Part shown: one piece after another, positions 1 to 64,000 of the stretch
Layout: the number at the start of each line of letters is the position of its first letter
How positions within the stretch are numbered: the first letter of the stretch is position 1
Source of the DNA: a virus
Strand: one strand, 5' to 3'
Virus record (IMG/VR): IMGVR_UViG_3300003702_000965
Location: 19,951-83,950 of that record
DNA length: 64,000 bases
Translations under genes and position numbers: made by a program
Notes under the pieces: generated by a model
Told to the model about the DNA's origin: nothing
What the model saw: the letters and a program-made list of their open reading frames with translations, nothing else
Databases searched by the model: none

Positions 1-2
1 TT

Positions 3-596
3 TCAGGATTTGGCTTAAATCAGAGAGCCATGAATATTTCAGTAGATTATAATGAGTATGCGGGAAGAGTGGATTTGTCTGCCGATTTTAATGATGATGA
101 TCAGTTCCTCGGGCAGTATAGAAAGAATGATAAAGTATCATATTCGATTAAAGTAAAGCCTACGATCCCAATGATCTCCTCAAAACCAATCATTTCGACT
201 ACAGCGACTATAGGAGTTGGTGAGGTCACAAAGCATGAATTTTTTGATTTGCGAGTAAACAAAAAAACTGAAGTTTCAATCTCTTGTAATGTAAAACCAG
301 AAAAAGGGGCGTATTTTTACAGGGAAAATCTTGTGGAGGAAGCCAAAACAGACGCGTATAATCTAAGAAAGGTTTTGAAACAATTATATGTAGATGAACA
401 GGCGATTAAATCCAACACAAACACGATAGATGATTCTGCGAGTTTTATTAAAATTAATTCAGATAAAATAAATTATGATAAATTTTTGGGGGACTTTTCT
501 TTGTCGTCCTCTTATAGTTTCAATGATATAGCTGGTCGTTTTGTTAAACGGCCCTCTAACTTGTTCAGCAATGAAGATCCGTTAGCGGAAATTTAA
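3..596 (+). CDS. C-terminal part of a virion/tail-type protein (5' truncated by window edge)
   Basis: The frame is open from base 3 to the stop at 594-596. The first ATG is at 30, but the upstream codons read SGFGLNQRA without a stop or an obvious start, so this is most likely the end of a longer protein. The visible part has many short beta-prone segments (NISVDYNEYAGRVDLSADF), typical of tail or fibre proteins, followed by a helical stretch near residues 105-135. It lies 5 bases before the next virion-type gene on the same strand. I do not recognise a family; the structural role is inferred from style and neighbourhood only. Confidence 0.6.
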   Translation, partial: SGFGLNQRAMNISVDYNEYAGRVDLSADFNDDDQFLGQYRKNDKVSYSIKVKPTIPMISSKPIISTTATIGVGEVTKHEFFDLRVNKKTEVSISCNVKPEKGAYFYRENLVEEAKTDAYNLRKVLKQLYVDEQAIKSNTNTIDDSASFIKINSDKINYDKFLGDFSLSSSYSFNDIAGRFVKRPSNLFSNEDPLAEI

Positions 597-601
597 ATTT
601 T

Positions 602-2842
602 ATGTTTGATAGAGATTTATTTTTTAGATATGCGAGTGGAGTGAATCTGGAAACAGGGGCAATGCTGACTTACTATGCCTTTAATGAGGTCGTCCCTAGG
701 CAAAATCATAAAATATTTAATTCTCTTTATTCAACTGGAGAAAATTTTTTGTCTGGGGAAATATTGGATTCAGATAAATACGCTGGATACTCTTTGGGCT
801 CTGGCAACTTTCCTGTTAGTGGCGAGTTTACTGGAGCTGGTTACCTTGACAGAAAAATATTTGATGGATCTGGATATTTCGACGGGTCTGACTTGATAAA
901 AATAGGGCATAATGTCGACTTGGATTCTTGGACTATGTTCTTTAATTATTCTGGCGCTAATGAAATCTTGGGCGCTGGAACTGCAATTGGTAAGGAGAAG
1001 GTTCTGTTTTCTTCTTGTGGATCTCCTACTGGTTTGTCTGGGTGTTCTATTGGCGTGTTGGACAATAAGTTCATATCTTTAAAAAATTATAATGAAACCG
1101 GAAGAAATTCTTTAATTTTGACCGCCCAATATCCGGGGCAAAATTTAGTTTCCATCTCGAGAAGCTTTGGTACAAAATATAATGTTTTAGGGCTACATAA
1201 TGTATATGAGAACAAACATCATTATTCAACATTTACAGATCCTAGTTTTAAAAAATCAAACCAATGGCATTTAGGCTCTCATAGTGGGGTTAATACGTAT
1301 GATTCTACGCTATTGCATAGGGCAACAGGGTTTAGGGGATATATAGATGATTTTGTTTTATTTAGCGGTGACTTGTCTAATGTGAAAAAAGAAAGTCTTA
1401 GTAAATTCTTTGGTCTAACTGGTTATGCCTATGCTCAAACTGGACTAGTGTCTGGATATTTTAGTGGAGTTACTGGAGTAAGCGTTATCTCTGGTGTTAT
1501 AGGTCAGGAGGTGAGTGGATATACGAATAAAATAGTTCAAACAATAACAGACAGATCGAACAAAACCATAAATATATACGCCAAAGTTCCTGTTTATTCT
1601 CCAGTAAGTGGACAGTTAAGAGTTTATACCACTGGATCTGCCTATGTCCAAACTACGGGGATAGTAACCCCCGAAAAACTAAGCTATTCGTCTGATTATC
1701 TTAAAAGATATTCTTTCAATGCCATTAATTTCTCGAAAGCTAACGCGAGCAATTCAATAGTTGAATTTAGAAGCAGTAATACAGGGATTGAAAATGTTAA
1801 TCTAACCCCTTCAATTATTGAGGACAAGTCCTTTGTCATTAACGAGGAAGCCGCCAATGGGAAATTTAATGTTTTTGTGAGTGGTTATTATAAGTCGCCG
1901 AAAGCTTCTGATATAATTGATGCCGGAGCTTTGTTTTCAAGTTACGGAGCGTCAGGAAGCGATGGGCTACAGACTGGGACTTTCGAGTTTTTAGACGTCA
2001 TGTCTGGTCAGGCTTATACTTTCGACCCTACTGGAGCTTATTCTTCTTCGGTTGTTGCTAGAGATCCTTCTGGGGTTGTCGCGGTGGGCCTTAACGACAG
2101 TATTCATTCCGAATGGGTACAAAACAAAACCCCAATTGAGATAACCCCGAAAACAAATAAACTAATATTTTTCCATAAGACCCCACCTTCAATAGCGTAT
2201 AGGTTTTCGTCTTTCCCAATAAAACTTACTCCGGTCTATAGCCATGATTATCAAGTCGGCGGCTCTGGATCGTTTTCTTCCGTTTCTTCTTTCGGTTCAG
2301 ATTCGGATAAAATTTTAGTTGATTTGCCGAGCTCTAGCAGGGTTTTATATCACAATTTTACAGGGCATTCGAACGGGCCTCATACAATTTTCTCTGGTTC
2401 TGGTTACGTAAATAAAGATGTTTATTTGGATGGGTTAAAGCTCGGTTCTGGATATGACCACGATACTTTTGGCGGAAAATTTAGACTTAAAAAGGCTGTT
2501 CCCGGGGCCGGAAATAAGGGTTTATTTTTTGTTCCTAGGGCTTATGAAAATTTTATAACAGGCTCCGGCGTTTTGCAGGCGAACAAGGTCGCGTTTAACG
2601 CTCAGTATAACAAAATTCCACAGTCTGAAACCAAAGCTCCATTATTAGACGAACAATTCTGGAGAGCGGGAAAAAGGGAAAAAGAAGATGCGGATTATGA
2701 AAAAGTCTTAAGGAACGGAATGTTCTATTCTCCTACGGGTTTGGCTTCAACTGCTACAACCTATGATAATCATGTATTCAGCGGAATAGCGACAGGATTT
2801 TTCAATACTCTTTTAACGTCAGTACAAGATAACTCAGTATAA
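602..2842 (+). CDS. Large tail/fibre-type protein with a LamG-like (concanavalin-type) region
   Basis: The protein has 746 residues and is rich in Gly, Ser, Tyr and Phe. Residues about 80-270 look like a LamG/concanavalin A-like jelly roll: an opening FDGSGYFDGSD segment, a DSWTMFFNYSG strand and a closing GYIDDFVLFSGDLS strand, the usual order in phage carbohydrate-binding tail proteins. The rest consists of repeated short beta motifs with SGY/TGY turns. A receptor- or glycan-binding virion role is inference from this domain and from neighbouring structural genes. There is no Shine-Dalgarno sequence before the ATG; the gene follows the previous stop after 5 bases. Confidence 0.65.
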   Translation: MFDRDLFFRYASGVNLETGAMLTYYAFNEVVPRQNHKIFNSLYSTGENFLSGEILDSDKYAGYSLGSGNFPVSGEFTGAGYLDRKIFDGSGYFDGSDLIKIGHNVDLDSWTMFFNYSGANEILGAGTAIGKEKVLFSSCGSPTGLSGCSIGVLDNKFISLKNYNETGRNSLILTAQYPGQNLVSISRSFGTKYNVLGLHNVYENKHHYSTFTDPSFKKSNQWHLGSHSGVNTYDSTLLHRATGFRGYIDDFVLFSGDLSNVKKESLSKFFGLTGYAYAQTGLVSGYFSGVTGVSVISGVIGQEVSGYTNKIVQTITDRSNKTINIYAKVPVYSPVSGQLRVYTTGSAYVQTTGIVTPEKLSYSSDYLKRYSFNAINFSKANASNSIVEFRSSNTGIENVNLTPSIIEDKSFVINEEAANGKFNVFVSGYYKSPKASDIIDAGALFSSYGASGSDGLQTGTFEFLDVMSGQAYTFDPTGAYSSSVVARDPSGVVAVGLNDSIHSEWVQNKTPIEITPKTNKLIFFHKTPPSIAYRFSSFPIKLTPVYSHDYQVGGSGSFSSVSSFGSDSDKILVDLPSSSRVLYHNFTGHSNGPHTIFSGSGYVNKDVYLDGLKLGSGYDHDTFGGKFRLKKAVPGAGNKGLFFVPRAYENFITGSGVLQANKVAFNAQYNKIPQSETKAPLLDEQFWRAGKREKEDADYEKVLRNGMFYSPTGLASTATTYDNHVFSGIATGFFNTLLTSVQDNSV

Positions 2843-2845
2843 AAT

Positions 2846-5518
2846 ATGCCATCCCATTATCACACAATAGAGCAAATACAAATAGGAAACCAGAAGCCCG
2901 GTTTATTAGAAAGCGACGGAGTCATATACGCCATTATATCCTCGAGCTATACTCAGGGATATACAGATGGCCCCTCTAAGTTTTCCATTAGCATCGTTTC
3001 CACGGATTCTTCTGTAGAGTTGGAAAGCCCTAGTGGATATATAGGAACTAAATTCGAGAATACATTTGCCGAAAGCAATTTGGAAACAATAACCATTCTA
3101 GATAATGACGGTGAAGGAGTTTTTTCTTTTACGGGCTTCTTAATTTCCTATTCGGAGAATCTTTCCGCAGGAAACAGGTCTTACACCTTGGAATACGTTG
3201 ACACCTCAGTAATATTAGATAAAATTTTTGTAGGACTGCCAAATAGACATAAGAGCAGTGACCACTACAACATGGCAGAAGTGGATGTAAAAGCTTTGTG
3301 TACGGATGCCGAAGGGATATCTACGGTTGCTTCTCGTAAATTTCGCCTTGATGGAACGCGACTAGTAGACGGAGTAACTGGCATGCCGCTGGGAGATGGA
3401 ATAAAATTAGCTTCTGAAAGAAGTTATAAGGCATTTTTGAACCGTGAAAAATTTGCTGGTGGAATGATGATAGTTGGAGATGAGCAATGGTCTGAGAATT
3501 CATGTTCTATTCCTAAGGTTGATTATGAGCTTGGTGATTTACTTTATACCATGAGCATCGGAGCAAATATCCTTTCCGAAGGAGCTCCGGTGAAGGGAAT
3601 AAGACGGGAGCATTCTGGAACTCTGAGGGCAGTTTTAAGTAATTGGTGTGCTGAGTTTGGTTATACTTTTATTTGGGGTGCCGACAAAGATTACGACAGA
3701 GTTTCTTTTATAAATATGGGTATAGGTATTAATCCTAACTTTAGGGGCATCAAAAGTGCGCTAAAAACGGCTGGGATTGAGTCCATGACTTATTCCAAAA
3801 CAAATGATTCAATGTCCGTGGGTTTAACTACTCGTTTTATGAAGCCTCATAATATAGAAGACAAGTCGGTAAGCATTTCAGCGCCTGTCCCATGTTCTCC
3901 GTTGAGGATCCAAGATGTTTTTAATTTTCAGACTTATGCTGTCCAAATGCCGGGGCAAGGAGTCAGGGGGGATGCATTTTCCATAAGCTGTGCTTTGTCC
4001 AAATACAACACCGACATAAGGACTTTATGGTATTTGGGTGGCTGCCGGCAAGGCAATTTTAGGTGGGAGGCGTTAGGGATATATTTAGCAGCCGGATCGT
4101 GGGGCTCTGGAGACAATGATTTTTACGCATTGGGCAAAGATGCTGAAAAAAATAATTTATTAAGATCTTATTTTTTATCTGATTATGATCAGATATTAGA
4201 GGAATGGGGCGGTGCGGCTAACGTTAAGTGCGCTATAGTCTATAGAAGCGAGGATATGGAAAATAGATTTATAGAATGGGAAAGAAGTATAGCTGATAAT
4301 TTTATAGGGCAATATTTTAAAGCTAATTATTACAGTACTATTCCAGACTCGGAAGAATGCGGCCCGTTTGGTAGAAGAATGAAAGTTGCGGACAGCGATC
4401 CTCCATTCGAAGATTTGATAGGAGGATTTGTGGAGGCAAACTCAATGGATCCATACGGCAAAGGACTTGGCATTGCGCCCTTCGCAAAATTTGGCCATGT
4501 AATAAAGAGATCTTCTGCGCCTTGGGTTGGTGGCATTGAGGCTGATAATGAATTAGATGTAAAAACATTTTTGCCTAGGTTTTTCCCAATAGATAACGAC
4601 GTCATTGAATTGTTAATCGAAAACGGAACGATGACTGATGCCGTAATAAGTAGTTTCGCTATGGGAGGTGCTAGATTTGAGCTGGGGATTATGGTGTTTC
4701 ACACAAAATCAATCAATACAAGCTCACTTGTGAGCATCGAGAACGGTAGAGGTGAGAACAATAGCGAAGTTACATTTAACGAAATCAATAAAGGAGCTAT
4801 GGGGGTGAGCTCTGATTGCAAGCGTACCTGCTCCATCGATATCGAACAATTAATTTGTAGAAAACCCATCTTTCCGAACAATTTAAGACCCGGCCCTAAT
4901 AGTAATAGGTGCATGACGGTTGATGTGACGTATGACGGAGAATCTTTGGGGAAAATATTTATGCCAGCAGGGACGCTTGAAAACAGTGGTTTCACTAGGA
5001 TAGAAAAGATAGATTTTTCCAACACTTTTTTCAAAAAAGCGATCAAACATTTCGAGTTTTCCCCGCCAAGTAATGTCCTTAACGCGGCTTCTATAAATAT
5101 AGTGACTCAAGACATGACTAATCAGGTTTTGTATCTTCCCAGCGAGACTGGAGACAGAGTATTAACCGCTGATACTATTGTAATCGGTAGAGGAAGCGCG
5201 AAAAGCTACGGTTATATAGACGTGGGATTTGGCGGTGCAGTAAGAAAATATCATAACGATACGTTGGGAAGCTCTGTTGTTGGGGGGGAAAGCTCGCCTA
5301 AGGAAACTTTAAGCGCGGTTGTTCCGTCTTACGCTTTGTCAAAAATAACAGAGCTATTGAATGTGAAAAAAGGAATCTCTTCCTTTACTTTTTCTATCGG
5401 AGCTAATGGTTCAGACGTGAATGTTTCATTTGCTAATTTACCACCCACACCCCCATCAATGGATATTTTAATGATTGATCAAGCGGTGAAAACAAGCACA
5501 ATCCACTTTAGAAATTAA
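2846..5518 (+). CDS. Large tail protein, possible baseplate-hub/tail-tip component
   Basis: This 890-residue protein starts with an ATG 3 bases after the previous stop and has no Shine-Dalgarno sequence. Residues about 240-300 contain a GTLRAVLSNWCAEFGYTF segment that resembles the 'short-range lookup' helix-strand of phage hub proteins (late control D/gp27 type), where a mini-domain is followed by a Trp-rich strand. The C-terminal third is beta-rich with Gly turns. Its length and place between a LamG-type protein and another tail-type protein fit a hub or tail-tip part. No enzymatic motif is visible. The hub call is tentative; 'virion protein' is safer. Confidence 0.5.
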   Translation: MPSHYHTIEQIQIGNQKPGLLESDGVIYAIISSSYTQGYTDGPSKFSISIVSTDSSVELESPSGYIGTKFENTFAESNLETITILDNDGEGVFSFTGFLISYSENLSAGNRSYTLEYVDTSVILDKIFVGLPNRHKSSDHYNMAEVDVKALCTDAEGISTVASRKFRLDGTRLVDGVTGMPLGDGIKLASERSYKAFLNREKFAGGMMIVGDEQWSENSCSIPKVDYELGDLLYTMSIGANILSEGAPVKGIRREHSGTLRAVLSNWCAEFGYTFIWGADKDYDRVSFINMGIGINPNFRGIKSALKTAGIESMTYSKTNDSMSVGLTTRFMKPHNIEDKSVSISAPVPCSPLRIQDVFNFQTYAVQMPGQGVRGDAFSISCALSKYNTDIRTLWYLGGCRQGNFRWEALGIYLAAGSWGSGDNDFYALGKDAEKNNLLRSYFLSDYDQILEEWGGAANVKCAIVYRSEDMENRFIEWERSIADNFIGQYFKANYYSTIPDSEECGPFGRRMKVADSDPPFEDLIGGFVEANSMDPYGKGLGIAPFAKFGHVIKRSSAPWVGGIEADNELDVKTFLPRFFPIDNDVIELLIENGTMTDAVISSFAMGGARFELGIMVFHTKSINTSSLVSIENGRGENNSEVTFNEINKGAMGVSSDCKRTCSIDIEQLICRKPIFPNNLRPGPNSNRCMTVDVTYDGESLGKIFMPAGTLENSGFTRIEKIDFSNTFFKKAIKHFEFSPPSNVLNAASINIVTQDMTNQVLYLPSETGDRVLTADTIVIGRGSAKSYGYIDVGFGGAVRKYHNDTLGSSVVGGESSPKETLSAVVPSYALSKITELLNVKKGISSFTFSIGANGSDVNVSFANLPPTPPSMDILMIDQAVKTSTIHFRN

Positions 5519-5519
5519 A

Positions 5520-6905
5520 ATGATTGTATTTAGCGGAAAAGATTTCAGGAATATAAAAAATGAAAAGTCCATCACTTTTTCCATGGAAAACTTGGGTTTC
5601 AGCAACACAATTGGGAGTGGCTGTTTTGGTTTCTCTGGAGCGCTAAACAAAAGCTTTAATTTTAAATTCATAAAAGGCAATCTCGAGGACTCGAATGGGA
5701 GGGTTTTTTATAATTATGATGAAAATGGTGCTTTCGATTTTTCCGGAAACGTCAATGAATCTAGTTATGATTATTATATAGATAGTATAGCTTATAGCAG
5801 AAATTCAAATAGATCCAACTACACAATTCAAAATTTCTTTGTTGAGTGTAGCGGCACCAACATGTCCGGAGATATAAACATTTATACCAAGGAGTCCAGA
5901 AAACTTAGTTTCACGCTACCTCCAAGATTCAGCGTTAGCGGAACTGTTACAGGAACAATAACAAATTCCAGCTTGGATTACTCGTTGGATATATTTAGCA
6001 GCTATACTCAGCTGGATGAACAAAGCTTTACTTTAGAATCAATCACAAACGCCGGTCATCTACGGCCCAATTCGACAATTAAATACGTTCTAAAAAACAA
6101 CACAGGAGAAGCGGGAATTGTTTATCCAATTGATTTGATTTTCCCAACTTCAGCTGGAGATATTAGGGTTTTCAAAACTTCCATAGGAAGAGCTGATAAA
6201 CCTTTTGAAAACAGCTCTCTCCAGACGTTGTCTCCCCTGTTTTCATCAGGGGAAAGCTCGGAGACGTACGACTCTGGAAGTTTTTATTTTAATAACGAAA
6301 AAAGAACCGCGACTGGATCAGGAGTAGTTGGGGATTACTATAGGCTGTTTTTGAAGTATGATCGGGGCTATACAGGGTTAACTTCAGGTTGGACAGGAGC
6401 TTTCACAATGTCAAATGCTGGGGCAGGATATGGCGATCAAAGTTTTAATGTCACTGGAGGATATGGAGTTGGGGGGCATGGTTTTGTTCTTTCTGATAGA
6501 AATGGAGTTCCCTCAGGCAGGTTGACTGGTATTTCTATAGATTCTTTAGGTAAGAATTATTCTGGTCAGCCGATTATGAAGATCAATCCCACGCTTGGAG
6601 TTACTGGAGAGACTCTTGCCGCCGGTGTTGGAGCCTCCATAACTGTGGACAGACATGGGTACTATAAAAAGTTTTGGAATGTTTGGGACCTTTATTCGGG
6701 ATCCTCTCCAACTGAATTACTTCCCGTTACTGGGGAAGACAGGCTGAATGAAGCTTACACAGGAAAGTTCCAAAGCAATCAAAACTTTTACATAGGTGTA
6801 AGGTCAAGAAACTATTATGACGACTTGGTGCAGGTTGCTGATTTGATAGTAAGTGGAGTGTCTAACGGGAAAGTGTTTACAGAGAAAATAACAGGAGTTT
6901 TATAA
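5520..6905 (+). CDS. Tail-fibre-like structural protein
   Basis: The 461-residue product is beta-rich. The N-terminal 100 residues carry Asn/Ser-rich strands (SGTNMSGDINIYT). The C-terminal half has Gly-rich turns such as GAGYGDQSF and GGYGVGGHG, followed by LTGISIDSLGKNYSG, a pattern common in phage appendage proteins. ATG follows the previous stop by one base in a TTAAAATG context without Shine-Dalgarno. The next gene's ATG overlaps the stop (TTATAATG), showing a continuous operon. Function beyond a structural role is unknown. Confidence 0.55.
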   Translation: MIVFSGKDFRNIKNEKSITFSMENLGFSNTIGSGCFGFSGALNKSFNFKFIKGNLEDSNGRVFYNYDENGAFDFSGNVNESSYDYYIDSIAYSRNSNRSNYTIQNFFVECSGTNMSGDINIYTKESRKLSFTLPPRFSVSGTVTGTITNSSLDYSLDIFSSYTQLDEQSFTLESITNAGHLRPNSTIKYVLKNNTGEAGIVYPIDLIFPTSAGDIRVFKTSIGRADKPFENSSLQTLSPLFSSGESSETYDSGSFYFNNEKRTATGSGVVGDYYRLFLKYDRGYTGLTSGWTGAFTMSNAGAGYGDQSFNVTGGYGVGGHGFVLSDRNGVPSGRLTGISIDSLGKNYSGQPIMKINPTLGVTGETLAAGVGASITVDRHGYYKKFWNVWDLYSGSSPTELLPVTGEDRLNEAYTGKFQSNQNFYIGVRSRNYYDDLVQVADLIVSGVSNGKVFTEKITGVL

Positions 6906-8716
6906 TGCCAGTAATAAAATCAGAAGCATCTCCAAATATATACAAAATAAATAAGTTTGTTATAGTTGGCTATGTGCCCGGGGCAGGATCCGAAAACTCT
7001 GACCCCAAGGAGGCAGGCGCTAATCAAAAAAGACCGATCATTTTACAGGGGCGTAGAATATTCAGGAATTCCAACAAAGTAGAGATGGTTGATACGGAAG
7101 CGCCAATTGTTAACATTGCTGTGCCCGAGAATTTGCGATTTAGTGGCGCTGGATCTGGCGAAATTCAATTTAATACTGAGGTAGCGCCACCAAATAGCGC
7201 AGCCATTGGCACGTCGACCAAAAACGCATTAATTTGCCCCCCTTACCGAGTTGCAAATCCCGATCATCAAAAATCTTTCCTCGCCCAGCTAGCGGATGGA
7301 ACCATTCCACCTCAAGCTGTTATTTACGCAATGAGGCTTGAGGCTGATGTGCGAACGGGAATTTCGCAGCCAAACTCCGAAACAAAATTAACTTGCATAT
7401 ATGTAGACACTAACGTTGACGGAAGAATGTTGAAAATTTCCAGCCAAAGCAAGTCTAATAAAATTGATCTTTCTGTAAAATACGGTCTAGCCGATCAAAT
7501 AAAAGCTTGCCAAATAAACGAAGATGCGGCTATTGAATATTTATCTGATATAGATGAGATATCTGGCTTCCCCACGGTGCTAACGTCTGCTCCGGATGAT
7601 GTCACAACTGAACAAAAATATGCTATCGCTTTTAATGGGACGGATTCGTCGATTAACACTAAAGTTGCGTTAGTTCCTTTCTCTCCCGGTAGTGGCAGCG
7701 GGGTTAATCATTTTAGAGCTTTATCTGACGTTAATTCAGCTGCAGCAGACTTGATAAGTGATCAAACTCCGGATGACGGCGATGCAGCAGTCACTGTGGC
7801 TTTTCAAAGTGGTCTGACTAATAGTCATGGGGGTTTAATTTTTTCAGCTCCAAATTTTACCGGAGGTGGATCTGCAAAAATAAGAGCAAATTATATAATA
7901 AACAAAAACTTCCAAGGAGGCGAGGGAGCTAATAATAATTTTTCCTATTTTGCGGTTTGCCCGCAGCCTCCTTTGGGGGACAGGGAAGATAATGAAAGCG
8001 CGACCGCTTCCGTTGGTTTACACACTTTTTCCGAGCTGATTGATAATGGCATTTTCAAAGTCTTAGCGGGGGATACTAACGGTGAAGATAGCTTTAGTGC
8101 TCTCGATCATGTCGGTGCAGACAATCCAAATTCAGTTTATGTGCTGACTGCTTCTCCCGGTGAGATAACTCCAGCCGATGACGAAAATCCTATACTTGGT
8201 GAGGTGAGGTTCAGACAATTAGGATATTTGGAGCAGCTGGGAGGAGTTACTGTTGCTGACGCCGTGAAATCCCATACGGACATTGAATCCGACGATGGGG
8301 TGTTATGCTTGGCTAAGTTAAAGCAAAGAACAACTGACGCAGCATCAAACGCTCGGCATACAGTAACATTCGATACGTTAGGTTCTATATTAAGCGATCC
8401 TGATCCAGCTGCCCTAAAAACAGGGACCGATGTTCAGGCCGGAAGTTGGTTAGTGGTTAAAAAGGGGGGTACTGGAGGAACGTTGCAGACTGCCCTGTTG
8501 CATGCTGATCTTTTTGGTGGTGGCGGCGGCGGGAACGTAAGTTATGAATCTCCAAGCGAAGGCCTTACGACGGGGAGGCTTAAATTAGGGACACAAGATC
8601 TTGCCGATTCACAAAAATACCAAGTTTATACGCCGACTCTTTTTGGTATCTGCAAGGAGAATGGAAGCTATGAATATAGGTATTTTTTAACCTCTCTCCC
8701 TGTCACCAGCACATAA
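6905..8716 (+). CDS. Unrecognised virion-type protein
   Basis: This 603-residue protein is acidic, with few Cys residues and many Asp/Gly/Ser/Asn turns. Its start codon overlaps the previous stop by one base, with GGAG 7 bases upstream. A Gly tract (GGGGGG) near residue 540 precedes a short C-terminal domain ending with a YRYFLTSLP strand. There is no signal peptide or membrane segment. It sits in the virion operon immediately before phoH. I find no family signature; a structural role is inferred from the operon. Confidence 0.5.
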   Translation: MPVIKSEASPNIYKINKFVIVGYVPGAGSENSDPKEAGANQKRPIILQGRRIFRNSNKVEMVDTEAPIVNIAVPENLRFSGAGSGEIQFNTEVAPPNSAAIGTSTKNALICPPYRVANPDHQKSFLAQLADGTIPPQAVIYAMRLEADVRTGISQPNSETKLTCIYVDTNVDGRMLKISSQSKSNKIDLSVKYGLADQIKACQINEDAAIEYLSDIDEISGFPTVLTSAPDDVTTEQKYAIAFNGTDSSINTKVALVPFSPGSGSGVNHFRALSDVNSAAADLISDQTPDDGDAAVTVAFQSGLTNSHGGLIFSAPNFTGGGSAKIRANYIINKNFQGGEGANNNFSYFAVCPQPPLGDREDNESATASVGLHTFSELIDNGIFKVLAGDTNGEDSFSALDHVGADNPNSVYVLTASPGEITPADDENPILGEVRFRQLGYLEQLGGVTVADAVKSHTDIESDDGVLCLAKLKQRTTDAASNARHTVTFDTLGSILSDPDPAALKTGTDVQAGSWLVVKKGGTGGTLQTALLHADLFGGGGGGNVSYESPSEGLTTGRLKLGTQDLADSQKYQVYTPTLFGICKENGSYEYRYFLTSLPVTST

Positions 8717-8740
8717 TAATCAGTGTAATATATTTCGAGT

Positions 8741-9508
8741 ATGTCAAGATTAAATTCTTCCAAATACGATTCGGTACTCATTGAAGATCTAGACTTTGAT
8801 TCATCAACAAGAGTAGTAACCAAGAGAAAAACCAGAAAAAGAATCAAGACTTTTGATATAAAAGACTTGGACTGGACAGATAAACAAAGAAATTTAATAG
8901 ATTTATCTACAGAAAAAAGCTCAAAAATACTTTTTATTAAAGGTCCGGCTGGTACTTCTAAGACTATTATTTCGGTGTATTCAGCTCTAAAAATGGTAAA
9001 TGAACTCTACGTTAACGATATAGTTTACGTCAGATCGGCTGTTGAGAGCTCAGACGCCAAGATAGGACACCTTCCGGGGGATGCTGAGCAGAAACTTCAT
9101 TTCTATAATCTACCCTTTCACGACAAGCTTTCCGAGCTTTTAGACTCAACAAACATGCAAACCTTGCAGAAAAATGACATAATTAGCGCGTACCCTATAA
9201 ACTTTTGTAGGGGTATGAGCTGGAAGAACAAGTGTATAATTATGGATGAAGCTCAAAATAGCACGTTCAGGGAAATAGTTACGCTTATTACAAGGTTAGG
9301 ATGTGGGTGTAAATGTTTTATATTGGCTGATCCAGAGCAAACAGATTTAACCAATGGGAGAACTGGCGGCTTTGAGAAGATATACAAAGTCTTCGACAAT
9401 AAAGAAAGCAGAGAGCATGGAATTCATACTTTTGAATTCCTAGAAGATGACATCAAGAGATCAGAACTAGTAAAATTTGTAGTGAAAAGATTAAAAACAA
9501 TTAAGTAA
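8741..9508 (+). CDS. phoH: PhoH-like P-loop ATPase
   Basis: The Walker A motif GPAGTSKT lies at residues 68-75 and Walker B CIIMDEAQN at 165-173, with the family motifs YVRSAVE and ILADPEQTDL. The 255-residue length matches the PhoH core without PIN or KH extensions. PhoH proteins are very common in marine phages; ATPase or helicase-like RNA metabolism roles have been proposed but are not settled. The gene sits inside the virion operon, 24 bases after the previous stop. A TAATAT box 9 bases before the ATG (8726-8731) may be a promoter -10, though no good -35 accompanies it. Confidence 0.93.
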   Translation: MSRLNSSKYDSVLIEDLDFDSSTRVVTKRKTRKRIKTFDIKDLDWTDKQRNLIDLSTEKSSKILFIKGPAGTSKTIISVYSALKMVNELYVNDIVYVRSAVESSDAKIGHLPGDAEQKLHFYNLPFHDKLSELLDSTNMQTLQKNDIISAYPINFCRGMSWKNKCIIMDEAQNSTFREIVTLITRLGCGCKCFILADPEQTDLTNGRTGGFEKIYKVFDNKESREHGIHTFEFLEDDIKRSELVKFVVKRLKTIK

Positions 9509-12500
9509 TGCCAACACCATTAGCAGAATTAGTAGCGCCCATTAAGAAGGGTTCATTAGGAGGTGCTCAGGTAGCAGACGTAGGAAAGATTTGCGATAGT
9601 GAACTCAAGGCCTCCGATGACGATCCTAGCGAGGGGGATAATAATGGGACCGAAACAGACCATAGTAAATTCGTATATCACAGAGATAGAGTCGTAGACA
9701 AATATTCCGTTACAAGAGACACTATAAATGAGGGGACCGCTGCTACATTAAGTTACAATAATTCAGACCAAAAGTCGACTTCTCCTAATTTATACGTAGA
9801 AACTAATGCGAAAGCAGAGGCAGACGTAGTTTTACTTCCAACCCAAGCAGTTTCGAATTCTAACGAAGATGAAGGTGATTACGCCTATCTTGAGCCTTCT
9901 GTAAATTATGATTCTGACGGTAAGGAAAAGTGTTCCAGAACAACTAATAATTTATTCAAGCCATCTGAATTGGTGGAACTTCACTCAAAAGAAAGCACTA
10001 CATTAGATTCTCCTTTTAAGGCCACCAGAGCAAAAGGGGAGTACCAGTCGGAAACAATCCTAAACGCAAACAATTATAAAACTGGTCCCTCACCAAACGG
10101 AATGACCGTAGAATTGAATGACGGATTTTGTTTTATAGCTTCAATAGACAATGCTGCCGAGTACGGAACTTTACTGTTGAATTTCAAACAGTCTCACCCC
10201 GCAAAAAGAGCGATAACCTCTTATATGATAAACAACCATATACAAGATCCGGATAAGTTATTAACTAATCCAAGAACTTTCAAGGGGGTGAACGACGCGG
10301 GGACCACGGAAGGTGGGTATTTTAGTGAGCACTCCATCGACTTTCGGTCAATGCTTACCTCCCAATTATCGCCAGTCTCTCTTTATTCTGCTCCCATGTG
10401 GGTTTATAATAAATCAATAGAAAGTAGAGTTGTTTCTTATCCTCATGGTCACGCTAGCCTGCAAGGTAATGATGATCTTCAAGCTTATATTGGGTATATA
10501 CAAAGCTACAGCAAGAACAATGGGGACAAAAGCGCTGATTTAAATGTATTTTACAGCAGCTCATTTATATCAGAAGATTTCGGCAACTTATCGGTAGCTG
10601 CCCCTTTTACAGATGGAAAAGCTATTCGTACTGTAGTCCCCTATGGGACAAACGTAGCGAGTGCATGCGCCCTCGGAATGGGAAATTTATGTACTAATGC
10701 TAATGCTAGAAGCGATAGGACTAACGAACATCGAACAACTGCATATGGTTCTATAGATTACACTTTGACCCTTCCGCCAAACTACATAGAAGAAGAAGTA
10801 ACTATTGAGCTCAATGAATCAGGTTTGCATGCTGGGTTCCCTAATTCCGCGGGTTCAACTACTGGCGATCCCGATCAGGTTTTATGGAACGCTAATAGTA
10901 ATAATGGAGTTACTAGTCAATTCAAGGGCAACAGGAAGGATCCGGTTAATGGTCGACCTACGGTTTCAAATGTTATAAGAGCTGACTTGGGTTGGAGACC
11001 GTATGAGATAATAGTCTTTAGGGGGACATTAACATATAACAAAAATACCGGTGTGGAATCTCATTCTGAAGATTATGTTGAGTATTTTAGATTTAGAACA
11101 TTTGACACAGTTTTCAAAAAAGAAACTTACAATAGACAAATCGGTTCAGCTAGCGAAAGTGCAGAATCCACAGCGACATCTGCGGAAGGTGGAGATGTCC
11201 ATGAGTATAGCTTCCCAGTAACAGGTTATCACAGGGAGAGTGATGGAGGTTTCGTAATTAATTTTTCTGAAAACTTCAAGACCTCTGATTTTTCACCGCA
11301 AAATAAACTCAAGGTCGCTGTAATACAGGACATAGTTGTAGATCCTGACGCGGTAAAAGCCACGTTCAGCAGTGCCGTTATAAATGCTATTCTTCCGGAT
11401 GAAGGCAGGGTATTTTCTCCGATATTCGAAGACACCCTGCAAGTTTTAAACAAAGATGAGGGCCTGTTTTTCGACACTAGCAGAGATTCCGCTAAATATA
11501 GTCGACCTTTCGGATATGGAAACTCTTATTCAACAGTAGAAGATCCAAATTCGCCTACTGGACTCACATATTTAACCCATTTCTTTTGTCTTTCTTATGA
11601 AGTAGATTTGGAAGATGCGTATTATGGAAATAATGCTTGTTTCAATTCTAACAGCTTTATAAGAGCTGGTACTGGCGGGCCAAGTGCCTTTGAGGGTACG
11701 GTTGCAACAGAATGGGAGCATCCAAATTATGATTGCACAAATTTTGGTGATCTTGCTATTGATTTTCCCGGATTACCTTGGGTAATCAATAGTTATGAAA
11801 ATCCTGTTCAAATACAAGATCCAATAACCTCGGTGAAATATCCCACTGATCCGACTCAAAGAAGTTGCTCAATCCCCATTTTCCCGGGGCAAGACATAAC
11901 TCAAATGGACCCAGATGGTAACAATGTAACACAGACCGCTGCAGAATGGGGATATGCTTTTTCGGGCGGTCTTGCCGTAAGAAGAGACACTTCGCCTGAT
12001 GTTCCATTCGAATATATAAATGATACAGTTTTTAGTGACCCGGTTTGTGTAGCTGGATACGTAAATGGTTATAGGGAAACTTCTTGGTTCGCGAGAGATT
12101 TAGTTGCGGCTTATAGTGAAACTAGGTTCAATCAAATTAAAGACGCAGATTACGGAATTTTTTCTGAAGAGCATAATGGCGTAAATTTTATTATGCCGGT
12201 ACCTTGGACGTTGGGAATACAACTCATAAAACCTGAAAATATAAACGGAATAGACTTGGATTCTGTAAGATGCTCTCTGGACAGAGACTCTTTCCACTCA
12301 AAAGCATTAGGCCCGGAAGAAGGAGAAAGTGACACGTTGAATGGTGTTGGTTATCATTGTGGAGAATGCGAGGATCTTGCCGAACCGCCTTCTGCAGAAT
12401 TTGACGATGACCCGCCAACAAAACATGGTAAAGTGAAGAAGGGCTTTCCCCTGACGGATACATTAAATGATCACAGGTCATATGTCAGAATTCATGACGG

Positions 12501-12519
12501 AGCTAATTTAAATCCATAA
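9508..12519 (+). CDS. Large unrecognised virion-type protein (1003 aa)
   Basis: The ATG overlaps the TAA stop of phoH by one base. The protein is acidic and beta-rich, with Asp-Pro turns and no signal peptide. A Cys-containing stretch near the C-terminus (CGECEDLAEPP, about residue 953) resembles the CDYCEPCHDE segment near the N-terminus of the next gene product, which may reflect related folds or metal/disulfide sites. The two proteins are probably partners or paralogous virion components. No enzymatic motif is seen. Confidence 0.55.
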   Translation: MPTPLAELVAPIKKGSLGGAQVADVGKICDSELKASDDDPSEGDNNGTETDHSKFVYHRDRVVDKYSVTRDTINEGTAATLSYNNSDQKSTSPNLYVETNAKAEADVVLLPTQAVSNSNEDEGDYAYLEPSVNYDSDGKEKCSRTTNNLFKPSELVELHSKESTTLDSPFKATRAKGEYQSETILNANNYKTGPSPNGMTVELNDGFCFIASIDNAAEYGTLLLNFKQSHPAKRAITSYMINNHIQDPDKLLTNPRTFKGVNDAGTTEGGYFSEHSIDFRSMLTSQLSPVSLYSAPMWVYNKSIESRVVSYPHGHASLQGNDDLQAYIGYIQSYSKNNGDKSADLNVFYSSSFISEDFGNLSVAAPFTDGKAIRTVVPYGTNVASACALGMGNLCTNANARSDRTNEHRTTAYGSIDYTLTLPPNYIEEEVTIELNESGLHAGFPNSAGSTTGDPDQVLWNANSNNGVTSQFKGNRKDPVNGRPTVSNVIRADLGWRPYEIIVFRGTLTYNKNTGVESHSEDYVEYFRFRTFDTVFKKETYNRQIGSASESAESTATSAEGGDVHEYSFPVTGYHRESDGGFVINFSENFKTSDFSPQNKLKVAVIQDIVVDPDAVKATFSSAVINAILPDEGRVFSPIFEDTLQVLNKDEGLFFDTSRDSAKYSRPFGYGNSYSTVEDPNSPTGLTYLTHFFCLSYEVDLEDAYYGNNACFNSNSFIRAGTGGPSAFEGTVATEWEHPNYDCTNFGDLAIDFPGLPWVINSYENPVQIQDPITSVKYPTDPTQRSCSIPIFPGQDITQMDPDGNNVTQTAAEWGYAFSGGLAVRRDTSPDVPFEYINDTVFSDPVCVAGYVNGYRETSWFARDLVAAYSETRFNQIKDADYGIFSEEHNGVNFIMPVPWTLGIQLIKPENINGIDLDSVRCSLDRDSFHSKALGPEEGESDTLNGVGYHCGECEDLAEPPSAEFDDDPPTKHGKVKKGFPLTDTLNDHRSYVRIHDGANLNP

Positions 12520-12520
12520 A

Positions 12521-14350
12521 ATGCCAGACACATATAAAACTACATATAGGGTCGAAAAAGAGAAACAATTTACGCTAGAAGGGAAACAGGTGAATGTAGC
12601 TGGTTTTGTTTCTAGTTGCGATTATTGTGAACCGTGTCATGACGAGGCGGAGGGCATAGACAGCTTATCCGTATGGGAAAATGGAGAAACTACAATAAGA
12701 TTTTTCCCACACGTAACCGATCAAAATGGTCCCGACTATACAGCCAGATCAACTGAACTTATTAATTCGGTAGGCACAATCCCACGGACTTCGTTTGCCT
12801 ACGGAATTGGTGTAGATGGACTGGCCGATCCCTCAATAGCTAATCCTGACTGGGTAGATGGCGGGGGTTTCTATTTCAAAAAAAGAACTCCTGCGTTTCT
12901 AGTCTCATCCGATCCTCCCACGAACGATCCAAACATTGATGAAGATGGAAACCATCTAAGAGATGTGCATGGTGATCTAGTGGAACCTAGGAAACCTATT
13001 TGCGAGTATTTAATCGAAGTGAACTGGAGCGCGGTTATGGATAACCAAATATTAAATTGGTTCAGGGGTGGGCCAGATAGGATGGCTTTTTTGGTGGTGA
13101 ACAGACACACAGATCGCATGGCTGAAAACAATGTTTTTCCGTCCCAACCTTTCGTATATAGCGAAGGTATCCATGCGAATCCAGACCTCAAAGGGGGTAT
13201 TATACAGCAATATTTTCATTTCTTGAATCATACCGGAAGTGTCGGCGCATCGGGAATAACTGGAGATGGAATAGAGCGGGCATATCCTTCTGGAAAATTC
13301 TTTTTTAAGGCAAAGTCTTATGATTCTTTTTGGATTGAATTTTATGAGTACGGCAGGAGGGGATTCAGCAATGAAGAGCTAATGGCAAGAGAAAGCAATG
13401 AAAATGACGAAAACATGTTTAGAGTCGAGTATGCCGAAATGAACGACGCTACTTCATGGGGCTTAGAGGCTCCCGAAACGTATGGCCCCGGACTAGCTAC
13501 GGCAGTTGTTAATTGGTCGAAGAGCCTTAATGATTATGATTCGTTTTATGACTTTTCACTTGGGTATACAACCTCGCAAAGAATAGATCTAGGGGTAATT
13601 CATAAAATGAAAGATGATGTTAAAAACTATAATGACACTTTACCGGAGCTAAGAAGAATGGGAGCTTTTGCGAGGTACAACAGAGGGGTATTTGAGGGTG
13701 GAAATGTTTTTTATGATGTTATAGATCCGGAAACAGGAGAGATTGTAGTTGATGAAGAAACAGGAGAAAATGTAGTTAATGAAATTTCCGACTCTGAACT
13801 GAAATATAATAGGTTAGGCGCTGATGGAACAGACAACCCTCTTTCCGGCGGAACGTACAATATGAAATACGAATTACCAGCGACGTTAGGTAGTCACTCC
13901 GCTTACGATTTAAATTTAGGACTTGCAGATCCTATTAATTACGACTGGAGGAGGGGCGACCCTGAAACCTTAAATACAAACGAATCGACCAATATTGACC
14001 ACAACAACATCAAAATGACATTTAAAAAACATTTGATCGTCAGCCCTTCTTTTGCATATGTACCGTCTGAAGATGCGAGCAAAAGCTTAACAAACAAAAC
14101 AGTAGCCTTCGCTCCTTATATGGAAATTAAATCCTTTGGTTTTTTGGGTCATGGTCGAGCAGGACTTAATCATCCTCTCGGCGACATCGACTCGGACCAT
14201 GATGTTAAAGTAGGAGGCGCAGCGTATCCGCATGGATCAACCGAAGGTAATAGATTTACTAAAAATATGGGAGACGGAAAACAGGCTCCCACAAATAAAG
14301 TGGCCAGACCGGGGCAATTATTGCATCACACTTTAGCAGTAGAGAAATAA
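12521..14350 (+). CDS. Large unrecognised virion-type protein (609 aa)
   Basis: It begins one base after the previous stop in an ATAAAATG context without Shine-Dalgarno. A Cys cluster CDYCEPCHDE is near residue 34. A short internal duplication (DPETGEIVVDEETGENVV) falls near residue 405 and looks like slippage of a 24-base unit. The body is rich in aromatic residues, Gly and Asp. This is the last gene of the plus-strand block; the next genes are convergent and begin immediately after its stop, with no plus-strand terminator between them. Virion function is inferred from the operon. Confidence 0.55.
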   Translation: MPDTYKTTYRVEKEKQFTLEGKQVNVAGFVSSCDYCEPCHDEAEGIDSLSVWENGETTIRFFPHVTDQNGPDYTARSTELINSVGTIPRTSFAYGIGVDGLADPSIANPDWVDGGGFYFKKRTPAFLVSSDPPTNDPNIDEDGNHLRDVHGDLVEPRKPICEYLIEVNWSAVMDNQILNWFRGGPDRMAFLVVNRHTDRMAENNVFPSQPFVYSEGIHANPDLKGGIIQQYFHFLNHTGSVGASGITGDGIERAYPSGKFFFKAKSYDSFWIEFYEYGRRGFSNEELMARESNENDENMFRVEYAEMNDATSWGLEAPETYGPGLATAVVNWSKSLNDYDSFYDFSLGYTTSQRIDLGVIHKMKDDVKNYNDTLPELRRMGAFARYNRGVFEGGNVFYDVIDPETGEIVVDEETGENVVNEISDSELKYNRLGADGTDNPLSGGTYNMKYELPATLGSHSAYDLNLGLADPINYDWRRGDPETLNTNESTNIDHNNIKMTFKKHLIVSPSFAYVPSEDASKSLTNKTVAFAPYMEIKSFGFLGHGRAGLNHPLGDIDSDHDVKVGGAAYPHGSTEGNRFTKNMGDGKQAPTNKVARPGQLLHHTLAVEK

Positions 14351-14500
14351 CTATCTTGGGTTTTTCTTTTCTCTTGATACTGACCTGTTTCTCATTGGTC
14401 TTATTTGACCTTTTTGAGTATATGCCCCACCTGATTTGACGGCTTCGTTCCTTTCTTTGGAATCATTAGCTTTTTTCAATCTTGATGCTGCTGTTGCCAT
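14351..14500 (-). CDS. Small basic protein (49 aa), function unknown
   Basis: Reading the minus strand, ATG at 14498-14500 opens a 49-codon frame ending with TAG at 14351-14353. The peptide (MATAASRLKKANDSKERNEA...) is highly basic with Lys/Arg at about one quarter of positions and has no hydrophobic segment. It ends exactly next to the stop of the converging virion gene. It could be a nucleic-acid-binding peptide; that is inference. Support is the clean fit between neighbours and phage-like codon use. Confidence 0.5.
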   Translation of the reverse strand: MATAASRLKKANDSKERNEAVKSGGAYTQKGQIRPMRNRSVSREKKNPR

Positions 14501-14521
14501 ATAAACAAATACACTAAAGAA

Positions 14522-14746
14522 CTAATAAGGCCACAAAACTACACAGTTTTGATGCTCTTGTTCTTCTAGCTCTATTGGGTCGTCGAACACAGCAACAGGC
14601 TCGCCAATAGAACATTGCAAGTCAATTCCTATATCTTCTATTAGGGAAAACTTATGTCTTTCGTTGTCGTTTTTATAAGCAAGAACAACTTCAGATTTGC
14701 CGTCTTCGTTTTCTAGGAGTGAAATTAGCTCCTCTACATTCATCAA
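14522..14746 (-). CDS. Small acidic protein (74 aa), function unknown
   Basis: The protein starts MMNVEELISLLENEDGKSEVVL, an N-terminal pattern seen in many small phage and bacterial proteins that predict a short helix followed by beta strands. It is acidic and ends with NCVVLWPY. The gene lies just downstream of an intrinsic terminator for the minus-strand gene above it, so it probably has its own promoter. A TATTAG box 6 bases before the ATG on the minus strand fits the spacing seen at other starts here. Confidence 0.55.
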   Translation of the reverse strand: MMNVEELISLLENEDGKSEVVLAYKNDNERHKFSLIEDIGIDLQCSIGEPVAVFDDPIELEEQEHQNCVVLWPY

Positions 14747-14766
14747 TCGCTAATAGAAGAATACAC

Positions 14767-14794
14767 AAAAAAACCCCCAGTAAGAAACTGGGGG
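14767..14794 (-). terminator. Intrinsic terminator, minus strand
   Basis: CCCCCAGT (14774-14781) and ACTGGGGG (14787-14794) form a perfect 8-bp stem with a 5-base loop. On the minus strand the stem is followed by seven T residues (14767-14773). It directly follows the stop of the secreted Lys-rich gene at 14814 and separates it from the small genes below. Confidence 0.9.
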
Positions 14795-14813
14795 CTAAAT
14801 AGATGTGTATTTT

Positions 14814-15359
14814 TTATTCTCCGGGCTTGTTTACGTCGATGACTTTATCTCTGTTGTTTTTAAATTCTTTACGAATTTCCTTGATGCGCTTGCTGACTTC
14901 CTCTCGGTGAGATTTCATTTTCTCATACCATTCCTTTCTCCCAGCGGCCATTTTCTCTCTAAGAGCTTTCTTCTCATCGTCCGTGGCATCTTTCCACGCT
15001 TTCCTATCAAAGCCTTTCCAGCCCTTCTTAGAGGCAGCAGCGAAAGCCTCTTTCAGCTCCTTAATTTTAGCATCGTCTCTTACAAGCTTCCCAAAGCTTC
15101 CACCTTTCTTATCGCCCTTCTTGGGACCATGAACCTTGTGTCCCCGTTTCTTTGCGTCATTATGGCGTTTGCTACGTTTCTCAAAAGCGGCCTTGAGGCG
15201 ATCCTTCACCTTCTCTTTGTCCCACTTACCCTTCTCGGGCCTTTCCTTCTTTGGCTTGTCCGGTTTGGGATCAGGTTTAGGAACTTGAGCTTGCGAGATT
15301 GTTAACGCTGATGCCACAATGGCCACCAGCCCGACTTTAAGTATGCGTTTAACAAACAT
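14814..15359 (-). CDS. Secreted Lys-rich, charged helical protein
   Basis: Residues 1-24 form a Sec-type signal peptide (MFVKRILKVGLVAIVASALT, then SQAQ before the likely cleavage site). The mature part has about 155 residues, is strongly basic and nearly all predicted helix, with Pro-Lys repeats (PKPDPKPDKPKK) at the start and many KE/KK pairs. It resembles periplasmic Lys-rich helical proteins with no known enzyme activity. The gene is flanked by its own TAATAT box 5 bases upstream and by a terminator downstream, so it looks like an independently expressed cargo gene. Export into the host envelope is inferred from the signal peptide. Confidence 0.75.
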   Translation of the reverse strand: MFVKRILKVGLVAIVASALTISQAQVPKPDPKPDKPKKERPEKGKWDKEKVKDRLKAAFEKRSKRHNDAKKRGHKVHGPKKGDKKGGSFGKLVRDDAKIKELKEAFAAASKKGWKGFDRKAWKDATDDEKKALREKMAAGRKEWYEKMKSHREEVSKRIKEIRKEFKNNRDKVIDVNKPGE

Positions 15360-15364
15360 AACAT

Positions 15365-15370
15365 ATATTA
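15365..15370 (-). promoter_or_regulatory. -10 box close to the start of the secreted Lys-rich gene
   Basis: On the minus strand TAATAT ends 5 bases before the ATG at 15359. The same hexamer and similar spacing occur before 51577 and 55879. No convincing -35 box is present at 17 bases, so this is a partial promoter match. Confidence 0.4.
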
Positions 15371-15396
15371 CACTGCAGAAACCATGCCAAAAAGAA

Positions 15397-15418
15397 AACC
15401 CCCTTTTTACAGGGGGTT
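15397..15418 (-). terminator. Intrinsic terminator for the RNR transcript, minus strand
   Basis: AACCCCC (15397-15403) and GGGGGTT (15412-15418) form a 7-bp stem with an 8-base loop. On the minus strand the stem is followed by TTTTCTTTTT-like sequence (15387-15396 region). It lies about 75 bases below the RNR stop and just upstream of the next gene's promoter area. Between it and the RNR stop, short GC-rich inverted repeats (CCCC-GTTC-GGGG near 15461-15472) may add structure. Confidence 0.8.
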
Positions 15419-15490
15419 CTCAGGTTTTATCTACTCTAACATTACATATGGGGGATTATTCCCCGTTCGGGGTGGGAGCTATTTCCCAAA

Positions 15491-17461
15491 TTAATTTATT
15501 TCACAATTTCCTCCAGCGCAAGCTAGCACATCTTGAAGATGCGTGTCGTCGTGAATTTCCTCAAGCAACGAGTAATCCATAGGAGCCATAGAAGAAGCTA
15601 ACCTATTGAAAATCTTTTCGTCATTTTCGGACGTTACGTTTTCCATAGGAGCTTGCTTGAAGTCTTTGTCTCCAGTTGCGGCTAGTAGAGATACGGCCGC
15701 AAAAAAATCTCTATTATCGTAAAGATATTGAGCTACTTTATCCCATTCTCCATCTTCGACTACAACTGTACAGCTTACCGAATGCGTGGTTTTCTTTTTG
15801 TTGTATTTTGTCGTGCCCGGGAGAACCCAGTTTTCTTGGGTGGATTTTATATAATTCAAATGTTTGAAAGTATCTAAATCTGCTTTAGTCAGAGCGCCGT
15901 TAGTTATGTTTATTGGAAAAGTGACAACATCATCCGTTTTATTGGCGCTCCAGACGCTTTCTTCACATAATTTATCATTAAACATCTTAAAGAACTGATA
16001 AACAGAATCTATTTTGTTACATTGGACTCTACGAAAGTATCTTCGACTATGGTGGGGATGGATTCCGGAGGAGGACCCCAAGATAAGGCTCGAGGTTCCC
16101 TCTGGTTTAACACAAGTAACTCTTGCGGCAGGCTTTATCTTGAGTTTTTTAGCCCATTCTTCATTAGTTTTTACTGCTATTTCAGCGCATTCCTTTTGAT
16201 GCTTGGAGTTAAGCAGCGTTTTGGGGTTATCCATTATCCCGGTTATTGACACTCCAAGTAAAGCTTCTTCCTCAGTAAGCTCTTTAGAAGCGTTTCTCAA
16301 ATAGTGGAAATTAGTATATCCAGCCTGAAGAGTCCCTATCAAAGCTGCTCCCCAAGAATGGTCTCGAAACTCTTTCGAAGTGTGTGTTTGTGAACCATTG
16401 ATAGATGTTAAATTACAAAATTGCACGCCGCATCTGCCGTCTTTAGTAACGGGAACAAACCCAATCTCGCGACATGGATTAGAGAGGGTATCTTCGTGAT
16501 CTGCGAAAATGAATCCGGGTTCTCCGAATTCTCTAGATCTAGTTAAGACTTGCTTAAAGTTCTCTTCGGTAACCTTTTTTCTTAGAAAGAGGACTGAATT
16601 ATTGCTTCTCGCTCTTTGAGGATTTTCTTCAATCCAATTCCCTGTTTTGGCGTTCATCATTTCTTCGTCGTCAGAGTCAAAAACGACAGAAGTAGCTGCT
16701 CTCCTAATTCCGCCACTTAAAACGGCGTCGGCACAATGCATTAAAATATCATAAGCGTTTATTGGGGCCATTCTAGTTTGGGTCTTGTTTTCTATGAGCT
16801 CATCTAGAAGGTTCTTAATTTTAGCGTGCGCTGCCTTAAGCCCGCTGTATCCCGGTGCTTTTCCTCCTCCGGTTTTCAGCTTCGCGCCTTTTCTGCGTAT
16901 CTTAGAGTAGTCAAAAACAACTTTCCTACCCGTGAATGGTGTTTGCTTGAAAAAGCTGTCGAGAAGAACTTCTACGCTGTCAGCCCAACCTTCTATGCTG
17001 TCCTCTACGGCGTAAGTTACGACAATACCTGTTTTGTTCTCGGCTCCGACGAGGTCTGGAAGTCTATTGAGGTATTTCTTGGTGATTCCAAAATCAACTC
17101 CACATCCGCAAAGAAGCAAATAAAAACATTCAGAAAACGATCTTATTGAGTCCATATGCCTACAAGAACAATTAAAAATTCTTGCGTTATGAGCGAATAC
17201 GGCTTCACCCCCAAACTGCATTGACCTCATGGAGGGAACTATCTTTTTTTCTCTTACTAAATCGAACGCTTCGTTTATTTTAGCCTTGTCCTCATCTGGG
17301 AGAAAGTCGTATCTGCTAAGATGCATTTCTTCTACTCTGGAAACCGCTTCTTCCCATGTTTCTCGTCTTTTATTCTTCTCGCTGTATCTAGCGTACTTGC
17401 TGGTAAATATGAATTTTGAAATCTCTTCTAATCCGTTGGCTTTAGTCTCTATTTTGCTCAT
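15491..17461 (-). CDS. nrdJ: Class II (adenosylcobalamin-dependent) ribonucleoside-triphosphate reductase
   Basis: This 656-residue protein carries the full set of class II RNR residues: FNCSC near 97-100, the thiyl-radical Cys in NPCREIGF (C330, with E332), FCNLTSIN (C349) and a C-terminal CAGGNC redox pair (C648, C653). The length fits the monomeric Lactobacillus-type RTPR family. It reduces ribonucleotides to deoxyribonucleotides using coenzyme B12 and needs no small subunit; none is seen here. It works with the dCMP deaminase, dUTPase and dNMP kinase in this window. It is the last gene of its minus-strand transcript and is followed by an intrinsic terminator. Confidence 0.95.
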   Translation of the reverse strand: MSKIETKANGLEEISKFIFTSKYARYSEKNKRRETWEEAVSRVEEMHLSRYDFLPDEDKAKINEAFDLVREKKIVPSMRSMQFGGEAVFAHNARIFNCSCRHMDSIRSFSECFYLLLCGCGVDFGITKKYLNRLPDLVGAENKTGIVVTYAVEDSIEGWADSVEVLLDSFFKQTPFTGRKVVFDYSKIRRKGAKLKTGGGKAPGYSGLKAAHAKIKNLLDELIENKTQTRMAPINAYDILMHCADAVLSGGIRRAATSVVFDSDDEEMMNAKTGNWIEENPQRARSNNSVLFLRKKVTEENFKQVLTRSREFGEPGFIFADHEDTLSNPCREIGFVPVTKDGRCGVQFCNLTSINGSQTHTSKEFRDHSWGAALIGTLQAGYTNFHYLRNASKELTEEEALLGVSITGIMDNPKTLLNSKHQKECAEIAVKTNEEWAKKLKIKPAARVTCVKPEGTSSLILGSSSGIHPHHSRRYFRRVQCNKIDSVYQFFKMFNDKLCEESVWSANKTDDVVTFPINITNGALTKADLDTFKHLNYIKSTQENWVLPGTTKYNKKKTTHSVSCTVVVEDGEWDKVAQYLYDNRDFFAAVSLLAATGDKDFKQAPMENVTSENDEKIFNRLASSMAPMDYSLLEEIHDDTHLQDVLACAGGNCEIN

Positions 17462-17472
17462 TTCAGTAAGTT

Positions 17473-17500
17473 CTATTATTAATTACAGGCCCTGCGCCAA
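17473..17500 (-). promoter_or_regulatory. Possible promoter of the RNR gene
   Basis: On the minus strand TTGGCG (17495-17500) and TAATAG (17473-17478) are separated by 16 bases, and the -10 ends 11 bases before the ATG. The 155-base gap 17462-17617 holds no gene. It contains a GGGT/ACCC hairpin, but I see none of the conserved cobalamin riboswitch boxes. Confidence 0.4.
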
Positions 17501-17617
17501 TAGGGAAAGACTTTCATTTAAAACCTTTTTAGGGCTTTTATGGTGGGTCAATTTTACCCTCGAAGTGCTTTCCGAACGCCGTTTTTAGGGTATCAAACTC
17601 TTTGGGGGGAGTCAAGC

Positions 17618-17893
17618 TTATTTGGAGAAAGAAATACTGTCTATTTTATCTTCTAGCTTGTCGAACCTTTCGTGGATAACGGTTATTGCGTGGGAGAGAT
17701 CAGTTTTTGTCACATATTCCTTTGGCAATTCTATGGCAATTTTGGTGAGTCGACTCGTCATTTCATCGTGTTTTCTCCATAACTCGTCTATACTGTGAAA
17801 CAGCCTCTTAATAGTCCACCCAATAAAAATTGCTGCGCAGGCAAAGGCTATGTCTATGATTTGATGGGTTTCAACCATGTTTCCTGCATCCAT
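17618..17893 (-). CDS. Small membrane-anchored coiled-coil phage protein
   Basis: Residues about 10-28 (IIDIAFACAAIFIGWTI) form one membrane segment, followed by a cytoplasmic-type helix with a ELPKEYVTKTDL motif and a RFDKLEDKIDSI coiled coil at the end. This layout (TM, short helix, PKxYV, then terminal RxxKLxDKLD helix) is common in small phage proteins of unknown function often found near lysis genes. A holin-associated or membrane-anchoring role is possible but unproven. The start may be MVETH at residue 6. It follows the neighbouring gene by 2 bases. Confidence 0.6.
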   Translation of the reverse strand: MDAGNMVETHQIIDIAFACAAIFIGWTIKRLFHSIDELWRKHDEMTSRLTKIAIELPKEYVTKTDLSHAITVIHERFDKLEDKIDSISFSK

Positions 17894-17895
17894 AA

Positions 17896-18105
17896 TTATC
17901 TAAAAGTCATTTTACTTAGGTCTGCGACCTCAATGTCGTAGTTTTCGTGATCGCCCACAAACCCTTCCTTGAGAAGGTACCAAAACATATTTACACCAAT
18001 TTTTTGGTTATTGAGTCCTTTATCGTTAAGGATGATGATTTTGTTTTTACGTAGAGATATTTTAGTGTCTAGGACCTTGAAAAAATCAATTTTATTGGAT
18101 ATCAT
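17896..18105 (-). CDS. Small hypothetical protein (69 aa)
   Basis: The product mixes short beta strands (KNKIIILNDKGL) with a helix (IGVNMFWYLLKEGFVG). Its ATG overlaps the stop of the upstream minus-strand gene by 4 bases (ATGA), the coupling signature used throughout this genome. No family is recognised. Confidence 0.55.
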   Translation of the reverse strand: MISNKIDFFKVLDTKISLRKNKIIILNDKGLNNQKIGVNMFWYLLKEGFVGDHENYDIEVADLSKMTFR

Positions 18106-18290
18106 GATGGAGATCTTAAGTCGAAAATATCAACCTTCTTACCCATTCCTTGGTTTTTTATCACATGAAAGGTGGATTCATCAAGCACGCCGCTGACTAT
18201 CCCCGTCCAATTATCTGATGGGTCTAATACTGTTACGGTTTTCCCTATCATTCTTTTATTTGCTTCTATTTTTTCTTCGTTATTTGTCAT
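18102..18290 (-). CDS. Small hypothetical protein with SH3-like beta pattern (62 aa)
   Basis: The sequence around residues 13-50 (MIGKTVTVLDPSDNWTGIVSGVLDESTFHVI) has the alternating strands and Gly turns of small SH3-like barrels that bind nucleic acid or protein. This is a fold guess only. The gene overlaps its neighbours on both sides in the minus-strand cluster, so it is probably translated by coupling. Confidence 0.5.
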   Translation of the reverse strand: MTNNEEKIEANKRMIGKTVTVLDPSDNWTGIVSGVLDESTFHVIKNQGMGKKVDIFDLRSPS

Positions 18291-18591
18291 TTAAGGTTAG
18301 TTGCTTTAAATAGGTTCGGCAATTTCCCGCCAATCCTTCTGTTATAATGATATTTGTTATGATTGTTTCGGTTTCTTTAGGGTCAGTTTCCTTTTCCAGT
18401 TTTGATTGTAGCAGTTTAACCTGTTCTTCGTATTCGGCTAAGCTTTGATTTTGGGTTTCTATCGTGTCTTCTAGTGACATATGAATGCCGCCTTCGGCTA
18501 TTTTCGTTATATCAATAAAATTAGTTTTGCCAACTCTCTCTTTTATTTGGTCTACGATTGATAAGTTTTTTAATTTAGGTATGTTGTCCAT
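18280..18591 (-). CDS. Small coiled-coil hypothetical protein (103 aa)
   Basis: The central region (about residues 38-70) is a predicted coiled coil rich in Glu, Gln and Lys (TIETQNQSLAEYEEQVKLLQ). The C-terminus contains a NCRTYLKQL helix. It overlaps the upstream gene by 17 bases and the downstream gene by 11. Function unknown. Confidence 0.55.
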   Translation of the reverse strand: MDNIPKLKNLSIVDQIKERVGKTNFIDITKIAEGGIHMSLEDTIETQNQSLAEYEEQVKLLQSKLEKETDPKETETIITNIIITEGLAGNCRTYLKQLTLNDK

Positions 18592-18919
18592 TACTTTCTA
18601 TTGTTAAAAGTTCTTTTTTCTCGTTGTTTATTTTGGCGCAAAATTTAATGGAGTTTTTGTTAGTTAATGGGATCATATATTTCTTAATTTTTTCGATGCT
18701 TTCTTTGGGGGTGGCGGGGATAGAGGCTTGATACATCCTTTCTAAAAGCTGGAGCCTTGCTTCTTTTTGGTTTCCGCAGCAAGTAGAGGTTTTTTGGGCC
18801 GAGTTCCAAACCTTTATTAAGATTTGATATTCCGGAAAATGCTTGTATAACCCTTCATTTTCACTTAGAAACTCAATAAATGCGCTAGCAGAAGAAAAAG
18901 TGAAACAATTATCTGGCAT
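18575..18919 (-). CDS. Small hypothetical protein with a Cys pair (114 aa)
   Basis: The protein is helical with a TCCGNQKEAR segment near residue 47. CCGxxKEAR-like segments occur in small phage proteins predicted to bind zinc or to form short helical bundles, but here there are too few Cys residues for a standard zinc site. It overlaps its neighbours by 17 and 11 bases. Function unknown. Confidence 0.55.
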   Translation of the reverse strand: MPDNCFTFSSASAFIEFLSENEGLYKHFPEYQILIKVWNSAQKTSTCCGNQKEARLQLLERMYQASIPATPKESIEKIKKYMIPLTNKNSIKFCAKINNEKKELLTIESNGQHT

Positions 18920-19280
18920 ATTTTTCTAAAATCAAATATATATTATAGATAAACAGGGTCAAGATTACGACTAACGGGAAATATAGCGGCATAATGAATA
19001 CGACAGCTACGCTCATCCAAAAGGTTAAGCAAATAGGGCATGATACTAATTTTGAAAAAAAGTCATCGTTCGTAATTGACAGAAACTCAGAGTAATTTAC
19101 ACTAACTTTAGCTTGATTAACAAAATTTTCGTATTCTTCCAAGTTAAAAAGCTCTTTGATTATCCTTATTTTATCGAGCTTTAATACTTTTATATATTCA
19201 TAAAAAACATTAGTTTTAAGCCAAATTATAAGGACTAGAGAATAAACAAATGGAAGCAAGATTATAGCCCCGTTATCCAT
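18909..19280 (-). CDS. Multi-pass membrane protein with a CPICxxFW motif (DUF1360-like)
   Basis: The chosen start is the ATG at 19280 (MDNGAIILL), which overlaps the previous stop by only 8 bases; a longer reading to 19304 exists. Hydrophobic segments lie at the N-terminus (ILLPFVYSLVLIIWL) and as two passes at the C-terminus. The SCPICLTFWMS motif at the start of the second membrane segment resembles the CPxCxGFW signature of DUF1360 membrane proteins found in phages and bacteria. Function is unknown; location is the inner membrane by prediction. Confidence 0.65.
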   Translation of the reverse strand: MDNGAIILLPFVYSLVLIIWLKTNVFYEYIKVLKLDKIRIIKELFNLEEYENFVNQAKVSVNYSEFLSITNDDFFSKLVSCPICLTFWMSVAVVFIMPLYFPLVVILTLFIYNIYLILEKYAR

Positions 19281-20682
19281 CTTTTGTATTGCAAAAAGAC
19301 ACAATCACATATCTTGTGCCGCTGGTGGTAGGTCTAGCTCCATGCTTATGAGTTATATTACCGGGATGCATAACCACTTCTCCAATGTCGTTTTGGACGA
19401 GTATTTTTTGCCTTCTAAAATATGTTCCGCTCCCTTCAAAATCCCTTCCACGTTGATTTAGGTTAGCTAGAAAGGTCAGCTTCGAATAGTCGTGGTGAAG
19501 CGATAGGTGCGACTGCTTGGATGGTATATATTTTATAATGAAGTTTTCCCCCGTTAAGGATGCCCAGTTTGAGCCTTCCAGCGCGTATAGAAATTCAGCG
19601 GCAGGGTAGCAGTGCTTCTTCAAAACTTGTTCATATACATTATTGATTCCCACTGTATCTAATAACATGTCAGTTGTAGGATAAAATTCATGCCTTTTCT
19701 CTGTCCACTCCCCCTCGGTTTCGCATAAATCAATCATTTCTTTACAGAAAATTTCATTGAAAAGGGGCCATTTGAAAATGTTTGAGTATCCGGGTTCTCC
19801 CAATTCATCTGCCATCAATTCCCATTCGTGGGAGCGAGCCTCTATTCTCAGGTATTTTTCTTCCCAAGCTTTTGGGTCTTTGTCGTAGTCTCTTATCGAC
19901 AAGTCTCCTTCCGTTGGCTGACCTTGTGGGCTGTCGAATCTAGATGCTATATTTCCTTTTAAGGGTTCTATTTTTTTTGTCTTGATTGGCTTAAATTCTT
20001 CGTAGCCGAAGTCTTCTTTCCCTGACTCCCCCTTTTTGGTCACCTCCTTGCTTATGGTGACGCCGGGTACTGGGGAAATGAGAGGCTGTGAAAATTTAGA
20101 CTTCTCTCCATCTGCTCTTATGAAAGCTACCAATGTTAGTCTTCCGTCATACAAATCATTACCAAAGTATTCGTCAGACTTGTGAAAGAAGAGAGGGTTG
20201 TAGATCATACATCTGTTATATACGTTTTCTACTGTTTCTCTTACGTCATACCATTTTGGATCTCCATCTGATTCTTTATATTCTTTAGACTTTTTATTTG
20301 CGCTTTCTTTTAAGTCGTAAATTATAGTGCCTGAATTGGGCTTTGGGTCAGGAGTAAGGTAAATTAAAGCAACATGAGTGAAGTCTTGATCCATCTTGTC
20401 GTCATGAACCCAGCTATCCCCGTCTTTTGAAGTACACAATTGAAACATTACCTCAAAATAAGACTCTTTACCTTGCGGCCAGCCCATAACTTCGTATATT
20501 CTCCCAGTAAACTCATAATAAAGTTTTTCGCTGAGAGTATGATAAAAAGGAGTTCTAGTTCCGGGCCAATTGCCCCCAGATGGATGAGTTTCTTTTGGAA
20601 AAAACTTCTGAGAAAGGGCGAACTTCCTTACTTTATCAGGATCTGGGAAAAAATTTTCGAATACAAGCTCTTTGTCACTCAT
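19273..20682 (-). CDS. Double-domain 2-oxoglutarate/Fe(II) dioxygenase; C-terminal domain lysyl-hydroxylase (PLOD)-like
   Basis: The N-terminal domain (about 1-200) has an HxD at H93/D95, a distal His at H167 and a 2OG-binding Arg candidate R181, as in DUF6445-type oxygenases. The C-terminal domain (about 280-469) has H396/D398, H447 and R457. The segment HPGNITHKHGARP followed by GTRYVIVSF closely follows the lysyl-hydroxylase pattern HPGxxTHxHEGxP...GTRYxxVSF, including the 10-residue step from His to Arg. Such enzymes hydroxylate protein side chains using 2OG, O2 and Fe(II). The substrate is unknown. The gene is followed by dCMP deaminase (6 bases) upstream on the same strand. The family call is strong; the lysine specificity is inference. 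Confidence 0.85.
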   Translation of the reverse strand: MSDKELVFENFFPDPDKVRKFALSQKFFPKETHPSGGNWPGTRTPFYHTLSEKLYYEFTGRIYEVMGWPQGKESYFEVMFQLCTSKDGDSWVHDDKMDQDFTHVALIYLTPDPKPNSGTIIYDLKESANKKSKEYKESDGDPKWYDVRETVENVYNRCMIYNPLFFHKSDEYFGNDLYDGRLTLVAFIRADGEKSKFSQPLISPVPGVTISKEVTKKGESGKEDFGYEEFKPIKTKKIEPLKGNIASRFDSPQGQPTEGDLSIRDYDKDPKAWEEKYLRIEARSHEWELMADELGEPGYSNIFKWPLFNEIFCKEMIDLCETEGEWTEKRHEFYPTTDMLLDTVGINNVYEQVLKKHCYPAAEFLYALEGSNWASLTGENFIIKYIPSKQSHLSLHHDYSKLTFLANLNQRGRDFEGSGTYFRRQKILVQNDIGEVVMHPGNITHKHGARPTTSGTRYVIVSFCNTKDG

Positions 20683-20688
20683 GATCTG

Positions 20689-21165
20689 TTATATTTTTAC
20701 TAATTCGACACCATAAAAATCTAATATTTCTTTAGCTTTCAGGTCTTGATCATATTCTTCAGAGTATATTACTTGTGGTATTTTGTATGCAGCTATTAGC
20801 GTGGCACAGTGAGAACATGGTAATAGAGTCACGGCTAGTATACTAGCTTGACCTTTATTGAATAGAGACATACAGTTGGCTTCTGCGTGTATCATATACT
20901 TCCTTCTTTCGTCTCTGTCGAGCCAGAATTCCGCGTCCACCTTTTTTTTAGGAGCTAACCCGTTGTAACCGACTCCTAGGATCATCCTGTCTCGGTCTAA
21001 GGCGCAAGCTCCCACTTTTCTATGAGGATCTTCGCTTCTTTTAGAAGCTGTTTTAGCTATTTCAAGGGCGTATTCTTGCCAGCTAAGCCTTTCTTTAATA
21101 TCAGTTCCTAGAATATATTCCACAACAAAGGAGCTTATTTTATGAATTACTTTGGCAGTGGTCAA
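20689..21165 (-). CDS. dCMP (deoxycytidylate) deaminase
   Basis: The zinc site is complete: HAEAN (residues 93-97) and PCSHC (116-120). The SWQEYALEIAKTAS and KVGACALDRDR segments are typical of the family. It converts dCMP to dUMP, feeding dTMP synthesis, and fits with RNR, dUTPase and dNMP kinase here. No ATG precedes the domain: the frame opens with TTG at 21165, and a GTG near residue 15 is an alternative. Family members usually start just before SWxEY, so the first 25 residues are uncertain. Confidence 0.9.
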   Translation of the reverse strand: MTTAKVIHKISSFVVEYILGTDIKERLSWQEYALEIAKTASKRSEDPHRKVGACALDRDRMILGVGYNGLAPKKKVDAEFWLDRDERRKYMIHAEANCMSLFNKGQASILAVTLLPCSHCATLIAAYKIPQVIYSEEYDQDLKAKEILDFYGVELVKI

Positions 21166-21180
21166 GGAAAATAAAAAGAG

Positions 21181-21209
21181 TTGACAAACAAAAAGGTGTC
21201 GAATATTAT
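21181..21209 (+). promoter_or_regulatory. Consensus sigma-70-type promoter driving the 21.2-21.6 kb region
   Basis: TTGACA (21181-21186), a 17-base spacer and TATTAT (21204-21209) give 11 of 12 consensus matches. The predicted start is near 21216. No start codon with a credible frame follows for over 400 bases, so the transcript would be non-coding or a long leader of the sigma-like gene. Confidence 0.8.
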
Positions 21210-21377
21210 TTGTTAATTGCTTTTCGCGGCAAGTAGCCTAGCGAGGATATCTCGCTTCAACACGTAAGAGACAACAGGCCCGTAAAAAGACGCCAATCAA
21301 GAAGGCTAATAACCTTCACGCTATTTCGGGAAAAGGCGGCGTTTGAGATTGGAAAAGCTGTTAACTTGGGCGACCCC

Positions 21378-21606
21378 TCTGGGGGAAGGAAGAAGTTAAA
21401 GTGTCAAAAAACAAGTCCTGCCGCTTAATGTTAAGCAATGTACATAGCTGAATTTGGTTGTGAGCTAGGCTGAAGCATGGCCGACGCGTAGGACTGAAAC
21501 GGGTAAATTCAGACCATTTTTTAGGTAATGTCATGATTTTCACTTGACGGTTACCAAGTTGACTGCTATTCCTTAGGCTCCTCCTCGGAGGAAGGAAGAA
21601 GTTAAA
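21378..21606 (+). repeat. Two copies of a 17-base purine-rich motif, each after a GC hairpin
   Basis: GGAAGGAAGAAGTTAAA occurs at 21384-21400 and again at 21590-21606. Each copy follows a short C-rich/G-rich hairpin (CCCC-TCT-GGGG and CCTCC-TC-GGAGG). The second copy can pair with AACTTCTTC (21606-21614) immediately upstream of the terminator hairpin; the first copy has the same pairing potential. Confidence 0.8.
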
Positions 21607-21618
21607 ACTTCTTCTTAT

Positions 21619-21642
21619 GCGTTCTGCGAACGCTAATTTTTT
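21619..21642 (+). terminator. Intrinsic terminator just before the sigma-like gene
   Basis: GCGTTC-TGC-GAACGC (21619-21633) is a perfect 6-bp stem with a triloop followed by TAATTTTTT. The next ATG is at 21649, so transcription from the 21181 promoter would stop 6 bases before the sigma-like gene unless read through. This favours an independent RNA or an attenuator. Confidence 0.8.
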
Positions 21643-21648
21643 AAACAT

Positions 21649-22257
21649 ATGGATAGCCAAGTAACCGTTTCTGATTTAGAGTTAGTCGATGAAATAAGAG
21701 AGTTTAAGTGCTCCGACAGTCTTGTAGCGTTGACTGGTAGGCATGTCGGGATCCTAAATAAAGTCTTCAAAAGATATTCGGGGGCCTTAGTTTCTATTGG
21801 GTATTCCTATGATTCCTTTAAAGGTGATTTTAATTTAGTTACTTTTAAAGCTTGCACATCATTTAGAATAGAAGGCGGGTCTAAGTTTTCGACTTGGCTA
21901 TGTAATCACGCAAGATACCACTGTTTGAATCAAATAAATAAAAAAAATAAAATTAAAGATTTAAGTATCGAAGATGAGCAATATTTAGAATTCTTAGCGC
22001 AAAGCCAAAGCCTGCCCAACTCCTTCAAGCTCGAAATAGATTACGTCTTTAAAATCCTGTCAGACATGAAAGACAAAAGGATTTCCAAAGTTTTTAATAT
22101 GAGATATTTCGGAGAAATTGGAAAAAATGGATGCCCTTGGTCTAAAATAGGTGAAGAACTTGGGATAAGCACCCAGACGGCGATAAATTTACATGAAAAA
22201 GGAGCTAAATTAATCAGAAACAAGCTTAAAAGCCCAAACCCGACTGACAAAATCTAG
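21649..22257 (+). CDS. Sigma-70-family-like RNA polymerase sigma factor
   Basis: Residues about 75-125 match a region 2 core-binding and -10 recognition helix (KFSTWLCNHARYHCLNQINKK). Residues about 150-195 form a region 4 helix-turn-helix (MRYFGEIGKNG, then WSKIGEELGISTQTAINLHE). The 202-residue length and two-domain plan fit small alternative (ECF-type) sigma factors, as used by large phages to direct late transcription. It follows an intrinsic terminator by 6 bases and has no clear Shine-Dalgarno sequence. Which promoters it reads is not known. Confidence 0.8.
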   Translation: MDSQVTVSDLELVDEIREFKCSDSLVALTGRHVGILNKVFKRYSGALVSIGYSYDSFKGDFNLVTFKACTSFRIEGGSKFSTWLCNHARYHCLNQINKKNKIKDLSIEDEQYLEFLAQSQSLPNSFKLEIDYVFKILSDMKDKRISKVFNMRYFGEIGKNGCPWSKIGEELGISTQTAINLHEKGAKLIRNKLKSPNPTDKI

Positions 22258-22259
22258 AC

Positions 22260-22288
22260 TTGACAAAGGGGAAAGGGTAACTTAATAT
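22260..22288 (+). promoter_or_regulatory. Promoter with -10 box 10 bases before the ATG
   Basis: TTGACA (22260-22265), 17 bases, TAATAT (22283-22288), then 10 bases to the ATG at 22299. A start 6-8 bases after the -10 would leave an untranslated leader of only a few bases. It serves the DUF736-like gene and probably the glycosyltransferase run behind it. Confidence 0.75.
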
Positions 22289-22298
22289 AAATTTTCTT

Positions 22299-22604
22299 AT
22301 GGCTGATAACAAGTCGAAAAGCACAGAAGTAGGGGCTCTCTGGAAAAGGGTAGCTAAGAACTCAGGTAAGACTTATCTGGCTGGTCACATCGCAATTGAA
22401 GATCTCGGAGCAATGGCTCTAGAGAAGAAAGTTAAGATAGTGGTCTTCTCCAACAATAAAGAAGGGCAATCTGAAAATGCTCCAGATTTTAGGATGTATT
22501 TATCCAAAGTCATAGAGCAGAGGAAAGAAGAGTCTTCGACGGCGACTCCTCAGCCTGAAGCCGAGGTGGTTTCCGCTTCGCCTGAAGATGGAGATCTCAT
22601 TTAA
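22299..22604 (+). CDS. DUF736-like small protein
   Basis: The 101-residue protein has the DUF736 pattern: a GALWKRV...KTYLAG strand pair, then VKIVVFSNN and a NAPDFRMYLSK segment, followed by an acidic, low-complexity tail ending with PEDGDLI. DUF736 proteins occur in phages and plasmids, and their function is not established. The acidic tail resembles those of ssDNA-binding proteins, which is only suggestive. It is the first gene of the run and overlaps the next by 17 bases. Confidence 0.65.
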   Translation: MADNKSKSTEVGALWKRVAKNSGKTYLAGHIAIEDLGAMALEKKVKIVVFSNNKEGQSENAPDFRMYLSKVIEQRKEESSTATPQPEAEVVSASPEDGDLI

Positions 22605-23682
22605 CTTACCTATTAACTCAGTCTCTTTCGGGCAAGTTTCTTTAGCTTTACTCAGGGAGGCTTTCAACAGAAAGCTTCAGCCTTCTCTTGTTCCGATAGG
22701 GGAGGTTGATCTTTCTTCACAGTCAGGCGTAACTGACGAGTTTAAATCTTGGTTAGACTCCTGCCTCAAAAAGGGAAGGACCGAACACAGCAGGGAAGTC
22801 CCATGCTTGAAGCTTTGGCACCTTAACGGAGGCATGGAATCTATTAGCAACAAACCTAATTTGCTAACGTTTTACGAACTAGACGAACCGACTAAAACCG
22901 AGATTAACGTAGCAAGAAACAATAAAGTAATATTTACTTCATCTTATACGAAAAATATCTTCGAAAGAGAAGACATAGATTGCGGTTCAATCCCTCTAGG
23001 ATTTGATTTGTATAATTTTCATAAAATAAAACCTACTGACAAACGTTTTCCCGACGACAGGATAACCTTCAACTTAGTTGGTAAATTCGAGAGGAGGAAG
23101 CACCACGAAAAAGTAGTTAATGCTTGGCTAAAGAAATTCGGAAACAACAGGAAATATCTCCTTCAGTGTGCTATATATAATCCGTTCTTTTCGGAATCCG
23201 ATAACGAGAAAGTCTGGGATTCTCTTGGCAGAAAGTCGGGTTTTTTCAATTTAAGTTTTTTAGGATTCATGAAGAGGAACTCTATCTATAATGATTTTCT
23301 GAATTCTGGAGATGTTGTAATCGGAATGTCAGGAGGAGAAGGCTGGGGCCTCCCCGAATTTCAGTCCGTTTGTTTGGGGAAACATGCTGTTATATTAAAC
23401 GCTTCAGCATATAAAGATTGGGCCAACGAAGATTGTTGCGTTATGGTTGAGCCTTCTGGAAAAATCCCCGCTTATGATGGAATATTTTTTAAAGAGGGTG
23501 GGGACTATAACCAAGGGAGCATTTTTGATTTCTCTGAAGATGATTTTATTTCCGGCTGCGAAGAAGCGATTAAAAGAGTAGAGGCTTCCAAAGATAAAAA
23601 TAACGAAGAGGGAGAACACCTTAAGGATAAATTTTCCATCTCTAATTCATTCGACAAAATATTAGATTGTATATATGCCTGA
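22588..23682 (+). CDS. Glycosyltransferase, GT-B fold (GT4-like)
   Basis: This 364-residue enzyme has the GT4 C-terminal signature: a FNLVGKFERRKHH strand-loop and a GGEGWGLPEFQSVCLGKH segment with the nucleotide-sugar-binding Glu. The middle SSYTKNIF and GSIPLGFDLYNF segments fit the inter-domain region. It transfers a sugar from a nucleotide donor to an unknown acceptor. It heads a run of about ten sugar-related genes with ATGA overlaps. Confidence 0.82.
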   Translation: MEISFNLPINSVSFGQVSLALLREAFNRKLQPSLVPIGEVDLSSQSGVTDEFKSWLDSCLKKGRTEHSREVPCLKLWHLNGGMESISNKPNLLTFYELDEPTKTEINVARNNKVIFTSSYTKNIFEREDIDCGSIPLGFDLYNFHKIKPTDKRFPDDRITFNLVGKFERRKHHEKVVNAWLKKFGNNRKYLLQCAIYNPFFSESDNEKVWDSLGRKSGFFNLSFLGFMKRNSIYNDFLNSGDVVIGMSGGEGWGLPEFQSVCLGKHAVILNASAYKDWANEDCCVMVEPSGKIPAYDGIFFKEGGDYNQGSIFDFSEDDFISGCEEAIKRVEASKDKNNEEGEHLKDKFSISNSFDKILDCIYA

Positions 23683-24019
23683 ATATACATATGAGAATCC
23701 GGAGACAGGAGAAACTGTAAACGTCTTCCAAAAAATAGACGACGATCATGAATACTCAAAAGACGGACTACAATACAACAGAGTCTTCACGGTCCCTAAC
23801 GCTTCCATAGACTCGGACCTGTCCTCCCTTTCCGAAGAAGCCTTCGTTAGAGCTACGGCCAAGAAGAAAGGTACCTTGGGTGATTTATGGGATGCTTCAA
23901 AAGAAGCCAGTCTAAAGAGGGAGAAAACTTACGGGAAAGATCCCGTTAAGGAGAAATATTTCAAAAAATATAGCGAAAAAAGAAAAGGAGCTAAGCATAA
24001 AGATGACCCGTCCAGATGA
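23675..24019 (+). CDS. FmdB-like small phage protein (114 aa)
   Basis: The N-terminus (MPEYTYENPETGETVNVFQK) follows the FmdB pattern MPxYxY...F but lacks the CxxC zinc ligands, as is common for phage versions. The rest is a charged helical tail. It overlaps both neighbours (8 and 17 bases). Its role is unknown. Confidence 0.55.
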   Translation: MPEYTYENPETGETVNVFQKIDDDHEYSKDGLQYNRVFTVPNASIDSDLSSLSEEAFVRATAKKKGTLGDLWDASKEASLKREKTYGKDPVKEKYFKKYSEKRKGAKHKDDPSR

Positions 24020-25022
24020 AATAACTTTCGTCGTAATATCTAACGGCAACAATCACGAAAAGCTAAAGAGGCTTTTAACAAGCATAGAGCATAACGGCGA
24101 ACACCACCTAAAGTCTTATGAAATAAACCTATGTGGCGAAGCTGGAGACTTCGAGCTTCCTGCTATTGTAAATTATTTTCATTTGCCAGAGGACGCCTCT
24201 AACGCTCGACTTGGGGACATGAGAAACGTTGGGTGCGAAAACGCGACTAAAGAAACAATTTGCATTTTAGATGACGATTTTATTTTGGCTCCTGATTGGG
24301 TAGAAAATATTCCTCATAATTATTTCGATATTATGACTTCTCAGGTTAGAGTTCCTGATGGAGGCAGATATTGGGATCACGCATGCTACATGAGTCCCAC
24401 TAAAGGTCACGTAATTCTTATGCCAGACGAAAAGGATGACTGTTTGTATATGTCTGGAGGATGCGCTTGGATGATGAAGAGGAAAGTGTGGGAAAAAGTT
24501 AAGTGGGACTCTTCTGGGATTTACAACATGAGCAGTCTGGAGGAGTACAAAGAAGGAAAGCATAATGAAGACACTCACTTTTCTTTAAGGTGTAGGGAAA
24601 ATAAGTTTTTATTAATCCATAACCACGACTCCATTTCTTTCCATGACGACGATTCCTATACTAATGTCGGCAGGATCTGCAACAGAAGAAGAGACGACAG
24701 AAGCTATTCTTGGGTTTTGGACTTGAGCTTATCTTTTTCTCCGTCAGTGTTATGCGACTTTGCTGTTTCCCTCTTTTCGAACGGCTTTCTTCCTGAATCG
24801 GCTGATATACTTAGGTATGGACTGATTAACTTTCCATCAAATTATGATCTACAAAAGACATTTGAATCCACAATAGTTAAACACTCTGGAGTTTTAGAAG
24901 ACTCTAGATACTCTCCCAATGGTGACCCTTTATATTTAGAGTTTAAGTCTTTTTATGACGACGACTCAGATGACGACTCCGAACTCGAGGGACTAACCCA
25001 AGAGCAAATGAATATCCTCTGA
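24003..25022 (+). CDS. Glycosyltransferase family 2-like (GT-A)
   Basis: The GT-A metal-binding motif is CILDDDFILAPDW near residue 88, preceded by GDMRNVGCENA, a typical GT2 substrate loop. A GCAWMMKRKVW segment and HNEDTHFSLRCR provide the expected acceptor/catalytic Asp region. The C-terminus is a helical tail ending with an Asp-rich stretch (DDDSDDDSE). It overlaps the previous gene by 17 bases. Confidence 0.82.
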   Translation: MTRPDEITFVVISNGNNHEKLKRLLTSIEHNGEHHLKSYEINLCGEAGDFELPAIVNYFHLPEDASNARLGDMRNVGCENATKETICILDDDFILAPDWVENIPHNYFDIMTSQVRVPDGGRYWDHACYMSPTKGHVILMPDEKDDCLYMSGGCAWMMKRKVWEKVKWDSSGIYNMSSLEEYKEGKHNEDTHFSLRCRENKFLLIHNHDSISFHDDDSYTNVGRICNRRRDDRSYSWVLDLSLSFSPSVLCDFAVSLFSNGFLPESADILRYGLINFPSNYDLQKTFESTIVKHSGVLEDSRYSPNGDPLYLEFKSFYDDDSDDDSELEGLTQEQMNIL

Positions 25023-25023
25023 T

Positions 25024-25767
25024 ATGAGAATAGGCCCAATTCAAAGTTTATGGATAGGAGACGAGCTTTCTGATTTGGAGGTTTTATGCATAAATTCCTT
25101 CTTGAAAAATGGATATGATTTTCATCTTTACACGTACGGAACTATAAAAAACGCGCCTAAAGATTGCGTCATATTAGACGGCAACGAGTTTCTAGAAGAA
25201 TCGGAGGTTTTCTCCTACAAAGTAGGAGTAGGGAAGGGCAGCTTTTCAGCCTTCTCTAACCTCTTTAGATACAAAATGCTTTATGACATTGGCGGGATCT
25301 GGTGCGACACTGACGTAATAAATTTAAATCCCATCCCGAACATGGAATATCTTTTCGCGTCAGAGAAAGATGGCGACGAAATAGTCTGCGCTTCTTGTTT
25401 CATAAAAGCTCCTAAGGGTTCTGCTTTCGCCAAGTATTGTTACGATAAGGCCTCTTCTGTAGACAGAGAGAAGCTTGAATGGGGCCAGATAGGTCCTAAG
25501 TTAGTAGGGGAAGCGGTTAAGACTTACGGTCTTAGCGACTTTATTGTTCCCTTCAAAAAATTCAACCACGTTCCTTGGTATAGCGCTGAACTCTTTTTTT
25601 ACGATGATCCAGAAAATATGGGCGAGATGCTTTATGAGAGCATAGCCAGCGAAGCGTATTGCATTCATATGTGGAACGAAGTTTGGAGAAGATTAGGTTT
25701 GGATAAGAGCGCGGAGTTTCCGAAAGGCTGTTTCTACGAGGTGTTAAAGTCCAAAATAAAAGTATGA
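25024..25767 (+). CDS. Glycosyltransferase with DXD sugar-binding region (GT32-like)
   Basis: The segment SAFSNLFRYKMLYDIGGIWCDTDVI (shown in part) near residues 75-100 is the hallmark of GT32/TcdA-TcdB-type enzymes, where the DTD binds metal and nucleotide sugar. The N-terminus PIQSLWIGDELS and HLYTYG also fit. The 247-residue length is usual for a single-domain family member. The next gene starts with an ATGA overlap. Confidence 0.85.
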   Translation: MRIGPIQSLWIGDELSDLEVLCINSFLKNGYDFHLYTYGTIKNAPKDCVILDGNEFLEESEVFSYKVGVGKGSFSAFSNLFRYKMLYDIGGIWCDTDVINLNPIPNMEYLFASEKDGDEIVCASCFIKAPKGSAFAKYCYDKASSVDREKLEWGQIGPKLVGEAVKTYGLSDFIVPFKKFNHVPWYSAELFFYDDPENMGEMLYESIASEAYCIHMWNEVWRRLGLDKSAEFPKGCFYEVLKSKIKV

Positions 25768-26519
25768 AGAAAATATATTTAAATGATTTCTTTCAGGAAA
25801 GTGGTTATGATTGGGAGAACGACGCACCCATGATGAAAGAAATTTGCAAGCTCAGCAAAACTAGACACATGGAAAACCCTCCGAAAGAGTTTCAATTTAC
25901 TTACGGAATGGAGCAGCCATTTTTTATCAAGGCTTTTTTGGAAAACGTATATTGTGAGAAGTTTTTTGAGATTGGAACGGGAAGGGGAACTTGTTCCATG
26001 GCGGCTTCTTTATGTAAAGACATGAGAAAGGTAGATAGTTTTGACATTCTTGTTCCGGACGAGAAGAGAGATAACGTAATAAATTTCAGAAAGGAGGAAG
26101 CGTCTAATATGGATATTCTGGAGAGATTTAGGACTAAGGCTGCTAAGATTACAAACTTCGTTGCTCAAGCGTACCCTAGTGAAATTAAATTTAATCATGT
26201 TTCAGGGTACGCGAAGTTTATTGACGACCCAGATAATAAAGACTATAGCGTCTGTTTCATAGACGGAGACCACGATAATGCTGAAACAATTTTAAAAGAC
26301 TATCTAATATGCAACAAAGTGATGGAGAAATCTAAAGAGGCTTATATTATTTGGGACGATTACTATCCAGATAAGTTCGCCGTTAAGGAAGTTGTAGATA
26401 AAATCACGGAAGTAGACGGAAGGGAGTGCACTCTAGTTCCTTTCAGAGGCCATTTATTTGATAGCGACGATAAAGCCAGAGAGGAAGACTCTGGCGAAAT
26501 AATAATGAAAATGACATGA
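25764..26519 (+). CDS. Class I SAM-dependent methyltransferase
   Basis: FFEIGTGRGTCSMA near residue 66 is the SAM-binding Gly-rich motif, and CFIDGDHDNAETILKDY near residue 158 is the acidic/metal motif seen in CmcI- and caffeoyl-CoA-type methyltransferases often found in glycan clusters. YIIWDDYYPDKF follows. It probably methylates a sugar or another small acceptor. It overlaps both neighbours by 4 bases. Confidence 0.8.
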   Translation: MKKIYLNDFFQESGYDWENDAPMMKEICKLSKTRHMENPPKEFQFTYGMEQPFFIKAFLENVYCEKFFEIGTGRGTCSMAASLCKDMRKVDSFDILVPDEKRDNVINFRKEEASNMDILERFRTKAAKITNFVAQAYPSEIKFNHVSGYAKFIDDPDNKDYSVCFIDGDHDNAETILKDYLICNKVMEKSKEAYIIWDDYYPDKFAVKEVVDKITEVDGRECTLVPFRGHLFDSDDKAREEDSGEIIMKMT

Positions 26520-27511
26520 AGATAGCGTATTTATGCGATAGAGACACCTATCTACATAAAATGTCTAGGGTTAGGTTTCACGGCATTCAAGCCATATCGG
26601 AAACGAATGAAGTTAAATGGCTAGGGAGAGGATGGAACAATGACGCTCAATTAGGATTTGGGTGGAACGGCTCCCTAACCGTAGACGAAAACTTTAAAAG
26701 ATTAGGTTTTTATCCTGATTTAATAATTGGATATAAACCTTTAGATATTCTAGGCTTTTGTGACTCTAAAATCAAGAAGTGCATTAGATACAATGAAATG
26801 TACGACGTAGAATGGACGATAAGAGAAATCGTCGAGAGTAACGCTGACATAGTCATTTGCCACCACCAAAATGATTATGAAGAATACGTTTCTAATTATC
26901 AAGTTTCGGAAGACCACAAAGTTGGCCTTAGTAGCGTAACTTTCGTTAACATCCCCCATTGTGCTGAAAAGACAGTTTTCAAAGACTATGGTCTCGCCAA
27001 AGAAACAGACTTACTCTTAGTTGGCGCTACCTTCGCTCAGAGTACCCTAGGTCAGCATTATCCCTTGAGAGACAGAATGGCAAGTGACATCTTACCAAAA
27101 CTTTCGCTTAAATATAATTGCAAGATATATGAGCACCCCGGATACAGCATGGGAGACGCACACACCAACATATACGCCCAAAACTTTGCGAGAGCCATAA
27201 ACTCAGCCAAAATAGCTATAACCTGTTCCGGCTTGCCCAGAAGTAGATTTGGTAAATATGTAGAAATTCCCATGTGCAGAACAGCCATTGCTGCCGACAT
27301 GCCCGGCGAAATGCAAGACTTTTTTAAGGAATTTTTAATTAACATAGACATGAGTCACTCCGACGCTCAAATAATGGCCTTGTTGGAGAATAACCTAAAA
27401 GAGCCCCACAGGATACAACAGAAGGCAGACAGAGGATATGAGATGAGCAAGAAATTCGACCAAGAATATTACGCCGAATTATTTAACGAAAAAGTCTTGA
27501 GCTTGTTATGA
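26516..27511 (+). CDS. Glycosyltransferase, GT-B fold
   Basis: This 331-residue protein starts with a Rossmann strand (MKIAYLCDRDTYLHKMSRVR). PDLIIGYKP and VTFVNIPHCAE fit the N-domain, and the C-domain has GKYVEIPMCRTAIAADMPG, equivalent to the GT4 E-x(7)-E region. It sits in the ATGA-coupled glycosyltransferase operon. Donor and acceptor are unknown. Confidence 0.72.
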   Translation: MKIAYLCDRDTYLHKMSRVRFHGIQAISETNEVKWLGRGWNNDAQLGFGWNGSLTVDENFKRLGFYPDLIIGYKPLDILGFCDSKIKKCIRYNEMYDVEWTIREIVESNADIVICHHQNDYEEYVSNYQVSEDHKVGLSSVTFVNIPHCAEKTVFKDYGLAKETDLLLVGATFAQSTLGQHYPLRDRMASDILPKLSLKYNCKIYEHPGYSMGDAHTNIYAQNFARAINSAKIAITCSGLPRSRFGKYVEIPMCRTAIAADMPGEMQDFFKEFLINIDMSHSDAQIMALLENNLKEPHRIQQKADRGYEMSKKFDQEYYAELFNEKVLSLL

Positions 27512-28434
27512 AAGTCCTACCCATTCACGGAAACGAGAACTGGCTCTGCGATAGATACGCGCAGGAGTGGAAGGATCTCAACACTTTCCACGCTTGTCCC
27601 TACAACAACTCTAATGATGCGGATGTTCTTTGGTTGCTTGCTCCTTGGGAATGGAAACAGATACCCAAAGCGTATTTAGAGACAAAGAAAGTCGTTTGCA
27701 CTATCCACCACATGGTTCCAGACAAAACCGACGAGTCTACTTGGAAAGAATTCGAAGAAAGAGATAAGTATATTGACGCTTACCATACCCCCTGCTTTCC
27801 CTCTTACGCTCAGTTCGGCCCCAGAATAGGCCACAAGCCGTTCTTAATTAATCCTTTTTGGTGCAATAATGAAATCTTTAAACCAATAGACGACAAAATT
27901 GGATTGAGGGAGAAATACGGAATAAAGCAAAAAGCCCATTTAATGGGCTCGTTCCAAAGAGACACAGAAGGCTCTGACCTCTCTTCCCCAAAACTGGAAA
28001 AAGGTCCGGATGTTTTTTGTGACATTATTGAGAAAGAGAAGGAAAAGAACCCCGACGTTGAGGTTCTATTAGCTGGATGGAGAAGGCAGTATGTTATAAA
28101 TAGATTAAACAAGGCCGGGATAAAGTATTATTATTTTGAACTACCTTCAATTAAAACGATTAATGAGCTGTATAACTGTTTGGACCTTTATGTTGTAGCT
28201 GCCAGATACGAGGGAGGGCCTCAGTCTATTCCGGAATGTATTATGACCAATACCCCCATTGTATCTACTCCCGTTGGCTTATCCAGCAAACTGCTTCACC
28301 CCAAAAGTATATTTTCCTCTTCTTCTAATTTTAATAGAGCTTCTCCTGACTTGTCTTGGGGAGAAAGAGCTATTGCGCCTTATATAATTCCAGAAGGCTT
28401 CAAACCATTCAATGATTTTTTCGATAGCTTATGA
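27508..28434 (+). CDS. Glycosyltransferase, GT4-like
   Basis: The C-terminal domain has the GT4 motif: VVAARYEGGPQSIPECIMTNTPIVSTPVG (E-x(7)-E type, about residues 230-258). HLMGSFQRDTEG opens that domain with the usual diphosphate-binding Gly-rich loop. The N-domain is short. It overlaps its neighbours by 4 bases at each end. Confidence 0.82.
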   Translation: MKVLPIHGNENWLCDRYAQEWKDLNTFHACPYNNSNDADVLWLLAPWEWKQIPKAYLETKKVVCTIHHMVPDKTDESTWKEFEERDKYIDAYHTPCFPSYAQFGPRIGHKPFLINPFWCNNEIFKPIDDKIGLREKYGIKQKAHLMGSFQRDTEGSDLSSPKLEKGPDVFCDIIEKEKEKNPDVEVLLAGWRRQYVINRLNKAGIKYYYFELPSIKTINELYNCLDLYVVAARYEGGPQSIPECIMTNTPIVSTPVGLSSKLLHPKSIFSSSSNFNRASPDLSWGERAIAPYIIPEGFKPFNDFFDSL

Positions 28435-29369
28435 ATTCACTTAATTTTTCCACTTTGATTAGGTGGCTGATAACTATTCAAGACTCGGGGTATCCTTGGA
28501 CTTTGCAAAAAAACCCAAAGGGGGTAGACAGGTGCCTTCTTTCGTCAGCTAGCCTTTTTTGTAAGCTCTCTAAAATTTACGAAAATTATTTTCAACCCGA
28601 CAAAGAAGAATTGAAAAAAATTATTTTATCCTTCACTAGAAAAAAGGATGGCATGCTGGAAGACATATCCGGCAAACAGAATATCATATCAGAGACGAGG
28701 CAGGCTTTTTCGGGCTTGAAAAATATAGGAGAAAAACTTCCCCCTTTTGACCCTTCTGAATATTTTCAAGAGCCTCTTTATTTTCTACAAGACGACGAGT
28801 GGGACAACCCTTGGGGCGCTGGAGCGCATCTTTCTCATTATTTGTTTTTCATGAAACAAACAGGACAAACCTCGAAAATTAGCGAGGCCTTAGATAGGAT
28901 TAAAATATATGAACACGAAGACGGCTGGTATAGAAACAAGCCCGACGATCACACTTTAGTTAATGGGATCATGAAAGTCATGACGGCTTACGACGCTGCC
29001 AAAGTAGAAATTCCCGCGAGTTTAAAGGAAACTATATTAGACTACGTTTTTAAATATGCTTGCGAAGGTGGCGGTTGTGGAATTTACGACTTCGTCTATG
29101 TTGTGGATAAATGTATGGACTTGGGGCTTCACACCGACAAATGTGAGAAATCTTTAAAGAACTGTTTTGAATTCATATTGAAGCACCAAAAGAAAGATGG
29201 AGGGTTTTCTTATAACCTTAATCAGTGTCAAACAAGCTTTTACGGTAGGCGCATAGCCGATCCGTTTGCGTGTGGGGACGTTCATGGAACGACTTTACTT
29301 AGCATGGCTTTAGTGAGAATTGATAGTGGTTTAAATTTAGATTATAATCTGTCTTTCGCGGTTACATGA
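28431..29369 (+). CDS. Alpha/alpha-toroid protein (prenyltransferase/terpenoid-cyclase-like fold)
   Basis: The 312-residue product is built of helical hairpins with recurring aromatic/Gly motifs such as DEWDNPWGAGAHLSHYLFF and FILKHQKKDGGFSYN; the QKxDGGF element is the repeat signature of squalene-cyclase/prenyltransferase-type alpha toroids. The usual catalytic DxDD is absent, so cyclase activity is doubtful. Similar toroids occur in glycan clusters as lyase- or epimerase-like enzymes. Role in the glycan operon is unknown. Confidence 0.55.
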   Translation: MNSLNFSTLIRWLITIQDSGYPWTLQKNPKGVDRCLLSSASLFCKLSKIYENYFQPDKEELKKIILSFTRKKDGMLEDISGKQNIISETRQAFSGLKNIGEKLPPFDPSEYFQEPLYFLQDDEWDNPWGAGAHLSHYLFFMKQTGQTSKISEALDRIKIYEHEDGWYRNKPDDHTLVNGIMKVMTAYDAAKVEIPASLKETILDYVFKYACEGGGCGIYDFVYVVDKCMDLGLHTDKCEKSLKNCFEFILKHQKKDGGFSYNLNQCQTSFYGRRIADPFACGDVHGTTLLSMALVRIDSGLNLDYNLSFAVT

Positions 29370-30142
29370 ATAAGATAGTTGGAATTTGTTTATTCAAAGA
29401 CGAAGAGATATACGCTGAAACCGTTATACATAATATAATTGACTTTTGCGACAAGATTATTATCATAGATAACAATTCCACCGACAAGACCTTCGATATA
29501 GTAAGAAAACGCTTCTCGTCTAGTCCCAAGGTGACTATGTTAAAAATGGAAGACCATTTAGCTTCGGGAAGAATGACGTATTCTTTTTTCGGATCAAAAA
29601 CTTTTCTTTTTGCGGTAGATGGTGACGAAATATACGATAGAGACGGGTTAAAAGCTATGAGACAAAGAATTAAAAATGGATTTTTCGACAAAGTTTGGAA
29701 AATCAGCGGAACCTCTTTCCACGTTAACGATGTCTCCTCTACTTGCGTTTCAGGTTTTTCCTGCCCTCCCAATAAGCATGTGACGAAACTTTACAATTTT
29801 AACGTTATAAATTCTTGGGATCAAGGCGAAAGACTACATGGGGTTGGCTTAAATCCACAGCCATATTATAAAGAGAGTCTTATTGATGTAAAATTCGCAA
29901 ATGAAAGAGGCTTGGAAGAGTCTAATCAAGTAGATTGGAGATTCTCTGAATTTAGGTGCCTGCATATGTGTTTTGTTCGAAGATCCCAACGAGACTCCGA
30001 GGATTCAAATTTTCGGTGTGAAGCTGGCTTCTATAGACCAGCCCCAATAGGGCACGATTTTAATTATAAAGCTATAAAATACGGGCTAGGGCCTACTCTA
30101 AAAATAAAAAGATCCACCTTGAAGCCTTTCCATTTGCCGTGA
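29366..30142 (+). CDS. Glycosyltransferase family 2-like
   Basis: The N-terminus (GICLFKDEEIYAETVIHNI, then IIIIDNNSTDKT) is the GT2 nucleotide-binding region of the 'SPBc2 prophage-derived' type. The metal motif is FAVDGDEIYD near residue 87. It is a GT-A enzyme of the subgroup that starts with a KDE motif. Its ATG overlaps the previous stop by 4 bases. Confidence 0.85.
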   Translation: MNKIVGICLFKDEEIYAETVIHNIIDFCDKIIIIDNNSTDKTFDIVRKRFSSSPKVTMLKMEDHLASGRMTYSFFGSKTFLFAVDGDEIYDRDGLKAMRQRIKNGFFDKVWKISGTSFHVNDVSSTCVSGFSCPPNKHVTKLYNFNVINSWDQGERLHGVGLNPQPYYKESLIDVKFANERGLEESNQVDWRFSEFRCLHMCFVRRSQRDSEDSNFRCEAGFYRPAPIGHDFNYKAIKYGLGPTLKIKRSTLKPFHLP

Positions 30143-31095
30143 TAGACGAACTCCCCAAAGATAAAACTTTCGTTTTCGGCATGTGCCCTAATAGACACTC
30201 TGCCGGAGGAGGGGGCACGAAGTTTGTTAATTATTTTAGCGAAAAGCTTGTTGGGAGAGCTTCGTTTTTTATTAACTCCAATGAGCCTGACCCTGATTAC
30301 ATTCTGCTTTTCGATCCTAGACATTTAGATTTTTCAGGCAATTGGCTTAGTCTCGATGTTCTAAAAGAGATCAAAGCTAGAGGCATAAAGAGTAAAATCA
30401 TCCACAGAATAAACGACATAGGATACCCTAAGAATAGACCACCAGAGTATGTTGACGCTGTAATAGAAATGGCTAATTTATCCGATAAGGTAATTTATGT
30501 TTCTGATTTTGTTAGAGATTATTATGGAGACAGGATAAAGACGGAGTACGAAGTCATACCAAACGGCGTAGACGAAAGGATCTTCACTTTTAAGGAATAT
30601 TCTTTTGATAAACTTAGGTTCGTTACACACCACTGGTCTTCTGATCCCATGAAAGGCAAGGTTCTATACGATTTCATAGACGAAATGTTGTCGGATTTAG
30701 AGGGGGAGGCTGAGTTCACCTATATTGGGAACCCTCCCAAGGGGTCAAATTTCAGAAGAACCAACGTGATAAAACCCCTTTACGGAGAAGAGCTGGCTAA
30801 TGAAATTAAAAAGCATAACATTTATGTTTCTGGTTCCCAGCATGAACCCTGCGGCATGCATAAACTAGAAGGAGTTGCCTGCGGACTTCCCATAATGTAC
30901 AATGTAGACAGCGGAGATTCGTACCTTACGTCAGATTATGGAGTCGGCATAGAATATAACGGTTTTCCCAAATTTGGTATTGCTTTAGCTGAAATGATGG
31001 GAAACCATAAGCGTTTTTATGATAAAATAGTTAATAATTTTGATTTATATTTAGAAAATAGATGCGTTAAGTATTTAGAATTTATAACGAAATGA
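30139..31095 (+). CDS. Glycosyltransferase, GT4-like (GTG start)
   Basis: VIPNGVDERIF near residue 138 is the inter-domain motif of GT4 enzymes. SGSQHEPCGMHKLEGVACGLPIMY is the C-terminal E-x(7)-E nucleotide-sugar site. The gene begins with GTG overlapping the preceding stop (GTGA) and ends in an ATGA overlap with the epimerase gene. Confidence 0.85.
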   Translation: MIDELPKDKTFVFGMCPNRHSAGGGGTKFVNYFSEKLVGRASFFINSNEPDPDYILLFDPRHLDFSGNWLSLDVLKEIKARGIKSKIIHRINDIGYPKNRPPEYVDAVIEMANLSDKVIYVSDFVRDYYGDRIKTEYEVIPNGVDERIFTFKEYSFDKLRFVTHHWSSDPMKGKVLYDFIDEMLSDLEGEAEFTYIGNPPKGSNFRRTNVIKPLYGEELANEIKKHNIYVSGSQHEPCGMHKLEGVACGLPIMYNVDSGDSYLTSDYGVGIEYNGFPKFGIALAEMMGNHKRFYDKIVNNFDLYLENRCVKYLEFITK

Positions 31096-32003
31096 AATAT
31101 TTAGTTACAGGAGGTTTCGGGTTCATAGGCTCCCACTTAGCCGTTAAGCTTATTAGAGACGGCCATCACGTTACAATCATAGACGACTGTTCCTCTGACA
31201 GCGTCTCATCCCCCCCTTGGCATGATAATTGTGACTTCATCAATTGCGACATCATCAACACCCAGTTCTATGAAAAATTTTTGAATGGTGTTGACGTAGT
31301 GTTTCATTTAGCCGCTAAAGCTAGGGTTCAGCCCTCTATAGCTGATCCTGTTTATTTCGATTATACCAATGTTCATGGTACAGTTAACCTATTCAAAGCG
31401 TGCGTCGACGCTGGAGTCAGAAAAATTGTTTTTAGTTCGTCCTCTTCGGTTTACGGGGACGCTGAAATGCCTACTTCAGAAAATCATCGGCTTTCCCCCC
31501 AAAGTCCTTATGGTTTACAAAAGAAGATAGGGGAGGAGTATCTCGAACTTTTCACCAAGATTTACGACATAAAGGGGGTTTCTTTGAGATATTTTAATGT
31601 TTACGGAGAAGGAATGCCCCTTGGAGGGGGTTACGCAACCGCCATTGGCATCTTTTTAAATCAAAGAAGGAATGATAAAAAAATCACCATATTTGGAGAC
31701 GGAGAACAGACTAGAGATTTTACTCATGTAAACGACGTTATCCAAGCTAATATATTAGCGGCTACGGCTACCACAGAGGGACTTGAAAATTATGAAGTTT
31801 TCAATGTGGGGAACGGGGACAATGTTAGCGTGAACGAAGTAGCTAAATTAATAGGAGGAGACATACAGTATCTAGCGCCTAAAATTGAACCCAAAGCTAC
31901 ACTTGCGGACAACTCAAAAATTAAAGAAAAACTAAAATGGGCTCCTACCGGAAATTTGCATAAATGGATCCCCGAATACAAGAAAATCGCGAACATACAA
32001 TAA
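31092..32003 (+). CDS. NAD-dependent sugar-nucleotide epimerase/dehydratase (extended SDR)
   Basis: GGFGFIGS (residues 7-14) is the NAD-binding motif. FSSSSSVYG with YGLQKKIGEE supplies the catalytic Ser, Tyr and Lys. LRYFNVYG and FGDGEQTRDFTHVNDV are typical of UDP-glucose 4-epimerase/dTDP-glucose dehydratase relatives. It probably converts a nucleotide sugar used by the neighbouring transferases; the exact substrate cannot be read from sequence. Confidence 0.88.
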   Translation: MKYLVTGGFGFIGSHLAVKLIRDGHHVTIIDDCSSDSVSSPPWHDNCDFINCDIINTQFYEKFLNGVDVVFHLAAKARVQPSIADPVYFDYTNVHGTVNLFKACVDAGVRKIVFSSSSSVYGDAEMPTSENHRLSPQSPYGLQKKIGEEYLELFTKIYDIKGVSLRYFNVYGEGMPLGGGYATAIGIFLNQRRNDKKITIFGDGEQTRDFTHVNDVIQANILAATATTEGLENYEVFNVGNGDNVSVNEVAKLIGGDIQYLAPKIEPKATLADNSKIKEKLKWAPTGNLHKWIPEYKKIANIQ

Positions 32004-32004
32004 A

Positions 32005-33129
32005 ATGCAAATATTAAACATAACTACAGCTAGACAAATTAGAAATAAAATGGATCCGAACGAAAAGTGTGTTGTCATCACTGGCGTCACAGGCCAAGAC
32101 GGAAGTAATATGGTTGATTATCTACTTGATACGTCTCATTCCATATGGGATAATGGCTTACATGTATACGGCGGAGCCAGAAGATTAAGCCTCGACAACC
32201 ATACAAATATTGAACATTTAAAAGATAACGAGAATTTCTCTTTAATAAACCTAGATATTACCGACACTACTTGCGTTAATAGAGTCATAAAAGATCTGCA
32301 GCCAGATTATTTTATTAATTTTGCGGCGCAAAGCTTTGTCGGGAGTAGCTGGGACCTTCCCAAGCAAACTTTCGCTGTTAACGCTACTGCTGTTTTGGAT
32401 ATGCTTGAGGCTATTAGACTCTATGCTCCTCTTTGTAGATTTTACCAAGCGGGTTCTAGCGAAGAGTTTGGAGATGTCGCCTACGCTCCACAGGACGAGA
32501 AGCATCCCTCAAGACCAGTTAGCCCTTACGGAGCCTCTAAGGTTGCCGCTAGGGCTTTAGTTAAGGTTTATAGAGACTCTTATAATCTATATGCTTGCGC
32601 TGGCTTCCTTTTTAATCACGAAGGAGTTCGTAGAGGCGAGGAATTCGTAACCAGAAAGATTACTAAGGGGGTAGCTCGGATAAAACAAGCTATGATAAAT
32701 GGGGAAAAATTCGAACCAATACAATTAGGCAACGTGAACTCCAAAAGAGATTGGTCTGATTCGGAAGATTTCGTGCACGGCGTTTGGCTTATGCTTAATC
32801 AAGATAAGCCGGGAGAATATGTTTTATCTAGCGACGAAACTCACGAAATAAAGGAGTTCGTTTCTCTAGCTTTTAACGCGGCTGGGATCGATGGACACTG
32901 GCAGGACGAAGGCATGGATGAAAAATTTGTAACTGATTTACATAATTATATTCTTTCTGAAGTCAATGAAAAGTTCTACAGGCCAGCGGAAATTGATTTG
33001 CTTTACGGAGACTCTTCCAAGGCAAGAAAAGAGCTAAAGTGGGTTCCTAGGGTGTCTTTTCCTCAGCTTGTTCGCAAAATGGTTTCTAATGATTTGAGCT
33101 TGTTGGGAATTGATGACATTTCTTCTTGA
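32005..33129 (+). CDS. gmd: GDP-mannose 4,6-dehydratase
   Basis: The signature elements are VVITGVTGQDGSNMVDYLL (NAD site), FAAQSFVGSSWDLP, QAGSSEEFG, SPYGASKVAA (Tyr and Lys) and FNHEGVRRGEEFVTRKI, which together are specific for Gmd. The product is GDP-4-keto-6-deoxymannose, a precursor of GDP-fucose, GDP-rhamnose or GDP-perosamine. A GMER/fucose synthase is not seen; the preceding epimerase could act on the product. It follows the epimerase by one base in an ATAAAATG context. Confidence 0.92.
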   Translation: MQILNITTARQIRNKMDPNEKCVVITGVTGQDGSNMVDYLLDTSHSIWDNGLHVYGGARRLSLDNHTNIEHLKDNENFSLINLDITDTTCVNRVIKDLQPDYFINFAAQSFVGSSWDLPKQTFAVNATAVLDMLEAIRLYAPLCRFYQAGSSEEFGDVAYAPQDEKHPSRPVSPYGASKVAARALVKVYRDSYNLYACAGFLFNHEGVRRGEEFVTRKITKGVARIKQAMINGEKFEPIQLGNVNSKRDWSDSEDFVHGVWLMLNQDKPGEYVLSSDETHEIKEFVSLAFNAAGIDGHWQDEGMDEKFVTDLHNYILSEVNEKFYRPAEIDLLYGDSSKARKELKWVPRVSFPQLVRKMVSNDLSLLGIDDISS

Positions 33130-33520
33130 CTCCGCTGAAAGCGTTTGGTACTTTCCTCGGGTGACTGATTCTGGAAAATATAAGTATTTGATAGAAAATT
33201 TCTTATTCGATCATAAAAAGTGCAATTTCTTTCATCAGCGCAAACAGGCTAAAAAGTTGATCTCATTTTTCCCAGACATAGAATTTTGGAAATGGCTAAA
33301 GAACAATTACAAGGATTATCAAGTTTATACGCTTGTATCTTATTTGAAACCGGACAAGCTTGCGTTTTTAAGGAAGCAATTAAAGGTGATGGGTTTCAAG
33401 TTCAAGGAAAAACGAACATACGTTCTCTCTGATGAAAAATTCGGGAAAGATAAAGAGATGCGCCCACGAAGGTTTAGCACTTTAGATTTTTTAAGATATG
33501 GGAAGAAAGAAGAAGGTTAA
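33113..33520 (+). CDS. Unrecognised basic protein (135 aa)
   Basis: ATG at 33113 is chosen; a TTG at 33110 is also in frame. The protein is basic and aromatic, with a KWLKNNYKDYQVYTLVSYL segment and KPDKLAFLRKQLKVMGF, then a Lys/Arg-rich C-terminus. Overlap with the following recombinase gene is 23 bases. A nucleic-acid role is plausible from charge and neighbour but not shown. Confidence 0.55.
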   Translation: MTFLLDSAESVWYFPRVTDSGKYKYLIENFLFDHKKCNFFHQRKQAKKLISFFPDIEFWKWLKNNYKDYQVYTLVSYLKPDKLAFLRKQLKVMGFKFKEKRTYVLSDEKFGKDKEMRPRRFSTLDFLRYGKKEEG

Positions 33521-34595
33521 TACAACCGGAGGCAATGAGCCTTGGGAGCAGATCAAGCAATACCTTTCGGATAACGAAGAGTATCACAATGATTTCGACG
33601 AGGAGATTGATTACACTGTTTCTAGTGGTAGTCTTTTGTTAGACATGGAGATGTCAGGAGGGCTTAGGCCCTCTGTTATAAGGGCTTCTGGCGTCGCAGA
33701 AGGGGGGAAGACTTCATGCGCTCTATCTTTCGCTAGGAACTTTCAGAAAATGGATAATAGCATGGTGGTGTTCGTAAAAGCCGAGGGAAGATTATCCAAA
33801 GAAATGATAGAAAGAGCAGGGGTAGACACTTCGGAAGAAAAATGGTGCGTCAGAAGGACGAACATTTACGAACATGTTTTAAATTTCCTGAGGTATTTAG
33901 TCCAAGATAACCCGAAGGGATGCAAATATCTATTTATTATAGATTCGATGGACGCTTTAGTGAGGCATTCTGATTTAGATAGGCCCTTTGAGGAGTCCAA
34001 CAAAGTTGCCGGAGGATCTACTCTTAGTTCTGACTTCTTAAGAAAGATTGCACTTAGTCTTAGCGTAGGTGGTCACATTTTGTTTCTGATCAGTCAAGTC
34101 AGAAGTAAGGTTTCCATAAATCCCTACGACAAAGGAGATCCTAGGCTTACAAATGCTTCGGGAGGAAACGCGCTTCTTCATTATAGCGATTGGATTTTAG
34201 AATTTCAACCCAGATATAGCGCCGACTTTATCAAGGAAAAAGACGAGCAAGGGAAGGAGGTTATAGTTGGCCACTTTTGCAGAGTCATCTTGAGAAAAAC
34301 TCCCAATGAAAAGACTGGTTCTTTGGTTAGATACCCCATCAAACATTTCAGGAAACATGGCGAAAGCATTTGGGTAGAACAGGAGCTTATTATGATGATG
34401 ACCGCTTTCCATTGTATATCCACTAAAGGCCCTTGGATTACCTTCTCCGACGAAATGTGCGCAGACTTCGATAAAAATAAAATTGAGTATGAAAAACAGC
34501 ACCAAGGGATGGAGAAATTTAGAAAATATCTGACGTCAAATAAAAAACTTTCTAAGTATTTATATGATTATATTTTAGGAGCTTTTTCCAAGTAA
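33498..34595 (+). CDS. RecA/UvsX-like recombinase
   Basis: Walker A GVAEGGKT is at residues 65-72 and Walker B YLFIIDSMDAL at 144-154. LFLISQVRSK is followed by the loop 2 region GGNALLHYSDWILEF. Length (365) matches RecA/UvsX. It promotes strand exchange in recombination-dependent phage replication and repair. Neighbours dUTPase, helicase and primase fit a replication block. The start overlaps the previous gene by 23 bases. Confidence 0.9.
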   Translation: MGRKKKVNTTGGNEPWEQIKQYLSDNEEYHNDFDEEIDYTVSSGSLLLDMEMSGGLRPSVIRASGVAEGGKTSCALSFARNFQKMDNSMVVFVKAEGRLSKEMIERAGVDTSEEKWCVRRTNIYEHVLNFLRYLVQDNPKGCKYLFIIDSMDALVRHSDLDRPFEESNKVAGGSTLSSDFLRKIALSLSVGGHILFLISQVRSKVSINPYDKGDPRLTNASGGNALLHYSDWILEFQPRYSADFIKEKDEQGKEVIVGHFCRVILRKTPNEKTGSLVRYPIKHFRKHGESIWVEQELIMMMTAFHCISTKGPWITFSDEMCADFDKNKIEYEKQHQGMEKFRKYLTSNKKLSKYLYDYILGAFSK

Positions 34596-34596
34596 A

Positions 34597-35046
34597 ATGA
34601 AAATAAGAATAAAAAGATTAGTCCCGCAGGCCACAATCCCCACAAGAGCTAATGATAGCGATGCTGGGTATGATCTATACGCATCATCAGGAGCTAGAAT
34701 AGACGGTAGATGTAGGGGAATTGTAAATACTGGAATATCCATAGCCATTCCCGAGGGTTACTACGGTAGAGTTGCCCCCCGCTCTGGCTTAGCCGTTAAG
34801 AGCGGAATAGATGTTTTAGCAGGGGTTATAGATTCTGGTTACAGGGGAGAAGTTGGTGTTGTTTTGCAGAACCTTGGACTAATGGATTTTAATTGCGAGG
34901 AGGGAGACAGGGTTGCTCAGTTAATCATAGAGAAATGTCACGACATTGAATGGGAAGAAGTTGATGAAGTGGTTAATTTAGATGATTCAGAGGACATAAC
35001 TCATTTTGTTAGAGGAGAAGGCGGATTTGGAAGCAGTGGAAGTTAA
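34597..35046 (+). CDS. dut: dUTP diphosphatase
   Basis: All five trimeric dUTPase motifs are present: SDAGYDLY (motif 1), APRSGLAVK (2), GVIDSGYRGEV (3), GDRVAQLII (4) and RGEGGFGSSG (5). The 149-residue length is typical. It hydrolyses dUTP to dUMP and pyrophosphate, keeping uracil out of phage DNA and supplying dUMP. It starts one base after the recombinase stop. Confidence 0.96.
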   Translation: MKIRIKRLVPQATIPTRANDSDAGYDLYASSGARIDGRCRGIVNTGISIAIPEGYYGRVAPRSGLAVKSGIDVLAGVIDSGYRGEVGVVLQNLGLMDFNCEEGDRVAQLIIEKCHDIEWEEVDEVVNLDDSEDITHFVRGEGGFGSSGS

Positions 35047-35052
35047 CATCCC

Positions 35053-35469
35053 TTGAAGCTATACAACGTAAACGGAAGAATCGTAGGCAAGGATGTAGTT
35101 AAGTATAGAATCAAGTGGAATAAAAAATGCAGGTCGAAAATCCAATACAAAGTAAAACAATTCCTGAAGCCTTACTGGAAGAACCACATATGCTTCGAGG
35201 AGTTCCCTGTTTTCGGGACTAGGCTGAAAGTAGACATGATTAACTTTACCAGAAAAGTAGCCATAGAAGTTCAAGGAAACCAACATTACTCCTTCAATAA
35301 ATTTTTTCATTCTAATTCTAGATTAAAATACTTGGAGTCAATTAGAAGAGACAATCAAAAACAAAACTGGTTAGAGCTTAATAAGATAAAGTTAATAGAA
35401 ATTTTAGAAAATGAAGTCGACAATTTGTCTAAAAAGTTTTTTTATGAAAAGTTCAACCTTAAGTTATAA
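35053..35469 (+). CDS. PD-(D/E)XK-type endonuclease (Vsr/DUF559-like)
   Basis: The conserved core is LKVDMINFTRKVAIEVQGNQHY, giving D and ExQ in restriction-endonuclease-fold order, followed by RRDNQKQNWLELNKIKLIEI, as in Vsr/DUF559-like nucleases. The protein is small and basic. The start appears to be TTG at 35053, since no ATG precedes the domain. It could be a repair or recombination nuclease (for example a junction resolvase) or a homing-type enzyme. Confidence 0.65.
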   Translation: MKLYNVNGRIVGKDVVKYRIKWNKKCRSKIQYKVKQFLKPYWKNHICFEEFPVFGTRLKVDMINFTRKVAIEVQGNQHYSFNKFFHSNSRLKYLESIRRDNQKQNWLELNKIKLIEILENEVDNLSKKFFYEKFNLKL

Positions 35470-35486
35470 GGGGTGTAACCATAATC

Positions 35487-35804
35487 ATGGCGGGATTTAA
35501 GTTCCCAACTTCGGTCTTGAACCAAATAGACGAATGCTCCAAAGGGGGATTCATTCTCTTCACCATAAACGGTGAAGGAGATCCCGTTGTGTTCAGTAAA
35601 TTTGACGATTCTACTTCCGCCTTAGCCTTGCAGTACTACGCAAAGAACTGGACGGAAGTCATTCATGAGATCAACAACAAAGCGACTTTCTCCAACATAG
35701 CTAGCACCATGGAAGAACAAGAACGGGAACAAGAAGAGGAAGACGAGAAGACTGACGACTCGTTCATCGACTCAGACGAAGACGATGACGGCTTTTTGAT
35801 TTAG
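35487..35804 (+). CDS. Small protein with a long acidic tail (105 aa)
   Basis: Residues 1-70 form a compact domain (FKFPTSVLNQIDECSKGGFILFTIN). The last 30 residues are nearly all Glu and Asp, ending with DDDGFLI. A compact domain with an acidic, hydrophobic-ended tail is reminiscent of ssDNA-binding or replication accessory proteins that dock partners through the tail; this is inference. It sits just upstream of the helicase gene. Confidence 0.55.
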   Translation: MAGFKFPTSVLNQIDECSKGGFILFTINGEGDPVVFSKFDDSTSALALQYYAKNWTEVIHEINNKATFSNIASTMEEQEREQEEEDEKTDDSFIDSDEDDDGFLI

Positions 35805-35805
35805 T

Positions 35806-35834
35806 TTGACTTTCAAGAAAGCGTCTGTTACCAT
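35806..35834 (+). promoter_or_regulatory. Promoter with -10 box 9 bases before the helicase ATG
   Basis: TTGACT (35806-35811), 17 bases, TACCAT (35829-35834), then 9 bases to the ATG at 35844. The -35 overlaps the end of the preceding gene. The predicted leader is only about 3 bases. Confidence 0.65.
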
Positions 35835-35843
35835 TCCTTTTCA

Positions 35844-37325
35844 ATGGAGATCTACTCTCTTCAAATAGAGAAGCATGTTTTAGGTGGGCTGATTAAAAAT
35901 CCCAAGTTTTTTTATGAAATAGATCGCTTTGTCAACGAGGACGACTTCTACCAGCCGACTCACGGCACAATATTTTCCGTCGTTAAGAGTCTGATTCTAT
36001 CGGGAGGCAATGTGGATAAAATTGTTGTTTCTGAGAAGATTAAGAATTTGGGGATATCTTTTAAGGATGATATTAATATTTATGACTATATAGAAAATTT
36101 ATCTTTCACTCAAATTACCAGCAAAGGCTTAATGGAATCCTGTCGAGAGCTTGTGAAGCTTAGAGTCAGGAGAGAATTAATAAGCACATGCGATAAAATT
36201 AAAGATTACGTTAAAGGGTCGGGATCGGACAACGTAGAGGAGATAATATCACAAGTTGACAAAATTCATTCTGAGAAAATAGATAGTTATTCTTTTTCTG
36301 ATGAGCCGGTAAATTTATTTGACGGAGCGGAAGATTTAATTGAGGAAATAGGCAGGAATCCTGTCGAAGAATCGGGGCTTCAAACGCCATATCCAGAGTT
36401 TAATAGACTTTTTGGTGGCTTAAAAAAAGCTAACGTGTATGCAATAGTTTCCAGACCAGCTCAAGGCAAAACGACATGGATTAACGACATGGCTTTTAAA
36501 ATCTCCGTTGATAGCGAAGTCAGTACTTTGGTTCTTGATACGGAAATGAGCACTCAAGAGATGCAGTTTAGGATGGTAGCATCATTGTCAGGTGTTCCTG
36601 TTTGGTATTTGGAGACTGGCAAATGGAGACATAATCAAGAGATGGAGGTCAAAGTGAGAGCGGCCTTCAAAAAGGTTAAATCCTATAAATATTTTCACTA
36701 CCACGTGGGGAATAAAACAATTGATGAGGTATGCTCTATAATTAGAAGGTGGTATTACTCCAAAGTCGGAAGAGGGGAAAAATGTTTAATCGCTTATGAC
36801 TATGTTAAACTTACTGGCGAGAAAGTCTCTTATAATTGGGCTGAGCACCAAGCCATTGGAGAGAAAATAGATAAGTTAAAAAGAATATCTGAAGAAATAT
36901 CTTGTCCTATTTTAACCGCCATGCAAATGAATAGATCCGGGGAAAGCTTTAACAGAAATTCAAGCGGCTTGGTAGACGATGCGTCGGCAATATCTCTGTC
37001 AGACAGGCTTCAGTGGTTCGCTAGTTTCGTCGCTATATTTAGACGAAAAACCATAGATGAAATTGCCCTAGACGGGGACGAATTTGGCACACATAAACTA
37101 ATACCCTTAAAGACCAGATTCCAAGGCAGGGACGCCGCCGGTCACCATGATCTTATATTGAGGGAGATGGAAGATGGGTCGGAAAAATATACAAACAATT
37201 ATTTAAATTTTGATGTTCAAAATTTTGACGTTGAAGAGAAGGGATCCCTCAGGAATGTTGTAGACGCGCAAAGAGAACAACACACCCTTGACGATGTTAG
37301 CACTTCAGATGGAGAATTAATATGA
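35844..37325 (+). CDS. dnaB: Replicative DNA helicase, DnaB/gp41-type
   Basis: The N-terminal domain (about 1-110) is DnaB-like (LQIEKHVLGGLIKNP). The RecA-like C-domain has Walker A RPAQGKT (204-210), the motif VLDTEMSTQEMQFR and Walker B CLIAYDYVKL (314-323), then TAMQMNRSGE. The 493-residue length fits. It unwinds DNA ahead of the polymerase. The following primase gene starts with an ATGA overlap, so helicase and primase are translationally coupled. Confidence 0.93.
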   Translation: MEIYSLQIEKHVLGGLIKNPKFFYEIDRFVNEDDFYQPTHGTIFSVVKSLILSGGNVDKIVVSEKIKNLGISFKDDINIYDYIENLSFTQITSKGLMESCRELVKLRVRRELISTCDKIKDYVKGSGSDNVEEIISQVDKIHSEKIDSYSFSDEPVNLFDGAEDLIEEIGRNPVEESGLQTPYPEFNRLFGGLKKANVYAIVSRPAQGKTTWINDMAFKISVDSEVSTLVLDTEMSTQEMQFRMVASLSGVPVWYLETGKWRHNQEMEVKVRAAFKKVKSYKYFHYHVGNKTIDEVCSIIRRWYYSKVGRGEKCLIAYDYVKLTGEKVSYNWAEHQAIGEKIDKLKRISEEISCPILTAMQMNRSGESFNRNSSGLVDDASAISLSDRLQWFASFVAIFRRKTIDEIALDGDEFGTHKLIPLKTRFQGRDAAGHHDLILREMEDGSEKYTNNYLNFDVQNFDVEEKGSLRNVVDAQREQHTLDDVSTSDGELI

Positions 37326-38230
37326 TCGACAAAGTTAGAGAAGTTTTAGAGGAAATAGGATACACTAACATAAAGGATCTTGGCATGGAGTTTAGGATGA
37401 GACCCATATATCGAGATTCCGATAATGATACCGTATTAAGAGTTAAAAAGGACACAGGATTTTTCGTTGACTTTAAAGAGTCGATATCAGGTTCGTTGGA
37501 GGACCTAGTCAAAATCACTTTAAATCTAAAAGACTTAAGCGAAGCTAAGGTTTGGATGAAAGACAAAACCAACTTCCAAGTAACTCGCGCCCAGACGAAG
37601 TCCAAGCTGAAGGAGCCTAGAACTTTCCCAGAAGACACTCTTGACGCAATGGTCAAAGATCACTCTTATTGGATTTCTAGGGGCATAAGCGAAGACAATT
37701 TAAAACTATTCGGAGGAGGCGTAATCAAAACTGGTCGAATGAAAGACAGATACGTTTTTCCAATTAGAAACTACAAATCACAAATAGTAGGATTAGCGGG
37801 GAGAGATTTAATAAACAATAAAGACAACAAATTAAGACCTAAATGGAAACTCGTTGGAGATAAATCTACTTGGAGATATCCTTTCCAGTTTAACCACAGA
37901 TATATCACGAAGTCTAAACGCGTAATAGTGGTGGAGAGCATAGGCGACATGTTGGCACTATGGAGCTCTGGTGTAAAGATTACATTAGTTTCTTTTGGGT
38001 TGGATTTAAGTATACCATGCTTGAATGCTTTGCTTAAAATCGATCCTCGCAAAATATTCATTTGTTTTAATAACGATTCTTCTGGCGCTGGAGACGCAGC
38101 TTCGACTAAACTCAGAAAGAAGCTTTTAAAATATTTTGATCCAAACCAAGTAGAAATTAAGCTACCTTCTGGATATAATGACTTTGGGGAGATGTCAATA
38201 GACGAAATAAAAACATTCTTTGAATCATGA
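37322..38230 (+). CDS. DNA primase, TOPRIM type
   Basis: The TOPRIM domain holds VIVVESIGDM (residues 201-210) with the catalytic Glu and FNNDSSGAGDAA (249-260) with the Asp residues. Residues about 1-90 correspond to the N-terminal part of DnaG-like primases but show no Cys/His zinc finger. The 302-residue length is shorter than bacterial DnaG, as for many phage primases. It makes RNA primers with the adjacent DnaB helicase. Confidence 0.85.
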   Translation: MIDKVREVLEEIGYTNIKDLGMEFRMRPIYRDSDNDTVLRVKKDTGFFVDFKESISGSLEDLVKITLNLKDLSEAKVWMKDKTNFQVTRAQTKSKLKEPRTFPEDTLDAMVKDHSYWISRGISEDNLKLFGGGVIKTGRMKDRYVFPIRNYKSQIVGLAGRDLINNKDNKLRPKWKLVGDKSTWRYPFQFNHRYITKSKRVIVVESIGDMLALWSSGVKITLVSFGLDLSIPCLNALLKIDPRKIFICFNNDSSGAGDAASTKLRKKLLKYFDPNQVEIKLPSGYNDFGEMSIDEIKTFFES

Positions 38231-38832
38231 GTCTCTCTTTCGGGATAGAACAACAAGAGAAAGAAAAAGAGTTACTAACCTACTATTGGTTTGAAAACGG
38301 TTTTTCGCCGAGTCAATGCAAACAAATTATCGAGCTAGGAAGACGGTATCCCCGACTCGATGCCCAAGTTTTCGCGGATGATGGCGGGAAAAAAGGTGCT
38401 AGCTCCTCCGACACTAGAAATAGCACCGTAAGGTGGATAGATATATATGACCCCAGTGCGGAATGGATAATACGTGAATTGGGTCGAATGGCTATAGAAG
38501 CTAACGAGGCGTTGTTCAAATTAGATTTGTATGGTTTTACTGAAAATTTGCAGTTCACAGAATACGAAGGAAAAGGAACGCATTATAATTGGCATCCCGA
38601 TATTGGTCCCAAACAAAATAAAAGAAAGTTAAGTATAGTTATTCAGCTGAGCGACGAAAAAGATTACGATGGAGGGGAACTGATTATAAACACAGGAAAC
38701 TTAGTGACCCCGAACAAAAGACAAGGGAACGTGATATTTTTTCCATCTTTTCTACTTCATAAAGTAGAGCCTTTGAAGTCTGGGAATAGATACTCTTTAG
38801 TTTGTTGGATTAGTGGTAACGCTTGGAGATGA
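38227..38832 (+). CDS. 2-oxoglutarate/Fe(II) dioxygenase (PKHD/PiuC-like)
   Basis: The iron site is H123, D125 (WHPDIG) and H178 (LLHKV), with R188 (GNRYSLV) for 2OG. DYDGGELII and GNVIFFPSF are characteristic of the PKHD-type hydroxylase family. The 201-residue length is typical of a single domain. This is the second 2OG enzyme in the window and lies between primase and a RecB-like nuclease, coupled by ATGA overlaps to both. The substrate is unknown; phage members are often proposed to act on proteins or nucleic acid bases. Confidence 0.85.
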   Translation: MSLSFGIEQQEKEKELLTYYWFENGFSPSQCKQIIELGRRYPRLDAQVFADDGGKKGASSSDTRNSTVRWIDIYDPSAEWIIRELGRMAIEANEALFKLDLYGFTENLQFTEYEGKGTHYNWHPDIGPKQNKRKLSIVIQLSDEKDYDGGELIINTGNLVTPNKRQGNVIFFPSFLLHKVEPLKSGNRYSLVCWISGNAWR

Positions 38833-39845
38833 ATAAGAAAGAAAGAATTTTATCGGCGTCGAGAATTAAGACCTTGGAGACTTGCACTTGGTCTTATTGG
38901 TGCAACTATCACCTCAAGCTTCCCCAAAGACAGAATGAGGGAGCGTTAAGGGGCACAATATGTCATTTAGTGTTCGAACTTCTTTTGAAGCCCAGACATA
39001 AGCGTCATTATGATGATATAGTATTAGGGGGAAGCATAACCTGTTCTCCTGCGGTTGCTGGGTTAGTTTTGAAAAATCTTAAGCGCGATAGAATCAAACA
39101 CGACTTGCCTATGGATAGCGATCAAAACTTTTCTTTGATGGATAAAATGATTTTAGTTGGTTTATCGCACGACTACACCTGCAAAGGAGGTACGATAGAT
39201 AAGCCGGAATATGAGTTTTTACTAGAGAGCGACTCTCCCAAATATAAGATAAGAGGCTTCATTGATAAGCCTGCCGTTTACGACAAAAATAAGGTTGTAA
39301 AAATTATAGATTACAAGAGCAGTAAAAACAGATTTCCCCAGAAAGAGCTACCCTCCAATATTCAAGCCATGGCGTATTCCTTAGCGGCTAAAAAAGAATG
39401 GCCAGATTATACCCCTGTCGTTGAATTTTTGTTTTTGAGACATCCTAGAAAGCCCACCCAAACAATAGAGATTTCCGACGAACAACTAGAAGGCTTCGAG
39501 TATTATTTAGAGCACTGCTATTCTATAATTAACAACTATTCTGAAGAGACGGCCACTTCAAGGTACGCGGCCGATTACGACGAAGATAAATGGATGTGTA
39601 AAATAGGTTCTTGGAAGTGTCCTTACCTCGAGCCTTTTGATTATTTTTGTTTATTAGACGAGCAAGGAGAGGTCTTGGAGAAAAGCCTGAAGGATGATTT
39701 TAAAGCCGAAGTTGGACAGACGGTAGTTAAAGAGAAATACAACGGTTGCCCCAGACACTTTATCCAAAGGCAAAGTAGAGTGGATCCTTTTTCTGGCATA
39801 TCGGAACCGAACGCTATAGGCTCCAATGATCCATTCGACTTCTAA
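38829..39845 (+). CDS. RecB/Cas4-like PD-(D/E)XK exonuclease
   Basis: The ATG at 38829 overlaps the previous stop (ATGA) and is preferred over the TTG at 38823. The nuclease core is GFIDKPAV, KIIDYKSSK and QAMAYSLAA, matching the GxxD...DYK...QxxxY motifs of RecB/AddB/Cas4 nucleases. Four Cys residues (C16, C24 region near the N-terminus, and WMCK/WKCPY plus GCPRHF near the C-terminus) could form an iron-sulfur cluster as in Cas4/AddB. It probably processes DNA ends for recombination. Confidence 0.8.
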   Translation: MNKKERILSASRIKTLETCTWSYWCNYHLKLPQRQNEGALRGTICHLVFELLLKPRHKRHYDDIVLGGSITCSPAVAGLVLKNLKRDRIKHDLPMDSDQNFSLMDKMILVGLSHDYTCKGGTIDKPEYEFLLESDSPKYKIRGFIDKPAVYDKNKVVKIIDYKSSKNRFPQKELPSNIQAMAYSLAAKKEWPDYTPVVEFLFLRHPRKPTQTIEISDEQLEGFEYYLEHCYSIINNYSEETATSRYAADYDEDKWMCKIGSWKCPYLEPFDYFCLLDEQGEVLEKSLKDDFKAEVGQTVVKEKYNGCPRHFIQRQSRVDPFSGISEPNAIGSNDPFDF

Positions 39846-40566
39846 AACATTTATAGAAATAGGGTCTAATTGTTTTGACACCTTAAACTTCTTGGGAGGT
39901 GAAGGTTGGAGTGGGGTAATCATTGAGCCTGTTGAATACTATTTAAATAAAATTTCTCCCAAATATGAAAACATAGTTTATGAAAACTTTGCGGTATCTG
40001 ACATTAACGAAAAAAAAGATTTTGTTTACTTCGATCCGGAAAAGCTAGACTCAATAGAAGACTATAGGGAGAGCTTCGCTTCTTTCGATCGCTCTGATTT
40101 AGGAAAGTGGGTTAGCGGCGCAGGTTCTTTGGATGAATCTGGCATCTCTACTGCCTTTGATAATTTTCCCGAAGAATTCATGATAAAGAAAAAGGTGGAT
40201 TGTTTTACTTTAGATTACGTTATTGAAAAACATAAATTGGATAGGGTAGACGCCCTTAAAATAGACGCCGAAGGACAAGAGTGGAGGATACTACGCTTAT
40301 TTAGCTTTAGGGTCAGACCGTTTTGGATCAAATTCGAAACGGACCATTTTAAGAAATCCGAAAAGGGCAGGCGCAATTTGCGATATATTTATAGTAAGCT
40401 CATGTCCTTGGGTTACTCAATCAGAAAGCTTAAACATGATTGCATTTGCATCCATTCTTCCACATACATTTCCAGCCCGACCCTCTCAACAGACGACGCC
40501 ATTAAGCGTTACAAGAAAGATTTTCAGCATCTAAAAACTCTTGACGAGCTGGAAAGCGTCGTTTAG
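39826..40566 (+). CDS. FkbM-family methyltransferase
   Basis: KTFIEIGSNCFDTLNFL is the SAM-binding motif, KKKVDCFTLDYVI and ALKIDAEGQEWRIL are the family signature (VxxxTLDxLI and KIDxEGxE). The 246-residue length fits. FkbM enzymes O-methylate sugars or other hydroxyls. The gene overlaps the nuclease gene by 20 bases. It is separated from the main glycan operon, so glycan genes are interspersed with replication genes. Confidence 0.8.
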   Translation: MIHSTSKTFIEIGSNCFDTLNFLGGEGWSGVIIEPVEYYLNKISPKYENIVYENFAVSDINEKKDFVYFDPEKLDSIEDYRESFASFDRSDLGKWVSGAGSLDESGISTAFDNFPEEFMIKKKVDCFTLDYVIEKHKLDRVDALKIDAEGQEWRILRLFSFRVRPFWIKFETDHFKKSEKGRRNLRYIYSKLMSLGYSIRKLKHDCICIHSSTYISSPTLSTDDAIKRYKKDFQHLKTLDELESVV

Positions 40567-40579
40567 ACTAGCTTCGGTG

Positions 40580-41332
40580 ATGATTCCTCTTTTTAAGAGC
40601 CACTATTCCATAGGTAGAAGCATCCTGAGCCTTTCTCCCGAAGGTTCTTCTGGAGATTCTATTATTTCCATATGCAAGGAGGCGGAGATAGAGGACTTGT
40701 TCCTTGTGGAGGATTCTATGAGCGGGTTTTTAGAGGCTTATGTGAATAGTTTGGAAGCCAAGATCAAGTTGATATTTGGGCTAAGAATTACATTATGTTC
40801 TGACGCAAAACAAAAAAATGAAGAATCTAGGTTGGGGAGCAGCAAAGTAGTAGTTTTCTGTAAAAACGCCAAAGGGTACAAGAGGCTTGTCAAAATATAT
40901 GGGATAGCAGCTAAGGATGGCTTTTATTATGAGCCTAGAGTTGACTTAAATTTATTGAAGGAGTTTTGGAAAGATTCCGAGTTGATGTTGTGTGTTCCGT
41001 TCTATGATTCTTTCTTATATAGCAATTTTTTAAATGGGGGCAACTTTGTTCCAGACTTCAGCTTCTGTGAGCCTGTGTTTTTTATTGAGGACAACGAGCT
41101 CCCGTTTGACGGCATACTTGCAGACAAAGTAAAGGATTATTGCGGAAGCTCATTAGAGATGAAGAGGTCAAAGAGTATTTTTTATAAGGACAGAAAGGAT
41201 TTTATAAGTTATCTTACTTTTAAATGTATCAACAAAAGGAAGACTCTCAACAAGCCCAATTTAGATCACATGTGCTCTGAAGAGTTCTGCTTAGAAAGCT
41301 GGCAAGATGGACGAACACTTACTAAGGTATAA
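40580..41332 (+). CDS. N-terminal PHP domain of a split DnaE-type DNA polymerase III alpha
   Basis: The ATG at 40580 gives MIPLFKSHYSIGRSILSL, which aligns with the start of the DnaE PHP domain; a longer TTG reading from 40541 is less likely. EAEIEDLFLVEDSMSGFLEAY corresponds to the ALALTDHGNMFGAxEFY segment, and IKLIFGLRITLC to GIKPIIGCEVYV. The metal-ligand His/Glu residues are mostly replaced (TDH is VED, GCE is GLR), so the PHP site is probably inactive. The region ends where DnaE enters its palm, which is encoded separately at 42601. The next gene overlaps by 26 bases. Confidence 0.75.
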   Translation: MIPLFKSHYSIGRSILSLSPEGSSGDSIISICKEAEIEDLFLVEDSMSGFLEAYVNSLEAKIKLIFGLRITLCSDAKQKNEESRLGSSKVVVFCKNAKGYKRLVKIYGIAAKDGFYYEPRVDLNLLKEFWKDSELMLCVPFYDSFLYSNFLNGGNFVPDFSFCEPVFFIEDNELPFDGILADKVKDYCGSSLEMKRSKSIFYKDRKDFISYLTFKCINKRKTLNKPNLDHMCSEEFCLESWQDGRTLTKV

Positions 41333-41951
41333 TAAGAATAAAGAATTAGTGTTTATAGATTGCGAGACTCTAAATCTCTGCTTGAATGAATGCTATAATC
41401 TTCCTTGGCAGATAGCCATGCTAAAAGTCAAGGGCTCGAAAATAGTCGACTCCAAAGACCTGTACATCAAGTGGGATACAGATTTAAAAATTTCTAAAGA
41501 AGCGGCCGACATAACTGGATTCAATCCTAAAAAAGTCGAGGACATAGGAATATCTCCCAAGTCTGCCTTTGAGCAAATTCGGGATTGGCTTGATGAAAGC
41601 GACAGGATAGTGGGACACAATATTCTTGGGTTCGATATATATCTTTTAAGGATTTTGTATAAGAAATTTGGAGAAATTGAAGGCTACAAAAAATTAGTCT
41701 ACAAAATAATAGACACAAACTGCATAGCCAAGGGCATAAAATTTGGCACACCGTATTCCCCCAAGGAAGACTTTTTACCGTACCAATACAGGATGTATCA
41801 TACAATCAAAAGAGGGGTTAGGACGAATCTCACCGCTCTTGGTAGAGAGAACAAGGTGGAACATGATTACGACAACCTTCATGACGCCTTGGTGGATCTT
41901 GAGTTAAATTTGAAAGTTTGGGATATATTAAAATGGCAAGTGGAAATATAA
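41307..41951 (+). CDS. DEDDh 3'-5' exonuclease (DnaQ/epsilon-like)
   Basis: Exo I is VFIDCETLNL (D18, E20), Exo II is VGHNILGFDIYLL, and Exo III is HDALVDLEL with the His and Asp spaced as in the DEDDh subfamily. The 214-residue length suits a single proofreading domain. It lies between the two DnaE pieces, and the DnaE PHP site is degenerate, so this is the likely proofreading subunit. It overlaps the PHP gene by 26 bases. Confidence 0.85.
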   Translation: MDEHLLRYNKNKELVFIDCETLNLCLNECYNLPWQIAMLKVKGSKIVDSKDLYIKWDTDLKISKEAADITGFNPKKVEDIGISPKSAFEQIRDWLDESDRIVGHNILGFDIYLLRILYKKFGEIEGYKKLVYKIIDTNCIAKGIKFGTPYSPKEDFLPYQYRMYHTIKRGVRTNLTALGRENKVEHDYDNLHDALVDLELNLKVWDILKWQVEI

Positions 41952-42622
41952 TAACAAGTTTCGATCAGTTTGATTTCGAGGTCCTTAAAAGCTTTGATAA
42001 GATTATCGTCTCTGGCCCTCAAAGATCAGGAACAAATTTAGCTTGTCAGTATCTTGACAGTGTTTTAGGTTACAATTATATAGATGAGCTGGAATTTAAC
42101 TTTTTTTTAGAGACTCATTTTTTAGAAAAAATCAAAGAACACAAGAAACTGATAATGCAGGCTCCGACAATGAGCCATATACTGCACTTGATAGAAGAGC
42201 CCAAAACTTGTGTCTTTTTTCTTTTTAGAAACCCCTCTGAAATAATTAGGTCTCAAAATAGAGTTAGATGGGCAGCTGAAAAACATGAGCGGAAAAATTA
42301 CACTAGTAAGGAATATGAGTTCTTACCTATCTCAATTGCTAAATATTCAGAATGGTGTTTTCATCAAAGAAAACTAATGAAGGTCCCTTTCTTTGAATTA
42401 GACTTCGAAGCTCTTCGTAGCTCTCCCATTTGGTCTTCGGATTTTGGGTCTAGTAGTGATTACCAACCAGATACCTCTTGGAAACCAGCCAGCGCTAAAG
42501 ATGATGGTGGCAGATGGGCTTTTGTGGACACAGGGAAAGGGAAGAACAGATCACTTAAAGTAGTAGAGTATTGGTTTGAGACAGATGAGGCTATTGAAAA
42601 ATGCAGGATACCAAGAAAATAA
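41933..42622 (+). CDS. Sulfotransferase-like protein (PAPS-dependent)
   Basis: The ATG at 41933 is used rather than the TTG at 41918. The 5'-phosphosulfate loop is SGPQRSGTNLA (about residues 27-37) and the 3'-phosphate motif is FFLFRNPSEIIRS (about 99-111), the two hallmark motifs of the family. It could sulfate a glycan or protein. It separates the exonuclease from the polymerase and overlaps both (19 and 22 bases). Its last residues (FETDEAIEKC) resemble the TxEIAEKC segment of DnaE that would belong at this position, a possible remnant. Confidence 0.78.
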   Translation: MASGNIITSFDQFDFEVLKSFDKIIVSGPQRSGTNLACQYLDSVLGYNYIDELEFNFFLETHFLEKIKEHKKLIMQAPTMSHILHLIEEPKTCVFFLFRNPSEIIRSQNRVRWAAEKHERKNYTSKEYEFLPISIAKYSEWCFHQRKLMKVPFFELDFEALRSSPIWSSDFGSSSDYQPDTSWKPASAKDDGGRWAFVDTGKGKNRSLKVVEYWFETDEAIEKCRIPRK

Positions 42623-45204
42623 AAAGTTTCTCTAAGAGCTTTTCCAAGCTGTCCCTTGATACGAATGGGGTAAGACTGCCTGATTTCGAGATAGAATCCA
42701 AGTCGCGAAAAGCCTATGGAGTTAGCGAAGATAAGAGTAACCATTATTTCCTTAGGTCTTTGTCTTACGCTGGCTACGAGGACAAACTGAAACTTCATAA
42801 AATAGATCCCAAGGATGCAGAAAAATACGTGGAGAGAGCCAAGTACGAACTAGACACTATATTAGATTTGGGGTTTGTGGATTATATTTTACTTGTCTGG
42901 GACGTGATCAACTTTTGCAAGAGGAATGACGTCCCCATAGGGTTAGGCAGAGGATCTGCCGCTGGCAGTTTGATTCTTTATTTGATTGGAGTTACTGGTA
43001 TAGATCCAATAAAACATGAATTATTTTTTGAGAGATTTATATCTAAAACCAGAGCAAAGAAAAAAGTTGTTAATGGGGTGACGTATCTTGATGGTTCGTT
43101 AATGTGTGATGTAGATTTGGACATATGTTATTACAAAAGACAAGCTGTGTTGGATTTTTTAGAAAATAAATTTAAAAATAGAACAGCTAAGATATTGACC
43201 CTCAACACTTTAAGCGGAAAGCTTCTAATAAAAGAGTGCGGCAAAGTGGTATACGAGAAGTCTGAAACAGAAATGAATACTGTAAGCAGCATGATACCCA
43301 AAGTTTTCGGCAAGGTACACGACATAGAAGACGCCTATAAAGAAGTCCAAGATTTTAGAGAATGGTGCGATGCTAATCCCAAAGCTTATGAAATAGCATT
43401 AAAGTTGAGGGGCTTAATTAAAAATAAAGGTGTCCATCCTTCTGGCGTTTTACTCTCTTATGGCTTGCTCGAGGATTCTTGTCCGACAGAATTATCATCT
43501 GACAAAGCTACGGTTTCGTCTTTTGATATGAACTGGGCCTCTCTGTCTAATGTGAAATTAGATATCCTTGGACTTAGAAGTGTTTCTGTTGTCGATCAGA
43601 CCTGCAAGGAGGTCGGCATAAAGCTTGCGGAGATCGATATTGAGCAACCAGAAATATACCAGAATTTACAGGATCTTAGATGTCCACATGGATTGTTCCA
43701 AATTGAAGCTGAAACTAATTATAAAGTTTGCCAAAAAGTTAAGCCGAAAGACTTACAAGAGCTTAGCGCCGTATTGGCTCTCGCTAGGCCCGGAGCTTTA
43801 GCTTATGTTGACCAGTACGCTAATTATACTAATACAGGGGTTTACGATGTTATCCATCCTTTTTTCGATGACATTTTGTCATCAACAGGTGGCGTCTGTC
43901 TATACCAAGAGCAGATGATGAAAATGGCCAACAAGGTAGGGTTCACATTAGACGAAGCCGAGATTTTGAGGCGGATCGTCGGGAAGAAGAAAACTAAAGA
44001 AGTTAGGCAATGGAAGAAGAAGATTAGAGAAAAGATTAAGGAGAATAGGCTCAATAGTGAGTGGATGGGCGACAAAGGCAATGTTGACATAGGAGATGTG
44101 TTGTGGGGCGTATTAGAAGATTCTTCCAATTATTCTTTTAATAAATCTCACTCAATAGCTTATGCGGCACTTTCAGCTTCTACCATATACCTTAAGTTTA
44201 ATTATCCCAAAGAGTTCTTTTTGTCGCTTCTTAAAATGACTAGATATGAACCAGACCCCATAGGCGAGATATCTAAGATAGAAAAAGAATTGTCGTATTT
44301 TGATATCAGGCTGCTTCCTCCGCACATAACGAAGTCAGATATGGACTTTAGCATTGAGGGGGGCGACATAAGATTTGGGTTATTGTCCATTAAGGGAATA
44401 TCAGATAAGTCGATAGAGAAACTCGCTAATTTTAAAAACGCATACTCCAATAAGTTTGAAATATTTGAGGGAGCTAAAGAATCTGGATTAGGCATAGGGA
44501 TCTTGTGCGCGTTAATACAAGCTGGAGCGCTGGAGGGATTTAAGGTTTCTAGAAGTAAGATAGTTTACGAGGCCCAGCTTTGGAACATCCTTACTAAAAA
44601 AGAAAAAATGGTCGCTATGAAATTAGGAGAAAGCTTCCAGTATGACTTGGTTGAAACCGTCAGGAAGCTTTCTGTTTTTCAGGACGATGTCGGCAAGCTT
44701 GTGATCAAAGAATCAAGGATGAACACAATTAAAAAACATTCTGAGCCATACAAACAAATTTACAGTCAAAATAAAAAATCTGAAAGCTTTGCCAACTGGT
44801 GGTACGAGAGGAGCCTGTTGGGCTATACTCACAATAAATCCTTAAAGGAGATATTTTCAGAAAAGAGACCCGACCTACTCTCAATAAGAGAAGTATCAGA
44901 ACAGGCAGAAAGAGTTCCAGTAGTTTTTGTTGGATATGTAAACGACAAACCCTACAAAGGCAAATCAAGAAGAGGCACTGATTATTTAAGATTGGAAGTC
45001 GCAGACGAGACTGGTCTTACAAAGGTGATGCTTTTCAGTGAAAGAGTAAATAAATGTAAGAGAGACAATAATGGAGCCTATCCACAAAAAGACAGTATTG
45101 TAATTGTTAAAGCTAATACGGCTGATGACGCTGTTTTTGCTGATATGGTTGTCGTTCAAAACAACAAGGTATTCACCAAACTATCTGACTTAAAAGACAA
45201 CTAG
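42601..45204 (+). CDS. dnaE: DNA polymerase III alpha, catalytic part (DnaE palm-fingers-OB), lacking PHP
   Basis: GLGRGSAAGSLILYLIG, the catalytic pair in CDVDLDICYYKR and the third Asp in VKLDILGLR are all present, so polymerase activity is expected. LYQEQMM and FNKSHSIAYA mark the fingers region. A helix-hairpin-helix region precedes an OB-type domain (VPVVFVGYVNDK, then YLRLEVADETG). The N-terminal 260-residue PHP domain is missing here and is encoded at 40580. I see no intein motifs at the break. The pieces could assemble non-covalently. Confidence 0.9.
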   Translation: MQDTKKIKSFSKSFSKLSLDTNGVRLPDFEIESKSRKAYGVSEDKSNHYFLRSLSYAGYEDKLKLHKIDPKDAEKYVERAKYELDTILDLGFVDYILLVWDVINFCKRNDVPIGLGRGSAAGSLILYLIGVTGIDPIKHELFFERFISKTRAKKKVVNGVTYLDGSLMCDVDLDICYYKRQAVLDFLENKFKNRTAKILTLNTLSGKLLIKECGKVVYEKSETEMNTVSSMIPKVFGKVHDIEDAYKEVQDFREWCDANPKAYEIALKLRGLIKNKGVHPSGVLLSYGLLEDSCPTELSSDKATVSSFDMNWASLSNVKLDILGLRSVSVVDQTCKEVGIKLAEIDIEQPEIYQNLQDLRCPHGLFQIEAETNYKVCQKVKPKDLQELSAVLALARPGALAYVDQYANYTNTGVYDVIHPFFDDILSSTGGVCLYQEQMMKMANKVGFTLDEAEILRRIVGKKKTKEVRQWKKKIREKIKENRLNSEWMGDKGNVDIGDVLWGVLEDSSNYSFNKSHSIAYAALSASTIYLKFNYPKEFFLSLLKMTRYEPDPIGEISKIEKELSYFDIRLLPPHITKSDMDFSIEGGDIRFGLLSIKGISDKSIEKLANFKNAYSNKFEIFEGAKESGLGIGILCALIQAGALEGFKVSRSKIVYEAQLWNILTKKEKMVAMKLGESFQYDLVETVRKLSVFQDDVGKLVIKESRMNTIKKHSEPYKQIYSQNKKSESFANWWYERSLLGYTHNKSLKEIFSEKRPDLLSIREVSEQAERVPVVFVGYVNDKPYKGKSRRGTDYLRLEVADETGLTKVMLFSERVNKCKRDNNGAYPQKDSIVIVKANTADDAVFADMVVVQNNKVFTKLSDLKDN

Positions 45205-45211
45205 CGGTCCC

Positions 45212-47044
45212 TTGAATATTCTAGGTATAAATATAAGTCACGACGCCTCCCTTGCCTTAGTGCGGAGCGGCAGACTAGTCGGTGCTACCAGCATAGAGAG
45301 GTATTCAAGAATCAAAAAAGATTCTAACATAAGACGGGAGCATATAGATAGATTTTTGGCTGACTTTGGTTTGGAGCTAACAGATATTGACACTATAGCT
45401 CTTTCTTTTTATATTAGGGGATGCATTCCTTTCATGTCTTTATACAGTCCTGAGGACCAAGTCTATCCTTTCTGCACCTACGGGTCACATCGTGAAGACA
45501 CAAAGATATTAAGTATCCTAAAACCAACACTAATAGAAGGTAAAGGTTATACCATCGCCGATTTCGTCACAAGATTAAGACCACCGTATTCTGGCGATAC
45601 AATATCTGGCACCTTTTCTTTCAAAGTAAATGTTAAATTTGATGGGGTAGATAAATTATTTGATGGATATTTGGTAGATCACCAAGCGGCTCATGCCGCT
45701 TCTGTGTTTTATACTTCGAAATTTGACAGGTCTATGGTTTTTACGGCCGACGCTTCCATGCATGATGCTACTGCTTGTTCGATGTGGTGGTATGGGTTTG
45801 ATAATTTTGTTCAGCCTTTCAGATGTCCCGGTTATATGATGGGTAATTTTTATGATGTAGCTACTGAATTCTGCGGAATTGGCCCGGGCACGTTTAAAGC
45901 CGGATCTCTAATGGGGCTATCTTCCTATGGAAGAGTCAGCGAAAAGACTATTGCCAATTGGAAAGAATGGACAAAGCCATATGGAGAAAGGGAGGAAAAA
46001 GAGGATCACATATATTGTGATTGGTTGTTTTCTCAAATATCTGGAAAATTTCCCACTATTGGAACCGCCATTCCTGAAATAGTGAACGAACTTGGTTACC
46101 ACGAAAGTTACACTAGGAGATTCCAACAAGTCTTCTCCAAAGAAGAGAGCGATAAAGGGGAGTGTATGAATGTAGCTGCCTCCATACAATATATAACCGA
46201 ACGATCCCTCGTCAAATATACCCAACAACTATACGACGAATCAGAAGAATTCAACGAAGGCAATTTGTGTTTGTCTGGTGGATTATTCTTGAACTGCAAC
46301 GCCAACTATAAAATTCTAAAAGAAACTCCTTTTGAAAACCTTCACATTTTTCCCGCATGCGGAGATGATGGCGTATCTGTTGGGGCAGCTTTATATGTTT
46401 ATCATCATATATTTGAGAACAGAAGAGAATCTTATGATAATTCAGAGTTGATGTATACCGGTAGTCGCCAAAAATTTCGCCCGATCCAACCTCATCAATA
46501 TGATTTTCTATGCCGGGAAATCTCGCAAGGTAAAATAGTTTGCTGGCACCAAGGTAGATCTGAATTTGGCCCAAGAGCTTTGGGGCATCGTTCGTTTATA
46601 GCTGACGCTAGAAACGAAAAAATGAAAGACACGCTTAATCATAGAGTAAAATTTAGAGAATGGTATCGGCCTTTTGCTCCAGCGGTTTTGGTTGAAGACG
46701 CACACGAATGGTTTGACTTGGAAATTCCCTCTCCCTTCATGCTTTATACCGTTCCCTGTAAAAAACCAAAACAAATCCCTTCCGCAGTTCATGTAGACAA
46801 TACTTCCAGAGTTCAAACAGTGGATCGAAAAGATAACCCTGAGTTCTATGATTTAATTCATCATTTTAAAAAATTAACAGGAGTTCCGGTATTGTTAAAC
46901 ACATCGTTAAATATTAAAGGAGAGCCTATTGTCGAGACGGAAGAAGACTCTATTAAACTTTTCAAGGAGTCAGACGCAGATATACTCGTTCTGAACGGTA
47001 AAATAGTAGAAAAAAAACCTCCTTCAAGACCGTTTTTAAACTGA
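45212..47044 (+). CDS. Carbamoyltransferase (NodU/CmcH/TobZ family)
   Basis: The N-terminal Kae1-like domain begins LGINISHDASLALVRSG and contains DHQAAHAASVFY with the metal-binding His residues. CLSGGLFLNCNANYKI and FGPRALGHRSFIAD are family signatures, and FREWYRPFAPAVL with GVPVLLNTSLNIKGEPIV marks the YrdC-like/C-terminal region. The 610-residue length is typical. It transfers a carbamoyl group from carbamoyl phosphate to a hydroxyl of a sugar or natural product. The start is TTG at 45212. Confidence 0.93.
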   Translation: MNILGINISHDASLALVRSGRLVGATSIERYSRIKKDSNIRREHIDRFLADFGLELTDIDTIALSFYIRGCIPFMSLYSPEDQVYPFCTYGSHREDTKILSILKPTLIEGKGYTIADFVTRLRPPYSGDTISGTFSFKVNVKFDGVDKLFDGYLVDHQAAHAASVFYTSKFDRSMVFTADASMHDATACSMWWYGFDNFVQPFRCPGYMMGNFYDVATEFCGIGPGTFKAGSLMGLSSYGRVSEKTIANWKEWTKPYGEREEKEDHIYCDWLFSQISGKFPTIGTAIPEIVNELGYHESYTRRFQQVFSKEESDKGECMNVAASIQYITERSLVKYTQQLYDESEEFNEGNLCLSGGLFLNCNANYKILKETPFENLHIFPACGDDGVSVGAALYVYHHIFENRRESYDNSELMYTGSRQKFRPIQPHQYDFLCREISQGKIVCWHQGRSEFGPRALGHRSFIADARNEKMKDTLNHRVKFREWYRPFAPAVLVEDAHEWFDLEIPSPFMLYTVPCKKPKQIPSAVHVDNTSRVQTVDRKDNPEFYDLIHHFKKLTGVPVLLNTSLNIKGEPIVETEEDSIKLFKESDADILVLNGKIVEKKPPSRPFLN

Positions 47045-47049
47045 AGAAA

Positions 47050-47619
47050 ATGACTCTAGATCAGCCAGAACTATTCGGTGATTTTTTTGAAGTTAGAACT
47101 TCATTAGGAGATATTCCAGATAAATTTGACATAACTGAGATTCCTTTTTTTGATGGCGGCATTGGGACAGCTTTCGACAACGCTAATAAAAAGATCGCCA
47201 AAACAAGATCCTTGCCCCCAAAGGTCTACTACGTATACAAAGAAGGACACCCGCTATTCCCTGCTCTGCCTTTCATCAAAAACGAAAGAACGGGAGTTAT
47301 ATACAGCATAACCGACACTAAACACTCTTACCCTATAGTATCACTGAACAAGAAGGCAGACGTGTGGTGGGACGTGCACAAGCTAGTAGGACATGCTTTC
47401 ATTAAAAACCCTGACCCCTCACGCAAATATCAAATAGACCATATTAACGAAGACAATTTAGAGTTTTGTCTAGAAGTCATAAAGGTTTTCGGCTACGCAA
47501 GAGCAGCCCCCCACATGGTAGATTTTAGACCCCAAAATTTACGTTGGGTCACAAACTCAGAGAACCTCCGAGCAATGCATCGCAGCAAAAGACTTAATTC
47601 GCAAACCCTTGAGACTTAA
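47050..47619 (+). CDS. HNH endonuclease (homing-type)
   Basis: VHKLVGHAFIKNPDPSRKYQ followed by IDHINEDN and RPQNLRWVTNSENLRA is the HNH core seen in phage homing endonucleases of the NUMOD4/HNH type. Between the two parts there is a non-standard stretch LEFCLEVIKVFGYARAAPHM, longer than usual. Direct and inverted repeats lie at its 3' end. It is probably a mobile free-standing endonuclease. Confidence 0.8.
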   Translation: MTLDQPELFGDFFEVRTSLGDIPDKFDITEIPFFDGGIGTAFDNANKKIAKTRSLPPKVYYVYKEGHPLFPALPFIKNERTGVIYSITDTKHSYPIVSLNKKADVWWDVHKLVGHAFIKNPDPSRKYQIDHINEDNLEFCLEVIKVFGYARAAPHMVDFRPQNLRWVTNSENLRAMHRSKRLNSQTLET

Positions 47620-47665
47620 CGGTTTACAGTAAAAAAAGTTTGTTTCCGTAAACCCTTGGCGCTTA
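47603..47665 (+). repeat. Direct and inverted repeats at the 3' end of the HNH gene
   Basis: AAACCCTTGNNNCTTA occurs at 47603-47618 (overlapping the HNH stop) and at 47650-47665. Between them GGTTTAC (47621-47627) and GTAAACC (47648-47654) form a perfect 7-base inverted repeat. The 162-base gap 47620-47781 otherwise holds A/T-rich sequence and the next promoter. Confidence 0.75.
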
Positions 47666-47741
47666 GTAACTTACGTTTTTAATAATAATTATTTTTTAAG
47701 TTGTTGGTGATTAAAGACTTACGATTTCTAGAAAAAACATA

Positions 47742-47770
47742 TTGACAAGTCCGAAAGTAACATGTAGGAT
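47742..47770 (+). promoter_or_regulatory. Promoter with -10 box 11 bases before the ATG
   Basis: TTGACA (47742-47747), 17 bases, TAGGAT (47765-47770), then 11 bases to the ATG at 47782. GATAAT 3 bases further on (47768-47773) is an alternative -10. No Shine-Dalgarno sequence lies in the short leader. Confidence 0.7.
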
Positions 47771-47781
47771 AATTTCCAGTT

Positions 47782-48435
47782 ATGAGTGATTCATTAGCAT
47801 TCTTCAAACCTAATACAAAAGTTACAGGACATCTCTGTAGCTTCAAATATAGTCAGCTTGACAACTCATTTATGGCCGAACTTGTCAAGCAGTCGAGTTG
47901 GAACGCCGAAACGCATCAAGGTTCGTTTGCGGGCAAAGACCCATCTAAGAAAGTTAGCGTCAAGCTTAGCGAAACTGAAGTGGGCCAAATTTTAGCCTGC
48001 ATCAAAAAGAATATTGATGTTTGTGGAAGTAAATCGTGGTATCATTCAAGCAAAAACCAAATTACCCGTCTTAAATTTGAGCCTTGGTTTCAAATGAGTA
48101 AAAACGGTAATGAATGGGTAAAATCTGGCCCCCAATTGGGATACGCTTTTAAGGTTCAAAAGGAGAGCAAGGAGGATTCTTCCCAGAAGAGTAATTTTCA
48201 AATTACATTAGATTATGGCGAAGCCGAAATTCTATTATCTTATTTAGAAGTTGCTCTTACCGATTTCAACGAAGGAAGACTCGAAAGGTATTCCAAAAAG
48301 CAAAAGGAATGGATCAACAAAGCTAAAAAGGCTAAATCGGAAGCGGCAGAGTCAGGATCATCTAATGATGATTTCGCCGACATCGAAAGCTCGTCAAATT
48401 CTGGAGACGGCTCCATTGAAGTGGAACCATGGTGA
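47782..48435 (+). CDS. Probable ssDNA-binding protein
   Basis: The 217-residue protein has an N-terminal beta domain starting SLAFFKPNTKVTGHLCSF, with a KKVSVKLSETEVGQILACI element, and an acidic, Ser/Gly-rich tail ending DGSIEVEPW. Such a beta domain plus acidic terminal tail is the plan of phage ssDNA-binding proteins of the SSB/whirly-like group. Its strong own promoter fits an abundant protein. No OB-fold signature is certain, so the call rests on overall plan. Confidence 0.5.
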   Translation: MSDSLAFFKPNTKVTGHLCSFKYSQLDNSFMAELVKQSSWNAETHQGSFAGKDPSKKVSVKLSETEVGQILACIKKNIDVCGSKSWYHSSKNQITRLKFEPWFQMSKNGNEWVKSGPQLGYAFKVQKESKEDSSQKSNFQITLDYGEAEILLSYLEVALTDFNEGRLERYSKKQKEWINKAKKAKSEAAESGSSNDDFADIESSSNSGDGSIEVEPW

Positions 48436-50354
48436 AAAAGAAAAAGGTATTCTTTCATACCGATTTTGCGCTAGCAAAGACGGGCTTTGGCAGAAACGCC
48501 AAGGCCCTTCTTACTTACTTATATAAAACTGGCAAATACGATATAATTAATTTCGCCTGTGGAATGGCTAGCGGTCATGAGGACTTCGCTAAAGCTCCTT
48601 GGAAAACTATAGGAGCTATAACAAGCGATGAATCCAAACTCCAAGAAATAAATTCTTCTACGGACCAAAAGAGACTTAGAGACGTAGCTTACGGATCAGA
48701 AGAAATAAACGAAATAATAAAGAAAGAGAAACCGGACGTATATATTGGAGCGCAAGATTTTTGGGGTGTAGACTTTTCGATTAGATCGACTTGGTTTAAA
48801 AAAATACCTTCCGCTATTTGGGTTACTCTAGATTCACTTCCCATCTTCGAAGCCGCGATTAAAAGCGCTGAAAAAATAGATAATTATTGGGTTTGGAGCA
48901 GCTTCGCCGAGAAAGAGCTTCATAGGCTGGGCTTTGATCATGTCAAAACCGTACACGGCATCGTAGACGAAACTCATTTCAAGAGGCTGAAAGAAAACGA
49001 AAGATTATTAATTAGAGCTAAACATGATATTGATCCCGATATTTTTATGATTGGATTTGTATTTAGGAATCAGCTTAGAAAGTCTGTGCCAAATTTGCTC
49101 GAAGGCTACAAGAAGTTTCGAGACGCTTTTCCCTCAGAGAAGGCTGGCCTATTGCTCCACACTCATTACGCGGAAGGGTGGGGAATACCGAAGCTGATAA
49201 AAGAATATGAAATAAACGAAAAGGAAATATTTACAACTTATCATTGTCGCGAATGCGGGGAATATAAAATAGCGAACTTCACTGGCCAAGACTTGAACTG
49301 CCCATTTTGCGAATCGAAAAAAACCTTCAACACTACGAACGTAAATCATGGCGTTACCGAAGACCAGTTGAACGAAGTTTATAATGTAATGGACGCATAT
49401 TGCCACCCATTCACCAGTGGAGGTCAAGAGATACCTATTCAAGAAGCAAAGCTTACCGAACTCATTACTCTTGTCACTAATTATAGCTGTGGAGAAGAAT
49501 GCTGCGAAGACGGCGCTTATTCCTTGCCTCTCGATTGGGCTGAATACAGAGAACATGGAACTCAATTCAAAAAAGCTTCAACTTTGCCTCAATCTATATG
49601 CGACCAATTATCCAAAGTCTTTTCGATGGACGAATCCGACAGGAAGGAATGGGGGGAAAAGGCTAGAGAATGGGTTCTATCTAAATTTTCCACTAAAGTC
49701 GTCGGCGGATTCATTGAGGATTTTATAGATTCTCAGCCAGAACACGGCTTTGACTTCGTAGAGTCCGAAAATGATAAAAAAGATCCAAACGCGCAAATCC
49801 CCAATATAGAAAATGACAAAGAGTGGATAAATGCTCTTTATAAAAACATACTCAAGAGAGACGTTGACCCCACATATGAAGGACATATGTATTGGGTTGA
49901 CGAGTTAACCAAGGGGTCTGAAAGAAGCGATATAGAAAGATATTTCAGGAACGTAGCCTCCAAGGAGATAGAAAAAGAAAAACGACAAACTTACGACATA
50001 GAAGACTCCTTGGATAAAGACGACGAAGGTAAGAGAATAGCGTTTATTCTGCCAAGTAATGAAAGGGATATCTTTCTTAGCACCAGTTTACTGAAGTCGC
50101 TTAAAGATACATATCCAGAATATAACATTTACTACGCCACGAAACCTGAATACTTTTGTATTCTGGAAGGAAATCCTAATATCCATAAGATCATAGAGTT
50201 TAACCCTCAAATGGAAAAACCCTTTTTCCTAGAAGGGCGATCTGACCAAAAAGGTTATTTTGAAATAGCTTTCACTCCCTATTTTTGTACCTTACAAGCT
50301 ATCAATTATACTCACAACGCAAAAGATAAAATCAGTTTCAATTTACATTACTAG
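48429..50354 (+). CDS. Multidomain glycosyltransferase: GT4-like, DUF4214, then N-half of a GT9 domain
   Basis: Residues about 1-420 form a GT4-like enzyme (FFHTDFALAKTGFGRNA, HGIVDETHF, PFTSGGQEIPIQEAKLTEL). A CxxC...CxxC zinc ribbon (CRECG, CPFCE; about 275-300) is inserted in its C-domain. A DUF4214 domain follows (WINALYKNILKRDVDP to FRNVASKEI, about 460-515). The last 110 residues (RIAFILPSNERDIFLSTSLLKSL) match the N-terminal half of GT9 heptosyltransferases. The frame then stops with TAG, and the rest of GT9 is in the next gene, in the same frame. It overlaps the previous gene by 7 bases. Confidence 0.78.
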   Translation: MVKKKKVFFHTDFALAKTGFGRNAKALLTYLYKTGKYDIINFACGMASGHEDFAKAPWKTIGAITSDESKLQEINSSTDQKRLRDVAYGSEEINEIIKKEKPDVYIGAQDFWGVDFSIRSTWFKKIPSAIWVTLDSLPIFEAAIKSAEKIDNYWVWSSFAEKELHRLGFDHVKTVHGIVDETHFKRLKENERLLIRAKHDIDPDIFMIGFVFRNQLRKSVPNLLEGYKKFRDAFPSEKAGLLLHTHYAEGWGIPKLIKEYEINEKEIFTTYHCRECGEYKIANFTGQDLNCPFCESKKTFNTTNVNHGVTEDQLNEVYNVMDAYCHPFTSGGQEIPIQEAKLTELITLVTNYSCGEECCEDGAYSLPLDWAEYREHGTQFKKASTLPQSICDQLSKVFSMDESDRKEWGEKAREWVLSKFSTKVVGGFIEDFIDSQPEHGFDFVESENDKKDPNAQIPNIENDKEWINALYKNILKRDVDPTYEGHMYWVDELTKGSERSDIERYFRNVASKEIEKEKRQTYDIEDSLDKDDEGKRIAFILPSNERDIFLSTSLLKSLKDTYPEYNIYYATKPEYFCILEGNPNIHKIIEFNPQMEKPFFLEGRSDQKGYFEIAFTPYFCTLQAINYTHNAKDKISFNLHY

Positions 50355-50360
50355 AAACAA

Positions 50361-51545
50361 ATGCATTTAATAGAAAAGTATAGCTTGGAAACCGGAGCCC
50401 TGATCGGCAACCCTGAAATTTATGAGAAGTATTACCCATGCCCAATCGAAGGCGACTATATAACTAATTTTGTTGATCAAAGCGTGTCGTCCATGCAATA
50501 CGATTACTGGGAGGATGTTGTGTCTTTAATAAATCCGACCCTAATCGAAAACAACATCAAAATACTTAATTTAAATCCTTCTAAAGTAAAAGATTTAGCG
50601 AACCTCACTCAAATAGACGAAAAAATAGAAGCGGGTCAAGTTTCCTATTTGATTCGTAATTCTCTTTTGCATTTTGGAGAAACTAGTTTTTGCACAGACT
50701 TAGCTTCCATGCATGACGTTAAAATAGTTTCATTATACTCAATGGCACACAAAGAGTGCGTTAAGCCTTATTGGGGTTCTCCGTCTCGTCAAATACTCCT
50801 AGACGGCCTTGGCCTAAAGGAAGGTAGAAAGCCCTGTTACTCCAACTTCGAGAGCCCCAAGGCAATTAATTCCATCTCGCCAGAAGAGATAGCTAGAAGC
50901 ATTCTCTCTTTGTTGGGGTTTGAGTTCAACTGTGAATATGAGACGATTTTCACTGGAGATCTTTACCAAAAAAAATCTGTCGAAGTAATACCCAATTCTG
51001 TTGCGAACGTTAATTTCTATCCCTTGAGCGTCAGAATGGATTATGCGTTTAATGAGAAAAATTTAGCAGAACAGATAAATGTTTCAGAGCATCCCGTTAG
51101 CATAGTCACCGACAAACCAATTAATGAAAACTTACTTAGAGAACTTTCCTCTAAAATAGAAGTTGTATTTTACATAATTAAAGAAAAGGATAATCCACTT
51201 TTCGTCGAAAAGCTAAAAAGATTAAAAATACCTTTTAAGATGTTGTCTTATTTAGAGGAGGAAGACGTTAATGATAAGAAATTAAACTATATGGATCTTG
51301 GCCCAATCTACAGACAGAAGTCGGCGAACTTCAAAGAAATGGACGAACTCAAGGATCAAAAATTAGAAGATTTATATTATTATTCAAACAAGAGACTTTT
51401 AGACAACGGCACAGTTTATTTAAGCAAAGCCGGACATGAGGCCAAACAAGCCCACGACACGCCGGACGACCCTAAGAAACTAATTGACAGTGAAGCTTTT
51501 TGGAAAGAGCTAGATTGCTTTAGGGTAGTTAGAAAAATTACTTGA
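50361..51545 (+). CDS. C-half of a GT9 (heptosyltransferase-like) domain plus unknown C-terminal domain
   Basis: It begins 6 bases after the TAG stop of the previous gene and in the same frame. Residues about 95-145 (SYLIRNSLLHFGETSFCTDLA, then VKIVSLYS) match the C-terminal donor site of GT9 enzymes. From about residue 190 a second domain (VEVIPNSVANVNF to LSYLEEEDVND) is unrecognised. Alone this half could not form a complete GT9, so it should work with the preceding protein, either as separate chains or through read-through. Confidence 0.65.
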   Translation: MHLIEKYSLETGALIGNPEIYEKYYPCPIEGDYITNFVDQSVSSMQYDYWEDVVSLINPTLIENNIKILNLNPSKVKDLANLTQIDEKIEAGQVSYLIRNSLLHFGETSFCTDLASMHDVKIVSLYSMAHKECVKPYWGSPSRQILLDGLGLKEGRKPCYSNFESPKAINSISPEEIARSILSLLGFEFNCEYETIFTGDLYQKKSVEVIPNSVANVNFYPLSVRMDYAFNEKNLAEQINVSEHPVSIVTDKPINENLLRELSSKIEVVFYIIKEKDNPLFVEKLKRLKIPFKMLSYLEEEDVNDKKLNYMDLGPIYRQKSANFKEMDELKDQKLEDLYYYSNKRLLDNGTVYLSKAGHEAKQAHDTPDDPKKLIDSEAFWKELDCFRVVRKIT

Positions 51546-51570
51546 CTCAATTAAAAGCGTAAGTTAATAT
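51542..51570 (+). promoter_or_regulatory. Promoter with start point at the ATG (leaderless type)
   Basis: TTGACT (51542-51547), 17 bases, TAATAT (51565-51570), then exactly 6 bases to the ATG at 51577. The standard +1 position falls on the A of ATG. Confidence 0.75.
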
Positions 51571-51576
51571 CACTTT

Positions 51577-52326
51577 ATGGCGGCGAAAAAAAAGGAATAT
51601 GGAGTACCTCCCAAGGAGGCTACTAAAGGCGTTAGGAACGTGCACGGTTTAATCTCTGATGGCACCGTCGATTATGTTTTTGATGAAAATGGTTTAGTTG
51701 ACTGGCGTAAAATGGTCAAGCAGGAGTTTTTAGTAGCTAATCGCCAGAGGACAAAAGAATCTGACATTTCGAAACTCGAAGATAGGGATCTTTTGATTTT
51801 ATTGGGAGGCATAAAGGATTTAGCTCAGATGAGGGGTTTTTCAAAGGTGGAATACAAAGTATATTCTGCTGCTCCGGATTATGTTTTAGCTTCTTGTGGC
51901 GTAACTTGGATACCTAACTACGAAACGGAAGATAAAGAAATTTATTTCGAAGCTCTAGCTGATGCCTCATTGAGCAACACCAAAAGTTTTGCTAGAAATT
52001 TTTTAGCTGCGATAGCTGAAAATAGAGCTTTTGTCAGGTGTGTGAGAAACTTTTTAAGAATCAATGTAGTTGGGCAAGATGAGATGGGCGACGCAAACCT
52101 CCTTAACGATTCCTCTCCCACTACTGCTGTCACCGCGGCCGCTGATCCCCATTCTCTTCTCGCTAGTGTTATGCAAGAGAAGGGAGTCTCCTTTGAGGAC
52201 ATAAAGAAAAGGCTTGCGGCGGAGGGGAGTGATTCGGCTGACAAATTCAAGACGATAAACGACATTCCTAAAAACCAGATCTTGGTTCTCGTCAAGAGGC
52301 TAAAAACAATTAAAGGGGGGCAATGA
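51577..52326 (+). CDS. Unrecognised phage protein, possible recombination/annealing role
   Basis: The 249-residue protein has a central region with conserved-looking segments (GGIKDLAQMRGFSKVEYKV, YFEALADASLSNT, IAENRAFVRCVRNFLRI) and a C-terminal helical domain (FEDIKKRLAAEG, IPKNQILVLVKRL). The C-terminal pattern resembles small helix-extended-loop helix/HeH-type domains. The distribution of conserved residues recalls Rad52-like annealing proteins, but no diagnostic motif is certain. It has its own leaderless-type promoter, suggesting abundant expression. Confidence 0.45.
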   Translation: MAAKKKEYGVPPKEATKGVRNVHGLISDGTVDYVFDENGLVDWRKMVKQEFLVANRQRTKESDISKLEDRDLLILLGGIKDLAQMRGFSKVEYKVYSAAPDYVLASCGVTWIPNYETEDKEIYFEALADASLSNTKSFARNFLAAIAENRAFVRCVRNFLRINVVGQDEMGDANLLNDSSPTTAVTAAADPHSLLASVMQEKGVSFEDIKKRLAAEGSDSADKFKTINDIPKNQILVLVKRLKTIKGGQ

Positions 52327-53099
52327 ATGAAAAGAGCTATTTAGCCACCCTAAAAGTTGTAGACGCCATCAAGCCCACTAGAAGAACTGCCGATTCTGGC
52401 GTTAATTTTCTTTTTAGGGGGGACGGCTTTGTCTGGACTAAGCTTTTTTCCGCTCAATCTAGGGGAGAGGCTGTCAAAAAAGCTTCTAGTTGGTTTTTCT
52501 TATTGAAACGCAGCAAACACGCCAAATCAAACATTCCTCATGTAACCATTAAGAGCTTAGTCGTAGACGATCCTCGCAAGGAAGTTTTTTTCTATAAGAA
52601 GTTCAGATGCTTCGGCAACAACAACAGGCTATTAGAAGAAGAAGCTATTGAACGCCTCTTGAAAGAATCACAAGGAAAGTTGAGAAGAGCTAAATTGAAT
52701 AGAAAAAAATTCGCAGTTAGGTCTTCGGTTGAGTGGAATAGGAACAGGAATATTAAACGCCTTTCTTATCTTGGCCCTGTTCTGAAATGGACAGGGTTTC
52801 CTTGTTTGCATCTGGAACCAGATTCTGGCGTCTTCATCTATATGATAAAGAAGCAGCCCCAAAAAACGGTTGGAATAAAATACGAGTTTAACGAAAACGT
52901 CCCAAGAACACCAATGCCGAGGAAACTCAAAAGTGGCAGAAAAGACGGTAGAACAGTATGGGCGGGGAAAGTCATAAAGATAACAGCAGGCAAAAAAGTT
53001 CAAGGCATACTGTACAAAGTTATCCGGCTGAAGGCTAAGGACTTAGCTGCCGCGAAAATAGAGGCTCTATTGATCCGTGATGGGAAAAAAATGGCCTAA
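52323..53099 (+). CDS. Unrecognised basic protein (258 aa)
   Basis: The protein is strongly basic, with KSLVVDDPRKEVFFYKKF and a Lys/Arg-rich middle (KLRRAKLNRKKFAVR), then short beta strands (GVFIYMIKKQ). Its start codon overlaps the previous stop by ATGA, so it is translated together with the preceding protein. A nucleic-acid-binding function is plausible from charge only. Confidence 0.5.
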   Translation: MNEKSYLATLKVVDAIKPTRRTADSGVNFLFRGDGFVWTKLFSAQSRGEAVKKASSWFFLLKRSKHAKSNIPHVTIKSLVVDDPRKEVFFYKKFRCFGNNNRLLEEEAIERLLKESQGKLRRAKLNRKKFAVRSSVEWNRNRNIKRLSYLGPVLKWTGFPCLHLEPDSGVFIYMIKKQPQKTVGIKYEFNENVPRTPMPRKLKSGRKDGRTVWAGKVIKITAGKKVQGILYKVIRLKAKDLAAAKIEALLIRDGKKMA

Positions 53100-55023
53100 A
53101 AGACCAGAGCTTTTTAAGCCTTTGGATTTAAATTTCGTTTCTGGCAATCTTCCAGAGGGAAATGTAATATTTAATTCCTGCGACTCTAAATTCTTTAACG
53201 AATACGGATGGGGGTTACTTTGTTCTTCTATCAAACATGGAAATAAAATACATTTCAATATCCATCTTGACCCTAATAATCCATTATTTAAAAGTCCCGA
53301 AAGTATATGTGAAATTTCCCCCGACTTAATAACAATATCTACATGCGGTTTCCTTCCTGACGAATTAAAAGATCCAGATGAGCATGATTTAAGAATTTAT
53401 CTTTCTTGTAGTAGGCTTTTAGCGGTAGAGCAGCTCCTTAAAAAAACTTCTGCTAATTTTATTATTTTAGATGCTGACAGCTTAGTTAAGGGAAAGCTGC
53501 CCATGCCGCCAACGCCTATGGGTTTACATTACAGGATGCCTAATTGGCGAAAGTATACTTGTTATTTTGAGAAAATCGCAGAAGGAAAGTTAACGAAACA
53601 TAAACAGCGAATAACTTTGGACGAAGGATCTGACTACGACGCCAACGATAGATATATTTTTGATAGACACCAATGGCAAATATTGATGACCCCCACCTAC
53701 CTGTCAAACAGTGAAGATTCTAGACGTTTCGTGTCTCTATGGATTAACGAGATAAAAAATAATCCATTTTTATGGGGCTTGGTACAAGGGTCAGGATACA
53801 GGGCTTGGATTAGGTTTCTGTGGAAATTTTGGAAGGAATATGGAACCAGAGCGCATGGTTACGTTCTCTCTGACTATGGGCCGTTCGGAGACGTTAGCAT
53901 ACCCGATGACCCCGAAATAGCTTTCGAATTTATAGATTTTGATTACGCCAAAAAGACTTTCTACAACTTCAATCACCCTTACGTTTTAGATCGCACGCGT
54001 CTCCCCGAGCTTAAATGCAAACCAATAAATAACTTGCCTAACGATTGGTATTTGCCGAACGTAAACATTGATACCGAAGACGGCTATAAATATAATGATA
54101 CGTGTTTTGAGGACTTTTCAGAGGAAGCTCTTATTTGGGATGGGAAAGGAATTAATAAAGAAGTGTCAGATAAATATAAGGAATATTTTAATGAGTTGAC
54201 TTCTGGGGTTGGGCCACCCCGCTATAGCTTCTCTTTAAACACAACTCCCCCTAGACTTGCGGAGGAAAAATGTCTCCGAAAAACTATTGAAAGTCTGCTT
54301 AACCAATCGTTCCCTCCAGATAAGATTTTTTTATGTATACCTTATGCTTATAAAAGGTTCGTAGATCGAATTCCGACTTGGAGCCTCCCAAGTTGGCTGA
54401 AGGAACTACCGAAGGTGGAAGTCTTAAGGGGCGAGGATCATGGACCAGCCTCAAGATATGTTTATGTTCAGGGGCATGATGGTTTAATTTGCTCTGCTGA
54501 CGACGATGTAATTTATGAAAAAGACGCATTCGAAAAGCTCATTAATTTCAAGATCTTAAATAAACTAGATGCCGCTTGTCACTGGTCTTATTTTTGGTGG
54601 GACTCCCCCGCTCCCGAGGAAGGCGGTGGCAATGCCAGTCTTGCAGTAGATACGTCCATTAAATATCTGCAAGGAGTCGATATGATTCTTTTCGACTCTA
54701 ATATATTAGGTGGGCGGGTGGATGCATCTACCATCTCACCCCTAATGAACTCTTTTGAGAGCTTTGTTAAAACATGTCATGAAGTTTATGAGGACTCTTT
54801 TCTATTGGACGATTTAACTATATCTTATTATTTGCAGTATAAGGGCTTTAAAGTAGATTCCATCTCGAAAGGCGAGTCGACTCCAGTACACGAAGAGCAA
54901 TCCACCAGCAAAGATGAATTTAGGCTTACTGATACGGTTGGAAGAGGGAAAAGGTACTTTAAAACATTCGGAATCATTTGGTATTTAAAGAAAAATTACC
55001 CCATAAAAAAACTAAGTATTTAA
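53080..55023 (+). CDS. Two-domain glycosyltransferase
   Basis: The ATG at 53080 is preferred over the GTG at 53077; overlap with the previous gene is 20 bases. The N-terminal domain (about 1-260) contains NFIILDADSLVKG, a DXD-type nucleotide-sugar site. The C-terminal domain (about 380-640) is GT2-like: SFSLNTTPPR opens it, LICSADDDVIYEKDA is the metal motif, and SFLLDDLTISYYLQYKGFK is the catalytic-base region. It is the last gene of the plus-strand block and overlaps the converging gene by 4 bases. Confidence 0.75.
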   Translation: MGKKWPKRPELFKPLDLNFVSGNLPEGNVIFNSCDSKFFNEYGWGLLCSSIKHGNKIHFNIHLDPNNPLFKSPESICEISPDLITISTCGFLPDELKDPDEHDLRIYLSCSRLLAVEQLLKKTSANFIILDADSLVKGKLPMPPTPMGLHYRMPNWRKYTCYFEKIAEGKLTKHKQRITLDEGSDYDANDRYIFDRHQWQILMTPTYLSNSEDSRRFVSLWINEIKNNPFLWGLVQGSGYRAWIRFLWKFWKEYGTRAHGYVLSDYGPFGDVSIPDDPEIAFEFIDFDYAKKTFYNFNHPYVLDRTRLPELKCKPINNLPNDWYLPNVNIDTEDGYKYNDTCFEDFSEEALIWDGKGINKEVSDKYKEYFNELTSGVGPPRYSFSLNTTPPRLAEEKCLRKTIESLLNQSFPPDKIFLCIPYAYKRFVDRIPTWSLPSWLKELPKVEVLRGEDHGPASRYVYVQGHDGLICSADDDVIYEKDAFEKLINFKILNKLDAACHWSYFWWDSPAPEEGGGNASLAVDTSIKYLQGVDMILFDSNILGGRVDASTISPLMNSFESFVKTCHEVYEDSFLLDDLTISYYLQYKGFKVDSISKGESTPVHEEQSTSKDEFRLTDTVGRGKRYFKTFGIIWYLKKNYPIKKLSI

Positions 55024-55343
55024 ATTCTTGACACTATTTTTATTTCGTCGATTATCCTTCTGGAGTTTTCTATAACTATCCTTTCCGCCACTATTGTTCT
55101 GGGGTAGTTTAATTCTGTATCCAACCTTATTCCATCCTCCCTTTCTTCTGGAGTTATCAAGTACTCCACGAAGTCCATCATCCCTCTAGGTCTCAAAAAA
55201 TACCAATATGAATCTTTCATAAAACCAGCGCACTCGATAAGCACATCTAAGTTTACGTTGATTTTCGACGCCATCGTCACATCCCTAAACGACATCGGCT
55301 CGGTTGGGGGTTCTGATAGCTCTGCTTTGATTATCAGAATCAT
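55020..55343 (-). CDS. Hypothetical protein (107 aa)
   Basis: The product has an internal helix-rich part (DVLIECAGFMKDSYWYFLR, LDTELNYPRTIVAERIVIE). No family is recognised. It converges on the preceding plus-strand gene, overlapping it by 4 bases. It lies downstream of the terminator at 55359-55390, so it probably has its own promoter. Confidence 0.5.
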   Translation of the reverse strand: MILIIKAELSEPPTEPMSFRDVTMASKINVNLDVLIECAGFMKDSYWYFLRPRGMMDFVEYLITPEEREDGIRLDTELNYPRTIVAERIVIENSRRIIDEIKIVSRI

Positions 55344-55358
55344 CCCATATAGTTACAC

Positions 55359-55390
55359 AAAAACCTCCCGCCCATTTCTGCGCGGGAGGT
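55359..55390 (-). terminator. Intrinsic terminator, minus strand
   Basis: ACCTCCCGC (55363-55371) and GCGGGAGGT (55382-55390) form a perfect 9-bp stem; on the minus strand it is followed by five T residues (55359-55363 region). It ends the transcript of the secreted protein gene at 55413. Confidence 0.88.
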
Positions 55391-55412
55391 CGAAGTTATT
55401 AAGCTTAGCTAA

Positions 55413-55766
55413 TTACTTTTTCTTTGTTGCGGACTTTTTCTTCTTGGATGCACGAGCCTTCTTAATGCCAGAGGTTGTCACATGAACCTTTGCACCCTTG
55501 ACCCCCACAGTAAGAGTTGGGGATCTAACTCCAATCTTCATGAAAGGTAGGGCAATCCTTGCTCCTCCAGAGGAAACGCTTCCCCTTACCGATGTTCCGG
55601 CTTCAGCGCCGAGAACGACGCTAGGAATAGGGACGGTTAAAGTTTGACCGAACAGGGTTACACTGGGCTCTGTACCAAACGAGGCACCAAACCATCCAGC
55701 ATTAGCTTTCTCGCTACAACACATAAAAACAGCAGCAGCTAATATCATTACAGTAATCTTTTTCAT
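55413..55766 (-). CDS. Small secreted protein with Lys-rich tail
   Basis: Residues 1-23 are a signal peptide (MKKITVMILAAAVFMCCSEKANA). CC just after the hydrophobic core could also be read as a lipoprotein-like site, but the lipobox is poor. The mature part is Gly/Val/Ser-rich and beta-prone (GWFGASFGTEPSVTLFG), ending in a Lys-rich tail (KKARASKKKKSATKKK). It has its own promoter and terminator, like the secreted gene at 14814-15359. Function unknown; export is predicted. Confidence 0.72.
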   Translation of the reverse strand: MKKITVMILAAAVFMCCSEKANAGWFGASFGTEPSVTLFGQTLTVPIPSVVLGAEAGTSVRGSVSSGGARIALPFMKIGVRSPTLTVGVKGAKVHVTTSGIKKARASKKKKSATKKK

Positions 55767-55771
55767 AATTT

Positions 55772-55801
55772 ATTAAAGTTACACGCAACTTTGCGCGTAA
55801 A
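55772..55801 (-). promoter_or_regulatory. Promoter of the small secreted protein gene
   Basis: On the minus strand TTTACG (55796-55801), 18 bases, TTTAAT (55772-55777), then 5 bases to the ATG at 55766. The -10 matches consensus at five of six positions. Confidence 0.5.
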
Positions 55802-55843
55802 AAGAATCTTACACAAAAAAATCTCACATGGTCAAGTTTTTTC

Positions 55844-55872
55844 TTGCTATTTTTCCAAGTATGACGTAATAT
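55844..55872 (+). promoter_or_regulatory. Promoter with start point at the GTG (leaderless type)
   Basis: TTGCTA (55844-55849), 17 bases, TAATAT (55867-55872), then exactly 6 bases to the GTG at 55879, the same geometry as before 51577. It is the promoter of the right-hand early-type block. Confidence 0.7.
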
Positions 55873-55878
55873 TTATTA

Positions 55879-56517
55879 GTGAGTGAAATTCTGGGCATAT
55901 CTGGTTATGCCGGTTGCGGCAAAGACCTTTTCTTTCGTCTCTTCAAGGAGGAAATGAAAAAAATTAACAATAAAACCGTTTCCAGAGTTGCCATTGCTGA
56001 TACGCTCAAGTACGAAGTCAGAAGTAGCATGTTGGAGCTTAAGGGGATAGACCCCACCGAATGCAGTCCAGAGCAGAAGGAGGAAATAAGAGATTTTCTT
56101 ATTTTTTATGGACTTCAGAGAAGAAGTGAAACTTTAGGTAGATATTGGGTCGAAAAAATAAGTAAGATCATAAAGCACCACATAAACTCTGATTTTATTT
56201 GCGTTACAGACATAAGGTTCAACTTTTATCCACATGATGAGGTGTATTGGTTGAAGAACGAAATGGGGGGCAAGTTGCTGGTCATCAAGCAGTTCGTTTA
56301 CCAACCTTTCAAGATAGGAACAGCCAAACCGATTAAAGATTATCAGCTTCCTCCCAATGCGATAGAAGAGAAAAACATGGAGCAGATCGAAAAAGACGCT
56401 GACTATTTTATTGAATGGCCATTTTGCTTCTGGAAAGAGAATAAGGATCATATTAATGAAAATCTTAGACCAGCAGTCAAAGAGTTCATATTAAAAAACT
56501 ATGAAAATAAAAACTAA
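55879..56517 (+). CDS. Deoxynucleoside monophosphate kinase
   Basis: GYAGCGKD (residues 9-16) is a P-loop of the phage dNMP kinase type (compare T4 gp1). The lid/substrate region includes ADTLKYEVR and LIFYGLQRRSETLG. VTDIRFNFY matches the conserved TDxRFxxE-like segment. The 212-residue length fits. It phosphorylates dNMPs to dNDPs. The start is GTG. It overlaps the next small gene by 17 bases. Confidence 0.82.
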   Translation: MSEILGISGYAGCGKDLFFRLFKEEMKKINNKTVSRVAIADTLKYEVRSSMLELKGIDPTECSPEQKEEIRDFLIFYGLQRRSETLGRYWVEKISKIIKHHINSDFICVTDIRFNFYPHDEVYWLKNEMGGKLLVIKQFVYQPFKIGTAKPIKDYQLPPNAIEEKNMEQIEKDADYFIEWPFCFWKENKDHINENLRPAVKEFILKNYENKN

Positions 56518-56740
56518 TAGCAGATTCGTTCGGGCTTTGGTGGCGAAATACGAGGCCGAGATAGAAGAAGCGAAGGCGACATTGGAGGTGTATTTCAATT
56601 CCCCAGTTGGAATTGGAGAGCATTCCGATCTCCTTACGGAACATGACAAGTGGGCCGAAAAGCTAGCTAACGCTATTGATAAACTCTCAGCTATCGAAGC
56701 ACATTTTTCGAATACGGAGAAAGGAGGTGATAATTTATAA
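56501..56740 (+). CDS. Small helical protein (79 aa)
   Basis: The protein is almost entirely helical (FVRALVAKYEAEIEEAKATLE, then AEKLANAIDKLSAIEAHF) and may form a coiled coil. Its stop overlaps the ATG of the next gene. No family is recognised. Confidence 0.55.
   Translation: MKIKTNSRFVRALVAKYEAEIEEAKATLEVYFNSPVGIGEHSDLLTEHDKWAEKLANAIDKLSAIEAHFSNTEKGGDNL
56721..56731 (+). promoter_or_regulatory. Near-perfect Shine-Dalgarno sequence
   Basis: AAGGAGGTGAT is fully complementary to the 3' end of bacterial 16S rRNA, ending 8 bases before the ATG at 56740. Most other starts in the window have weak or no such sequence, so this gene is expected to be strongly translated. Confidence 0.8.
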
Positions 56741-57363
56741 TGTTTAATCTTTTCAGAAGGTGGAGACGGTCTAGAATGGGTAAGTGCTTGTTTTGCGAGC
56801 ATGAAGCTCCTCTAAGGGACTTTTCCGAAGAATACAGAGAGGAACATGGTTCATCTTTCTCGAGCGGTGCAAAGAGAAATACGGGCAAAGGCTCAAAAGG
56901 TTCTGGTTCGAAGGGCTATGGTTCGAAGGGCTATGGTTCGAAGGGCTATGGTTCGAAGGGCTATGGTTCGAAGGGCTATGGTTCGAAAGGCTCTAGCCGA
57001 AGAAGCTATGGCACTCCGAAGAGAAAGCCTACTCCCGAACCTAAAGCTACATCAGCATATGGTGAAATGGGAACCAAAGGTTTTTCCAAAGCAACTCCTA
57101 AGAAGAAGAGACCTGTTTCCAAGCCTAGGGATACATCAACATATGATGAGATGGGGACTAAGGGCTTTTCTAATTATGACGAAATGGGAACCAAAGGTTT
57201 TTCCAAAGTAACTCCTAAGAAGAAGAGGCCTGCTCCTAAGTCTAGGAGGCGAACGCAGGCAGATGCATACGATGAAATGGGAACCAAAGGCTATGTCGAT
57301 TGGGCCGACTATAGAGGCTCAAAAGGTTATAGGCCAAAAGGCTCGGGGCCAAAAGGCGCGTAA
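56740..57363 (+). CDS. Lys-Gly repeat protein with N-terminal basic/Cys segment
   Basis: The 207-residue protein begins MFNLFRRWRRSRMGKCLFCEHE, a basic amphipathic start with a CxxC. Residues about 50-85 are tandem GSKGY pentapeptides; later TKGF/TKGY units occur in an EMGTKGFS context (about residues 105-190), separated by Pro/Lys/Arg-rich linkers (TPKKKRP). It ends RPKGSGPKGA. The sequence is disordered and strongly basic. At least 16 Lys-Gly pairs occur. Function is unknown; options include a DNA-binding, virion or modification-target protein. Confidence 0.75.
   Translation: MFNLFRRWRRSRMGKCLFCEHEAPLRDFSEEYREEHGSSFSSGAKRNTGKGSKGSGSKGYGSKGYGSKGYGSKGYGSKGYGSKGSSRRSYGTPKRKPTPEPKATSAYGEMGTKGFSKATPKKKRPVSKPRDTSTYDEMGTKGFSNYDEMGTKGFSKVTPKKKRPAPKSRRRTQADAYDEMGTKGYVDWADYRGSKGYRPKGSGPKGA
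56905..56994 (+). repeat. 15-bp tandem repeat coding for GSKGY
   Basis: GGTTCGAAGGGCTAT is repeated five times without change from 56905 to 56979, followed by a sixth imperfect copy (56980-56994). DNA identity between copies suggests recent expansion by slippage. Confidence 0.95.
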
Positions 57364-57402
57364 TTGAGACGAATAGTCTCTCTATACTAGAGCTAAGTCA
57401 TT

Positions 57403-57438
57403 AGCGTTCTGGGGCATAGTGTCCCAGTTCGCTTTTTT
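57403..57438 (+). terminator. Intrinsic terminator after the Lys-Gly repeat gene
   Basis: AGCG-TT-CTGGG (57403-57413) pairs with CCCAG-TT-CGCT (57423-57433) around a TT/TT internal loop, followed by a run of six T (57433-57438). A smaller perfect hairpin GAGAC/GTCTC lies upstream at 57366-57380. Confidence 0.85.
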
Positions 57439-57574
57439 GTTAAGGAAATATAGTGTTTTGGTCCCTAACGGAGCAGCCAAAGGAACAGTGACGGCTACGA
57501 TGGAAAATGGATTGCTGACTATATCTTTAACCAAGGAAGAATACGCAAAAACCTCAATAATTAAAGTAACTTAA
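57437..57574 (+). pseudogene. Fragment resembling the C-terminal half of an Hsp20/alpha-crystallin protein
   Basis: In this frame (TTG at 57437, or TTG at 57458) the product reads LRKYSVLVPNGAAKGTVTAT, then MENGLLTISLTKEE, then SIIKVT and stop. The ENGLLTIxLxKEE strand pair followed by a basic beta end is the hallmark of the small heat-shock protein C-terminal domain, a family common in phages. The N-terminal half is absent, and the terminator overlaps the possible start. It is either a decayed remnant or a micro-protein of about 45 residues. The rest of the 57364-57665 gap shows no other gene. Confidence 0.45.
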
Positions 57575-57665
57575 GCTATTTATTCTCAATGTGATGGCGT
57601 GGCACAATTAAGTTCCATGCCTTTTTTTTCGTCTTTAGTCTTGTGACGGTGTAAACTATTTTGAG

Positions 57666-57998
57666 ATGGAGCAAGAAGCGATTCAACAGGCAGCTCAAGG
57701 GTGGATTGGGGAATATGGTTGGCTTTTTATAGCGGGCGCGGTGACTATAATTTTCAAGGATATTATTTCCCAGTTTGCTGCTGGATTAACCATATGGTTT
57801 AGCAAAGACTACACTCCAGATGATATAGTTTTAATTGGCGGAAGAAAGGCTCGAATAGTTAGAGTAGGTATGAAGAATACCACTTTTTATTTTCCAGACG
57901 CGAACACAAAAAAGACCGTGGCAAATTCAGCCTTTGTCGGTCTAGATATAGAAAGGAAGATAAAAGATTGGGATGACAATCCAAAGCAAGGAAAGTAA
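57666..57998 (+). CDS. Mini MscS-like membrane protein
   Basis: The protein has one strong membrane segment (about residues 18-45, GWLFIAGAVTIIFKDIISQF, then AAGLTIWF). It is followed by a beta domain (DDIVLIGGRKARIVRVGMKNTTFYFPD, then NSAF). This is the layout of MscS TM3 and the beta domain (FxxGxxI, then GDxIxIGGxxGxVxxI, TxxxxxDG, xPNSxF). The other MscS membrane helices and the C-terminal alpha/beta domain are missing. It could be a channel-like or membrane-anchored scaffold protein. Confidence 0.62.
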   Translation: MEQEAIQQAAQGWIGEYGWLFIAGAVTIIFKDIISQFAAGLTIWFSKDYTPDDIVLIGGRKARIVRVGMKNTTFYFPDANTKKTVANSAFVGLDIERKIKDWDDNPKQGK

Positions 57999-58176
57999 CA
58001 AAATTATAGATCGAGCTTCATCTCTTTTAGAACAGATTATCGAGAAGGCTCATATCGAAGATTCACAACACAAAGCAAAGATGATCAAGGCACACAAAGG
58101 ATCTCAAGCTGTAGGGGAAAGTTGGATGTGTTTTCATTTGAAGATTTTAAAGCAAATTTTAAAAGGAGAAAATTAA
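57973..58176 (+). CDS. Small helical protein (67 aa)
   Basis: The ATG overlaps the preceding gene by 26 bases. The product is predicted helical (RASSLLEQIIEKAHIED) with one Cys and ends LKILKQILKGEN. No family is recognised; it is supported by position in a tight run of genes. Confidence 0.45.
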   Translation: MTIQSKESNKIIDRASSLLEQIIEKAHIEDSQHKAKMIKAHKGSQAVGESWMCFHLKILKQILKGEN

Positions 58177-58177
58177 T

Positions 58178-58327
58178 ATGTGGATAGCGTTAATATTAAG
58201 CGTCTGTCTTAACTGCACTTTAGGCTACTGGGTCTTCAGTTTGAAGCGGCCAGCTTTCGCCAAGGCCGCTATGGAGATCAGAGAGGCCGCGGAAGCAGTT
58301 AAAGACATTGCTGATGAAAAGAGGTAA
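58178..58327 (+). CDS. Small single-pass membrane protein (49 aa)
   Basis: ATG at 58178 with AGGAG 9 bases upstream opens a 49-codon frame ending TAA at 58325. The first 22 residues (MWIALILSVCLNCTLGYWVF) form a membrane anchor, followed by a charged helix (AAMEIREAAEAVKDIADEKR). It overlaps the next gene by 14 bases. Confidence 0.6.
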   Translation: MWIALILSVCLNCTLGYWVFSLKRPAFAKAAMEIREAAEAVKDIADEKR

Positions 58328-58658
58328 AAAGGATAGCTTTCATGCGATTCGAGGAGAGCAAATAGATCGAGCTGTTTCGTTATCAGAAAGCGTATCTCTC
58401 TGTCAATCTTCCATCTCTTGGCTCGAAGATCAAATAGATAGGATCTTTGAAGAGTTAGACGATCTCGGGGCTCTGGAAAGAGAGGCTCTAGGATTCCTAG
58501 AAAGAGAAGCTAGAGTGGACCAACTTAGCTACCAAATGAGAGTATTTCTAAGGAAAAACCAAATAGAACAAAAAATACTTGACAAGCTTGAAAGGCAGAT
58601 GTATTCTCTCCATCAGGAAATCGAAGGTCTGAATAGTGCCGAAGAAGAAGGAAAATGA
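58314..58658 (+). CDS. Coiled-coil protein (114 aa)
   Basis: ATG at 58314 is chosen over the TTG at 58308. The product is a long helical coil (SISWLEDQIDRIFEELDDLGALERE, in part; then QKILDKLERQMYSLHQEIEGL). The function is unknown. It overlaps neighbours on both sides (14 and 23 bases). Confidence 0.55.
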   Translation: MKRGKKDSFHAIRGEQIDRAVSLSESVSLCQSSISWLEDQIDRIFEELDDLGALEREALGFLEREARVDQLSYQMRVFLRKNQIEQKILDKLERQMYSLHQEIEGLNSAEEEGK

Positions 58659-58803
58659 TAAGTTTTACGTCGTAGTTTCTAGAGGTAAAAACTACAGGCA
58701 TGGTGCTTTTCCGCACTCCGATAAGGGGCTCGAAGACGCCAAGAAGTACGCCCGAAAAATTTCCAAGTCCTCAAAGGAAAAACTTGAAATAATAGTATCA
58801 TGA
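58636..58803 (+). CDS. Small basic protein (55 aa, GTG start)
   Basis: GTG at 58636 opens a frame ending TGA at 58801-58803, which overlaps the ATG of the next gene (ATGA). The product (MPKKKENDKFYVVVSRGKNY...) is basic with a strand-helix plan. It fills the gap between 58658 and 58800 neatly, supporting it as a gene. Confidence 0.6.
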   Translation: MPKKKENDKFYVVVSRGKNYRHGAFPHSDKGLEDAKKYARKISKSSKEKLEIIVS

Positions 58804-58997
58804 GTAACATCTCAGAGTTTGAACGAAACAAGCCCAGAAAAACCTACCTAGAGATAAAAAAAGTTATTGAAAAATATAAGAAAATAGTCAAAGAAACTGA
58901 AATAATGGACGACGAAGATTGCGTTAGGGTAGAAGCAGCTAATGATTTCGTCCGAGACTTGGAGAAAATAATGAAAGTTTTTAAATCTGGAGAGTGA
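58800..58997 (+). CDS. Small helical protein (65 aa)
   Basis: ATG overlaps the previous stop by 4 bases. The product is a charged helical protein (YLEIKKVIEKYKKIVKETE, then NDFVRDLEKIMKVF). No family is recognised. Confidence 0.55.
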   Translation: MSNISEFERNKPRKTYLEIKKVIEKYKKIVKETEIMDDEDCVRVEAANDFVRDLEKIMKVFKSGE

Positions 58998-59272
58998 TGG
59001 CTAAAATTACTCTAGTAACCTGTCTCTGCACCATACAGGTTACCAGCGCAAATGAATACGAAGCTCTGAATGAAGTAGAGAAAATGGTGAAAAGGGAATA
59101 TCCCCTGCCAAATAGCGTCACATTAATAGTAGATGAAATAATACACACGACCACAAACTGTTGTGGCGTAGAATACAAAAAAGAAAAAGATGGGAATGTT
59201 CGACGAGATAATTGTTCCGAAGTCATATCTAAGGAATTTGTTGGCGAAGGGAAACGAGAAGCTGTTGCATAA
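58997..59272 (+). CDS. Small hypothetical protein (91 aa)
   Basis: ATG at 58997 overlaps the previous stop (TGATG); a GTG at 58994 is also possible. The first 60 residues (KITLVTCLCTIQVTSANEYEA, in part) look like a real small domain with four Cys residues. The last 28 codons overlap the next gene by 83 bases in another frame, so the end may have lengthened by loss of a stop. Confidence 0.45.
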   Translation: MAKITLVTCLCTIQVTSANEYEALNEVEKMVKREYPLPNSVTLIVDEIIHTTTNCCGVEYKKEKDGNVRRDNCSEVISKEFVGEGKREAVA

Positions 59273-59792
59273 AAAGCATGTCTTTCAAACGAAAGACTTT
59301 GATAATGTTTTAGGTGTTTATAAAATTCATCGACAGCAGCTTTATAAACGTGACGGCTCAGGATTTGAGCTAATAGAAGCTGAACATACCACTTTAACGG
59401 ACAAGTGGGACAAAGTTTACGATAGTAAAGCTGTAATCTTTTATGACCAAATTGAAGATGACGAAGGGAACGAATGGGAGTTTAATTTTGAGTTCACCTT
59501 TAGCTATGGCAAGTTGGACAAAAAGAAACTTATTTCGTGCAAGATAGTAGTCACGAAAAAAGAAAGAGACGAGATAGATAAGATGTGGGACACGGAGCAA
59601 GAAATATTTAATGAATACAGAAAATGTTTCAAATATTGTTTCTTCGCCAAGCTTGAAAAAACTTTTCTAAAATTGACAAATTGGGCAAGAAAAAAACACC
59701 AATTACCTCTTCAACTTCGCAGAGGAGCCTACGAAAAATCCGGCAGACTAAATAAAGATCCGAAAGCTTTAGATCTTTATATGGACATTTGA
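59190..59792 (+). CDS. Conserved phage protein of unknown function (200 aa)
   Basis: The N-terminus MGMFDEIIVPKSYLRNLL with HVFQTKDFDNVLGVYKIHRQQLY belongs to a pattern I recognise from many phage hypothetical proteins (MGMFDxIxVPKSYL...FQTKDL...Y.V...LY). The C-terminus is helical and basic. The motif at its start fixes the start codon despite the 83-base overlap with the previous gene. No function is assigned to the family. Confidence 0.7.
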   Translation: MGMFDEIIVPKSYLRNLLAKGNEKLLHKKHVFQTKDFDNVLGVYKIHRQQLYKRDGSGFELIEAEHTTLTDKWDKVYDSKAVIFYDQIEDDEGNEWEFNFEFTFSYGKLDKKKLISCKIVVTKKERDEIDKMWDTEQEIFNEYRKCFKYCFFAKLEKTFLKLTNWARKKHQLPLQLRRGAYEKSGRLNKDPKALDLYMDI

Positions 59793-59801
59793 CCAAACCC
59801 C

Positions 59802-60065
59802 GTGAAGGACAATAACAATTCAAGTTCTCCTTCCTCGAAGGATAATCAGTGGATAAAGGTTAATAAAGATAATCTTATGGAGTTCATTAACTTCGCTAAT
59901 GAATGTTGTGCGATAATGGACGATGAATATGTCGCAGAATGGCTTACCACAAAAAACTCTAATTTAAACATGGAAACCCCTATTGATGTTTTCCATAGAG
60001 ATGGAATGGAACAATTGTATAGATTGTTGTTTTTCATAGAGAGAGACGAGGCGGACTTGGTATAA
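59802..60065 (+). CDS. DUF2384 (MbcA/ParS toxin-binding)-like small protein
   Basis: The C-terminal segment YVAEWLTTKNSNLNMETPIDVF followed by a helix (EQLYRLLFFIERDEADL) matches the antitoxin Xre/MbcA/ParS toxin-binding domain, whose signature is WLxxPNxxLxGxxPxxLL...GxxxVxxxLxxIxxG. There is no Xre DNA-binding domain and no adjacent RES toxin. The start is GTG at 59802. It could be a solo phage antitoxin or a protein repurposed for binding. Confidence 0.55.
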   Translation: MKDNNNSSSPSSKDNQWIKVNKDNLMEFINFANECCAIMDDEYVAEWLTTKNSNLNMETPIDVFHRDGMEQLYRLLFFIERDEADLV

Positions 60066-60066
60066 T
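60061..60066 (+). promoter_or_regulatory. TATAAT box 6 bases before the next ATG
   Basis: A perfect TATAAT ends exactly 6 bases before the ATG at 60073, the same spacing as at 51577 and 55879. No good -35 box lies 17 bases upstream. Confidence 0.45.
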
Positions 60067-60072
60067 CCCTAT

Positions 60073-60312
60073 ATGGACGGAAGATTTGACTTTAAAGTCG
60101 TTAACTGTAAAGAGAATCCAGATGGATCTGCCTCTTTCGAATTCGAGTATAGCAATGAGTTTGCTAAATTTTACGAAGAGACAACGGGCAAGGAAGTGGA
60201 CGAAGAGGGCTTCCAAGAGTTTATGACTAAGGCTCTCGAACAACTGCAAAAGGATAAATCGAATATAATTCCGATGAAAAAAGTGTTTGACTCCCCCGAA
60301 AGTAAATCTTAA
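60073..60312 (+). CDS. Small acidic protein (79 aa)
   Basis: The N-terminus is beta-prone (RFDFKVVNCKENPDGSASFEF), followed by an acidic helix (KEVDEEGFQEFMTKALEQL). Similar small proteins with a 'DGSAxFEF' strand occur in phages without known function. Confidence 0.55.
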   Translation: MDGRFDFKVVNCKENPDGSASFEFEYSNEFAKFYEETTGKEVDEEGFQEFMTKALEQLQKDKSNIIPMKKVFDSPESKS

Positions 60313-60329
60313 CCTTTCGCTTTGAGGCT

Positions 60330-60737
60330 ATGAATTGGGCCAATAGACATAAAGAGAAGTGGAACACTGGAGCCACCAAAGAACGAAACGAAAGAAGTAA
60401 AAAATTGATCACCTTAAGAAACGTTGGCTTTAAAGGCCGATACGGTGATCCTATGACAAATAGGATGGATAGGTTGATTTACTTATGTAAGGGAGAAAAA
60501 AAGTGGCTCCATAAATACAGAATAAGAAGCGATAGCAGGGTTTCCTCGGTAGCTATAAAACTCGAAAAGGAGTCTACGCTTGTTAAATATAATAAAAATT
60601 GGATGGCTTCCTTCATGCAGAATGATGGGACTTTCAACCCAGCTTTAGCCATCGATGAAGTCGTAAAGGTCATTGACTTGGCCGAAATAGACTTCCGTAA
60701 TAAAAGGAGAAGAAAATGCAAAGTAAGTCAGGATTAG
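60330..60737 (+). CDS. Unrecognised basic protein (135 aa)
   Basis: The protein is basic, with Arg/Lys-rich ends (MNWANRHKEKWNTGATKERN and RNKRRRKCKVSQD) and a helix near residues 95-125. It overlaps the next gene by 22 bases. A nucleic-acid-binding role is possible from charge only. Confidence 0.5.
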   Translation: MNWANRHKEKWNTGATKERNERSKKLITLRNVGFKGRYGDPMTNRMDRLIYLCKGEKKWLHKYRIRSDSRVSSVAIKLEKESTLVKYNKNWMASFMQNDGTFNPALAIDEVVKVIDLAEIDFRNKRRRKCKVSQD

Positions 60738-61258
60738 ATTGTCTCACGCCAGTAGGGAAAAAGTTCATCGAAAAGCAAAAAGAAACTGGCTTTATAATAG
60801 AGAATCTTCTTAATGTAAACGTTATACACACCGAGGACGATGCAGAAGAGTTTGATTGTTTTCTTTATGATTGGGGCAGTTCTTCTCACGACTCTGAACT
60901 AATGGGCGTTGGCGAAATAAAGGTGCGCCTCGAATTCAGCAGAGATCGAAAAGAAATTTGCACATTAAAGAAGCTGAAAAAATGGGGAACTTACTTAATA
61001 TCGGCAACTAAGCCTGACACTTTACAGAAACAAAGCCTAATACATAAAGTGCCTTCTTATCTCTTCGTCAACCTTCCCAACGATAGAAAGCTTTTAGTGT
61101 TTAAAATGACAGATAAAAATGGAATTTTCTTTTTTAAATTCGAAAAGGAATGGCGAAGGACTAGGTTCAGCAGTAACGACTATAAAGGCGACAAGTTCGA
61201 ACTGTGCGCCATGCTACCAATAGTAGGAAACAAACATTTTAAAAGCTTCGATTATTAA
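60716..61258 (+). CDS. Possible PD-(D/E)XK-fold protein (180 aa)
   Basis: Residues about 47-72 contain FDCFLYDWGS and GVGEIKVRLEF, a D...ExK order typical of restriction-endonuclease-fold nucleases. LISATKPDTLQKQSL and PSYLFVNLPNDRKLLVFKM fit the later strands. It starts with an ATG 6 bases after AAGGAG. The nuclease call is tentative. Confidence 0.45.
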   Translation: MQSKSGLDCLTPVGKKFIEKQKETGFIIENLLNVNVIHTEDDAEEFDCFLYDWGSSSHDSELMGVGEIKVRLEFSRDRKEICTLKKLKKWGTYLISATKPDTLQKQSLIHKVPSYLFVNLPNDRKLLVFKMTDKNGIFFFKFEKEWRRTRFSSNDYKGDKFELCAMLPIVGNKHFKSFDY

Positions 61259-61265
61259 TTTTATT

Positions 61266-61517
61266 ATGGAAAACATAACTCCAGTTCAGTTGTCGCTGGC
61301 GATTGGTTCGCTAGTGTGTCTTATTTTAGTTGTCAAAGATATGTTTGCCGAGGGCAAAACAGGGCTAGGCATAGCATGTATAGTTCTGACTTTTGTTTGC
61401 GGTATTGGAAGCCTTATTGCTTTTGTTTGGGGCTGGATGAATACGGGGGGTAAAGTTATGATTATTTGGACTGCACTTTGGATAGCTGGCCTTGTAGCGT
61501 CAGTAGTTGGTTTATGA
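61266..61517 (+). CDS. Small three-helix membrane protein (83 aa)
   Basis: Three membrane segments are evident: about 10-28 (LAIGSLVCLILVVKDMF), 34-56 (GIACIVLTFVCGIGSLIAFVW) and 63-83. It could be a holin-like or host-derived inner-membrane protein. It sits just before the tRNA gene, in the cargo-rich right end. Confidence 0.55.
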   Translation: MENITPVQLSLAIGSLVCLILVVKDMFAEGKTGLGIACIVLTFVCGIGSLIAFVWGWMNTGGKVMIIWTALWIAGLVASVVGL

Positions 61518-61524
61518 ACAGTTT

Positions 61525-61601
61525 GCCCCGATAGCTCAATTGGATAGAGCATCTGCCTTCTAAGCAGGGGGTTACAGGTTCGATCCCTGTTCGGGGTACC
61601 A
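61525..61601 (+). tRNA. tRNA-Arg (TCT anticodon), CCA encoded
   Basis: The acceptor stem is GCCCCGA (61525-61531) with TCGGGGT (61591-61597), including a terminal G-U. The D arm is GCTC/GAGC. The anticodon stem flanks loop CTTCTAA with TCT at 61559-61561. The T arm is ACAGG-TTCGATC-CCTGT. The discriminator A and CCA (61599-61601) are encoded. It reads AGA/AGG, codons used very often in this phage. A T-run after the CCA may act as terminator. Confidence 0.97.
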
Positions 61602-61625
61602 ATTTTTTTAGTTACGAACAGAAAA

Positions 61626-62423
61626 ATGAAATATATTAATAAACTTTTATTGTTGTCGGCGATAGCACTGCCACCGATTTTTCCACACGCAGAAACGATG
61701 ACGCCGTCATCAATGATCGAAAAATATGAGGGCTTGCTCATGCAAATGTCCAAGGCGACGCCTGACATATATTATCTTCTTTTACGAGGGGAAACATATG
61801 AGGAGAAAATCGAAGATAGAGAGAAGCTAAATGATAAAGATTTTACTTTGGCTATACAAGAGACGGAAGGTAGACGGATTTACGAACTAAGAGCAAGGAA
61901 TGGGGCTCTTTCCCACATGGCGATAGACAGCCTCAATGGCCAGATAGAATTAAGGAAATTAAACCTAGCCGGAAATAGAACAATCGACGACGAAGCATGC
62001 AAAAAAATCGCCGCGTATCTTCCTCGATTACAATCCTTGAATTTGTATGGGACTAGCGTTTCGGATAAGGGATTGATCTATCTCCTTGATTTGCGAGAAC
62101 TTAGGTCGCTACATGTTTTCGACACCAAGGTGACTTGGAACGGCGCAAATGAGTTTAGAGCGAAGATGGAATCAATTTCGGGTAACGATGATTTAGAAAT
62201 CACGGTAGGCCACGGAACCCCACCTCTTGGCAGCATTAAACACGGAGCGTTTTTAAGGGCAACCTATCAAAAGAACGTCGAACTAGGGAGATTAGATCCT
62301 AATTACATTGACAAGTACCCCTTGGCCAAAGCGGAGACCAGTGACGAGAAAAAATATGAGGAAGATTTGAAAAATGAAGCTGTAGAACCTATATTTAAGG
62401 AAGAAGATAATGAAGTCCCCTAA
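61626..62423 (+). CDS. Secreted leucine-rich repeat protein
   Basis: Residues 1-22 are a signal peptide (MKYINKLLLLSAIALPPIFP, HAE). Residues about 110-185 carry about three LRR units (LRKLNLAGNRTIDDEACKKI, LQSLNLYGTSVSDKGLIYL, LRSLHVFDTKVTWNGANEF). The GTxVSDKGL style is characteristic of planctomycete and verrucomicrobial secreted proteins. The rest is helical and charged. It probably came from the host lineage and may act in the host envelope or in superinfection exclusion; that is inference. Confidence 0.72.
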   Translation: MKYINKLLLLSAIALPPIFPHAETMTPSSMIEKYEGLLMQMSKATPDIYYLLLRGETYEEKIEDREKLNDKDFTLAIQETEGRRIYELRARNGALSHMAIDSLNGQIELRKLNLAGNRTIDDEACKKIAAYLPRLQSLNLYGTSVSDKGLIYLLDLRELRSLHVFDTKVTWNGANEFRAKMESISGNDDLEITVGHGTPPLGSIKHGAFLRATYQKNVELGRLDPNYIDKYPLAKAETSDEKKYEEDLKNEAVEPIFKEEDNEVP

Positions 62424-62607
62424 AAAAGAGCTTCCCCTTGACGACCTCTTTCTGCAAATAACCAAATGGAGGGTAGAAGCAGCGAGCTCTCATAATGACG
62501 GGTGGACTCGGCAACACTACCAAAGAATGCTGGACGAAGTTAAACGGGACTTAAACAAATCCTTACGAGAGATAGAAGAGGCGGAAATGTTGGATAATTA
62601 TGACTAA
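62410..62607 (+). CDS. Small helical protein (65 aa)
   Basis: The ATG overlaps the previous gene by 14 bases. The product (PLDDLFLQITKWRVEAASSH, then YQRMLDEVKRDLNKSLREIEE) is helical and may form a coil. Function unknown. Confidence 0.5.
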   Translation: MKSPKKELPLDDLFLQITKWRVEAASSHNDGWTRQHYQRMLDEVKRDLNKSLREIEEAEMLDNYD

Positions 62608-62671
62608 AAGAAAAAATTACGACATTCTTCCCGAGCCCGTCGAAGAAGATTATATTGTTTGGTTTTGGTGA
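62600..62671 (+). CDS. Tiny peptide bridging two genes (23 aa)
   Basis: ATG at 62600 overlaps the previous stop, and TGA at 62669-62671 overlaps the ATG of the next gene (TGATG). The peptide MTKRKNYDILPEPVEEDYIV plus a WFW end has a phage-like composition. Its fit at both junctions supports it, but it could be chance. Confidence 0.35.
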   Translation: MTKRKNYDILPEPVEEDYIVWFW

Positions 62672-63390
62672 TGGAAGTGTTGAACTTCAGGACCTTGCTG
62701 GGAAAACCTAGTGAAACAGTTGTAATATCTCTAAAAGAAAGATCCGACAGGAGGGAAATCTTCGATTCCAAATGGAAGAATTTATGTAAATATAGGTATT
62801 ATTTAGCCGAAAGAATGACAAAGGAGAAGGCTGGAGCCTTTCTCAAAAACTTCAACGGACACGATTTTCCGGATAATGTAGATGAAGGGACACCCTCTAG
62901 ATGGGGGTGTTTTTTGTCTCATTTTGATTGTATTGTTTCGGCTAAATCTAGAAATCTTGATTCCATTCTCATATTAGAGGACGATGCAGCGCCTAATTTA
63001 GATCTTCTTGAAGAGGAGTTTGTTTTGCCTCCCGATTGGGATGTAATTTATTTGGGGGCAGATGGGCCAGACGTACTTTGTGAATTTTCCACAAAAAATA
63101 TAAGATCAGACTTAACTTGGATAGATGACGATGTTAGATTTAACTTCTCCGGTTGGAAGAAAATTAAAACTTGGGGAACTTGGGCGATGCTCATAAGAAA
63201 CACCGTCTATGATAGCTTAATATCTGAGCTGCATTCATTTACGTTTTGTAAGGAGGACATAGACTCTTTAAGATTAGACGGAGTTTATTATCATTATCTC
63301 TGGAAAAAGTTCAGTTTCTACTACAAAGATGATTTTGTTTTGCATGATTACGACGCCAAATCTGACATAAAACATGTTGGAAATAACTAG
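62671..63390 (+). CDS. Glycosyltransferase family 25-like
   Basis: ATG at 62671 is chosen; the longer TTG reading at 62659 adds four residues. The family signature is SRWGCFLSHFDCIVSAKSRN with SILILEDDA (the EDD metal site) and the IYLGADGPD strand. TWGTWAMLIRN and the later acceptor region fit. GT25 includes bacterial LPS galactosyltransferases and eukaryotic/viral collagen hydroxylysine galactosyltransferases. The acceptor here is unknown. Confidence 0.85.
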   Translation: MEVLNFRTLLGKPSETVVISLKERSDRREIFDSKWKNLCKYRYYLAERMTKEKAGAFLKNFNGHDFPDNVDEGTPSRWGCFLSHFDCIVSAKSRNLDSILILEDDAAPNLDLLEEEFVLPPDWDVIYLGADGPDVLCEFSTKNIRSDLTWIDDDVRFNFSGWKKIKTWGTWAMLIRNTVYDSLISELHSFTFCKEDIDSLRLDGVYYHYLWKKFSFYYKDDFVLHDYDAKSDIKHVGNN

Positions 63391-63423
63391 TATATTAGTG
63401 TAAAGTTATTATGAGTAGTTTTT

Positions 63424-64000
63424 ATGTACATAAAGACCCTGACTGCGGCTTCGAGGAGGGCAACCAGAGGGTTCACGCTGATTGAACTTCTGGTTGTTAT
63501 AGCCATTATTGCGATCTTAGCGGCTCTTCTGCTTCCTGCACTGGGCTCCGCCAAACAAACGGGCTGGCAGGCTGCATGTATAAGCAACCAACGCCAACTT
63601 AACCTCGCTTACGCAGAATTCGCGGGAGATCACGAAAATAGGTTCCCTTATGCCTCAGCTTGGGCTGGTGAGCCTACTGGTATGTGGGCGTGGGTTGCGG
63701 ACAGTATGAGTGGTAACGGCCCGTGGGGCCAAACTGACAGACCTCTCTTCTTTTCTCCTTTAAAACCTTATGCGGGAATGGGCATATATCATTGTCCGGG
63801 GGATAGGTCAACGGTTACGGTTAATAATAAGATCATAAACAGGCCGCGTTCTTATAGTATAAATATTTTTGTCGGTGGTTGGTCGGGGTGGCCTTGGCTG
63901 TCAGATACGCAATACAAAATTCATCATACTTACGATGATGTATCTAACTCTAGTCAATTGTTTACTTTTATTGAAATGCCGCCTCAATCTATTAACGCTG
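63424..64000 (+). CDS. Pseudopilin-like secreted protein with class III signal peptide (3' truncated by window edge)
   Basis: ATG at 63424 opens a frame that runs to the window end. After a basic leader ([15 protein letters not shown]) comes the prepilin site [10 protein letters not shown] and a hydrophobic helix ending [10 protein letters not shown], the form most common in the PVC superphylum. The mature part has the short motifs [20 protein letters not shown] and YHCPGD seen in DUF1559-like/xcp-type pseudopilins. The base composition is clearly richer in G+C than the preceding genes, indicating recent acquisition from a host. It likely inserts into the host envelope through a prepilin peptidase. 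Confidence 0.85.

Follow-up and report, generated by a model that had tools for sequence, protein, structure and literature searches.

Genomic context of the locus

The stretch of DNA analyzed here (the window) comprises 64,000 nucleotides of an uncultured virus contig, and the features on which the analysis centers are the following, with positions counted within the window.

Window: positions 19951-83950 of the 83,950-base contig IMGVR_UViG_3300003702_000965
20689-21165, minus strand: dCMP deaminase gene, to the left of the structured RNA
21181-21209, plus strand: sigma70-like promoter read from the sequence, TTGACA (21181-21186) and TATTAT (21204-21209) separated by 17 nt
21215-21642, plus strand: structured RNA, predicted transcript including the terminator (nhmmer/blastn homologues, covariation, covariance model match, lengths)
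21619-21642, plus strand: intrinsic terminator GCGTTCTGCGAACGC-TAATTTTTT, read from the sequence
21649-22257, plus strand: sigma-like gene, to the right of the structured RNA
42601-45204, plus strand: DNA polymerase III alpha-type polymerase

An earlier inspection of the sequence had proposed that the segment between the deaminase and sigma-like genes encodes a new class of large structured RNA. The gene map agrees with the divergent setting then described, in which minus-strand nucleotide genes face a plus-strand sigma-like gene, and both the consensus promoter and the perfect intrinsic terminator said to bracket the segment are found in the sequence. The claim that its roughly 430 nt hold no credible protein frame was also borne out, as no reading frame is common to the homologues described below, the longest frames of which differ in strand, phase and position; the window copy itself contains a 99-aa antisense ORF (21361-21660, minus strand). 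In most homologues a TTG-box is followed 16-18 nt further on by a -10-like box, most often placed 7 nt ahead of the RNA's first helix, so that transcription would start at the first paired base of that helix (P1a).

The window phage encodes a DNA polymerase of the polymerase III alpha type, a DnaB-like helicase, a primase and a UvsX-like recombinase, for which only remote relatives are found among cultured phages. The closest cultured relatives of the polymerase are some 25-27% identical to it, and its clade amounts to about 50 IMG/VR contigs.

Several other features of the genome were noted. The protein encoded at 19273-20682 (minus strand) is possibly a fusion: its N-terminal part matches DUF6445 / phage minor coat protein (phrog_1644), and its C-terminal part is a 2OG-Fe(II) oxygenase. 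A long run of genes at 22588-33129, without close relatives in most sister contigs, is bounded at its start and end by glycosyltransferase-like and GDP-mannose dehydratase-like genes and resembles an exchangeable block for sugar modification. Of the 10 RNA-bearing contigs that were compared, 9 share a small HNH-endonuclease-like protein (window 35053-35469, plus strand), conserved at 50-65% identity. At the contig end, a pseudopilin ORF (63424-64000, plus strand) carries a prepilin-type N-terminal motif (PF07963). In a sample of 241 genomes from the phylum to which a Lentisphaerae MAG belongs, 234 have ORFs with this motif, and the pseudopilin may hint at a Verrucomicrobiota-type host; the comparison set behind this hint consisted of only seven genomes, and the host itself remains a guess.

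Distribution of the RNA and absence of known families

Searches with cmscan of positions 21215-21642 against the 4227 families of Rfam 15 returned no match, either at the gathering threshold or at E<=10, where only three irrelevant low-score matches were obtained; the sole match above a curated cut-off in the whole window is a tRNA at 61525-61598. These searches answer the question of a known RNA family in the negative, and the covariance models of GOLLD, ROOL and OLE were unmatched, in agreement with the original prediction, which had not recognized GOLLD or ROOL features by eye.

The first homologous loci were retrieved through the neighboring deaminase gene, yielding DNA homologues in L035, L038/L043 and L039 (nhmmer E-values of 1e-18 to 1e-31), and further ones were obtained with patterns derived from the conserved core (CAGGNCCGTAAAAAGA) and from the segment S described below. 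With blastn, nhmmer and pattern searches combined, the homologue collection that had been called for now stands at about 24 distinct copies, all of them in uncultured viral contigs, several of which are fragments. Looser pattern scans of viral contigs added few homologues. Neither a blastn search of 50,697 cultured phages (INPHARED) nor a pattern scan of GTDB species genomes produced anything beyond chance matches, short ones in the former case. A covariance model did not detect the RNA in 40 further viral contigs, mostly carrying related polymerases; no positive control was included there, and the same model recovered every expected copy in a separate run. The 17-nt repeat described below was discarded as a probe on its own, since in viral contigs it returned unrelated matches, mostly to one recurring coding-like motif.

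In the homologues the RNA occupies a slot upstream of a dCMP-deaminase / dNMP-kinase / sigma-like gene cluster, and at the loci examined it precedes an operon for a dNMP kinase, a sigma-like protein, a small DUF736-like protein and a glycosyltransferase. The gene immediately following varies, being sigma-like in the window and a dNMP kinase elsewhere. A protein search with the sigma-like gene identified no viral relatives.

Comparative evidence for a conserved fold

The single-sequence fold of the window copy is only modestly better than chance (z of -2.2; 1 of 100 shuffles), so that proof of a structure had to be comparative. For 20 homologues, RNAalifold reports 57 consensus pairs, 35 of which show compensatory changes. 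A hand-drawn model of 46 pairs, including three pseudoknots, has 85.4% of its cells paired (75.5% in shuffled alignments), changes on both sides in 28 pairs (14.5 in shuffles) and a covariation score of 0.332 (0.148 in shuffles). None of 500 shuffles equals it on paired cells, covarying pairs or covariation score, and shifting the partners by at least one base abolishes its scores. Two helices of this model are one bulge off in the window sequence, and their correct pairs covary in RNAalifold. The elements of the fold, all on the plus strand, are as follows.

21216-21222 with 21433-21439: helix P1a, ATTGCTT/AAGCAAT; own-versus-other pairing test in 12 RNAs, p = 5e-5
21226-21230 with 21420-21424: helix P1b, GCGGC/GCCGC; 96% of cells paired, one covarying pair
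21241-21255: hairpin GCGAG-GATAT-CTCGC; covarying (RNAalifold columns 41-47/53-58)
21267-21291: most conserved core, AGAGACAACAGGCCCGTAAAAAGAC; invariant columns in alignments A2 and A3
21279-21282 with 21327-21330: pseudoknot CCCG/CGGG across the 21293-21352 helix; 100% paired
21293-21352: three-way element, with helix 21293-21298/21347-21352, hairpin 21301-21317 and helix 21318-21320/21340-21342
21374-21384: small hairpin CCCC-TCT-GGGG before the first tag (consensus columns 190-193/198-201)
21414-21418 with 21491-21495: pseudoknot AGTCC/GGACT; 98% paired, two covarying pairs
21448-21455 with 21505-21512: pseudoknot CTGAATTT/AAATTCAG across AGTCC/GGACT
21468-21482: stem GGCT/GGCC (21468-21471 with 21479-21482); 100% paired, with covariation

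Covariation, which had been put forward as a check, is abundant in both models and extends to the pseudoknot originally proposed between 21448-21455 and 21505-21512, all eight pairs of which covary (91% paired). The long-range helix proposed between 21351-21369 and 21554-21572 fared differently: the complementarity is real in the window, but it is not conserved (58.7% of cells paired versus 56.5% in shuffles). The conserved long-range helix is instead that formed by 21216-21230 with 21420-21439, which closes the 5' domain. The sequence of its P1a portion varies, reading ATTGCTT/AAGCAAT in the window and GUUCUUUG/CAAAGAAC in other RNAs, and each strand pairs better with its own partner than with those of other RNAs; a boxA-like reading of the 5' GUUCUUUG was dropped, this strand being one side of a covarying helix. 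In the three-way element, the outer helix covaries in 6 of its 6 pairs and the other helices covary too, and the CCCG/CGGG pseudoknot shows a C-G to U-A change in two RNAs.

Together, homologues and covariation show that the segment encodes a noncoding RNA of about 400 nt and that an uncultured clade of phages carries a new family of structured RNAs, to which it belongs. The candidate class inferred from a single sequence is thus supported by comparative sequence analysis, and we regard it as nearly certain that 21215-21642 belongs to a real structured-RNA family.

Twin tags within each RNA

The original prediction made no mention of a short sequence (hereafter the tag) that occurs twice in the RNA, and which, together with a conserved segment, defines three further plus-strand features.

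21384-21400: tag copy 1 (R1), GGAAGGAAGAAGTTAAA, direct repeat; R1/R2 match test, p ~2e-5
21558-21575: segment S, conserved; duplex energies allow imperfect pairing with R1 or R2
21590-21606: tag copy 2 (R2), GGAAGGAAGAAGTTAAA, direct repeat near the 3' end of the RNA; R1/R2 match test

Every complete RNA of the window family (type I) contains such a repeat of 11-17 nt, one copy internal and one 3'-terminal, 178-207 nt apart, and the homologous RNAs measure 365-408 nt up to the end of the second tag. The tag itself differs between phages: it reads GGAAGGAAGAAGTTAAA in the window, AAAGGCTGACAGTCAA in L035, AAAGCTGATAGTC in L086, AAGCTGGCAGTTC in L070, AAAGGCAAGCAGTCAT in L081 and AAAGGATAAGCAGTCA in the majority of the others. 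Among nine representatives, the mean local score of R1 against R2 is 14.9 within an RNA and 8.4 between RNAs, with a permutation p of ~2e-5 that is the limit of the test for a match within the RNA. In 13 close relatives both tags are invariant over the 9-11 scored positions, the average identity of the whole RNA being 0.92. Two tag copies that lie at homologous places and change together need a shared constraint.

The source of this constraint was sought without success. Neither the tag nor its complement was found elsewhere in the phage contigs, except for a single-mismatch match of the majority tag in G000. No 5' regions of shared phage genes were seen to co-vary with the tag (31 groups, best z about -2), no enriched 7-mers were identified as tag targets in phage genomes, and across 241 genomes from one candidate host phylum the majority tag does not form a conserved element. 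Pairing between the two tags looks possible in some RNAs and is weak in the majority. The predicted mean unpaired probability is 0.54 for R1, which would be moderately open, and 0.21 for R2, which is predicted to be mostly paired and hence not simply an exposed seed.

A constraint internal to the RNA, the main rival of the trans-acting model preferred below, is a possibility that we consider rather less than likely but cannot set aside. S might pair either with R1 over a long range or with R2 in a local hairpin, forming a two-state device, perhaps driven by transcription or by a ligand, in which the tags match because both must fit S. Indeed, S is conserved, and in almost every one of the nine representatives it pairs with either tag, with mean duplex energies of -14.0 kcal/mol for S-R1 and -11.8 kcal/mol for S-R2; the minimum-energy fold of several RNAs has R2 folded onto S. 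Nevertheless, S changes little where the tags change much, as in L035 compared with the majority, convincing co-variation with the tag is seen for no stretch of the RNA, and S has no significant preference for the tag of its own RNA (p = 0.44 for R2 and 0.07 for R1), which leaves such a switch possible but unproven.

Two further RNA types in the same slot

In sister phages, the slot upstream of the dNMP kinase holds two other, previously undescribed types of noncoding RNA, each with its own promoter-like sequence.

Type II, 300-400 nt: L237:340-750, L239:480-870, L240:200-640; also L236, L241, L242, L243 (minus strand)
Type III, about 400 nt: L245:760-1195, L246:735-1170, L049:3850-4250 (minus strand), L040:2975-3440 (minus strand)

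Neither type matched Rfam at E<=0.5, the one chance match obtained lying outside the RNAs. The alignments lend support to a structure in both types, though from few sequences: compensatory changes affect 11 of 29 pairs in the type II alignment (6 sequences) and 19 of 59 in that of type III (4 sequences). Type II RNAs repeat a AGGGAAAAG or AAGGGAAGT motif internally and at the 3' end, and the twin tags of type III change as a pair (CATGCT in L245, ACATTG in L049, CACACG in L040). The recurrence of the twin-tag layout makes an accident of one lineage unlikely, albeit on few sequences, and, with the same reservation, suggests that the three RNA types may share a common principle.

It is conceivable, if doubtful, that one endoribonuclease or RNA-binding protein has a site in each of the two A-rich tag modules, the RNA serving for instance as a decoy for a host toxin in the manner of type III antitoxin RNAs. 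In types I and III, A-rich stretches (GAGGAAAAAG, AGAAAAAG) precede the tags, the type II repeats contain an A-rich stretch, and there is a pseudoknot in the middle domain, which separates the two tags. Type III antitoxin RNAs (ToxI and relatives) likewise combine repeated sequence with a pseudoknot, but they would be expected to show short tandem units and an adjacent toxin gene, whereas type I RNAs have no short tandem repeats, only two copies 178-207 nt apart, and a ToxN-type toxin gene (PF13958) was found in none of 15 phage records, in a search without positive control. Furthermore, the inter-tag unit, ~180-207 nt in type I, is far shorter in types II and III, and conservation is highest in the 5' domain, outside the repeat unit.

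We consider it very unlikely that the transcript re-invades its own DNA, with R1 pairing to the template strand at R2 or the reverse, so that an R-loop forms and primes replication. The RNA does lie at a divergent junction, in most contigs close to a GC-skew minimum, a UvsX-like recombinase, a DnaB-like helicase and a primase are encoded by the phages, and any sequence identical to R2 will by definition match the non-template strand at that place. Yet the skew tracks gene direction on both sides, G000 having plus-strand genes and positive skew to the left of the RNA, and type I is missing from related phages that have the same polymerase, even if type II or III is present in some of them. Skew that follows gene direction provides no independent evidence, and the GC-skew minimum was discarded as an origin signal for this reason. 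A cis-acting leader, that is, a riboswitch or attenuator of the downstream dNMP-kinase / sigma operon, appears equally remote: the RNA always lies ahead of the same operon, and many copies have ~50 nt between the end of R2 and the following start codon and show no clear second promoter, but the next gene differs between phages, the window copy terminates intrinsically 7 nt before the sigma-like gene, and several copies have a separate promoter or tRNA ahead of the next gene (promoter-like sites after R2 in L035, L086, L098 and L130). A template RNA of a reverse transcriptase (retron, DRT or telomerase-like) was rejected, its requirement for such a gene being unmet in 20 of 20 phage records searched with PF00078; the positive controls worked, and some of the records are fragments.

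In L035 a tRNA-like gene sequence (~3660-3600, minus strand) directly follows the second tag, and the 3' end of that RNA may come from tRNA processing.

A trans-acting RNA as a tentative model

The explanation that we tentatively prefer, without holding it to be established or even probable, is that of a trans-acting phage RNA with two tags that bind one common partner outside the phage genome; no function has been shown. A free-standing RNA would be transcribed from its own host-type promoter and so probably early, an inference made without expression data. Its fold, for which covariation provides the evidence, consists of a closed 5' domain and a pseudoknotted 3' half that carries both tags, and would most likely serve as the scaffold of an RNA acting in trans. 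The same partner would then bind both tags on equal terms, be it a host protein or a nucleic acid of the host recognized by base pairing, and the pair might be rewritten whenever the partner changes, for example on a move to another host. The purpose can only be guessed at, host takeover or counter-defence being candidates.

We count in favor of this trans-acting model the constancy of the neighboring genes, the covariation, the lack of a shared frame, the promoter-like pair, the terminator of the window copy and the separate promoter or tRNA ahead of the next gene in several other copies, the lack of convincing co-variation of the tag with 5' regions of shared phage genes or with the RNA itself, as well as the match of the tags within each RNA, their absence elsewhere in the phages and the layout of types II and III. 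Against it stand the failure to find a partner and the predicted pairing of R2, and it remains possible that the tags pair briefly and imperfectly with a partner in cis. It might also be postulated, improbable as we deem it, that the tags are programmable addresses, a guide copy and a matching second copy on each of the three scaffolds of an RNA-guided system. R1 would then direct either the RNA or some unidentified protein of phage or host to a nucleic acid with a sequence matching or complementary to R2, and specificity would be changed by rewriting both copies together.

Relationship to known large RNAs

The RNAs closest in kind to the window family are GOLLD, ROOL and OLE, although it matches the covariance model of none of them. 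GOLLD is a large pseudoknotted noncoding RNA of phages and prophages, often above 800 nt and of unknown function, ROOL is encoded by phages and prophages and has multiple pseudoknots and no identified protein partner, OLE is a large structured RNA that forms homodimers, and RNA-only homo-oligomers have been reported for all three (PMC12286853).

The window-family RNA resembles GOLLD in being large, pseudoknotted and phage-encoded, with one copy (L035) also adjoining a tRNA, but it measures only ~400 nt and has no Rfam match even at E<=10; we know of no GOLLD counterpart of the co-varying tag pair. With ROOL it shares its phage origin, multiple pseudoknots and the lack of an identified protein partner, but no sequence or structure match, and copies turned up in uncultured phages alone, with none among cultured phages or in GTDB species genomes. 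OLE, also a large structured RNA, differs in the absence of an Rfam match and in having been described from bacteria rather than from this phage locus; homodimers such as those of OLE are one option for the twin tags. The window-family RNA may work like these three, for instance by assembling into multimers, a suggestion for which there are no oligomer data.

Few large structured RNAs are known from phages, and what they are for has yet to be settled. To these the analysis adds one family with good support, from a clade of uncultured phages, and apparently another two in the same slot, and what sets them apart from the known large phage RNAs is a short sequence identical at two places in each RNA that changes between phages. 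This paired change is directly testable and should lead to the partner.
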